Positions 1 to 42,322 of a stretch of 42,322 bases of DNA are shown here, piece after piece. Source of the stretch: Betaproteobacteria bacterium (lineage in GTDB: Bacteria; Pseudomonadota; Gammaproteobacteria; Burkholderiales; Usitatibacteraceae); contig JANYFH010000111.1 of the NCBI GenBank assembly GCA_025362705.1, positions 1 through 42,322 on the forward strand, given 5' to 3'. Below the pieces are notes generated by a model, which was not told the origin of the DNA, did not search any database, and saw only the letters and a program-made list of their open reading frames with translations. How positions within the stretch are numbered: the first letter of the stretch is position 1; each line of letters opens with the position of its first letter. Made by a program: the position numbers and the translations under genes.

Positions 1-429
1 GAAAATGCCGGGATCCTTGATGCGAATGGTGTAAATGCCGAACGCGGTCGCGCGCACGATGCCGAATTCCTTGTCGCGCATCGTTGCAGGTCCTGGCGTG
101 CCCCACTTCATGTCGGTGAATTTTCGCGTCGAGACGAAATACACTTCGGCCTTGAAGGGCGATTCAAAGCCGTATTTCCAACCCTTCAAGGTCGCGAGGA
201 TCGGCATGTTTTGCGTGGTGAGCGTATACATGCCGGGTTTGTAAACGTCGGCAATCTGGCCCTCGTTGATAAACACCGCCATCTGCCCTTCGCGTACGGT
301 GAGCTTGGCCCCGTACTTGATCTCGTTATTCAGCCGCTCAAAACGATAGACAAGCGTGTTGTTTGAATCATCCAGCCATTGGATGATGTCAATTAATTCG
401 CCCGTGAGTTTCTTTACCCAATCAACCAT
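1..429 (-). CDS. SPFH-domain / virion-core-like protein (C-terminus cut by window edge)
   Basis: Open frame of 143 codons from ATG at 429 to the window edge, MVDWVKKLTGELIDIIQWLDDSNNTLVYRFERLNNEIKYGAKLTVREGQMAVFINEGQIADVYKPGMYTLTTQNMP...; AGGAG Shine-Dalgarno upstream. Missing from the ORF track because it has no stop inside the window. Confidence 0.85.
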   Translation of the reverse strand, partial: MVDWVKKLTGELIDIIQWLDDSNNTLVYRFERLNNEIKYGAKLTVREGQMAVFINEGQIADVYKPGMYTLTTQNMPILATLKGWKYGFESPFKAEVYFVSTRKFTDMKWGTPGPATMRDKEFGIVRATAFGIYTIRIKDPGIF

Positions 430-534
430 GTAGTGCTCCTGTTCTGCAAGAAGTCTTAACCACGAAAGCGCGCCGTATTCGGCGCGCAGCTATACTGCAC
501 TGCTACGTTATCACGTTTAATTGTCTACTACACA

Positions 535-1344
535 ATGACTATCTCCCTTCACGCAATCCACATTTATCCTGTCAAGGCGCTCGGCGTGATTTCACTCGCT
601 GAGTCACTTGTTACCCCGCGCGGTTTGCAATACGACCGACGCTTCATGGTAGTTGATCCGCACGACAAGTGCCTGACCCAGCGTGATCACCCGAAGATGG
701 CGACGGTATGGGTTGAAATCAATAATGGCGAGGCAACTTTTTCAGCGCCTGATGTTGAGAGCATTTCATTTCCCGCCACGCCAGGAGTCCTGCCGACGCG
801 CAAAGTGCAGGTGTGGAACAGCGTCGTGCACGCCCATGCCGTGAACGACCAGGTCGATCAATGGCTGTCCTATTATCTGGGCAGCGAGGTACGGCTGGTT
901 TACATGCCCGATTCTGCCGAGCGCCGCGTCGATGCCAACTACGCAACGAACAATGAGGTCGTCAGCTTTGCCGACGGTTACCCGCTGCTGATTGCGTCTC
1001 TCGAGTCGCTCAACGATCTCAATGCGCGCGTTGTCGGCGATGGCGGCGTTGCATTGCCGATGAATCGTTTCCGCCCCAATCTTGTCATCAGCGGTTGCGC
1101 GGCTTATGCGGAAGATCGGCTCGGCGAAATCGTGATCGGTGATGCAACGTTTCGTGCCGTGAAGCCGTGCGCACGTTGTCAGGTGACGACAACCGATCAA
1201 GCTGCGGGCGTGGTGATGGGGCCGGAACCGTTGAAGACTCTTGCCACCTACCGCGACTCACCAAATGGTGTTTTGTTTGGGATGAATTTGATACCCGTCA
1301 GGCTCGGTACGGTACGAGTGGGTGACGTGGTCGCTCTGGCCTGA
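535..1344 (+). CDS. MOSC domain-containing protein (YcbX-like)
   Basis: 269 aa; N-terminal MOSC beta-barrel pattern (IHIYPVKALGVISLAES...GLQYDRRFMVVD) and C-terminal MNRFRPNLVISG...VKPCARCQVTTTDQ motif. Confidence 0.9.
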   Translation: MTISLHAIHIYPVKALGVISLAESLVTPRGLQYDRRFMVVDPHDKCLTQRDHPKMATVWVEINNGEATFSAPDVESISFPATPGVLPTRKVQVWNSVVHAHAVNDQVDQWLSYYLGSEVRLVYMPDSAERRVDANYATNNEVVSFADGYPLLIASLESLNDLNARVVGDGGVALPMNRFRPNLVISGCAAYAEDRLGEIVIGDATFRAVKPCARCQVTTTDQAAGVVMGPEPLKTLATYRDSPNGVLFGMNLIPVRLGTVRVGDVVALA

Positions 1345-1368
1345 TGTCATACCCGCAAAATAATGCCG

Positions 1369-1432
1369 AACTCTAGTACCGGCGCGGATTTCATGGATAT
1401 TTATGCCAGAAAGCCGCACCAGATATAGACTT
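1369..1432. repeat. Intergenic imperfect inverted repeat, family copy 3
   Basis: Left arm AACTCTAGTACCGGCGCG (1369-1386), right arm CGCACCAGATATAGACTT (1415-1432); related to the copies at 12562-12627 and 19970-20035. Confidence 0.5.
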
Positions 1433-1434
1433 TT

Positions 1435-3774
1435 CTATACGGCTTTCTTATGCGGTTTTAACAGGAACGTTGCCAGCGCCGGCAACAAAAAGATCGCGCC
1501 CAACATATTCAGGAAGAACATGAACGCGAGCAAAACACCCATGTCCGCCTGAAATTTCAGCGCCGACATCGCCCATGTGCCAACACCCAGGGTCATCGTC
1601 ACTGCAGTGAAAACCATCGCGGCGCCACGTTCTTTGAGCGCTTCAAAAAAAGCCGCGCCCAGTTCCATGCCTTCTTCGAGATGCACTTCGAGGCGATCGA
1701 ACAGGTAGATGCCGTAGTCAACACCGACACCGACGCCTAACGCAATAACCGGCAGGGTTGATACCTTGAGTCCAATACCCAGCAGCGGCATCAATGCCTC
1801 ACAGAGTATCGACACAATGGCCAGCGGGATCAGAATGCAAAGCGTCGCGCGCAGGCTCCTGAAAGTGGCCCAGCACATCAATAACAGCGCACCGAAAATG
1901 GCAGCGTGCATTTCGTAGCGCGCACTGTCAACGGCTTCATTGGTCGCCGCCGCCACTCCCATGTTGCCGGTGGCGAGTTTGAATTCCAGTTTGTCGCTGT
2001 TGCTTTCCTTAGTGATGTTTTTCACTTCGCTGACCAGGCGTTTCAATGTTTCACCCTGCTGGTCTGTCGTGTTCACCAGCAACTGCATGGCCGAGCAATC
2101 CGGATTCAACAGGCCGGTGGCGGTATCGATCGGTGTCACACTTTGCGCCATCATCGAAGGGTCGCGCGGCAACTGGCGCCACTTGAGATTGCCTTCATTG
2201 AAGCCGGCATTGATGTTGCGCGCAAGACCTGGCAATGACATCACGGACTGCGTGCCTTCGACGTTTTGCATATACCAGTCGAATTTCTCGATGGTCGACA
2301 TGATGTCGTAGTTAGTGCACGCACCTTGCACACCCTTGGTTTGTGCAACTACGCCTAGTGTATTCACGCCGACCGCGAACTTCTGCACGATAACGCCGTT
2401 ATCAACGTTGTAACGCGAAGTGGCGCGTAGTTCAGGCACACCGGAACCGTAATCACCGACTTTGAGGTCGTGCGCTTTCCATAGTCCAAGCGCCAGCACA
2501 ACGGCCGCAATCGCGACAATGACGGTGGCGCGCTTTTTTTGTACGCAGCTCGATGCCGTGTGCCAGATCCGCTCAACGCGATGTTCCTGCGTTACTTCTT
2601 TGCCAAGCGCGCTCTTCGACATGGAAAGATAGGAGAGCAGGATGGGCAATAACATTTTATTGGTGATGATCATCCACGCTACACCCAGCGATGCCGTGAT
2701 ACCGAGCTCGCGCACGATGTCGATCGGGATCAGCATGATCACAGCAAAGCCGAGCACATTGGTTACCAGCGCCAGCGTGCCGGGAATAAAAATAGTGGCA
2801 AACGAATGCTTGGCCGCGGTAAGGCTGTCAGCCCCACCTATAACCTCGTGCTCCCACGATTTGGTCATTTGCACTGCGTGCGAAACACCGATGGAAAATA
2901 TCAGGAATGGCACCAGAATCGACAGGGGATCGATACCGAAGCCGATGATAGGCAACGTCCCCAGCAACCACAACACCGGCATCATCGCAACGACCAGTGC
3001 GACCAGCGTTAATTTCAGATCTTTCACGAACCAAAGCATCAGCACCGCCGTAATGACGAATGCGATCAGGAAAAACATGATCACACCGCGCGCACCCGCA
3101 GAGATGTCGCCTACCGCTTTGGCAAAACCGATGACGTGAATGCTGTGGTTCGGCCCTTCGTACTTGGCGCGCAATTCGTCGAGCTTGTTCGACAAATCAA
3201 AATAATTGAGCTTCTCGATCCGGCCTCCGTCCTTCGGGATCGCTTCCAGCAAGCCGGCCATCACCAGCGCGCCGGTGAAGTCGGTGGCAACGGTACGACC
3301 GATCTCGTTGGATTTTTGCACGTTGCCGCGCACAATGATCATGTCGGCCGACGTGCCCTGGAAGGTGGCGGGGATGACATTACCACCGGCGAAACCCTCT
3401 TCAACGACCTCGATGAATCTGGTGTTAGGTGTGAACAGCGAACGCACGCTGGGTTTGTCGACCCCTTCGAGCGCCATGATGTCGTTGGTTAAGGCTTTCA
3501 GTTTGGCCATGAACTCCGGGTTGTAGATATCACCCTGCTTCTGCACCAGCGCAATGGCGATCCGGTTGGCACCACCGAACACGGTTTCATATTCCTTGTA
3601 CACCTTCATGTACGGATGCTTCAACGGCACCATCTTGTTGAAGCCCGCATCGACCTTCAACTGGCTCGCGGAAATGGCGAAACCGACCGTGACAAAAGCA
3701 AAAACAATCAGCCAAATCTTGCGATTATTGAAAATGATTGCGGAAAATTTTTCGATGAGTTTTTGTAAGTTCAT
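1435..3774 (-). CDS. MMPL/RND-family transporter (HpnN-like lipid exporter type)
   Basis: 779 aa with two repeated multi-TM halves (FFLIAFVITAVLMLWFV..., LGVGVGVDYGIYLFDRL...) separated by large periplasmic loops. Confidence 0.9.
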   Translation of the reverse strand: MNLQKLIEKFSAIIFNNRKIWLIVFAFVTVGFAISASQLKVDAGFNKMVPLKHPYMKVYKEYETVFGGANRIAIALVQKQGDIYNPEFMAKLKALTNDIMALEGVDKPSVRSLFTPNTRFIEVVEEGFAGGNVIPATFQGTSADMIIVRGNVQKSNEIGRTVATDFTGALVMAGLLEAIPKDGGRIEKLNYFDLSNKLDELRAKYEGPNHSIHVIGFAKAVGDISAGARGVIMFFLIAFVITAVLMLWFVKDLKLTLVALVVAMMPVLWLLGTLPIIGFGIDPLSILVPFLIFSIGVSHAVQMTKSWEHEVIGGADSLTAAKHSFATIFIPGTLALVTNVLGFAVIMLIPIDIVRELGITASLGVAWMIITNKMLLPILLSYLSMSKSALGKEVTQEHRVERIWHTASSCVQKKRATVIVAIAAVVLALGLWKAHDLKVGDYGSGVPELRATSRYNVDNGVIVQKFAVGVNTLGVVAQTKGVQGACTNYDIMSTIEKFDWYMQNVEGTQSVMSLPGLARNINAGFNEGNLKWRQLPRDPSMMAQSVTPIDTATGLLNPDCSAMQLLVNTTDQQGETLKRLVSEVKNITKESNSDKLEFKLATGNMGVAAATNEAVDSARYEMHAAIFGALLLMCWATFRSLRATLCILIPLAIVSILCEALMPLLGIGLKVSTLPVIALGVGVGVDYGIYLFDRLEVHLEEGMELGAAFFEALKERGAAMVFTAVTMTLGVGTWAMSALKFQADMGVLLAFMFFLNMLGAIFLLPALATFLLKPHKKAV

Positions 3775-3828
3775 GGCGCGCTCAATTGGTGAGACTACAA
3801 GTGGTGTCAGCGGAAATTCTGTGGCCGT

Positions 3829-4929
3829 CTATTGCTTGGCAGGTGCAGCCGCAGCGAACAGCACCTCGCGCACCCCCGCTTCGCCGATCAGCAACAACGC
3901 GTTTGGCGCGCCCAGCAGAGGAGCAGAAAGCGCTTTGGTTGATCCGGATGACAGCGGAGAGAACGACTCGCCGTTATCTCGTGATACCAGCACCGTTCCG
4001 GAAAGCCCCGCCAGCACGAGTGCGCCATCGGGTAGACGGGTAGAACCCATCAGCGACGCAACCGATTTGTTTTCAATCTGCTTCCAATTATTCAACGACG
4101 GATCGGTACTACGATAAATTCTGCCGCGCAATCCGTAGATAAGCACTGCTCCGTCCTTTGCCTGAATCGCGCCAAAAAAGGAGCCCTTGTATGGTGACGC
4201 GATCTTTATCCAGGTCTTGCCACCATCGTCGGATTTGGCAAGCATGCCCGCTTCACCCGCAACAAACAGTTTATTTTCTCCGAGTTTCACAATAGCGTTC
4301 AGATGTTTGTCAGCATCGCCACCTTTGCCCCCTGCGTCGTCATCTACGGCCTTTTTATTGCCAACACTCTCGTATTTGCCTTTCTTGGACGTACTAACCT
4401 GAGCCGCCGTTTTCGGGGGGGCGAACATCGTGCGCATGCCCCAGACCTTACCGCCATCGGTGGTCGCGTAGAACGCACCGTATGCGCCTACAGCAAAGCC
4501 CGTATTGGCGTCGACGAAGGTAACATCCATCAACGGTTTTTGATCCTCTGCTGCTGAAAAGGCTTTAACCCACGACTCACCCCGATCAGTCGAGGTAAGA
4601 ATGGTGCTGTCGTGACCCACCGCCCAGCCGACCTTGTCATCAAGGAAATACACCGCTGTCAGCAACGGTGTATTCGGCGGTGTCATGGCGCGCTGCCACG
4701 ACTCGCCGTTGCTGTCAGAGTAAACGATATAGCCACGATCCCCGACGGCCACCACGCGGTTGCCAATGCGGGTGGCATCGGTCAATAGCAGACGGGACAT
4801 CGTTTGTTTGGTGAGTGGCCCAGACACGGGCATCACGGCAGGATTGATTTGTGCGCGCACATCGAACGACACGCAGGTGGTTAGCACCACGCCTGCAACA
4901 ATGGCGGCAAGTACAATGAATTTTGTCAT
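3829..4929 (-). CDS. YCF48/BNR-repeat beta-propeller protein, exported
   Basis: 366 aa; signal peptide; repeated SxDxGxSW / TxDxGxTW motifs (YSDSNGESWQRA, TSTDRGESWVKA, TTDGGKVWG, SDDGGKTWIKI, SRDNGESF). Confidence 0.9.
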   Translation of the reverse strand: MTKFIVLAAIVAGVVLTTCVSFDVRAQINPAVMPVSGPLTKQTMSRLLLTDATRIGNRVVAVGDRGYIVYSDSNGESWQRAMTPPNTPLLTAVYFLDDKVGWAVGHDSTILTSTDRGESWVKAFSAAEDQKPLMDVTFVDANTGFAVGAYGAFYATTDGGKVWGMRTMFAPPKTAAQVSTSKKGKYESVGNKKAVDDDAGGKGGDADKHLNAIVKLGENKLFVAGEAGMLAKSDDGGKTWIKIASPYKGSFFGAIQAKDGAVLIYGLRGRIYRSTDPSLNNWKQIENKSVASLMGSTRLPDGALVLAGLSGTVLVSRDNGESFSPLSSGSTKALSAPLLGAPNALLLIGEAGVREVLFAAAAPAKQ

Positions 4930-5036
4930 GTGAATACAGCCTCGGCGAACAGTGAGCGGTGAGCGACGTTGAATGCAGATCGATTATTGAATTGCCGACT
5001 CTGTGGCGTCAATCGAAAAAGCCGCCTCCAAAAACA

Positions 5037-5065
5037 ATTCGGGGACAAAATAATTGTCCCCGAAT
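5037..5065 (-). terminator. Perfect 12-bp stem hairpin between the DUF1329 and YCF48-like genes, terminator-like on the minus strand
   Basis: attcggggacaa-aataa-ttgtccccgaat; read on the minus strand the stem is followed by TTGTTTTTGG. Confidence 0.6.
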
Positions 5066-5103
5066 ATTTACAGCCTGAAATACGCTAGATCTTCACCTTC
5101 CAA

Positions 5104-6477
5104 TCAACGCGTACCCAGATTGCGCAGGTTTTGCGGAGTGTAGTCGGCAGCAGTGCGCTTGATCGGCTGATAGATGACTTTCTCTTCCGAACGCAGGCCC
5201 ATCGCGATGTAGCGACGCGACTGAAGGTCATGGTGTACTTCGATCGTGCCAAACCACATCGGGACGTCGTACCAGTTCTCGCTGTGCTGCTCGGAGAAAC
5301 GCCACAATTGTCCGCGACCATCATATTTGTCGATCAGCACAACGTTCCAGCTATCTTCGTCGATGTAAAAGGTACGGCGCGCGTAGATGTGCGAGGTGCC
5401 AGCCTTCAACGTCGCATCCACCACCCAAACGCGATGCAGTTCATAGCGTGCCAGATCCTGGTTCAAGTGGCCCGGGCGTAGCAGATCGCCATACTTAAGC
5501 TTCGGATCCGTCATGCGATACGAGTTGTAGGGAATATACATTTCTCTCTTGCCGACCAGCTTCCATTCATAGCGATCAGTCGCACCGTTGTACATGCCGA
5601 AGTCGTCATTGGTACGTAGTCCGTCAGCAGCAGTACCGGGGTTGTCGTACGCCACGTTTGGCGCCAGACGCACGCGACGCTGTCCAGGGTTATACGTCCA
5701 CGCCGAACGCGGCTCCTTTGCCTGGTCAACGGTCTCGTGTACTAATAGAATCTGTCCGGCAAGGCGCGCTGGTGCAGTGGTGACTTGCAAATAATTGAGA
5801 ACCTTGTTGGGCTCGCGTTGCGCCGCTGTTTTCGACAGGTTGCCATATTGCAAATCATATTCGTACTCAAATTTCACGAGTGCAAAATCGCCAGTTGCAG
5901 TAACTGCAGCCTGTGCCCAGTTTTGGGCGAAAGTGTCACCCTTGTAATGCAAGATCATGTTCCAGATTGCTTCATTGCCGTCCTTGGGGATGGGAAACGG
6001 AACTCCGCCCGTGCAACCGACAACGCCGTTGCCACCGGTCGCAAGCTTGGCTTTGGCAGCACACTCTTTGGTTTCCTTGTAGTTTCCTTCCGGGTACGCC
6101 GCCGTGCGGCGCGTGGCGAAAACATTCAACTTGTAGGTTGGATACTGCTTCAGCATGGCCATCTGACCCGGCGAAAGATTGTCCTTGTATTTGTCGGCCG
6201 TCGCAGCCGTGATTGTAAACAGCGCCTTGTCAGTCGGGAACGGATCGGGATAAGTGCCTCCCGTTTTGAATGCCAAACCCGCCGGTACCTTAGTGATGCC
6301 GCCATCCCATGCGGGGATGGTGCCTGCAGCATTTCCGGCTTTCTCCGCGCCCATGGGTGTCAGTGTGGTGCCGAGTTTCGCCAGGTCGCTTGCGCCAAGC
6401 TCGGCATAGGCTCCGACCGAAATGGCCAGAGCCCCTACCGTGGCCGATGCCAACATCGTCAATCGTTTCACGTTCAT
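5104..6477 (-). CDS. DUF1329 domain-containing periplasmic protein
   Basis: 457 aa; signal peptide ending AYA; family-typical N-terminus (LGTTLTPMGAEKAGN..GTIPAWDGGITKVP) and C-terminal RRFYIDEDSW region. Confidence 0.92.
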   Translation of the reverse strand: MNVKRLTMLASATVGALAISVGAYAELGASDLAKLGTTLTPMGAEKAGNAAGTIPAWDGGITKVPAGLAFKTGGTYPDPFPTDKALFTITAATADKYKDNLSPGQMAMLKQYPTYKLNVFATRRTAAYPEGNYKETKECAAKAKLATGGNGVVGCTGGVPFPIPKDGNEAIWNMILHYKGDTFAQNWAQAAVTATGDFALVKFEYEYDLQYGNLSKTAAQREPNKVLNYLQVTTAPARLAGQILLVHETVDQAKEPRSAWTYNPGQRRVRLAPNVAYDNPGTAADGLRTNDDFGMYNGATDRYEWKLVGKREMYIPYNSYRMTDPKLKYGDLLRPGHLNQDLARYELHRVWVVDATLKAGTSHIYARRTFYIDEDSWNVVLIDKYDGRGQLWRFSEQHSENWYDVPMWFGTIEVHHDLQSRRYIAMGLRSEEKVIYQPIKRTAADYTPQNLRNLGTR

Positions 6478-6619
6478 GTTTCCTCCAGATAGTTATCGTA
6501 ATTCTTTGCAAAATCCTGATTTCAAACGCCAGCCATTGTCTGTTGCAATGATCCAACGTTGACGATGGTTAGCCGCCGACTCCTGGGTTTGGAATTCGGC
6601 GGACTTTCCAGAACTCGGG

Positions 6620-8599
6620 CTAGAACGAGTAAGACACTACAAACGAGTAGAAATCACGGTCCTTGATCGGGTTAGCGCTGGAACAGAAGTTAGCGCCCTG
6701 TCCCGCAATGCCCAACGCGGGTATACCAGTGATCTGCGGGGAAAGCGAAGTTTGCCCGGCATTGGTGACCTGATCGGTACCACAGAACACTCTTCCACCG
6801 AAGAACGTGTTGTAGGAAATGTCGAAACTCAAGCGTCGCTGAAACTCAAGGTTGGCGCCGACCGAAACCGATTTCACTCCCTCGTTAAACGTCTGCGACA
6901 CACCCTTCACGTCATGACTGAAGGCAACACGTGGCGCCAGATTGCCGCCGAACAGCGCGTTGGCGTAATCAAGGCGCCCGACCAAACGGTAACCCCAGGA
7001 ATTTTCAGTTGTGTAACCGCCTGGCTGCACCGACCCCGCCTGTCCCGCTACGGCACCTTCAGCCGTCGCTGGCAGACCAGCCGCCGGGCCGCTGAATTTC
7101 TGGCCGTTGGTCAGTCCGTTGTACTTGGTATAACCGATCTCACCAACAACCACGCCCTGATCAGAGTGGAATATGTTCGGGAACGATTTGGTAGCCGTCA
7201 TCTGGAACTGCGTCTGCTTGACGCGACGCCAGCCGGTGATCTCCGTACCATTGGGAACCAAAGCCGCCGCAGAAGCACCGAAAGGGTTCGTCGCACTAAC
7301 CGTTCCAGGAATAGTCGCAAAACCAGTCACCAGATTTGGTGCGCTCAGAACAGCAAGAATCACCTCCGCGCTGGCTAGTTGCAAAGGCTGATTGGGACGG
7401 TACGAAACTTCACCTTGCAAGGCAATCCCGGCCGGCCCCTGCGTGTTAAATGAGAAGCCGTACATTTTGATGTCTTCCGGATACTCAACGAAATAACTCG
7501 CGGTACCCGTATGACCCACGGCTGCCGCCAACGGCCCGCCCGTTACGATGGATGTCGGCGTACCTTTCACGCCAGAGAGCACTGGAGTACGGCTATGGTA
7601 ATTCACGAAATAAGTGCCGAATTCGGTGTTGTTCAATTCCGTGGCGAGATAGCGAAATGCCGCGCCATATTGGCCGGTATCCTTGGCATTGCGATCTGCG
7701 GTGCGCGGCACCCATACCGCAGCGGCTGGATCAAATGGACCGTAACCCAACAACTGCGTCGTTGGGAACGCAGGGGATGTTGGCGGCACCAGGTTAGTTG
7801 GCTTTTGATGGAACAAATCCTTGCGCCGACCGAAACTGACAATTATCTCCGTGGAATCATCCGACGCCGAATCGTTATTGCTGAAATACGAACCTCTCGG
7901 GTCAAGCTTGAATTTGTCGTGGTTGAACAGCATGAAGGTTTCCAGGCTGGCCTGTTTGGTCAATTCAAATGAAGCGTAGAGCGTACTGGTCGGAATGAAT
8001 GCCTCTTTGAGTTCTGAGCCAGGAACACGCAGCTTGGAAACATCCACCGCGTTGATTATATTGATACCGTTCGGAATGAATGTCGATTCACCCCAGGAAA
8101 TCACCTGCTTACCCGCACGAACGTTGATGTTTTTATCGCCGAATTCAAATGTGCGCGCAACGAAGGCATCGAGAAACTTCGCATCTTCGGCGAGACGATC
8201 CCGACCGATCGGACCGAGGCTGTTGGCTCTGCGGGCTTCCGTGTCGACAAAGTATGAACCGCGCACCAGCATGCTCCAGCCGTCGTACTTGCCGGATAGC
8301 TCGTGGGTACCCTTCAGCAATTGTGAGAACGGACGGTTCTTCGCGTAAAAGCGGTCGCCATCGTCTTCATTCGTGGAACGCGACGTACCGCCGTTGGCAA
8401 TACCGATCAGGCTCGGGTCGATCTTGTCAGCTCGTACCGAGATGCCATATGAAAATGTCGAATCAAAGCTGCCTGTAAAGCCATTATCGTAGCTGAACTG
8501 TCCGGCATTGGCGGTACCTGTGAGCGCTAATGCCACGGCGATTGCCGACGCTTTCAGCACGGGCGAGAGTGCGCAAGCGCTCTTGGATAAATTCCTCAT
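6620..8599 (-). CDS. DUF1302 domain-containing outer-membrane protein
   Basis: 659 aa; signal peptide ending ANA; family-typical region RAGKQVISWGESTFIPNGINIINAVDVSKLRVPGSELKEAFIPTSTLYASFELT; C-terminal aromatic residue (SFVVSYSF). Confidence 0.92.
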   Translation of the reverse strand: MRNLSKSACALSPVLKASAIAVALALTGTANAGQFSYDNGFTGSFDSTFSYGISVRADKIDPSLIGIANGGTSRSTNEDDGDRFYAKNRPFSQLLKGTHELSGKYDGWSMLVRGSYFVDTEARRANSLGPIGRDRLAEDAKFLDAFVARTFEFGDKNINVRAGKQVISWGESTFIPNGINIINAVDVSKLRVPGSELKEAFIPTSTLYASFELTKQASLETFMLFNHDKFKLDPRGSYFSNNDSASDDSTEIIVSFGRRKDLFHQKPTNLVPPTSPAFPTTQLLGYGPFDPAAAVWVPRTADRNAKDTGQYGAAFRYLATELNNTEFGTYFVNYHSRTPVLSGVKGTPTSIVTGGPLAAAVGHTGTASYFVEYPEDIKMYGFSFNTQGPAGIALQGEVSYRPNQPLQLASAEVILAVLSAPNLVTGFATIPGTVSATNPFGASAAALVPNGTEITGWRRVKQTQFQMTATKSFPNIFHSDQGVVVGEIGYTKYNGLTNGQKFSGPAAGLPATAEGAVAGQAGSVQPGGYTTENSWGYRLVGRLDYANALFGGNLAPRVAFSHDVKGVSQTFNEGVKSVSVGANLEFQRRLSFDISYNTFFGGRVFCGTDQVTNAGQTSLSPQITGIPALGIAGQGANFCSSANPIKDRDFYSFVVSYSF

Positions 8600-8899
8600 C
8601 TGATGCTCTCCTCAAGGGTGGTATTGAAACTTATATTCGGCGATAACCTGGCTGCCAGTTACAGTCATTCGACTGACATTCATACCAAGATCACCATCTT
8701 TTAATTACTGTACAGGAAAATGTTTGCGTACAGGCAAATTACGGGTTGTGCAGTGCAGCGTAAAAATTGGTGCCGCTGTCTATAACAAATCAATTACAGC
8801 ATGGCTACGCCAATGCCCTAGCGGAAATGCGCACGACTTGCCTTTGCAGCACCGATGCAGGCTCTGCGCAGACCGTTGTTTTTATACAACGTCGAGGGC

Positions 8900-10099
8900 T
8901 CATAGCGCCTCAAATAATCCCGCCGCACCCATGCCAGTGCCGATACACATCGACACCATTCCCCACTTTTGTTTGTTGCGGCGCATCCCGTGCAGCAATG
9001 TTGCCGCGCGGATCGCACCGGTCGCACCCAAAGGGTGGCCGAGCGCGATGGCACCGCCCTGCGGGTTGATTTTGTCCGCGTTCAAACCGAGATCCTTGAT
9101 CACCGCCAGTGCTTGTGCGGCAAACGCTTCATTGAGTTCGATCCAATCGAGATCATCGGCCTTGATGCCCGCCTGGCTCAACACTTTCGGAATCGCCTTG
9201 ATCGGACCGATGCCCATGATTTCCGGCGGCACGCCCGCGACTGCGAACGACACAAAACGTGCGATCGGTTGAACATTGTATTTTTTCAACGCTTTCTCGC
9301 TCATCAGTAAAACCGCGCCGGCACCATCGGACATTTGCGAGGAATTACCGGCAGTCACGCTTCCTTTGGCCGCAAACACGGTGCGCAATTTTGCGAGTGA
9401 TTCGAGTGTTGAATCAGCGCGTGGGCCTTCGTCGGTGTCAGCCATTTTCTTTTTGTGTTTGATCGCGCCACTCATCAGGTCCGGTACCGATGATTCAATT
9501 TCATAAGCGAGAATTTCATCCTTGAAGCCACCTGCTGCGATCGCCTTTGAGGCCTTCATGTGCGATGCCACCGCGAATGCATCCTGCTCTTCGCGCGTCA
9601 CTTTCCATTGTTTGGCGACGTTCTCTGCGGTGATGCCCATGCCGTAAGCGATAGCCACGTGTTCGTTATTGTGAAATACGTTTTGATTAAGCGCGATCTT
9701 GTTGCCCATCATCGGCACCATCGACATGCTTTCCGTCCCCGCAGCGATCACGACATCATCATCGCCGGTGCGAATGCGGTCCGCCGCCATGCTGATTGCC
9801 TGCAAGCCCGACGAACAGAAGCGATTGATCGTCACCGCCGGTACATTGTCAGGCAGGCCCGCGAGCAACACGCCAATGCGCGCCACGTTCATGCCCTGCT
9901 CACCCTCCGGCATTGCACAACCGACGACGACGTCACCGATGTCGTGCGGATCGAGTCCCGGTACGTGGGCGATCACGCCGCGCAGCACGTGCGCGAGCAT
10001 GTCGTCGGGGCGAATATTTTTGAACATGCCGCGTGGCGCTTTACCGACCGGGGTGCGGACGGCAGCGACGATATAGGCTTCTTGAATTTGTTTGGTCAT
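8900..10099 (-). CDS. Acetyl-CoA C-acyltransferase (thiolase)
   Basis: 399 aa; NRFCSSGLQAI, NEAFAAQALAV, GGAIALGHPLGATGAI and CIGTGMGAAGLFE motifs. Confidence 0.96.
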   Translation of the reverse strand: MTKQIQEAYIVAAVRTPVGKAPRGMFKNIRPDDMLAHVLRGVIAHVPGLDPHDIGDVVVGCAMPEGEQGMNVARIGVLLAGLPDNVPAVTINRFCSSGLQAISMAADRIRTGDDDVVIAAGTESMSMVPMMGNKIALNQNVFHNNEHVAIAYGMGITAENVAKQWKVTREEQDAFAVASHMKASKAIAAGGFKDEILAYEIESSVPDLMSGAIKHKKKMADTDEGPRADSTLESLAKLRTVFAAKGSVTAGNSSQMSDGAGAVLLMSEKALKKYNVQPIARFVSFAVAGVPPEIMGIGPIKAIPKVLSQAGIKADDLDWIELNEAFAAQALAVIKDLGLNADKINPQGGAIALGHPLGATGAIRAATLLHGMRRNKQKWGMVSMCIGTGMGAAGLFEAL

Positions 10100-10153
10100 T
10101 TTAATTCTCCAGATATGAGGCGATCTCTTGCACGAGCGAGGATGGCAGGTGCT

Positions 10154-12526
10154 TTAATTGCGTAACGGCTTCCCAGTCTTGAGCATATGCTCAATCCTCG
10201 CCTGCGTTTTCTCAGTCTTGGCCAGCTCACAGAAATGCTTCCTCTCCAGCGCGAGCATCCAGTTTTCATCCACCATCGAGCCCGGCTCGATTTCACCTCC
10301 ACACAAACAGGCCGCGATGCGCGAACTGATATCGTAATCGTGATCCGAAATGAAACCGCCCTCTTTCATGTTGATGAGCATCATCTTCAAGGTCGCGATA
10401 CCGGTGTTGCCCGCCACGGGGAATGCGGTTGGTGCCAAGGGCGGACGATAGCTTGCGTTGGCCATTGCGCGCGCAGTTTCGAGTGCGACGAAAAGCAATT
10501 CTTCACGATTGAAAATGATGATGTCGCGCCAGCGCATATGGCCCATTTCCTTGGCCTCCTGCGCGCTTTTGGAAACTTCTCCCATCGCGGCGAGCTTGAA
10601 GCTCTTTTGAATCGCAGGCAATACATCCCCGCCGTTGGCGGAGAGTGCCGCACGCAGAGCCATTTCTTTTAAGCCACCCCCAGCAGGCAGCAGACCGACA
10701 CCGACTTCAACCAGGCCAATGTAGCTTTCGAGCGAAGCAACGACCCGGTCCGAATGCATCTGGAATTCGCAGCCACCGCCGAGCGCCATGCCATCAACCG
10801 CAGACACGACAGGAATCATGCTGTATTTAATGCGCTGGGACGTTGCCTGAAACGTCGCGACCATCGCTTCAAATTCCGCAAATTGTCCGAGCTTCAACGC
10901 TTCCAATGCTTTCACCAGATTGGCGCCCGCCGCGAACGGCGGCTCGGTCTGCCAGATGACGAGTGCTTGGTAATTTGCTTCCGCCAAATCGATGGCCTTG
11001 TTCAAGCCCTCGAGTACATCGCTGCCGATGGAATGCATTTTTGTTTTGAATGAAACGATGGCGATGTCATCGTGACCTTTGGTGCTCCACATGCGCACGG
11101 CATCTGTTTCGAAAATCGTTGTGCCCTTCTCGGCTTTTTCGCCGAGCAGCAATTCCGGATAAAGCTGGCGTTGATACACGGGCAATGTGGAACGCGCGAC
11201 CAGCTTTCCGGTTTTGCCGGAGAGCGATCCTTCATTGGAGTGAACGCCCTTTCTTCCATCCGTGACCCACGCAGGCAACGGTGCGTTCGACATGGTTTTT
11301 CCAGCGGCGATGTCTTCACCAATCCATTTCGCAACTTGTTCCCAACCTGCGGCCTGCCAGGTTTCAAACGGCCCCATCTTCCAGCCGAATCCCCAGCGAA
11401 TCGCGAAATCGATGTCGCGCGCAGAGCTTGCGACATCACCAAGATGCACAGCAATGTAATGAAAGACGTCGCGGAAAATCGCCCACAGGAACTGCGCCTG
11501 CGGGTGCGTGCTGGCGCGCAGCGCGGCGAATTGTTCAGCGGGATTTCTGATCTTCAAAATGGCCGCAACTTCATCCGCGACCTTGGCATCTGACACACGG
11601 TAATCCTGCTTGGCGAGATCGACCACGAGAATGTCTTTACCTTTTTTCGTAAAAAAACCGACCTTGGTTTTTTGTCCGAGCGCGCCTTTTTCGATCAACG
11701 CTTTCAGGAAGGCGGGCACGGCGTAATACTTGTGCCACGGGTCGTTGGGCAAATTGTCGTCCATCGTTTTGAACGTGTGCGCGAGCGTGTCAAGACCGAC
11801 CACATCGGCAGTACGATAAGTAGCACTCTTGGCGCGGCCAATCGCAGGACCGGTGAGCGCATCGACTTCATCGAAGCCCAGCTTGAATTGCATCGTGTGA
11901 TGCATGGTCGCGGCGATGGAAAACACGCCGATGCGGTTCGCCACAAAGTTGGGCGTGTCGTTAGCGCGGATCACGCCTTTGCCGACAGTCGTGACGAGGA
12001 AAGTCTCGAGTTGATCAAGAATGGCTGCATCGGTAACTGGTGTCGGGATCAACTCGACCAGCTTCATGTAGCGCGGCGGATTGAAAAAATGCACGCCGCA
12101 GAAACGATGTCGCAGCGCTTCGGGAAAAACTTTTGACAATTCGGTGATCGACAAGCCGGACGTATTGGACGCGAAAATCGCGTCGGCGCGCATGAAGGGC
12201 GCGACTTTTTCGTAAAGCGATTTTTTCCAATCCATGCGCTCGGAAATGGCTTCGACAATCAGATCGCAGTCCTTTAACCAGTCGAGATTGTCGTCGTAGT
12301 TGGCGGGGGTGATTTGGGTCGCGCGCGCTTTGGTGGCGAATGGCGCGGGTTGCAGCTTGGACATCGCGTCAATGGCTTTCAACACGATGCCGTTCTTTGG
12401 TCCTTCCTTGGCAGGCAAGTCAAACAGAATGCATTTGACGTTGGCATTGGTGAGGTGGGCCGCGATTTGCGCGCCCATCACGCCTGCGCCGAGGACGGCG
12501 ACTTTTTTGATATGAAAATTGCTCAC
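10154..12526 (-). CDS. 3-hydroxyacyl-CoA dehydrogenase / enoyl-CoA hydratase fusion (HAD N-terminal, ECH C-terminal; FadN-like order)
   Basis: 790 aa; N-terminal VAVLGAGVMGAQIAAHL NAD-binding motif, C-terminal crotonase motif AVDGMALGGGCEFQMHSD; GTG start. Confidence 0.94.
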   Translation of the reverse strand: MSNFHIKKVAVLGAGVMGAQIAAHLTNANVKCILFDLPAKEGPKNGIVLKAIDAMSKLQPAPFATKARATQITPANYDDNLDWLKDCDLIVEAISERMDWKKSLYEKVAPFMRADAIFASNTSGLSITELSKVFPEALRHRFCGVHFFNPPRYMKLVELIPTPVTDAAILDQLETFLVTTVGKGVIRANDTPNFVANRIGVFSIAATMHHTMQFKLGFDEVDALTGPAIGRAKSATYRTADVVGLDTLAHTFKTMDDNLPNDPWHKYYAVPAFLKALIEKGALGQKTKVGFFTKKGKDILVVDLAKQDYRVSDAKVADEVAAILKIRNPAEQFAALRASTHPQAQFLWAIFRDVFHYIAVHLGDVASSARDIDFAIRWGFGWKMGPFETWQAAGWEQVAKWIGEDIAAGKTMSNAPLPAWVTDGRKGVHSNEGSLSGKTGKLVARSTLPVYQRQLYPELLLGEKAEKGTTIFETDAVRMWSTKGHDDIAIVSFKTKMHSIGSDVLEGLNKAIDLAEANYQALVIWQTEPPFAAGANLVKALEALKLGQFAEFEAMVATFQATSQRIKYSMIPVVSAVDGMALGGGCEFQMHSDRVVASLESYIGLVEVGVGLLPAGGGLKEMALRAALSANGGDVLPAIQKSFKLAAMGEVSKSAQEAKEMGHMRWRDIIIFNREELLFVALETARAMANASYRPPLAPTAFPVAGNTGIATLKMMLINMKEGGFISDHDYDISSRIAACLCGGEIEPGSMVDENWMLALERKHFCELAKTEKTQARIEHMLKTGKPLRN

Positions 12527-12561
12527 TTGAAACTCCCGAGTTTACGATTGAATAATTATTT

Positions 12562-12627
12562 AAACTCTAGCACTGGCGCGCTTCTACAGCCTGAAATGCC
12601 TTGAAACACCCGCCAATGCTAGTATTT
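12562..12627. repeat. Intergenic inverted repeat, family copy 1
   Basis: Arms AAACTCTAGCACTGGCG (12562-12578) and CGCCAATGCTAGTATTT (12611-12627), 14 of 17 complementary plus 2 G.U in the minus-strand RNA. Confidence 0.7.
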
Positions 12628-12652
12628 TTCCTGTTTGTGCTATGTAATCATT

Positions 12653-13072
12653 TCAGTCCGCTGGTACTGGTCGCGGCTTCCTCTGGTCATCCACCGCGAC
12701 ATACGTCAACTGCGCTTCCGTCACCTTCACGACCTCGGCACCAAATCGCTGGCGTTGCGCATAAACCTCGACGTCGACAGTCAGCGACGTACGCCCGACC
12801 TTGACGACATCAGCATAAAAACTCACCAGGTCGCCGACCAGCACGGGCTGTTTAAACTGGAACGAATTCACCGAGACTGTGACGACCTTGCCGCGAGCGC
12901 GCACTGTGGCCGGGACGCTGCCCGCCAGATCAACCTGCGCCATCACCCAGCCGCCAAAGATCGTCCCGTGCGCATTGGTATCGGCCGGCATCGGGATGAT
13001 GCGAATGACAGGCTGCCGGTCTTTCGGCAGATGTGTCACTTCGCAAAAAGGCTCGGTGGTTTCATTCGTCAC
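12653..13072 (-). CDS. Acyl-CoA thioesterase (hotdog, YciA-like)
   Basis: Hotdog signature PADTNAHGTIFGGWVMAQVDLAGS. Preferred GTG start at 13072 (MTNETTEPF...) forms a GTGA overlap with the upstream ligase stop; the 175-aa ORF in the track is probably over-extended. Confidence 0.9.
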   Translation of the reverse strand: MTNETTEPFCEVTHLPKDRQPVIRIIPMPADTNAHGTIFGGWVMAQVDLAGSVPATVRARGKVVTVSVNSFQFKQPVLVGDLVSFYADVVKVGRTSLTVDVEVYAQRQRFGAEVVKVTEAQLTYVAVDDQRKPRPVPAD

Positions 13073-15033
13073 AGTGCATGCCCCTTGTACATATCGTCGA
13101 TCGCGTTCGCATATTTTTGCAAAATAACATTGCGCTTCAGCTTCAACGTCGGCGTAATCATGCCATTGTCGATAGTCCATTTTTCGCGCGCGACCGCGAC
13201 TTTGCGAATGGCAGCATAACCCGGAAAATCCTTGGTCTGCCTGCCGATGCGCTGCACCAGAAATTTTTCCGCTTTCTCGCGGCTATCGCCGTCGAGACGC
13301 GCATCCAGTTTCGCTTCGGCAGCGGCGCGACCCCATTCTTCATCATTCAATACCACGATTGCCGACAGGTAAGGTTTTGCTTCGCCATACACCAGCGCCT
13401 GTTCAAACAGCGGGTCCATCTGAATGGCCATCTCCATATCAACGGGTGGCACTTTTTCGCCGTTGCCGAGAACGATAATTTCCTTGATGCGTCCGGTGAT
13501 GTGAATGAAACCCTGCGAATCGATCTTCACCTGGTCGCCCGTATTGAGCCAGCCATCTTCCGACAGCACCGCGCGTGTAGCCTCTGGATTGTTCCAATAG
13601 CCCATCATGATATTAGGCCCCTTGGCGAGCAGCACATTGTTCTCACCGATGCGCGTTTGCACACCCGGAACAGCGGGGCCGACCGAATTCGGGTCATTCC
13701 GTTCGAGCAGATTGACTGCCAGCAGGGGCGACGCTTCCGTCATCCCGTAGCCCTGGCAAATTGGCAAACCGAGTCCGACAAATACTTTGGACACCGCGGG
13801 CGACAAGGCGGCACCGCCGGCCACCGCAAAGCGAAGCCTGCCGCCAAATCGCGCCAACAGTTTTTCGGCAACGAGTTTTTTCAGGATCGGCCACAGCAAA
13901 AAAGAAATCTTCCACGGTCCGCGCTGGTTTTGATATTCGAAACGGCTCCAGCCAACGTTCACGGCAAGATCGAACAATTTGCGTTTGCTCGGTGAGGATT
14001 TTTTTAATTGTTCGTTGATGGCGGCGAGGAAGCGTTCATAAATTCGCGGCACCGAAAAAATGATAGTCGGCTGGACAATGCGAAAATCCTCTGCAAGCGC
14101 CGGAATCGAACGCGAAAATACGATAGATGCCCCTGACACCATGTTCAAATAATAATCCGCCGTGCGCTCGAACATATGCGACAGCGGCAGGAACGATAAA
14201 AAAACATCGTCCGAAAAAACGTCATAAACCGCGAGGCCCGATTGCACGTTCGACAATATATTGCGATGTGAAAGCATCACGCCTTTTGGTTTACCGGTGG
14301 TGCCGCTGGTATAGACAATAGTCGCCAGATCGGTGGCTTTGGTGGGCAAGCGATCGTGTGCGCCCGGCGCTGAAGGTAGCCAATCGGCCAGCAATTTCAA
14401 ACGTGGCTCCTCCGGATCGTTGACTGGCTTCACGGTAAGAATGCAATGTAATGAACCGAGGCGCTCCTGTACGGTCTTCAACCGTTTCCAATGTTCTTCG
14501 CCGTCAATAACGATCAGTTTCACAGTGGCGTCGCAGAGGATGTAGGCAACATTGTCGGGGCGATCATCGACAAACAGCGGTACCGTGACCAAACCCGCAG
14601 CGAACGCACCCTGGTCGGCGACGACCCAGTTGATACTGTTTTTGAGCATCACCGCGATCCGCTCGCCCGGCTGCAACCCTTCGCGGCGCAAGCCTTCGCG
14701 CATGCGTGCAACACGCTCGCCGGCTTCGCGCCAGTCGATGCCTATCCATTCTTTGGTACTGCTATCGAATTGGCGATACGCCGGCGCGTTCGGCGAGGTG
14801 CGGCATCTCAACGCGAACACGTCGGCGACGGTTGCCGCGTCGTCGAACATCAGGTAACGCGTGCCGTGACGGTTTTGCAGGATCGATGATTCTGCCAACG
14901 GAGTCTCCTCGTGTGTTCGCGGTGACGAAATGTGTTCGCCCCCGACAGGTACGACGCTTGGGCTTGCCAATTGCGCGTCCTTGACACTACGCAGAATTAT
15001 ACGTTCCCGCCGCGCAAAGCTTGCGGCGCTCAT
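13069..15033 (-). CDS. Long-chain acyl-CoA synthetase / AMP-dependent ligase
   Basis: 654 aa; AMP-binding motif IVYTSGTTGKPKGVMLSH, GYGMTEASP, GWLNTGDQVKIDSQGFIHITGRIKEIIVLGNGEKV. Confidence 0.95.
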   Translation of the reverse strand: MSAASFARRERIILRSVKDAQLASPSVVPVGGEHISSPRTHEETPLAESSILQNRHGTRYLMFDDAATVADVFALRCRTSPNAPAYRQFDSSTKEWIGIDWREAGERVARMREGLRREGLQPGERIAVMLKNSINWVVADQGAFAAGLVTVPLFVDDRPDNVAYILCDATVKLIVIDGEEHWKRLKTVQERLGSLHCILTVKPVNDPEEPRLKLLADWLPSAPGAHDRLPTKATDLATIVYTSGTTGKPKGVMLSHRNILSNVQSGLAVYDVFSDDVFLSFLPLSHMFERTADYYLNMVSGASIVFSRSIPALAEDFRIVQPTIIFSVPRIYERFLAAINEQLKKSSPSKRKLFDLAVNVGWSRFEYQNQRGPWKISFLLWPILKKLVAEKLLARFGGRLRFAVAGGAALSPAVSKVFVGLGLPICQGYGMTEASPLLAVNLLERNDPNSVGPAVPGVQTRIGENNVLLAKGPNIMMGYWNNPEATRAVLSEDGWLNTGDQVKIDSQGFIHITGRIKEIIVLGNGEKVPPVDMEMAIQMDPLFEQALVYGEAKPYLSAIVVLNDEEWGRAAAEAKLDARLDGDSREKAEKFLVQRIGRQTKDFPGYAAIRKVAVAREKWTIDNGMITPTLKLKRNVILQKYANAIDDMYKGHAL

Positions 15034-16145
15034 GGCGTATCTCCGGCGGCCTCGGCGGCGCGAATACGATCCTCGGTCGCGGGATGCGTAGAGAGGTAGC
15101 CGAAATCGCCGCCTTTGCCGGCATCGGGTTTCTTCGGCCCATCGGGTGCATCAGATGATGAAGGCTTGGCATCCGGCAACCCAAGTTTCTTGCGCAGCAT
15201 GTTTTCCTTGCGGCGGTCTTTTTGCATGCCTTCCAATGCGCGCATCGCGGTCGCAAATGTTTTCGGTGAGCGTCCGGTTTTTTTCAATAACGCGAAGGCG
15301 AAAGCATCAGCTTCACGTTCGAAATAGCGCGAATACCCATTGTGTAAAAGTGCTGTCGGTATCGTCACGGCAATACCGGTAAGCGAGGCGACATCGCCAT
15401 AAATTGCTGCGGCTGCGAGCGCCGAAATGGAAGTCTGCAGTAGATGCCGCAAACTGTGACGATGCTGTACATGCCCAAGCTCATGGGCGAGTACCGCTGC
15501 GGTCTCATCCACACCCGGCATGGCTTGTACCAATTGATCAGTGACCACGATCACACCACCCGGCAATGCAAAGGCGTTGGCGCCAATCCAGCCGCCGTCG
15601 CGAAACTCCAGCCGTACTGTCGAGGGCAACTCTGCAGCAGTTCGCAGCGCGACAAATGCGGTGGAGATTTTCGCGCGCATGTCTGCATCCAGCGCGGAAG
15701 GTTCAAAGACCGCCTGGTCGAGCGATTTCATTCCGGCATCGGCGATCTGCGATTCAATGCTGATCGGAAGGCGCTGCGAAATTTCGCGCGCCACCCACGG
15801 CACGCCATAGAGGTAACCGAGCACCACTGCTACAATTACGCCAGGCAACGCAGTAAAGACGAAACCCAGATGCGATTCCAGACGATGCGCAAGCGTTTGC
15901 GACGAGCCTACGCCGAACAACGCGTCGACCGCAGCGTGATCATTTACGATAGCCGCTGAACCGTCGGTAAATTCGATACGACGTGGTGCTCCCTTAAGTT
16001 GCGGTTGCACCCGCACCGACGACAATGTGTATTGCATCGAAGCGCCATCATGCGCAACGACGACGATATCGCCGGTCACCATGATGCTGGCTGCGATGCG
16101 CCTGGCGCTTTTCCCGTCGTAATAGTCGGCGCTAAGCGGGATCAT
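15030..16145 (-). CDS. M48-family metalloprotease with N-terminal extension
   Basis: 371 aa; HELGHVQHRHSL zinc motif and downstream EREADAFA; internal TM (VFTALPGVIVAVVLGYLYG); ATGA overlap with the ligase start. Confidence 0.9.
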   Translation of the reverse strand: MIPLSADYYDGKSARRIAASIMVTGDIVVVAHDGASMQYTLSSVRVQPQLKGAPRRIEFTDGSAAIVNDHAAVDALFGVGSSQTLAHRLESHLGFVFTALPGVIVAVVLGYLYGVPWVAREISQRLPISIESQIADAGMKSLDQAVFEPSALDADMRAKISTAFVALRTAAELPSTVRLEFRDGGWIGANAFALPGGVIVVTDQLVQAMPGVDETAAVLAHELGHVQHRHSLRHLLQTSISALAAAAIYGDVASLTGIAVTIPTALLHNGYSRYFEREADAFAFALLKKTGRSPKTFATAMRALEGMQKDRRKENMLRKKLGLPDAKPSSSDAPDGPKKPDAGKGGDFGYLSTHPATEDRIRAAEAAGDTP

Positions 16146-16146
16146 G

Positions 16147-17331
16147 CTAAAGCGATAGATCGATGCTGAAAAACTCGCCCAGCTCTTCGCCGGTGGCGCC
16201 TACCTGCGCGCTCACGCCACCGACGAATTCGTCCAGTGACGACTCTGATTCGAGTGACAAACATTCTGCACGGTAGCGCATCACCCGCACGACGGCCCAG
16301 GGAATCGCCAGGCCGAGCGAGAACAGGATGGCGAACATGTTCACAAAGTACAGCCACGCCAACCCTCGCAGCTTCAATGTACTGACAAATGAAACCTGTC
16401 TATCGAGACGCGTATTGTTGAACACCAGATTGCCAATACGCGACTTCGTGTATCCAAACATGAGTGATCCGATCGCGAAGTAAGCCAGTGAAAATACCAG
16501 CGCCAGCAAGACCGCCGCAAACACACCGCCCTTTGCACCGATGGCGGCACTGGCGGCGACGACAATACCGACAACGATGCCAATGACAACGATAACGCCA
16601 AAGGCAAGCAACATCGTTAAAAGATAAATCTTGTAGAACGCACCAATACCGACATCGATGGAAAATGGCGCGGCGCCGTACTTCGAATGATTGACGTGCA
16701 GTTTTTTCAATGAACCGATTGCGAACGGATAGACCGCAAAAATCGCCAGCATCTGTAGGCCAACGAGCACGAAGAACAGGGTGGGCGGCGGCACCTTGCC
16801 TGCCTTGTCAATCTCGGGCATCAAGAACGGAAACACCAGCACCAGCGCGACTGGCCATATCGTTTTCAGCACGTCCATATAGGTGGCCTGGAATCGAAAG
16901 CGAATATTTCGATAGCTCGAGTTGAAAGCGTTGAACGCCATAGAACGGGCGATGAACCATGGCGCAGCGACAAACAAACCCAGCGCCAGCCCCGCTGCCA
17001 CTTTTGGCATGAAATAGTTAATGCCGGAGTACGTACCAAATGCCGCTGCCGCGATCAACCGTCCCTTGAGGATGGCAATCGGGTTGCCGTGATATTCGAA
17101 ATTGGCGTCGGCAACCCAGGTGTGGCCGTAAAAATAGCGCTTCTTGCGAACTTTGGCCCAGGCGGAATAAATGCCCAGGGTGATGATGGTCAGAAAGAGG
17201 TTGACAATCCAGATGCCGAAAAATCCGCCCGTTGTGCCGGTGAAAGAGAAGGGATGCGACTCGCACGGCGCGCCGGTCGCTGGTTCAATCTGGGCGAAAG
17301 CGTCGCCGCCGCCCAAAGAAATATCCTGCAT
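16147..17331 (-). CDS. DUF898 / YjgN-family membrane protein
   Basis: 394 aa polytopic; HPFSFTGTTGGFFGIWIVNLFLTIITLGIYSAWAKVRKKRYFYGHTWV is characteristic of the family. Confidence 0.93.
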   Translation of the reverse strand: MQDISLGGGDAFAQIEPATGAPCESHPFSFTGTTGGFFGIWIVNLFLTIITLGIYSAWAKVRKKRYFYGHTWVADANFEYHGNPIAILKGRLIAAAAFGTYSGINYFMPKVAAGLALGLFVAAPWFIARSMAFNAFNSSYRNIRFRFQATYMDVLKTIWPVALVLVFPFLMPEIDKAGKVPPPTLFFVLVGLQMLAIFAVYPFAIGSLKKLHVNHSKYGAAPFSIDVGIGAFYKIYLLTMLLAFGVIVVIGIVVGIVVAASAAIGAKGGVFAAVLLALVFSLAYFAIGSLMFGYTKSRIGNLVFNNTRLDRQVSFVSTLKLRGLAWLYFVNMFAILFSLGLAIPWAVVRVMRYRAECLSLESESSLDEFVGGVSAQVGATGEELGEFFSIDLSL

Positions 17332-17409
17332 TAATTCTCTCCCGTTTTTATTGATAGCTTAGTCGGCACTGCAAGCAAGTGTATTGTTTTTCTTTCAAGG
17401 CACAACAAG

Positions 17410-17877
17410 CTACGCTGCTTTTTTTCGTGGACTGATATACATCGTTATATCGGCATGCACCACGATATTGCCGCCAGTGTCTTTCACATCCACACTGACG
17501 ATCACGTCGCGGGCGGGGCCGTCACCAAAATCGGCAGCAGTGCACTCGGCAGTCAAATCGGTTTCGGATTTTTTAAGGTACTGCACATTCATGCTCTTGG
17601 GTAACCAGCGCATCGACGGCGGCAGGCTCGCTTCCATCAACGTGCCAGCGCCGCACTCGGCCAGATTGCACACGGCGATCGCGTGGACTGTACCGATATG
17701 ATTCTCGACCGCACGCCGCTTTTTCATGCTTACGCGGGCATAGCCGGGTTTGAATTCCTCAAAGCGCGGCTTGATGGTCGAAAAATATGGCGCGGTAAAA
17801 CAAATGGCTTTTCCAAATAGCCATTTGCCCATTGGTTTAGTGGATAGCCTCCCCCACAACGCCATCACGTACGCCAT
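17410..17877 (-). CDS. Hotdog-fold protein (DUF4442-like thioesterase)
   Basis: 155 aa; ENHIGTVHAIAVCNLAECGAGTLMEASLP region typical of DUF4442/PaaI-like hotdog proteins. Confidence 0.8.
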   Translation of the reverse strand: MAYVMALWGRLSTKPMGKWLFGKAICFTAPYFSTIKPRFEEFKPGYARVSMKKRRAVENHIGTVHAIAVCNLAECGAGTLMEASLPPSMRWLPKSMNVQYLKKSETDLTAECTAADFGDGPARDVIVSVDVKDTGGNIVVHADITMYISPRKKAA

Positions 17878-17879
17878 GG

Positions 17880-19895
17880 TTAATACTGGCTCCAGCCAGC
17901 ATCTGGCGCAAATCGTGCGCCATGCTTTTGTTCAAGCAGCTTCATTTCCGCCAGCAGTTTTTCCTTGCCTGCGCTCTTCAGGTAATTGAGCGGGCCGCCA
18001 CGATGCGGCGCAAAGCCGGTTCCGAAAATTACACCCGCATCGCAAAGATCCGCATCGACGACAATGCCTTCACGCACACAGGCGACTGCCTCGTTCACAG
18101 CGGGCAGTGTCATGCGCATCCACAAAGGTGCCAGATCCGATATGCCAAAACCGCCGGCTTTTTGTGGCCTGCCGTTAACCCATTTGTAAAACCCTTCGCC
18201 GGATTTCTTGCCGAGTTTTTTGGCGGCAACCAATTCCTGAATTTTCTTGGGCTCAGGTCCACCGGGCTTGGCGAGTTCCTTGCCTACGGCGAGACCCACA
18301 TCCAGGCCAACGGTATCGGCCAACTCAATCGGACCCATCGGCATACCAAATTCACGCGCCGCGGCATCAATGGTTTCTGCCGAAAACCCTTCTTCCAGCA
18401 TCACTTGTGCCTCTGTCATGTAGGGCGTAAGAATGCGATTGACCAAAAAGCCGGGGGCGGATTTCACCGGGAGTGGCAGCTTGTCGATTTTTTTCACAAA
18501 TGCCTGCGAGAGCTTCATCACGTCTGCTGATGTTTGCGGGCCCTCGACAATTTCAACCAGCATCATCTGCGCGACGGGGTTGAAGAAATGGATGCCAACC
18601 AGACGTTCTGGTCTCGCCAGTCCAAGCGACAATTCCTGCAAGGGAATGGATGACGTGTTGGTCGCAAGAATGGCCGACATTTTCAGTTTCGGCTCAATCT
18701 GCGCGTAAAGTTTTTTCTTGATTTCCGCGTTCTCGACAATGGCCTCAATCACGAGATCGCAGTGATTCACGCCATCACCCTTGATATCCGGAATCAACCG
18801 GTCCATCGCGGCCTGAATGAGGTGCGGTTGCTTGAGACGTTTCTTGTACATGTCCGCGGCGCGTTTGATCGCGGGTGCGATTCGCGCGTGATCGAGATCC
18901 TGCAGCGTCACCGTGAATCCTTTTAGCGCGCACCACGCGGCGATATCGCCACCCATCACACCCGCGCCGACGACATGAACGTGCTTGATGTTCACATCGC
19001 TCGCGCCTAGCGCCTTCAAGCGATCCTGCAATTTGAAAATGCGGATGAGATTTGCGGTAGTCGGATGCTTGAACATTCCGGCGATCGAATAGGGTTGGTC
19101 TTGCGGAACATTGCGCGGATCGCCACCGTAGTTCTGCCACAGATCGATGATCGCGTAGGGTGCCGGGTAATGATCCTTGCGCGCCCTCTTCGCGACTTGC
19201 TTGAGCGAAGCACTCGCAACAAAACCACGCACGATGGGCCAATTGGTGATGGCATCCTTGAATGCCGGCTGATGCATTGCCGGCGGTTTGCCAAGCAACA
19301 TTGTTGCCGCGTTGGTGAAATGCCGGCGTGGCGCGATGACATCCACAAGGCCCATGTTCTTTGCACGTCTGCCATCGACTGCACGACCAGTCAGCATCAG
19401 GTCGAGCGCCTGCGCTGCCCCGATCAGCAGTGGCATGCGTTTGGCGCCGCCCCAGCCGGGCACGATGCCGAGCATTACTTCCGGCAACGCCATTTTTGTT
19501 TTTGCGCCGTCGTCAGCGATGCGATATTTACATGCAAGTGCGAGCTCAGTTCCGCCACCCATGCAGAAGCCATGTATCAACGCGACTGTCGGGAATGGCA
19601 ATGCGGCGACTTGGTCGAATACATCGTTGCCGAGTTTGGTGAATGCAAAGGCTTCATCACTGTTTTTAAGTGTCGTGAATTCATCGATGTCGGCACCTGC
19701 AGCGAAGCCGTTTTCTTTTGCCGAGAGAATGGCCAAGCCCTTCGGCGGCTGCGCTGCAAGCTGCGCACAAATCTCGCCCAGCTCGCGCAGCGCTTCGCTG
19801 GAAAACGTGTTGGTCGATGAATTCGCACGGTCAAATGTGAGCCACGCCAGTTGCGCGGCATCGACATCGAGTCGCCAGTGTTTCCAATTCGACAT
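17880..19895 (-). CDS. fadJ: Enoyl-CoA hydratase / 3-hydroxyacyl-CoA dehydrogenase fusion (ECH N-terminal, HAD C-terminal; FadJ/FadB order)
   Basis: 671 aa; GFAAGADIDEF and CMGGGTELALACKYRIA crotonase motifs, then VHVVGAGVMGGDIAAW and GPIELADTVGLDV. Confidence 0.93.
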   Translation of the reverse strand: MSNWKHWRLDVDAAQLAWLTFDRANSSTNTFSSEALRELGEICAQLAAQPPKGLAILSAKENGFAAGADIDEFTTLKNSDEAFAFTKLGNDVFDQVAALPFPTVALIHGFCMGGGTELALACKYRIADDGAKTKMALPEVMLGIVPGWGGAKRMPLLIGAAQALDLMLTGRAVDGRRAKNMGLVDVIAPRRHFTNAATMLLGKPPAMHQPAFKDAITNWPIVRGFVASASLKQVAKRARKDHYPAPYAIIDLWQNYGGDPRNVPQDQPYSIAGMFKHPTTANLIRIFKLQDRLKALGASDVNIKHVHVVGAGVMGGDIAAWCALKGFTVTLQDLDHARIAPAIKRAADMYKKRLKQPHLIQAAMDRLIPDIKGDGVNHCDLVIEAIVENAEIKKKLYAQIEPKLKMSAILATNTSSIPLQELSLGLARPERLVGIHFFNPVAQMMLVEIVEGPQTSADVMKLSQAFVKKIDKLPLPVKSAPGFLVNRILTPYMTEAQVMLEEGFSAETIDAAAREFGMPMGPIELADTVGLDVGLAVGKELAKPGGPEPKKIQELVAAKKLGKKSGEGFYKWVNGRPQKAGGFGISDLAPLWMRMTLPAVNEAVACVREGIVVDADLCDAGVIFGTGFAPHRGGPLNYLKSAGKEKLLAEMKLLEQKHGARFAPDAGWSQY

Positions 19896-19969
19896 GGTGC
19901 TATTCCCTCAATCCGAAAGTGTGTTGCTGATTTATTGTTGCAGGCTGCGCTGCCCAGCGAAATTTAGAA

Positions 19970-20035
19970 AAACTCAAGCGCTGGCGCGCCTTTTCAGCCA
20001 CTTTGTGCCCATGAGCCTCGCCAATACTGGAGTTT
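19970..20035. repeat. Intergenic inverted repeat, family copy 2
   Basis: Arms AAACTCAAGCGCTGGCG (19970-19986) and CGCCAATACTGGAGTTT (20019-20035); on the minus strand followed by a T5 run (GAGTTTTTC). Confidence 0.7.
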
Positions 20036-20043
20036 GTACTTTT

Positions 20044-21324
20044 TCAAGCTCTCTCAAGCAACATCGCGCCACCCTGCCCACCACCAATGCAAAGCGACGC
20101 CGCAGCACGTTTGCCGCCGGTGCGTGCTAGCGTTTTGAGCGCATGCAGAACGACGCGCGCGCCAGACGCGCCGATGGGATGGCCGATGGCAATTGCGCCA
20201 CCATCGACATTAAATTTCGCACGATCCATTTTGCCAAATGCCTTGTCGAGCCCAAGTTTTTCCCTGCAGTAGGCATCCGACTCCCACGCGGCGAGACAAC
20301 CCAGCGCCTGTGCGGCAAACGCTTCGTTTATTTCGAGGGCATCGAGATCATTCAGGCCAAGACCGTTGCGCTGCAGCATCGGTGTGATCGCGTGCACGGG
20401 CCCGAGTCCCATCTCGCTTGGGTCGAGTGCGCTCCACTGCGAATCGACAATCGCGCCCAAAGGTTGGAGATTGTACTTGGCGACGGCTGCCTCAGAGGCG
20501 AGGATCAGCATCGCCGCACCATCGGTTACCTGTGAGGCGTTGCCGGCGGTGACGGTGCCATAGGTCTTGTCAAAAACTGGGCGCGGTTTAGCGAGACCTG
20601 CGAGCGTGGAATCGGCGCGGACACCGTCGTCATCCTTGTAAACATTGCCCCTGCTGTCGATCAGGGCCTCAATCTCGCTGAAGTGTCCAGCTGCGCGACC
20701 AGCGACTACTTTTTGATGCGACTCGTTCGCGAATTCGTCCATCATCAGTCGCGTAATGCCGAAACGCTTCGCGACGATTTCTGCGGTCTGGCCCATCGAC
20801 AGCTTTACGATCGGATCGGTGAGTCCTTTGAGAATGGCGATAACGGGCGCCAGATACGCAGGCCGAAATTTCACCATCAACCCGGCGCGCTGGCCGAACG
20901 ATTTTGCGGCGGACCAATCTGCCAGCCAACTTACCATCGCCGGCCCGAACAATAGCGGCGCATGGCTCATCGCATCGGTGCCACCGGCCAACACCAGATT
21001 CGCGCGGCTCGCAAGAATATTCATGCACGCTGAATCAAGTGCCTGCATGCCCGAAGCGCAATTTCGCATCACCGTCCACGCCGGTACTTTATCGCCGCAG
21101 CCAAGACGCAACGCGACCACGCGGCCAATGTTGGCTTCGTCTGCCGAAGGCATCGCGGCACCAACGATGACTTCATCGAACTCTGTCGGCGCGAATTTCT
21201 GCCGCGCCAGCAAAGGTCGCCCGCAACCTACCGCCAAATCTCCGCCAGAGAACGGGCCGGGTTTGTTCCGGGCTTTGAGGAATGGCGTGCGTGCACCGTC
21301 GACCACATAAACTTTTCCGCTCAT
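20044..21324 (-). CDS. fadI: Acetyl-CoA C-acyltransferase (FadI-like thiolase)
   Basis: 426 aa; VMRNCASGMQALDSA, NEAFAAQALGCL, GGAIAIGHPIGASGARV, CIGGGQGGAMLLE. Confidence 0.93.
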   Translation of the reverse strand: MSGKVYVVDGARTPFLKARNKPGPFSGGDLAVGCGRPLLARQKFAPTEFDEVIVGAAMPSADEANIGRVVALRLGCGDKVPAWTVMRNCASGMQALDSACMNILASRANLVLAGGTDAMSHAPLLFGPAMVSWLADWSAAKSFGQRAGLMVKFRPAYLAPVIAILKGLTDPIVKLSMGQTAEIVAKRFGITRLMMDEFANESHQKVVAGRAAGHFSEIEALIDSRGNVYKDDDGVRADSTLAGLAKPRPVFDKTYGTVTAGNASQVTDGAAMLILASEAAVAKYNLQPLGAIVDSQWSALDPSEMGLGPVHAITPMLQRNGLGLNDLDALEINEAFAAQALGCLAAWESDAYCREKLGLDKAFGKMDRAKFNVDGGAIAIGHPIGASGARVVLHALKTLARTGGKRAAASLCIGGGQGGAMLLERA

Positions 21325-23786
21325 TCGGCAGCCTCGGCTTGTTGCCAGACTGGCGGCACGCTACTCGCCTGCTTGCCAAAGTGTTTATCGAAATCATCGA
21401 CCATGATGATTTCGTGTTGCAGCACGCGCGCACGCTTCCAAAGCGCCAATTCCGTCTCGGTGATCACCGAGAGTTTCATGGCCTCTTCATATTGCGCATC
21501 TGCGCCGTGACCGCTCAGGCGACCCGCTTTTTTTGCGACGCGCACTTTCGCCTCGATGGGTTCAGCTGCGATCACAGCGTGCATCGCCGCCTCCAGCTTG
21601 CCGATCAAATCGGTATCACTCTTTGGCAAATACATTCCGGCGATCAGGCGACTACGTGCCGCCGACGGCTGGATCAGGAGATCGGCAACTTCATGGCCCA
21701 TCTGGTCGCTCGGCTGAATCAGGGTGAGGCCACGCGGGAATACGAGCCTTCTCAACACAAACGCGACTGCGCGATTTGGGAAGTTGTCGATGATGCCGTC
21801 CATTGCCACCTGGATCTTGAACGCGGAATCGTACAAAGCCCAGCGCAGAAACGGCAGTTCGTCGGTTTGACGCCCCCGCTGATCGTAGAACTTCAATGCG
21901 CACGACGAGAGATACAAAAGTGAAAGTACGTCGCCCAGTCGCGCTGATAATTTTTCTTTGCGTTTCAGCGAGCCGCCGATGACGAACATGCTGACGTCAG
22001 CCAACAATGCAAAGGCGGTCGAAAAACGCGTGAGCTGTTGGTAATAGCGCTTCGTGTCGTCACACGCGGGGGCAGGTAATCCACGCGCGCCGGAAATGCC
22101 GGTCCACATCGCGCGCGCCGCATTCGAGATCGTGAAGGAAATGTGATTCCAGAAAGCGTCGTCGAATTTTTCGACCGAGTCTTCCTGCGCGGCTTTCATT
22201 TCCTTCAGGACCCACGGATGGCATCGAATTGCGCCTTGACCGAAAATGATGAGTGAACGGGTGAGAATGTTGGCGCCTTCGACGGTGATCGCAACCGGAA
22301 TCATCTGGTATGCGCGACCGAGGTAGTTGTTCGGTCCCAGACAAATACCCTTGCCGCCATGTACGTCCATCGCATCGTTGAGCACAATGCGCATACGTTC
22401 GGTCATGTGATATTTCGAGATGGCCGAGAGTACTGAAGGCTTCTCTCCCATGTCGAGCGCGCCTGCAGTAACGGTGCGACATGCATCCATCAGGTAGGTA
22501 TAGCCACCGATGCGCGCCAGGGGTTCTTCGATGCCTTCAAATTTGCCGATCGGTGTTTTGAATTGTTGGCGCACGCGTGAATAGGCACCTGTAGCCATCG
22601 AGGCAAACTTGCCGGCAGCAATCGATTGTGCAGGCAATGAAATTGAACGGCCCGCTGCGAGGCACTCCATCAGCATGCGCCAGCCCTGCCCAATCATCGG
22701 TTGCCCGCCGATCACCCAATCCATGGGAATGAATACATCTTTGCCTGAATTCGGACCGTTCATGAATGCCGCGTTTAACGGGAAGTGGCGGCGACCGATG
22801 TTTACGCCCTTATGCGAGGTCGGAATCAACGCACAGGTAATGCCGAGATCGCTCACCTCGCCAATCAGTTTGTCGGGATCAAAACATTTGAATGCAAGTC
22901 CGAGAATCGTAGCAACAGGCCCCAGCGTGATGTAGCGCTTTTCCCATGTGACGCGCAGGCCGAGCGTTTCCTTTCCTTCCCACATTTGTTTGCAAATAAT
23001 ACCGACGTCCGGCATTGAGGCGGCGTCTGAGCCGGCGTCTGGCGCGGTCAGCGCAAAGCACGGCAATTCCAGACCCTTGGCGAGGCGAGGAAGATAGTGA
23101 CTCTTCTGTTCTGGTGTGCCGTAGTGCATCAGCAATTCGCCCGGCCCCAACGAATTTGGGACCATTACGGATACCGCCGCAGTGCCACTGCGCGTGGAAA
23201 TTTTCATCACCACTTGCGAATGCGCGTAAGCTGAAAATCCCAAGCCACCGTACTCCTTGGGGATGATCATTCCCAGGAACCCTTTGTCTTTGATGAACTG
23301 CCAAACATTGGGCGGCAAATCGTAGCGTTCGTGCGAAATTTCCCATTCGTTGGCCATCGCGCACAACTCTTCGGTCGAGCCATCGATGAAAGCCTGTTCT
23401 TCCGGGGTTAATTTTGGTGCCGGGTAATCGAGCAGTTTGTTCCAGTCGGGCTTGCCGCTGAAAAGATCGCCATCCCACCAAACGGTGCCGGCATCGAGCG
23501 CCTCGCGTTCGGTTTGCGACATTTGCGGAAGCAGGTTCTTATAGATCTTGAAGATTGGCGCTGTCACCAAACTTTGGCGCAATGACTTGAGATTGCTGAC
23601 GACCGCAAAAGCGATGAACGCAATCCACAGCAGACCCGCAAATACCCCCATCAACACGCCGCCAGCCGAGAGCCCGAGAAGGCCTATACCTACCACCAGC
23701 GACCATGCGGCAGCACTTGCCGCGTGATAGGCGAGTATCCATATGATGGCGATTGCTACAACGATGGATAGCAGAATTGTGATCAT
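21321..23786 (-). CDS. fadE: Membrane-anchored acyl-CoA dehydrogenase
   Basis: 821 aa; two N-terminal TM segments; PKEYGGLGFSAYAHSQVVMKI, TAPDAGSDA, DAMDVHGGKGICLGPNNYLGRAY; ATGA overlap with fadI. Confidence 0.95.
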   Translation of the reverse strand: MITILLSIVVAIAIIWILAYHAASAAAWSLVVGIGLLGLSAGGVLMGVFAGLLWIAFIAFAVVSNLKSLRQSLVTAPIFKIYKNLLPQMSQTEREALDAGTVWWDGDLFSGKPDWNKLLDYPAPKLTPEEQAFIDGSTEELCAMANEWEISHERYDLPPNVWQFIKDKGFLGMIIPKEYGGLGFSAYAHSQVVMKISTRSGTAAVSVMVPNSLGPGELLMHYGTPEQKSHYLPRLAKGLELPCFALTAPDAGSDAASMPDVGIICKQMWEGKETLGLRVTWEKRYITLGPVATILGLAFKCFDPDKLIGEVSDLGITCALIPTSHKGVNIGRRHFPLNAAFMNGPNSGKDVFIPMDWVIGGQPMIGQGWRMLMECLAAGRSISLPAQSIAAGKFASMATGAYSRVRQQFKTPIGKFEGIEEPLARIGGYTYLMDACRTVTAGALDMGEKPSVLSAISKYHMTERMRIVLNDAMDVHGGKGICLGPNNYLGRAYQMIPVAITVEGANILTRSLIIFGQGAIRCHPWVLKEMKAAQEDSVEKFDDAFWNHISFTISNAARAMWTGISGARGLPAPACDDTKRYYQQLTRFSTAFALLADVSMFVIGGSLKRKEKLSARLGDVLSLLYLSSCALKFYDQRGRQTDELPFLRWALYDSAFKIQVAMDGIIDNFPNRAVAFVLRRLVFPRGLTLIQPSDQMGHEVADLLIQPSAARSRLIAGMYLPKSDTDLIGKLEAAMHAVIAAEPIEAKVRVAKKAGRLSGHGADAQYEEAMKLSVITETELALWKRARVLQHEIIMVDDFDKHFGKQASSVPPVWQQAEAAE

Positions 23787-23798
23787 TGTTTTCCCTTT

Positions 23799-24542
23799 CT
23801 AAGCTTCCTGAAATAAATGGTTTCCGTCATCTTCCACTGAGCTCGGTGCGCTGGGTGAACGCAAGCCAGCCGCCAAAAATGGAGCGAGCCGCTTCAAAAG
23901 CAACTCGTCGTTGGTTGTTTCTTCCGGATGTGGCTGCGAAATTATCTTCAGCATATCGGCACCTGCCAACGTATAGGACAAAGCGCCCATCACGAAATGC
24001 AAACGCCACGACAATTCCTCACGCGGGATGTGCGGCAGGGCACGGCTGAATGCGCTGCGAAACCGCGCAATCATTTCCCGATACTGGTTCGAAAGAAATT
24101 CGCGGATAAATGGTGCCGGGTCGGCGTACGCGCGTCCCAGCAACCGCAAAAAATTCTTTCCGCCCTGTTCGTAGTCGCGCGCGAGCTTCAAGGCGGGAAT
24201 GAACATTGCAGCTAAAATCTTTTCGCAAGTTAGCGGTTTGCCCGCTGCAGCGATCTCGTACGCCGAAAGCAATTGCATGCGATCATGGTTCATCGGATCC
24301 AGTCTGCGCGTGAGTACCGCCTGAAACAATTCTTCTTTTGAGCCAAAGTGGTAGTTCACGGCAGCCAGATTCACACCAGCCGCGGTTGTGATTAGGCGCA
24401 AGGACGTGGCTTCGAAGCCGTGTTCCATAAAAAGCTCCTCGGCCGCATCGAGAATTTTCGACTTTGTATCGGTCGGTTCAACCACTCCTTCGGCTGTTAC
24501 ATTGCCGTTACGCGGTAATCGTTGGATTGAGCTTGGAGCCAT
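23799..24542 (-). CDS. TetR/AcrR-family regulator, PsrA-like
   Basis: 247 aa; N-terminal HTH ILDAAEELFMEHGFEATSLRLITTAAGVNLAAVNYHFGSKEELFQAVLTRRLDPMN; lies 12 bp upstream of fadE. Confidence 0.92.
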   Translation of the reverse strand: MAPSSIQRLPRNGNVTAEGVVEPTDTKSKILDAAEELFMEHGFEATSLRLITTAAGVNLAAVNYHFGSKEELFQAVLTRRLDPMNHDRMQLLSAYEIAAAGKPLTCEKILAAMFIPALKLARDYEQGGKNFLRLLGRAYADPAPFIREFLSNQYREMIARFRSAFSRALPHIPREELSWRLHFVMGALSYTLAGADMLKIISQPHPEETTNDELLLKRLAPFLAAGLRSPSAPSSVEDDGNHLFQEA

Positions 24543-24583
24543 TTAGCATTAGCAATCAGTGAGTTATATGTTTTTCGGATGAA

Positions 24584-24633
24584 TTCAAACGTTCGTTTAA
24601 ATTGAGCGTATTACTGGACTCAAAATGTGTCAA
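24584..24633 (-). promoter_or_regulatory. Candidate sigma70 promoter (TTGACA-N17-TACGCT) overlapped at its start site by a PsrA-like palindrome
   Basis: Palindrome TTCAAACGTTCGTTTAAA at 24584-24601 (core AAACG-TT-CGTTT); minus-strand TTGACA at 24633-24628, then 17 nt, then TACGCT. Confidence 0.6.
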
Positions 24634-24702
24634 TGACTTTCGATGCTGCAATGCAACATGCATCGTCCTAATCTGATCCCGACGGGGACACTTTGAGCAG
24701 AC

Positions 24703-24741
24703 GAAAAAAAACCGCCGGATGACTCCGGCGGTTTTTTTGTC
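24703..24741 (-). terminator. Rho-independent terminator (bidirectional form)
   Basis: aaaaaaaaccgccgga-tgac-tccggcggttttttt. Confidence 0.92.
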
Positions 24742-24758
24742 TAGAAACGCGAAACGAA

Positions 24759-24890
24759 TTAAACCTTCTTGATCGTTTCAAGCATCTTGAATGTGGACTT
24801 GTTCGCGCCGATAAAGAGACGCTTGAAGTATTTGCTCAAACATTTGCGCTCCAGCGTATTGCGACGGGTGCGCTTTTTTTCTCCAGCCAT
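24759..24890 (-). CDS. Small basic protein of 43 aa, function unknown
   Basis: MAGEKKRTRRNTLERKCLSKYFKRLFIGANKSTFKMLETIKKV*; AGAGGT Shine-Dalgarno shortly before ATG; followed closely by a strong terminator. Below the ORF-track length cut-off. Confidence 0.8.
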   Translation of the reverse strand: MAGEKKRTRRNTLERKCLSKYFKRLFIGANKSTFKMLETIKKV

Positions 24891-24998
24891 GTTTACCTCT
24901 TGAGTGTGATTGCAGTTGCGAACAGCATTGAATTATAAACAAAAATGGCTGCTATTGCAGCCATTTCTAGTGTGCCCGTGCGAGCGTTGATTGCCGCG

Positions 24999-25349
24999 CT
25001 ACACTGAAAATGAAGACCCGCAGCCACAGGTGCTGGACGCATTTGGATTCTTGATGACGAACTGGGCGCCTTCAAGACCTTCGGTATAGTCGATTTCAGC
25101 GCCGATCAGATATTGGTAGCTCATCGGATCTATCAGCAAATGAACGCCATTTTTCTCAAGAATTGTGTCATCTTCATTGGTGATTTCGTCAAACGTAAAA
25201 CCGTACTGTAATCCGGAGCAACCGCCGCCAGTGACGAATACGCGAAGCTTGAGATCATCGTTCCCTTCTTCAACGATCAGCGCCTTCACCTTGTCAGCAG
25301 CGCTATCGGAAAACAACAGCGGGGAAGGCATCATCGACATATCATTCAT
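24999..25349 (-). CDS. erpA: Iron-sulfur cluster insertion protein ErpA
   Basis: 116 aa; [14 protein letters not shown] and C-terminal [12 protein letters not shown]-type carrier cysteines. Confidence 0.96.
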
Positions 25350-25397
25350 TTTTCATCTCCTAGCAATACAGCATATATCAGGGCACACGGGTCAAAT

Positions 25398-25814
25398 TCA
25401 ATTCCCCAAGGCAGGCTTGAACTCTATCACCTTATCGGCAAGCAATCTGGATTCCCCTTCATGGACCATGCGTCCCATGACGATGGCGCCGACGTGGATT
25501 TCGATTGTTTTATAGCTAACATCCCCTGTGACCCGCGCCTTTGGCAGGAGTTCGAGATACTCTTTGGCACGCACGGGACCCGCTACCGTACCATTGACAA
25601 CCACATGACCTACGTCTATCTCGCCTTCCACTTTCGCCAACTCTGAGAGCACTAACGTGCCTGGCTTGTCACCTACCGCCCTGATATTACCCTTGACCAC
25701 GCCATCGACTCTCAGCCCACCGGTGAAATTCACGTCGCCGTTGATCGTGGTACCGGCGCCGATCAAGCTATCGATCGCACTGGCTTTGTTGGATTTGTTG
25801 GCAAAAAAACTCAT
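25398..25814 (-). CDS. Bactofilin-family polymer-forming protein
   Basis: 138 aa; SLIGAGTTINGDVNFTGGLRVDGVVKGNIRA...LVLSELAKVEGEIDVGHVVVNGTVAGPV. Confidence 0.95.
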   Translation of the reverse strand: MSFFANKSNKASAIDSLIGAGTTINGDVNFTGGLRVDGVVKGNIRAVGDKPGTLVLSELAKVEGEIDVGHVVVNGTVAGPVRAKEYLELLPKARVTGDVSYKTIEIHVGAIVMGRMVHEGESRLLADKVIEFKPALGN

Positions 25815-25825
25815 GACTCACTCCT

Positions 25826-26590
25826 TCAGAGATTGACGCTTTTCTGGCTACGAACCTCGTAGCCAGGTAGCGCAAGGACACGGACCTGAATACTTTTTAA
25901 CTGCGCGCCTTGTGGAATTTTAAACCGACCGTCTACTTTTTGATAATAGCGGAAATCAATTTCACCCCCCGGACCGCGTATCTCAGCGTCCGATGGAAAG
26001 CTGAGAGCGGTTTGTTGCGTACCCATTTGAATCCGTGCAATCACCTGCACTTTACCCTTGAAATCCTGCTTGCGCTGTCCACCCTGGGTCAGGAGCATGC
26101 GAAAGCGAAATTCATTCGGTAGCGCATCTGCTTCGATTTTCAGGTTGGCAATATTTAAGCCTTCGGGCACGTTTCCTGAGGACATGATATTGCGCAAAAA
26201 AGCCAAGTCCTCTTTGAGGCCCGAATTCTCGTCCTGAATCTGGCCAAGGTTTTTGGCAAGTTCCGACTGCGCGGATTGCTCAACCTTGAGTTGACCTTCG
26301 CGCTCGTTAAGCAACGTTTTGGTGAGATCGAATTCACGTTTGATGCGCTCATTCTCACTGGTCAGCTTGGCAATTTGTGCTGTCGCCTCTTCGCGGTTAA
26401 AGCCGGTAATCTTGTAACTATTGTCCACTAAGTACCATGCGACAGCGCCCGCAACGCCCATCATCAGACCGTATCCCGCAAATTTCATGTACCAGGGCGA
26501 GTGGCGCTTGATTGCCACCTTTTCGGAGCGAATTCCGATCTTGGAACGAATTTTTCGCCATGCACCACGAAGCTTCATTTCGCTCAACAT
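25826..26590 (-). CDS. DUF6776-like membrane-anchored coiled-coil protein
   Basis: 254 aa; one TM (FAGYGLMMGVAGAVAWYLV) followed by a heptad-rich coiled coil and a C-terminal domain; family name from memory. Confidence 0.7.
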   Translation of the reverse strand: MLSEMKLRGAWRKIRSKIGIRSEKVAIKRHSPWYMKFAGYGLMMGVAGAVAWYLVDNSYKITGFNREEATAQIAKLTSENERIKREFDLTKTLLNEREGQLKVEQSAQSELAKNLGQIQDENSGLKEDLAFLRNIMSSGNVPEGLNIANLKIEADALPNEFRFRMLLTQGGQRKQDFKGKVQVIARIQMGTQQTALSFPSDAEIRGPGGEIDFRYYQKVDGRFKIPQGAQLKSIQVRVLALPGYEVRSQKSVNL

Positions 26591-26656
26591 TGGAGAGCTT
26601 GCTCCTTTGACCTAATTGATGCCTGTGAAACCACTGGTACGCGCACTTCCAAATAA

Positions 26657-26684
26657 GGAAAAAGCCGCGACAGCGGCTTTTTCC
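26657..26684 (-). terminator. Hairpin terminator downstream of rpsI
   Basis: ggaaaaagccgc-gaca-gcggctttttcc. Confidence 0.9.
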
Positions 26685-26704
26685 ATTGAAAAAGCACGTT
26701 GCGC

Positions 26705-27097
26705 TTAGCGTTTCGAGAACTGTTTGCGACGACGCGCTTTGTGGAAACCAACTTTCTTGCGTTCCACTTCACGTGCATCGCGTGTAACCAGACCCGCCTT
26801 GGAGAGTTGCGGTTTCAAGGTTGCATCATAGTCAATCAGTGCACGCGTAATGCCATGACGCACCGCACCAGCCTGACCAGATTCGCCGCCGCCAAGTACC
26901 GTGACCATAATGTCGAACTTGTCTACGCTGCCAACAAGTTCCAAAGGCTGGCGCACCACCATGCGACCAGTTTCGCGGGAAAAATATATATCCAGCGGCT
27001 TGTCGTTGACCACGATGTCGCCCTTGCCAGGCTTCATGAATACACGTGCCACCGCGCTCTTGCGACGGCCCGTTCCGTAATGATATTTACCGACCAT
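26705..27097 (-). CDS. rpsI: 30S ribosomal protein S9
   Basis: 130 aa; [21 protein letters not shown]...C-terminal [11 protein letters not shown]. Confidence 0.98.
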
Positions 27098-27115
27098 ATT
27101 CGCTGTTCCTTAGGC

Positions 27116-27544
27116 TTAGATCTTGAGTTCTTTGGGTTGCTGGGCACTGTGCGGATGCGTACCACCTGCATACACTTTCAGCTTCTTGATCATTGCGTAG
27201 CCCAGCGGACCTTTCGGTAACATTCCCTTGACGGCCTTTTCGAGGACGCGCTCAGGATGCTTTTGCTGGAGCTTGTTGAAGTTAGTTTCGTAGATGCCGC
27301 CTGGATATCCAGTGTGGCGGTAGTAGGTCTTTTGCTCACCTTTGTTGCCGGTGACACGCAGTTTTTCCACGTTCGTGACGACGATAAAATCACCAGTATC
27401 GACGTGTGGTGTGTACTCGGGCTTATGCTTGCCGCGCAAACGCAGGGCTACGGCTGAAGCAAGACGACCCAGGATTTGGTCGGTCGCATCAACGTGGAGC
27501 CAGTCATGCACGACTTCGTGTGGCTTGGCAGAAAATGTTTTCAT
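27116..27544 (-). CDS. rplM: 50S ribosomal protein L13
   Basis: 142 aa from [30 protein letters not shown]; the 184-aa ORF in the track is over-extended upstream. Confidence 0.98.
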
Positions 27545-27820
27545 TGCAGTACTCGCTAGTATGGCGCTGCGTGGTTTATGGCTACCACCGGGCAGCTGAC
27601 CGGATGCTTGTAAATAATTGTCGGAAATCCATGCTGTTTGGACACCCTTGCGGGGACACCACGGCAACAATCCTTATCGCCAAGCAAACGGGGGGGTACT
27701 TGGCAGAACTCGAAATTATAGTAAATTCAAGCACTCCGTGTCAATTTTGTCTTGGTCGGCTCAGTTACGCTCAAATCCCGGTTGCGTTGGATATACACTA
27801 TGGAACCTCTGGAGGAATCT

Positions 27821-28249
27821 TTGAAAGCACGCATTAAATGGATTGAAAACGTCGCTTTTTTGGGCGAAAGCGAAAGCGGCCATGCTTTCGTCATGGATGG
27901 CTCGCCTGAGGCCGGCGGACGAAATCTCGGTCCACGTCCGATGGAAACGGTACTCATCGGAACCGGTGCCTGTAGCGCCTACGATGTCGTGCATATCCTC
28001 AAGAAAGGACGTGAACAGGTAACAGACTGCGTGGTAGAGCTACAGGCGGAAAGAGCGCCCATTGACCCTAAGGTCTTTGTCTCGATCCATTTTCATTTTA
28101 TTGTGAGTGGCAATGGCTTGAATCCTGGCAAAGTCGAACGTGCCGTCAAACTGTCCGCAGAAGTCTATTGTTCTGCTTCAGCGATGCTAGCCAAAACGGC
28201 ACAAATTACCCACGACTTCGAAATCCGGCAAGCGGCCACCACCAGTTAG
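27821..28249 (+). CDS. OsmC-family protein
   Basis: KARIKWIENVAFLGESESGHAFVMDGSPEAGGRNLGPRPMETVLIGTGACSAYDVVHIL; TTG start preferred because GGAGGA lies just upstream (ctctggaggaatctTTGaaagca). Confidence 0.88.
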   Translation: MKARIKWIENVAFLGESESGHAFVMDGSPEAGGRNLGPRPMETVLIGTGACSAYDVVHILKKGREQVTDCVVELQAERAPIDPKVFVSIHFHFIVSGNGLNPGKVERAVKLSAEVYCSASAMLAKTAQITHDFEIRQAATTS

Positions 28250-28254
28250 CGCGA

Positions 28255-28905
28255 TCAAATCCAGTATGTGGATCCGGTCATCACGCGCGAGAACATGGAC
28301 ATCGCCGTCTTAATCGGTCTTGGTAGTGGCATTGCTCCGAGTTGCGAACCAGATTGACCGTGGCGAATCTCGTCTTCGCGCATTGTTTCAATAATTACGC
28401 GACTACGCGTGTCGGTTGGAGAAATGCGTCCGAGATGGTTATGCAGATGTGTTTCTACCTGTCGCTCGGTCTCGACCAGGAATCCCATACTCCATTTGTC
28501 CCCCAATAATCCAGACACAACGCCAACGCTGAAGGCACCCGCATAAAACAAAGGGAGCAATCGACTCTTGTCACCACCCATTTCTCCGAGGCGTGACTCG
28601 CACCAGGCAAGGTGGTCGTGCTCCTCCTTCGCTGCCTGAACAAGCAGCGATCTCGTCTGATCTGCCATTGCGACCAGCGCCTGGCCTTGGTATAGCGCCT
28701 GCGCACAGACCTCTCCACAATGGTTCACGCGCATGAGCCGGATAGACTCTGCAATCGCCGCCTTATCGGCTACCGGATCAGCAGCATCGGGATTAGCAAT
28801 GGATGGCAACGGCTGGGGTCGCCCGGAACGTGCTTTTGCAAACATAGTTCTCATGCCGGTATCCAGCTCACAAATCAGGCGGTCTCGCAAATTCATTTTT
28901 TGCAT
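28255..28905 (-). CDS. coq7: 2-polyprenyl-3-methyl-6-methoxy-1,4-benzoquinone monooxygenase (Coq7 type)
   Basis: 216 aa; NHCGEVCAQALYQGQA and KEEHDHLAWCESRLGEMGG di-iron motifs. Confidence 0.95.
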   Translation of the reverse strand: MQKMNLRDRLICELDTGMRTMFAKARSGRPQPLPSIANPDAADPVADKAAIAESIRLMRVNHCGEVCAQALYQGQALVAMADQTRSLLVQAAKEEHDHLAWCESRLGEMGGDKSRLLPLFYAGAFSVGVVSGLLGDKWSMGFLVETERQVETHLHNHLGRISPTDTRSRVIIETMREDEIRHGQSGSQLGAMPLPRPIKTAMSMFSRVMTGSTYWI

Positions 28906-28911
28906 TCAAAA

Positions 28912-28941
28912 AAAAACGGGCACCCAAAGGTGCCCGTTTTT
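28912..28941. terminator. Rho-independent terminator between the porin and coq7
   Basis: aaaaacgggcacc-caaa-ggtgcccgttttt. Confidence 0.92.
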
Positions 28942-28961
28942 GTGGTCTCAAACTAAACGGT

Positions 28962-30059
28962 TTAGAACGTGTGGCGCAGACCTACACCCATACCCTTTGG
29001 ATCAGCATCAACTACAATGCCCGGCAATCCAGATGCATTCAAGCCAACGTTTGCCGCCACATTGTTCTTGAGCGAAGCATAGCGTGCCATGAAGGTCGTT
29101 CTCTTGGAGAAGTTGTAGTTATATCCAACGGTCGAAAGTTTGCTTTCCGGCTGAATAACACCGGCCGTCGTCAAGCCACCGTCCTTTAACCGCCCAACCG
29201 TGGCCATGAACTGATGCATGCCGACGGTATAGGTAAGTGAGGCTTGATACGCTTTCTTGTCCGTGCGGTCGGTCGACCTGATTTTCTGCGTCAACGCACC
29301 GATTTTGAACGGGCCGAAGACAAAAGTCGCTGCGAGATTTTGCCCCTTTTCGGTCACACCAGCAGTAACCGCCGCTCCACGCGTGTCTTTATGCTTCTCG
29401 TTAGCGTAATTGATTCTGAACGGGCCAGCAGCGTAGTCGATGCTTGCGCTGACGGAGTTCGGATTGGTCGTCGCGGTTTTACCTTCATCTGCGCCGTACA
29501 TCGCACGAAGTGAAAAACCATTGATGTTCGGCGACCAGTATTGAACCATGTTGACTTCACGGCGATTAAAATCGCTCGTATTGATCACTGCCAACTGATT
29601 GCCGATGGTGTTCTGCTCATAAGGATCGACGAAAATCGCGGAGAGTTTGAACGGGCTGTCCCAACGTCCGATGATGACGCTACCGAAGCCACCTTGCAGA
29701 CCAACACCGCTATTACGTCCGGAAACAGGGCTGTTGTTGATATTGATAGGGGTTGCGGCTGGAGCGGGGTTCAATGCGCTCACAGACGTGACGTTTTCTT
29801 CCGGAGTGAAACCCATTTCCAGTTGGAAGAACGCTTTCAGTCCACCGCCGACATCTTCAGTACCGCGAATACCGATCAAGGATGACTCGTTTACCACCGT
29901 TGTCCTTCTTGACACCGATGTCGCACCACCTTCGGCTTTCACGCTGTTGACCATTTCCCAGGCGCGACCATAGAGGGTCACGGGGTTAGCCGATTGCGCC
30001 ATGACGGCCGGGGCGAATGTTGCGCCAGCGACAGCGAGTGCGATCAATTTTTTGTTCAT
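28962..30059 (-). CDS. Gram-negative trimeric porin (Burkholderiales type)
   Basis: Starts MNKKLIALAVAGATFAPAVMAQSANPVTLYGRAWEMV; LIGIRGTEDVGGGLKAFFQLEMGF; ends GVGLRHTF. ORF-track start at 30188 is over-extended. Confidence 0.95.
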   Translation of the reverse strand: MNKKLIALAVAGATFAPAVMAQSANPVTLYGRAWEMVNSVKAEGGATSVSRRTTVVNESSLIGIRGTEDVGGGLKAFFQLEMGFTPEENVTSVSALNPAPAATPININNSPVSGRNSGVGLQGGFGSVIIGRWDSPFKLSAIFVDPYEQNTIGNQLAVINTSDFNRREVNMVQYWSPNINGFSLRAMYGADEGKTATTNPNSVSASIDYAAGPFRINYANEKHKDTRGAAVTAGVTEKGQNLAATFVFGPFKIGALTQKIRSTDRTDKKAYQASLTYTVGMHQFMATVGRLKDGGLTTAGVIQPESKLSTVGYNYNFSKRTTFMARYASLKNNVAANVGLNASGLPGIVVDADPKGMGVGLRHTF

Positions 30060-30283
30060 CAAAAATCTCCTTAGGGTTAAGTTGAGGCTTTTTAATTCTT
30101 CACAACACAAAAACCTCTTGGGGTAGAGCATGCCACCTGTACGTTGCGCCAAACCGGCTAACACCCACGTAGCAACTTCTCCCACCATCGTAATGCCAAA
30201 ATCTTTTGAGAAGCCGCCGTCATATTGCCAAATTTAGCGCACTTGCTCAAGTGAACACTGTGAAATTAGCCACAGCAAAGGCA

Positions 30284-30307
30284 GCCTGTTGCGTTTGCGC
30301 AACAGGC
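30284..30307. terminator. Perfect 10-bp stem hairpin downstream of trpC
   Basis: gcctgttgcg-tttg-cgcaacaggc; only a weak T-run follows on the minus strand. Confidence 0.55.
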
Positions 30308-30349
30308 ACGCTTATCGCCGCAATACACGACACCTCAATCACAGGCAAG

Positions 30350-31171
30350 TTATCGCAGTGTGTCTGCAAAGAGCATCATGAGGGCAGCACCCGGATCGGA
30401 TGATTCCATCAACGCACCTCCAACAAGGTAAGTGCCTACTCCGCAACCGTACATCTTCTTCACGATGGCAATATCGGAAATGCCGCTTTCAGTCACCAAA
30501 ATTCTATCCGGAGGAACAAGCTCCTTTAGCGTTAGCGTAGTTTCAATATTTGTCTTGAATTGCTTCAGATCGCGATTATTAATGCCAATCAATGGCGTCT
30601 TGAGCATGAGTGCTTGTTGCAGTTCATCTGCTTGATGAGACTCCGCAAGCACAGCCAGGCCAAGTCCTGCAGCAAGTGCCTCCCATTCCACAAACGCTTC
30701 AACGGGCACCGCCCCCATGATAAACAGAACCGCATCAGCGCCCATCGCCCGGGCTTCGACGATTTGATACGGATCCACAATAAAGTCTTTCCGAAGCACC
30801 GGCAAACGGCAAGCCGCACGCGCTGCGACCAAGTCTTCCATTGATCCTTGAAAGTACTCACTGTCGGTGAGTACTGAAAGGCAGGCAGCACCGTGCGCCT
30901 CATAGCTTTGCGCAAATCTGGCCGGCTCAAACGTTGCGCCGACTCCCGCAAGGCCTGCGCGGAAAACCCCGGCGCTGGGACTGGCTTTCTTGATTTCTGC
31001 AATCACCGCCGCCTTACCTGCCGCGCGCTTGGCGCGAATCGCGCCAACAAAATCGCGCGTTGGTTGCATATCCCTGACGAGTGCTTCTATTTCCGCCAGT
31101 GGCCGCCTCAGCTTCGCCTCGACAACTTCGCGACGCTTGGTCGCAAGGATTTTTTTCAGGATATCCGACAT
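30350..31171 (-). CDS. trpC: Indole-3-glycerol-phosphate synthase
   Basis: 273 aa; AVIAEIKKASPSAGVFR, LRKDFIVDPYQIVEARAMGADAVLFI, LIGINNRDLKQF, VTESGI. Confidence 0.97.
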   Translation of the reverse strand: MSDILKKILATKRREVVEAKLRRPLAEIEALVRDMQPTRDFVGAIRAKRAAGKAAVIAEIKKASPSAGVFRAGLAGVGATFEPARFAQSYEAHGAACLSVLTDSEYFQGSMEDLVAARAACRLPVLRKDFIVDPYQIVEARAMGADAVLFIMGAVPVEAFVEWEALAAGLGLAVLAESHQADELQQALMLKTPLIGINNRDLKQFKTNIETTLTLKELVPPDRILVTESGISDIAIVKKMYGCGVGTYLVGGALMESSDPGAALMMLFADTLR

Positions 31172-31206
31172 GCGTAGCGGTCTCCGGCCAGCCTTTCGAA
31201 GGAAAT

Positions 31207-32235
31207 CTAAATTGCCGACGAGAATTTGACGAGCGCGTCAAGCTTCGCACGTGCTTTTCCGCTCTCGATCATTTCGCGCGCCTTGGTGACACCACCCCAC
31301 AAATCATTTGCCAAACCCGCAACATAGATCGCCGCCCCGGCATTGAGCATCACGATGTCCTTTGCCGGGCCGGACTTATTGTCCAGCACACCCAGCACCA
31401 TTTCTTTCGACGACTCTTTGTCCTTCGCCTTGATCGCCTCAATCGGAGCGATATCGAGCCCGAATTGCTTGGGTTCAATTTTGAACTCAGTGACAAAACC
31501 GTGTTTTAGTTCGGCCACCAGAGTGGGCCCTGAAATCGTGATCTCGTCGAGTCCATCTTCTCCATGTACTACCATGACATGTTTCGAACCCAGCTCTTTC
31601 AACACGCGCGCCTGAATACCGACCAGATCGCTGTGAAATACGCCCATCAACTGGTTAGGGGCACCGGCTGGATTCGTCAACGGGCCAAGAATATTGAGAA
31701 TCGTGCGCATACCCAGTTCTTTCCTAATCGGCGCAGCGTATTTCATCGCGGGGTGATGAATTGGCGCGAACATGAAACCCAATCCAACCTGTTTGATCGA
31801 CTCTGCAACCTGCGCGGGCGACAGATTCACATTCACGCCCAGTACTTCCAATACGTCGGCGCTACCTGATTGCGAGGACACCGAGCGACCCCCGTGTTTC
31901 GCAACGCGTGCGCCAGCAGCAGCAGCGACGAACGCTGTGGCAGTTGAAATGTTAAACGTATGCGATTTATCACCGCCTGTGCCACAGGTATCCACCAGAT
32001 TCGGCAAGTCACCAACATCAACTTTGGTGGAGAATTCGCGCATCACTTTCGCGGCAGCCGCAATTTCGGACACCGTCTCGGTCTTCACATGCAGGCCCAT
32101 GAGAATTGCGGAAAGTTGTACCGGTGTGACCTTGCCTTCCATGACTTGACGGAACAGATCGACCATTTCATCGAAGAATATCTCGCGTTTATCGGAAAGA
32201 CGGCTGATGGCTTCCTGTGCAGTAAACATATTCAA
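31207..32235 (-). CDS. trpD: Anthranilate phosphoribosyltransferase
   Basis: 342 aa; [51 protein letters not shown]. Confidence 0.98.
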
Positions 32236-32801
32236 ACCTTCATCCTTAGAAAATTCTCCAATAACGCATGACCATGTTCGGTCATGATCGATTCAGGATG
32301 GAACTGCACGCCCTCCACAGCGAGCGTCTTGTGCCGCAATCCCATGATCTCGCCGTCGTCGGTCCACGCAGTCACTTCAAGACAATCAGGACAAGTTTCG
32401 CGCTCGATCACCAGCGAGTGGTAACGAGTGATTCGGTACGGTGATGGCAGGTCCGAGAATACACCTGCGCCGGTGTGGGTCATCTGCGAGGTTTTCCCAT
32501 GCATCAGCGTTTTCGCATGCACCACTCTGCCGCCAAACGCCTGCCCGATGCTTTGGTGTCCCAGGCACACACCCAGAATCGGGATTTTCCCCGCAAATTT
32601 TTCAACAGTGGGTACGGAAATCCCCGCCTCCGTCGGTGAACAAGGCCCCGGTGAAATCACGATTCGCGCAGGTGCGAGTTTTTCGATATCCAGCAGCGAA
32701 ATTTCATCGTTTCGCTTGACCAGCACATCTTCGCCCAGTTCGCCAAAATACTGAACCAGGTTGAACGTAAAGCTATCGTAGTTATCGATCATGAGTAACA
32801 T
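32232..32801 (-). CDS. trpG: Anthranilate synthase component II (glutamine amidotransferase)
   Basis: Starts [69 protein letters not shown]-track start at 33065 is over-extended; ATGA overlap with trpD. Confidence 0.97.
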
Positions 32802-32811
32802 TTTTCTCTCC

Positions 32812-34314
32812 TCACGATGGATTGGTGTCGATGCCGAGCGACACCATTTCGGCCGCGCGCAGCAGGGCACGTGCCTTGTTTTCGGTTTCCTGCCATTCGA
32901 GTTCTGGCACCGAATCGGCAACGATGCCCGCTGCCGCCTGCACGTAAAGCGTGCCGTCTTTGACAACACCGGTACGAATCGCAATCGCCAAATCCATGTT
33001 GCCGTTAAATCCAAGATACCCCGCTGCACCCGCATAAACGCCACGTTTGCTGGGTTCGAGTTCATCGATGATTTCCATCGCGCGCACTTTCGGCGTGCCC
33101 GCTACCGTACCGGCCGGAAAAGTCGCCCGCAGCAAATCGATCGGGCCAACGTCATCGCGAATTTCCGCGTCAACATTCGACACCAGATGCATCACATGCG
33201 AGTAACGCTCCACCACCATTTGTTCAGTCACTTTCACGCTGCCGGTTTTTGCGATGCGACCCAGGTCATTGCGACCAAGATCAATCAGCATCAAATGTTC
33301 CGCCAGTTCCTTGGGATCATTTTTCAATTCAATTTCGAGGGCGAGGTCGCGCTCAGTGGTATCGCCACGTTTGCGCGTGCCGGCAATCGGACGTACCGTC
33401 ACTTTGCTGCCTTCCTGGCGCACCAGAATTTCCGGCGAGGCGCCGACGATATGGAAGTCACCCATGTCGAAATAAAACATGTAGGGCGAAGGATTGATTG
33501 AGCGCAATGCCCGATACAGGTTGATCGGCGGCGCATCGAAGGATTGCGAAATCCGCTGCGAAATTTGCACTTGCATGATGTCGCCATCGACGATGTACTG
33601 CTTGCATTTCGCAACCGCCTTCAGAAATGCTTCCTTACCGATTTCGGATACCGGCTCTTGCGCCACAGCACCAGGCACGTACACGGGAAGCGGCGCGTGT
33701 TCGCGCAAACCCAGTCGCAGCGTGGTCAAACGTCGCTGCGCATTTACGAAAGCATTCTCGCGGGCGGGATCGGCGTATACGATCAAATGCAGCTTGCCGG
33801 AAAGATTGTCCACCACCGCAAGTTCGTCCGACAGCATCAATAAAATATCGGGTGTGCCGATCACGTCTTTTTTCAGGGCGTGCTCATCGAGTTCGAGCTT
33901 GTGCTCGACGTAGCGCACCGTGTCATAGCCAAAATAGCCGGCCAGCCCGCCGGCGAATCGGAGCGCGCCCTCAATCGGCGCTGCGTTGAAGCGCTTGCGA
34001 TATTTTTCAACAAACACCAGTGGGTCCTTGACGAAAACATGCTCCAGCGTCTCGGTCTGTCCGCCCGTTTTTGCCCGCACAATCGCGCATTCCTTGCCTT
34101 TTACCCGCAGCCATTCGCGCGCAGGCAAGCCGATGATTGAATAGCGCCCGAATCGCTCGCCGCCAATGACGGATTCGAGCAGATACGAAAACGGTTTATT
34201 GGCCAGCTTGAGATAGATCGACAGCGGCGTATCCAGGTCCGCGAAGGTCTCAAGCGTGACGGGGATTCGGTTGTAGCCCTGCGCGGCGAGTGCCGCGAAT
34301 TGAGTTTCGTTCAT
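32812..34314 (-). CDS. trpE: Anthranilate synthase component I
   Basis: 500 aa; [65 protein letters not shown]. Confidence 0.98.
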
Positions 34315-34367
34315 GATTTTCCAGCAAAGGTTGTATTGGACAGCGGGACAACACGGCAGCTAATTAC

Positions 34368-34418
34368 TTAGCGCCAGTTATGCCATCGCCACGTCCAAAC
34401 CTGTTTGCTGAAAGTCAT
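34368..34418 (-). CDS. trpL: Putative trp operon leader peptide MTFSKQVWTWRWHNWR*
   Basis: 16-codon ORF with four Trp codons (residues 8, 10, 12, 15), between the gph stop (34437) and the trpE start (34314); overlaps mutually exclusive RNA pairings. No strong Shine-Dalgarno seen. Confidence 0.75.
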   Translation of the reverse strand: MTFSKQVWTWRWHNWR

Positions 34419-34436
34419 GTTGAATTGGGGAAGAAG

Positions 34437-35276
34437 TTAATGCGGAGGCATCACTTTAACAAATTTTAGCGCCGAAGGAATATCGTCGATAAATGCGTCG
34501 CAGTCCAGCCCGCGAAGTTCCTGGCCTTCGTTGTAGCCGTAGGGAACGATAAACACGGGGCAACCTGCCGCGCGCGCCGCTTCGGCGTCGTTCACCGAAT
34601 CGCCGATCAGCAGCAACTCGGCGGTGTTGCAGTCAAAAAACTTCGCCGCGTGTTGGAGCGGCAGCGGATGTGGTTTCTTTTCGGGCAGGGAGTCACCGGA
34701 AAGAACGAGTTCGACATAACCGCTGAGGCCCGATTTTTCCAGTAGCGGCAAGGTGAATTTTTCAGCTTTGTTAGTGACACATCCGAGCCGGAATCCTTTG
34801 TCCCGCAACGCATTCAGGCCATCGATCACACCGGGAAAAGGAATCGAGGTGTCGCCAAAACACTTGTCATACTGTCGCTCAAAATTCGCAACAGCGACTT
34901 TCAGCGCAGTGGGGCCAACTTCGCCGACGGCATCTTTGAGCGTCTTCGCAACAAGATTCGCAATACCTTTGCCGACATAAGTTTTAATCAGCGCAGGATC
35001 CAGCGGCACAAAGCCGAGCGCCGCACGCATCATGTTCGCCGCAGTCGCGATGTCGCCCACGGTATCCAGCAATGTGCCATCGAGATCCAACAGCACCGCT
35101 CTGAGCGGAACGGGAAACGCAAATTTGGGCTTCGCGCGCAGCTTGGGTTTCTTGACAACGACATCCCCGTCCGCAGGCACATCGGCCTGAGAGCCAATAT
35201 CCACGCCGCTCTCCATGGCAATGCCGCCGGGAGCCGCGCCAGTGCTGGGGTTTGGCGCATCCAACTCAACGGTCAT
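34437..35276 (-). CDS. gph: Phosphoglycolate phosphatase (HAD family) with N-terminal extension of about 55 aa
   Basis: 279 aa; [75 protein letters not shown] overlap with rpe. Confidence 0.93.
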
Positions 35277-35971
35277 ACACGTGCCTTTGCCAATTCGCCG
35301 CGCATTGCGCTGATCGTCGCAAGATAATCGGCTTGCCCAAAAATCGCCGAGCCTGCAACAAATGTGTCGGCACCGGCTCTGGCGATATCGGCAATATTTT
35401 CTGTCTTCACACCACCATCGACTTCAAGCCAGATTTCACGCCCGGATTTTGCAACTTCCGCGGTGATCCGTTTTTTCGCCTCTGCCAATTTCGCCAATGC
35501 TGAAGGTATGAATTTTTGTCCGCCGAATCCGGGGTTAACCGACATGATGAGGATCAGATCCACTTTGTCCATCACGTGATCGAGATAGCTGAGTGGCGTC
35601 GCCGGGTTGAACACAAGTCCCGCTTTACAGCCGTTTTCGCGAATCAGTGCGAGCGTGCGATCAATATGGTCAGACGCCTCGGGGTGAAAACTGATGATAT
35701 CCGCACCCGCCTTTGCAAAGTCAGGCACGATCCGATCCACCGGTTTGACCATCAAATGCACATCAATGGGAATTTTGCTGCCATCCACGCGTTTGCTATG
35801 CGGTCGCACCGCCTCGCAAACCATCGGGCCGATAGTGAGATTCGGTACGAAATGATTGTCCATGACGTCGAAATGAATCAAGTCTGCGCCAGCCGCAATG
35901 ACGGCGCCGACCTCTTCACCCAGTTGGGAAAAATCGGCGGAAAGAATCGAGGGAGCAATACGAAAAGTCAT
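35273..35971 (-). CDS. rpe: Ribulose-phosphate 3-epimerase
   Basis: 232 aa; [60 protein letters not shown]. Confidence 0.98.
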
Positions 35972-36019
35972 GAAAACGCTTTCAGGAATGCGTACATTTT
36001 AGCGTGTTAGCATTGTTTT

Positions 36020-36403
36020 ATGAATGAGACAAAAAAATACGCAATCGACGTCACCGCGCAGGCGTTTTATCTTCCCGAACAGTCCGATGAAGAGAACGAC
36101 CAGTATGTTTTTGCCTACGCGATTCGTATTTTCAATACCGGCCAGGTATCAGCAAAAGTCGTTAGCCGCCACTGGGTCATCACCGACTCGGACAATCAGG
36201 TACAGGAAGTGCGCGGCATGGGTGTAGTCGGCGAACAGCCGACGATCAAACCCGGCTCATCGTATGAGTACACATCAGGTTCGTCATTGAGCACGATGGT
36301 CGGCACCATGCGCGGCACCTACCAGATGCTTGCGGAAGACGGTACCAGGTTCGACGCAGTGATACCGGAGTTCACACTTTCGGTGCCACGCGTGTTGCAC
36401 TAA
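36020..36403 (+). CDS. apaG: Co2+/Mg2+ efflux protein ApaG
   Basis: 127 aa; FAYAIRIFNTGQVSAKVVSRHWVITDSDNQVQEVRGMGVVGEQPTIKPGSSYEYTSG. Confidence 0.97.
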   Translation: MNETKKYAIDVTAQAFYLPEQSDEENDQYVFAYAIRIFNTGQVSAKVVSRHWVITDSDNQVQEVRGMGVVGEQPTIKPGSSYEYTSGSSLSTMVGTMRGTYQMLAEDGTRFDAVIPEFTLSVPRVLH

Positions 36404-36537
36404 AGCTTGCTTTTTTCGTCGGCATCCTTGCCGCGAACTTCAGGTGGTTTCGGTTTCTTCTTCTTCGGAAACGTCCACCAGACAATAAACACCGCCAGCG
36501 CGAACGCTAGAAATACCTGCGCAAATACCCAGACCAT
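36400..36537 (-). CDS. Small single-TM membrane protein of 45 aa
   Basis: MVWVFAQVFLAFALAVFIVWWTFPKKKKPKPPEVRGKDADEKSKL*; GGAGA Shine-Dalgarno; stop overlaps the apaG stop tail-to-tail. Below the ORF-track length cut-off. Confidence 0.8.
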   Translation of the reverse strand: MVWVFAQVFLAFALAVFIVWWTFPKKKKPKPPEVRGKDADEKSKL

Positions 36538-36626
36538 CTATTTCTCCAATATTCAACGCTGACTAAAATGCCAAAGCGATTCGGCCAAACGGCACGCGTC
36601 AACGCGATTGATATACTCGCGGCAAC

Positions 36627-38012
36627 ATGAGACCGACGCAAAACTACATGATTGGCCTGATTCGTTCCGCGCACGTGCAATTTCGTATTTTGCACTTTTG
36701 CATTTTGCACTTTCGTATTTTGCATTCTCGCATTTCATTCGCCCTCGCGGGCACTGCCATTCTTGCGAGCTGTGCGAGTGCGCCTCAATACATCCCACCG
36801 CCCGCACCCAAATGTGCGGCCTGCGAGGTCTGTAACGTCTGCACGGCACCAGTGACGGCTGCGCCGGCCATCGCGATACTTGAATCGGTTGCGCCAATAC
36901 CAACGCCACCGGAACCCGTTCGTGGTCGACTCGAACGCGCGCCGTGGGAAGGCCTGCCCAGCTTCAATGCCGATGACCCCACCGATGCGCTCGCCGCGTT
37001 TTTGCAGGGCTGCACGACGCTCGCAGCAAAACCAGAATGGAGCGCGGCGTGTGCTGCGGGCTCTGCCGTCCCACCAAAAGCACGCCCGGAAATAATTCGC
37101 CGATACTTTCGTGAAAATTTTGACCCCTTCAAAGTCGTCAACGCGGACGAATCCGATACTGGATTGGTGACCGGTTACTACGAACCGCTGCTGCACGGCT
37201 CACGCGTGCGTACCGAAACATTCAAATATCCGATCTACGGACAGCCGCAGGATCTGGTGTCGGTCGATTTAAGCGACGTTTATCCGGATCTTAAATTCAA
37301 ACGATTGCGCGGCCGCATCGTCGGCAACAAACTGGTGCCGTATTTTGATCGCAGCGAAATTGAATCCAGCGGCGCGCCACTCAAGGGTCTCGAGCTTGCA
37401 TGGGTGGAAGACGCAGTGGAATTATTTTTCCTGCAGATTCAGGGTTCCGGACAGATTCTGTTGCCCGATGGCACCCGCATGCGCGTAGGCTATGCCGATC
37501 AAAACGGCCATCCGTTTCGATCCCTCGGCGGTGCCTTGATTCGCCGCAGTCAAATCAGGGCCGAGCATGCGTCCATGCAAGGTATCAAGGAATGGGCGCG
37601 TCGCAACCCATCGAAAATCCAGGCCTTCATGAACATCAATCCCAGCTATGTTTTTTTCAAGGAATTACCGGGCGAACAAAGTGGTCCGATCGGCACACTG
37701 GGCGTGCCATTGACCGGCGAGCGAAGCATCGCGGTGGATCAGCGTGTGGTGCCGTTGGGTGTTCCGGTGTTTCTGTCGACAACTTTCCCCAATACGAAAA
37801 CGGCGCTGAACCGTTTGATGGTTGCGCAGGATACGGGCGGCGCAATTAACGGCGCGGTGCGTGCCGATTTCTACTGGGGATTTGGCGACGAAGCCGGTGC
37901 AGTGGCGGGCAAGATGAAACAGCAGGGGCGCATGTGGGTGTTGCTGCCGAAGGGTTATGACCCCAATACGGTCATGCTAACGCAACCGCCTGCGCCGCCC
38001 AAGACACCGTAG
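36627..38012 (+). CDS. mltA: Membrane-bound lytic murein transglycosylase A
   Basis: 461 aa; lipobox-like ILASC; VTGYYEPLLHGSRV, FLQIQGSGQILLPDGTRMRVGYADQNGHPF, AQDTGGAINGAVRADFYWG. Confidence 0.96.
   Translation: MRPTQNYMIGLIRSAHVQFRILHFCILHFRILHSRISFALAGTAILASCASAPQYIPPPAPKCAACEVCNVCTAPVTAAPAIAILESVAPIPTPPEPVRGRLERAPWEGLPSFNADDPTDALAAFLQGCTTLAAKPEWSAACAAGSAVPPKARPEIIRRYFRENFDPFKVVNADESDTGLVTGYYEPLLHGSRVRTETFKYPIYGQPQDLVSVDLSDVYPDLKFKRLRGRIVGNKLVPYFDRSEIESSGAPLKGLELAWVEDAVELFFLQIQGSGQILLPDGTRMRVGYADQNGHPFRSLGGALIRRSQIRAEHASMQGIKEWARRNPSKIQAFMNINPSYVFFKELPGEQSGPIGTLGVPLTGERSIAVDQRVVPLGVPVFLSTTFPNTKTALNRLMVAQDTGGAINGAVRADFYWGFGDEAGAVAGKMKQQGRMWVLLPKGYDPNTVMLTQPPAPPKTP
36681..36740 (+). repeat. 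15-bp tandem repeat (three good units and one degenerate unit) inside the mltA signal-peptide region
   Basis: TTTCGTATTTTGCAC / TTTTGCATTTTGCAC / TTTCGTATTTTGCAT / TCTCGCATTTCATTC. Confidence 0.9.
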
Positions 38013-38016
38013 CGCA

Positions 38017-38041
38017 ATAGTCGGGGTTGCCCCGAAACTAT
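38017..38041. terminator. Hairpin between convergent mltA and dsbC-like genes
   Basis: atagt-cgggg-ttg-ccccg-aa-actat. Confidence 0.5.
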
Positions 38042-38766
38042 CGTTTCGCTTCAACCGTAGGCATAACCTTCGCCGCCACCAGCTTGGCTTCCATACGGTC
38101 TTTCGCCATCGCGCCGGAGATGCGCTCGCCGTCTTCAAAAAACGTCGTCGGCGTGCCGGTAATATTCAATTTGTGGCCCAATGCGAGCACCTTATCGACA
38201 GGCGTGTCGCAGGTTGCCTTGGCGGTCGGCGCTTTCTCGCGCAACATCTGATCCTGCCAGGCTTTCAGGCGATCCGTCGAGCACCATATCGATTTGGATT
38301 TTTCCATAGAATCCTGCGCAAGAATTGGATAGGTAAAAATGTAGGCTGTGATGTTGTCAGTCGAATTCACATCCTGTTCAAAGCGTTTGCAGTAACCACA
38401 ATTGGGATCTTCAAAAATCGCCATGCGGCGGCTACCGTTGCCACGAACCAGCTTGATCGCCTGATCCAGCGGCAGATCGTTGAAATTGATGGCAGTGAGC
38501 TTTTGCAGGCGCGCTTCGCTTACGTTGGCCCGTGTTTGTGCATCGACCAATGTACCCAGCAACAGGAAGGTTACTTTTTCATCGGTATAAATAATCTCGC
38601 CACCGGCAAAAATTTCAAACAGATTGCCGTAGGGCGTTTTGGTGATGCGCTCGGCCTTCACTTCAGGGTATTTTTTTGCCAACTCCGCCTTGACCGTGTC
38701 GTTTGCAAAAGCAGAAGCGGCAAAGGCGGTTAGCACGATTAGTGCAAGATTTTTGATGAGTTTCAC
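38038..38766 (-). CDS. dsbC: DsbC-family thiol:disulfide interchange protein
   Basis: MKLIKNLALIVLTAFAASAFA signal peptide from a GTG start at 38766 (upstream AGGA); catalytic FEDPNCGYCKRFEQD; cis-Pro region ITGTPTTFF. Confidence 0.9.
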   Translation of the reverse strand: MKLIKNLALIVLTAFAASAFANDTVKAELAKKYPEVKAERITKTPYGNLFEIFAGGEIIYTDEKVTFLLLGTLVDAQTRANVSEARLQKLTAINFNDLPLDQAIKLVRGNGSRRMAIFEDPNCGYCKRFEQDVNSTDNITAYIFTYPILAQDSMEKSKSIWCSTDRLKAWQDQMLREKAPTAKATCDTPVDKVLALGHKLNITGTPTTFFEDGERISGAMAKDRMEAKLVAAKVMPTVEAKR

Positions 38767-38871
38767 GTGAGTTTTCCTGAAGTAAATGCTGATTCGATGG
38801 GACTTTGAACAGTGGTAGAAGTGTTGGTTCCCGATTTGCCACATGATTTGCCACATATACCAGCTGGAATT

Positions 38872-40035
38872 CTAGCCGATTGCGTAGTCGATTAACGCCG
38901 CCTTGGCGTGAGGCAGCCGATTAAGCAACGTCAAACCCTCGTTGCGTATCCATCCAGCAGCTTTGGCATCACTGAGATATAGCGCCCGTAGTTTATCAGT
39001 GACCTCACTTAACCCAAGCGTCGCCTCACACCGTGCGCGCTCATATTTGCGCAACACAGCCACATCGCCTGGAGCGGAAAACTTGGACCGATTGCGTAAT
39101 ATCTCAACCAATGTACGCGCATCGGCAAAGCCCAGATTCACGCCCTGCCCTGCGAGCGGGTGGATCGCATGTGCAGCGTCACCCATCAACGCGAGACCGG
39201 CTTCAACCCAGTGGCGGGCAAGCACGCGTGCAAGCGGAAAGCGGGCGATGGGCGAGGCCAGCGTCAGCTTGCCCAGCGTGTTGTGTCCTGCGGCTTCGAC
39301 TGCTATACAAAACTCATTGTCGGGGATTTCTTTCAACGCCGCCGATTTCGTTCGCAAAACTGACCAGACGATTGATATCTGGTTCTGCGGAAGCGGCAAA
39401 TACGCCAGCACAGATTCATTCGTGAACCATTGCCGCGCAACATCGCCATGCGCAAATTCGCCATTGAAATTAGCGACGATGCCGTCGCTCTCATAATCTT
39501 TAGTTTCAGTAGCGATACCGGCCCAATCGCGAATTTGCGAGCGGCTGCCATCCGCGCCAACGAGTAAATCTGCCTGTAAAACGCTTCCGTCGGCCATTTC
39601 CAATTCGCGACGATCTCCATTCGTACGCATCGCTTTCAGCACCGCACCGCGCACCACGCGAATGCCCTCGACGCGGGAAACTGCCTGCTCCAGCGCAAAC
39701 ATCAATGCGGTATGTTCAACGATGGTCGCAATCGGCTGGCCCTGCGCCAAATCGAGATGGCTTTGGCGGTTCGCATCGTCACCCCACACTTGCATCGCAC
39801 GGACATGTGCCGCGCGTGCGGGATCGGGCGAGGCGCCAAGCCCACGAAGAAAATCGAGTGACGCCGGTGACAGCGCAAAAACGCGGTGATCGAACATCGA
39901 GGGCGATGTAATTGGTGCAGCGGGCGTTGTGCTGCGCTCAACAACGGTGACTTCCACGTTTGCCAGCCGTGAGGCCGCAAGTGCAAATGCCAAACCCACC
40001 GGGCCACCGCCGACAACGACTAAACTCGCGTTCAT
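38872..40035 (-). CDS. UbiH/UbiF-family FAD-dependent monooxygenase (paralog A)
   Basis: 387 aa; VVGGGPVGLAFALA and GDAAHAIHPLAGQGVNLGFADARTLVEIL. Confidence 0.92.
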   Translation of the reverse strand: MNASLVVVGGGPVGLAFALAASRLANVEVTVVERSTTPAAPITSPSMFDHRVFALSPASLDFLRGLGASPDPARAAHVRAMQVWGDDANRQSHLDLAQGQPIATIVEHTALMFALEQAVSRVEGIRVVRGAVLKAMRTNGDRRELEMADGSVLQADLLVGADGSRSQIRDWAGIATETKDYESDGIVANFNGEFAHGDVARQWFTNESVLAYLPLPQNQISIVWSVLRTKSAALKEIPDNEFCIAVEAAGHNTLGKLTLASPIARFPLARVLARHWVEAGLALMGDAAHAIHPLAGQGVNLGFADARTLVEILRNRSKFSAPGDVAVLRKYERARCEATLGLSEVTDKLRALYLSDAKAAGWIRNEGLTLLNRLPHAKAALIDYAIG

Positions 40036-41195
40036 TTCAACGCACCAAACAACATGCGTTTAGCCAGCGCACGCCGCGCAAACGGCAGCATGTCCATAGC
40101 CGTCAGCGCCAGCCCGCGCGGCACGCGCATCGCGAGATGGTCGTTCGAAAATGCGCCCACCAGAAAATCGGTAAATCCGACACTGCGTTCCACATCGGTA
40201 TTCCGCGCCAATCCATATTTTTTTAACGCGTCGGAGAAAGCGGCGTCGCCAATTTGTTCGCGTCGCGCATCTGCCAGCAAGCGTGCAAGATCATTCGCAT
40301 CGCGCAGTCCCAGATTGAAACCCTGCCCTGCGACCGGGTGCAAGGCCTGTGCCGCGTTACCGATCACCGCAATATTTCCCGCCACACGCGACGACACGGT
40401 ACGCAAGCGCAACGGATAACTGCGGCGACCAGCAATACGCGCGAAGCGCCCGGCGCGATGGCCAAAATGCTGCTGGAACGCTGCCAGAAATGCGGCGTCA
40501 TCAAGCGCTTTCAGTTCCTCGATACGCGCTGGCGAAGATACCCACACCATCGAATAGTCCTTGGCGCCCCCGTGCGGGAGCAACGCAGCGGGCCCTTCCG
40601 GCGTGAAACGCTCGTACGCGGTACCGCGATGCGGCGTGTCGGTTTCGATATGCCCCAGCAATGCCGCCTGGCTGTAGTCTTTTTCCGCAATAGCAATGGC
40701 GGGGACTTTGCCAAGGTTCGCGCCGCCGTCTGCGAGCACCACCACAGCAGCCTTGCAAACATGCTCGCTACCCACCTGCGTGAAACGAATATCGACGTGG
40801 TCGCCACATTCCACAAACGCCGTGACCGCAGCGCCGCGCTGCACCGTAATGTGCTGTGCTTCAAGTGCTGCATCCAGCGACGTTTGCAAGTCTGCATACG
40901 AGAGCACGTAACCGAGTGCTGGAACGCCGCCGTCCTCGCGGGTGATCAGCGAGCGCCCGAAACCACCTTTTTGCGAAGTGTGAATGGCGTGTATCTCGGT
41001 CGCATGCAAACTTGCACTCCACACATTAGCCGCATCCAGAATATCTCGGCTGCCATGCGAAAGTGCCAACGAGCGCGTCTCACGCGATGGACCCTCACGG
41101 GCCTCCATCAATGAGACGTTCAAGCCTTGGCGTTTAGCAAGGAGTGCAAATGTGGCGCCGACCGGACCAGCGCCGATGACGACGATGTTGTCCAT
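40032..41195 (-). CDS. UbiH-family FAD-dependent monooxygenase (paralog B)
   Basis: Starts MDNIVVIGAGPVGATFALLAKRQG; VIGNAAQALHPVAGQGFNLGLRDANDLARLL; ATGA overlap with paralog A. Confidence 0.92.
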   Translation of the reverse strand: MDNIVVIGAGPVGATFALLAKRQGLNVSLMEAREGPSRETRSLALSHGSRDILDAANVWSASLHATEIHAIHTSQKGGFGRSLITREDGGVPALGYVLSYADLQTSLDAALEAQHITVQRGAAVTAFVECGDHVDIRFTQVGSEHVCKAAVVVLADGGANLGKVPAIAIAEKDYSQAALLGHIETDTPHRGTAYERFTPEGPAALLPHGGAKDYSMVWVSSPARIEELKALDDAAFLAAFQQHFGHRAGRFARIAGRRSYPLRLRTVSSRVAGNIAVIGNAAQALHPVAGQGFNLGLRDANDLARLLADARREQIGDAAFSDALKKYGLARNTDVERSVGFTDFLVGAFSNDHLAMRVPRGLALTAMDMLPFARRALAKRMLFGALK

Positions 41196-41209
41196 CAAGT
41201 AGTAACGGA

Positions 41210-42322
41210 CTACGCCGCAGTCAACGCTTCCACATCCTTCACCGACTTCGGACAAGACGCTGTAAGGTTGGTATTGCCTTTCTTCGTGATGAGAATATCG
41301 TCCTCAATCCGCACCCCGATATCCCAGAAATGCTTGGGCACATTGTCGGCCGGACGAATGTAGAGCCCCGGTTCAACCGTCAACACCATGCCCGGTTCCA
41401 GCGCCACCCACTTGCCATCGCGATGTTTGTAGTCGCCTACGTCATGTACATCAAGACCCAGCCAATGACCGGCACGATGCATGTAGAACTGCTTGTAAGT
41501 TTCTTTCTCGATCACGCTGCCAAGTGATCCTTTGCACAACTTCAAATCGATCAATCCCTGTGCGAGCACATTGACGGCGACCTCGTGATATTTTCCGAAT
41601 GGCGCGCCCGGCTTCACCGCCTTGATACACGCAATCTGCGATTCGAGCACCAACTCATAAATATCTTTTTGTGGCCCGCTGAATTTGCCCGCAACCGGGA
41701 ATGTGCGCGTGATGTCAGCCGCATAACTTTCCAGCTCGCATCCCGCATCGATCAACATCAGGTCACCTTTTTTCAGCGGCGCCGAATTTTCACGATAGTG
41801 CAGCACACAGGCATTGCCGCCAGTCGCGACGATACTGCCGTAAGCCGGCTGGCGCGCACCGTTCTTCACGAACTCATGCAGTAGCTCCGCTTCAATCTCA
41901 TACTCGAACATCCCAGGCCTGGCCATCCGCATCGCGCGGATATGCGCATCCGACGAAATTTTGTTCGCACGCTGCATGATGTCGATCTCGACTTCATCCT
42001 TGATAAGTCGCATCTGGCCCAATGCCGCGCGCACATCGCGCAATTCGGCCGGTGCCGAGATGCCCTGACGCGCCTTGCTGCGCACGACATTCAGCCAGCG
42101 CGTGACCGAAGCATCCCACTCAGCCGATGCACCGAGCGGCGTATGAATGACTGCGACATTCGACATCAAATCAGGAATACGCGCTTCCAGCTCCGAGATC
42201 GGATAGGTCTCGTCGAAATCAAATACTTCCTTCGCCATCGCCGGACCAAAACGAAAGCCATCCCAGATTTCACGTTCCAGATTCTTCTCGCGACAAAACA
42301 AAATCTGACGCGGCTTTTTACC
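41210..42322 (-). CDS. pepP: Xaa-Pro aminopeptidase (PepP), N-terminus cut by window edge
   Basis: M24 motifs HEFVKNGARQPAYGSIVATGGNACVLHY, DAGCELESYAADITRTFPV, HRAGHWLGLDVHDVG, LTVEPGLYI; frame stays open to 42322 (GKKPRQILFCREKN...). Confidence 0.94.
   Translation of the reverse strand, partial: GKKPRQILFCREKNLEREIWDGFRFGPAMAKEVFDFDETYPISELEARIPDLMSNVAVIHTPLGASAEWDASVTRWLNVVRSKARQGISAPAELRDVRAALGQMRLIKDEVEIDIMQRANKISSDAHIRAMRMARPGMFEYEIEAELLHEFVKNGARQPAYGSIVATGGNACVLHYRENSAPLKKGDLMLIDAGCELESYAADITRTFPVAGKFSGPQKDIYELVLESQIACIKAVKPGAPFGKYHEVAVNVLAQGLIDLKLCKGSLGSVIEKETYKQFYMHRAGHWLGLDVHDVGDYKHRDGKWVALEPGMVLTVEPGLYIRPADNVPKHFWDIGVRIEDDILITKKGNTNLTASCPKSVKDVEALTAA

Follow-up and report, generated by a model that had tools for sequence, protein, structure and literature searches.

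An AmeABCD-type envelope cassette beside beta-oxidation genes in the Usitatibacteraceae: a candidate importer of hydrophobic acyl compounds

We analysed a stretch of 42,322 nt (hereafter the window; Betaproteobacteria bacterium, Usitatibacteraceae, assembly GCA_025362705.1, contig JANYFH010000111.1, positions 1 to 42,322) and found that four consecutive minus-strand genes, here called A, B, C and D (1435-8599), form a further example of a cassette that has already been described, the AmeABCD type. We put the probability at about one half that this cassette imports hydrophobic acyl compounds, long-chain fatty acids or their esters being the likeliest, for the beta-oxidation enzymes that are encoded next to it. 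An earlier, sequence-only reading of this DNA had proposed a trans-envelope set for hydrophobic compounds, a proposal that our analysis supports; the four genes were recovered with the families and positions it had given, and the two beta-oxidation modules of which it had placed them downstream indeed lie upstream of the cassette on the same strand. The features concerned are:

1435..3774, minus strand: D, inner-membrane MMPL/RND transporter of the HAE3 lineage, AmeD-like, 779 aa (PF03176)
3829..4929, minus strand: C, exported YCF48/BNR beta-propeller, AmeC-like, COG4447-like, 366 aa (PF14870)
5037..5065, minus strand: RNA hairpin resembling a terminator, in the B|C gap (fold and arm conservation)
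5104..6477, minus strand: B, exported DUF1329 protein, predicted periplasmic carrier of LolA fold, AmeB-like, 457 aa (PF07044)
6620..8599, minus strand: A, DUF1302 outer-membrane beta-barrel, AmeA-like, 659 aa (PF06980)
8900..10099, minus strand: FadA-like acyl-CoA thiolase directly upstream of the cassette (NF006553, 724 bits, over the cut-off)
10154..12526, minus strand: FadN-like 3-hydroxyacyl-CoA dehydrogenase/enoyl-CoA hydratase (3HCDH_N then ECH_1; NF052272, 624 bits)
12653..24542, minus strand: remaining beta-oxidation cluster (YciA-like thioesterase, long-chain acyl-CoA ligase, M48 peptidase, DUF898, DUF4442 thioesterase-like protein, FadJ-like protein, thiolase, FadE and PsrA-like TetR regulator)

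The intergenic gaps are 142 (A|B), 174 (B|C) and 54 nt (C|D), and the three signal peptides that had been noted were confirmed by eye at the N-termini of A, B and C, each ending in an A-x-A-like site. The cassette is present in one copy in the window genome: a second DUF1302 fragment (contig C343) was rejected as a paralogue, for it shares 187 bp at 100% identity with a piece of a congener (G001), which makes bin contamination its probable origin. A palindrome upstream of A (CAGTCNNNNGACTG) was also discarded, its frequency in the window being at chance level.

No defined system or mechanism for the set was known to the sequence-only reading, and on this point the literature corrects it. AmeABCD (apolar monoterpene efflux) of Castellaniella defragrans 65Phen received its name in 2018 in a study that also made a deletion mutant (PMC6394551), COG4447-COG1033-PF07044-DUF1302 was listed in 2019 as one betaproteobacterial operon under AphS/AphR/AphT (PMC6449761), and for the Pseudomonas putida homologues contacts were predicted in 2024 between A and B, between B and D and, strongly, between C and D (PMC10866462). 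Since the window cassette is made up of the same families as AmeABCD, and these recur in other systems, it belongs to a known type: A is a DUF1302 protein with a signal peptide, B a DUF1329/LolA protein, C COG4447/YCF48-like and D a two-halved HAE3 RND protein, in the order A-B-C-D on one strand. The two were likened by family, order and length, the proteins of AmeABCD having 605, 451, 316 and 787 aa and those of the window 659, 457, 366 and 779 aa. The surroundings differ, however: AmeABCD lies in a monoterpene island, whereas the cassette that we propose to be an importer adjoins FadN/FadA-type beta-oxidation genes, and the annotated part of the window yielded no monoterpene genes. The Aph-regulated operons, with the same four families, belong to aromatic regulons, whereas in the window a PsrA-like TetR gene stands at the head of the fatty-acid cluster. 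In P. putida the A-B (PP_0765/PP_0766) and C-D (PP_2018/PP_2019) families occupy two loci instead of a single cassette, with a shared mutant phenotype (PMC10866462). The 'nanopod' cluster of ORM2a and Delftia Cs1-4 combines DUF1329, YCF48 and MMPL proteins with an outer-membrane protein (PMC13101534, PMC3110197); ORM2a lists two extra genes between B and C, and we found no indication of a tubular nanopod role for the window cassette. The four families also recur in a benzene consortium.

The neighbour co-occurrence of the four families, which the sequence-only reading had stated, is real and far beyond chance. The complete A-B-C-D cassette was found at 39 of 80 diverse D homologues, and C directly adjoins D on its upstream side at 74 of these 80 loci, which span four phyla. 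The cassette consists of two modules, AB and CD: among the genomes with C-D or D that have no full adjacent A-B pair, B occurs elsewhere in 25 of 27, A stands beside B at 25 of 30 B loci, and in the D tree an orphan C-D turns up on at least two occasions. Several genomes have multiple copies of B, up to 24. All members of the window's family have B; in the order's other families 4 of 16 genomes have it, two with weak matches.

The predicted structures of A and B suggest a barrel served by a soluble carrier. A matches a single Pfam family (PF06980, 502 bits over 643 residues, 2.6e-150) and carries no FadL/Toluene_X domain (PF03349); it ends in ...YSF, with a terminal Phe, and its AlphaFold2 model (pLDDT 72) has many long strands, with outer-membrane beta-barrels as best Foldseek matches (e.g. 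Omp-Pst2, MOMP, OccAB1, AlgE) and TolC absent among the matches listed. B (PF07044, 499 bits, 1.1e-149; additionally PF17131 LolA_like, 33 bits) yields a model (pLDDT 88) that matches LolA3 (9tp6, E 1e-16), a DUF1329 structure (4z48, E 1.5e-14) and canonical LolA (E ~4e-6); by this model a LolA fold is present, which agrees with the kinship of DUF1329 proposed by the sequence-only reading, but a LolA function is not thereby implied. Pfam assigns none of A, B, C and D to an MFP or OEP family, and a HAE1 tripartite pump of the AcrAB-TolC type with a TolC-like duct was therefore rejected, A being porin-like and an MFP missing from the four proteins. A LolA-like B and a porin-like barrel A speak more for a route of carrier plus barrel than for a sealed TolC duct.

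C is a YCF48/PSII_BNR protein (PF14870, 70 bits, 2.1e-19) that matches the Ycf48 structures 5ojr and 2xbg at E ~1e-13. D matches MMPL (PF03176, 78 bits, 6e-22), has hydrophobic clusters in both halves by hydropathy, and comes closest among the NCBIfam subfamilies to HAE3 (136 bits, 8e-40), below the curated HAE3 cut-off. The suggestion that it is HpnN-type did not hold, since D reaches 71 bits in one hopanoid transporter model (TIGR03480, cut-off 752) and 24 in another (NF052374, cut-off 1100). Among the relatives with the columns filled, S298-H299 is kept in the first-half motif in 98 of 98 and D686-Y687 in the second-half motif in 97 of 97. This asymmetric proton relay was considered as a unique mark of the D lineage and dismissed: other MMPL paralogues of the loci likewise lack the first-half Asp, so the asymmetry is wider than this lineage.

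The link to beta-oxidation is conserved within the family, where the cassette follows the FadN/FadA pair: the FadA-like thiolase gene is syntenic with the cassette in 16 of 16 loci with room, and the FadN-like gene is syntenic as well. In the wider survey thiolase genes were over-represented near C-D loci (18 versus 1.2 expected) and A-B-C-D loci (6 versus 0.74), but no beta-oxidation neighbours were seen within the loci of the Verrucomicrobia cassettes scanned, a point against the importer reading. A full-length match to the fatty-acid porin FadL (PF03349 >100 bits) was found in 1 of 25 genomes of the window's family versus 11 of 16 from the order's other families; a weaker match (<100 bits) occurs in another eight genomes of the family, and the single-contig family genomes G003, G015, G017 and G019 have none. 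The cassette thus appears to stand in for FadL in this family, with A in the role proposed for both, although A belongs to another protein family and has partners. The FadL contrast depends largely on one family, which counts against such a replacement. Outside the family, lack of FadL in A-B-C-D genomes was not significantly associated with linkage of the cassette to beta-oxidation genes (4/6 linked versus ~16/28 of the others).

On the importer reading, barrel A would admit the hydrophobic molecule, the LolA-fold carrier B would take it from A across the periplasm and dock on an inner-membrane unit of propeller C and proton-driven RND protein D, this C-D unit would pass it to or through the inner membrane, and the acyl-CoA ligase would trap it there. 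Of this, the uptake direction, the substrate and the proton coupling are inferred.

The B|C junction holds a hairpin (5037-5065) that is missing from the sequence-only reading. It has a 12-bp stem (ATTCGGGGACAA/TTGTCCCCGAAT), a TTATT loop and a following TGTTTTT, with a fold z-score of -4.6; Rfam gave no match to it or to the window. Over 54 cassettes, terminator-like hairpins were found at B|C in 21, at A|B in 2 and at C|D in none (0.25 expected), and a dinucleotide control for B|C gave 15 of 37 versus 0.22. Six stem pairs have changed on both sides within the family (covariation). The arms occur once in the window genome, at B|C, and have a single site in each of 9 of 13 genomes of the genus, on which ground a dispersed REP-type repeat was rejected. 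No mention of an intercistronic B|C hairpin was found in the literature searched. Such an element would let the cell produce more A and B than C and D, which would suit a shuttle serving a slower pump, and we infer this excess for the window organism; in the nanopod cluster, A and B proteins outnumber C and D (spectra: A 106, B 158, C 65, D 60; PMC13101534). Alternatively, the hairpin might, instead of ending transcription, stabilise the A-B segment of a processed mRNA at its 3' end, with the same stoichiometric effect. Several stems without a strong T tract directly after them (e.g. L042, GTTTCTGGA) point this way, as does the lack of a terminator after C and its rarity after A, but many copies (L040, L041, L112, L120) have a clear T run right after the stem, and we consider this somewhat unlikely.

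The main rival to import is efflux, the published view of AmeABCD, by which C-D would gather membrane-damaging hydrophobic compounds at the inner membrane and hand them through B and A to the outside, protecting cells that grow on them. D belongs to the RND family, which is known chiefly for export. The authors of AmeABCD read it as an exporter: on its loss tolerance fell above 5 mM limonene, Nile Red accumulation rose slightly in de-energised cells (CCCP) and acetate gave rescue (PMC6394551). The regulation of the 2019 operons by aromatic-compound regulators, with a proposed role in solvent stress, is also in line with efflux (PMC6449761). However, Nile Red efflux kinetics were nearly equal in the C. 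defragrans mutant and the wild type (PMC6394551), and growth of P. putida on Tween 20 depends on its homologues, which is hard to square with an exporter (PMC10866462). In favour of import we also count that loss of ameABCD impaired growth on limonene and left that on perillyl alcohol, perillyl aldehyde and perillic acid unaffected (PMC6394551). Against efflux also stand the barrel A, which is not TolC-like among the matches listed, and the fact that the window cassette is conserved, in one copy, within a housekeeping fatty-acid cluster. We regard efflux as a serious, though minority, possibility.

The cassette could also serve lipid housekeeping, shuttling endogenous lipids between the two membranes in the manner of HpnN with hopanoids or Lol with lipoproteins, its site beside beta-oxidation genes then reflecting lipid turnover. 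The LolA fold of B, the MMPL/HAE3 kinship of D with HpnN and BstA, and the presence of a single copy in the window genome and of the cassette in every family member would agree with this. D nevertheless scores far under the HpnN and BstA cut-offs, the patchy occurrence of B in the order's other families and its multiplication in several genomes are unlike such a pathway, and the enriched neighbours are catabolic, so that we hold this explanation to be quite improbable. The importer reading can be extended to an entire scenario, in which a whole betaproteobacterial family swapped FadL for a two-module RND-powered importer whose AB:CD ratio is fixed by a covarying terminator hairpin specific to the locus, while other phyla have unrelated hairpins at this junction; taken together, these elements make a proposition that we deem unlikely.

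Should the cassette be an importer, it would be a second route for the uptake of long-chain fatty acids and other oils, of interest for Gram-negatives in which no FadL can be recognised, and would account for two DUF families in many environmental degraders, and the B|C hairpin would offer a handle on the working carrier-to-pump ratio. Import driven by an RND protein via a LolA-type shuttle would, if true, be a direction new to this class of transporters.

We recovered the four genes that a sequence-only reading had placed on the minus strand at the same positions in the window, and family models supported the names it had given them (DUF1302, DUF1329, YCF48-like and MMPL/RND); A, B and C carry the three signal peptides it had reported and A ends in the Phe it had described. 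These genes, and the long-chain beta-oxidation cluster that lies upstream on the same strand, are:

1435-3774, minus strand: D, MMPL/RND transporter
3829-4929, minus strand: C, YCF48-like propeller
5104-6477, minus strand: B, DUF1329 carrier
6620-8599, minus strand: A, DUF1302 outer-membrane barrel
8900-24542, minus strand: beta-oxidation cluster (thiolase, FadN-like enzyme, YciA-like thioesterase, acyl-CoA ligase, M48 peptidase, DUF898, DUF4442, FadJ-like enzyme, second thiolase, FadE, TetR regulator)

The cassette is real, conserved and functional-looking, and belongs to the kind of AmeABCD, the four-gene cassette of Castellaniella defragrans, with which it shares the identical four families in identical order (PMC6394551). 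The same four families also form operons within aromatic regulons of Betaproteobacteria (PMC6449761), the set is strongly expressed in a benzene-degrading Desulfobacterota strain (PMC13101534), and Delftia nanopods contain A- and B-type proteins (PMC3110197). In structure comparison the model of B (pLDDT 88) matched LolA3, a solved DUF1329 protein and LolA itself, which bears out the LolA/LolB kinship that had been suggested for DUF1329; that of A (pLDDT 72) matched porins and other barrels (e.g. OccAB1, AlgE), with no TolC-type protein among the 50 matches listed. C matched Ycf48 structures, and D matched MmpL5, MmpL4 and further RND structures by sequence. Each half of D contains hydrophobic clusters; the protein is far from the HpnN type that had been named as family background (71 bits, cut-off 752), and its nearest subfamily model was HAE3 (136 bits, under the curated cut-off of 352). 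S298-H299 was present in 98/98 rows of D, at the position equivalent to the second-half D686-Y687 (97/97 rows with letters), but it is no proof of a special mechanism, since the first-half Asp is also missing from three other MMPL-type paralogues.

Searching the GTDB collection with the alignment of D yielded 80 loci, which titles and tree assign to Pseudomonadota, Thermodesulfobacteriota, Verrucomicrobiota and Nitrospirota. According to the profiles of A-D, 39 of these carry A-B-C-D on one strand, so that the recurrence of the set as neighbours, as earlier claimed, holds; the others comprise C-D only (29), B-C-D at contig ends (5), A with C-D (1) and D only (6). Within the Usitatibacteraceae DUF1329 occurs in 25/25 genomes (the window's genome counted), and the thiolase-A-B-C-D order holds at every locus whose contig is long enough to show it (16 family loci). 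One locus from another family of the order (L052, genome G031) has all four genes arranged B-A-D-C, in a single-contig genome without a match to PF03349 (FadL/TodX, the usual fatty-acid porin). In three loci (L082, L093, L094) D is of the same lineage, C is not directly upstream and no A, B or C was found.

Three observations, for which no mention was found in the literature searched, are additions to the described systems: a two-module count, a hairpin and a FadL contrast. The count concerns genomes in which no full A-B pair adjoins D (28 listed, 27 examined). DUF1329 was present elsewhere in 25/27, in 1 to 24 copies, alongside 1 to 9 D-type matches (strict threshold), and A stood beside B in 25/30 fetched B loci (flank just 1.5 kb). 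On the D tree the label 'A-B attached' required four changes versus a shuffled mean of 26.7 (quick method, some long branches), and C-D loci without A-B fell into two clades, one large and one smaller, plus a single row among A-B-C-D rows. A-B and C-D therefore act as two separate units, which fits the contacts predicted in P. putida (A-B, B-D and strong C-D; PMC10866462). The A-B front ends are strikingly multiplied in Solimonas fluminis (L076, G048), with 24 DUF1329 matches versus 7 D-type matches (strict threshold).

The hairpin has a stronger claim to being new than the cassette does. It lies between B and C (5065-5037, minus strand; 12-bp stem, 5-nt loop, then TGTTTTT), folds 4.6 sd below shuffles and is the best terminator-like site in a region where the number of such sites is at chance. 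When the 180 nt following each cassette gene were scanned in a uniform way, such hairpins appeared after B in 21/54 cassettes (against 0.25 expected on the basis of shuffles), after A in 2/54, after C in 0/54 and after D in 18/95. Restricted to true gaps and dinucleotide shuffles, the B|C junction retained 15/37 versus 0.22 expected (A|B 2/13, C|D 0/5), so the smaller other gaps explain part of the contrast but not the B|C excess. Stem sequences vary from phylum to phylum; those of the family align and covary, with changes on both sides in 6/13 stem pairs, in rows picked for having the hairpin and hand-anchored on the GGGG/CCCC arms, which biases them towards pairing. Even so, inner pairs such as 9-22 (8 A-U, 4 G-C) are paired in every cell. 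In 9/13 genus genomes the arms CGGGGACA...TGTCCCCG have exactly one site each, namely the B|C junction where the cassette sequence was examined. Probably A and B are thereby made in larger amounts than C and D; spectra for the homologous ORM2a cluster are A 106, B 158, C 65 and D 60 (PMC13101534).

The TetR regulator of the beta-oxidation cluster is nearest to PsrA, yet under the PsrA cut-off. Upstream of its gene are two dyads (24586-24599 and 24644-24658), CAAACGTTCGTTTA, resembling a PsrA site, and TGCTGCAATGCAACA, near-copies of which are the sole matches in L035, L039 and L041, where they lie 210-300 nt before the start of the A domain; shared regulation is possible. Also inside the cluster (15030-17331, minus strand) are an M48 peptidase that carries DUF7092 and, with it, a membrane protein of the DUF898 family, a pair likewise present in L046 and absent from the other family loci scanned. 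The window's bin contains a second fragment of the thiolase-DUF1302 type (L002, G000:C343, 2225 bp); it is probably contamination, as it matches a contig from the congener G001 with 100% identity across 187 bp.

As to direction, a mutant lacking ameABCD grows less well on limonene and further hydrocarbon monoterpenes but is not impaired on perillyl alcohol, perillyl aldehyde or perillic acid, which was interpreted as lost export (PMC6394551); the P. putida homologues PP_0765, PP_0766, PP_2018 and PP_2019 are required to grow on Tween 20 (PMC10866462). Thiolase genes fell inside the fetched loci for 6/34 A-B-C-D cassettes (genome counts give an expectation of 0.74, P 6e-5) and for 18/27 C-D loci (1.2 expected, P 6e-19), figures inflated by related species. 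PF03349 exceeded 100 bits in 1/25 family genomes versus 11/16 genomes from other families of the order, a contrast that is largely one evolutionary event; eight other family genomes gave weaker matches (65-91 bits or pieces) and 16/25 gave none, including the single-contig G003, G015, G017 and G019. Outside the family the contrast was not significant (no match above 100 bits in 4/6 beta-oxidation-linked genomes versus about 16/28 others). The family thus has a full long-chain beta-oxidation cluster mostly without a full-length FadL match, and its cassette, where visible, always adjoins that cluster. Together with the Tween 20 phenotype, this tips the balance towards import: export has perhaps one chance in three, and we favour the cassette as an importer at a probability of about 0.5.
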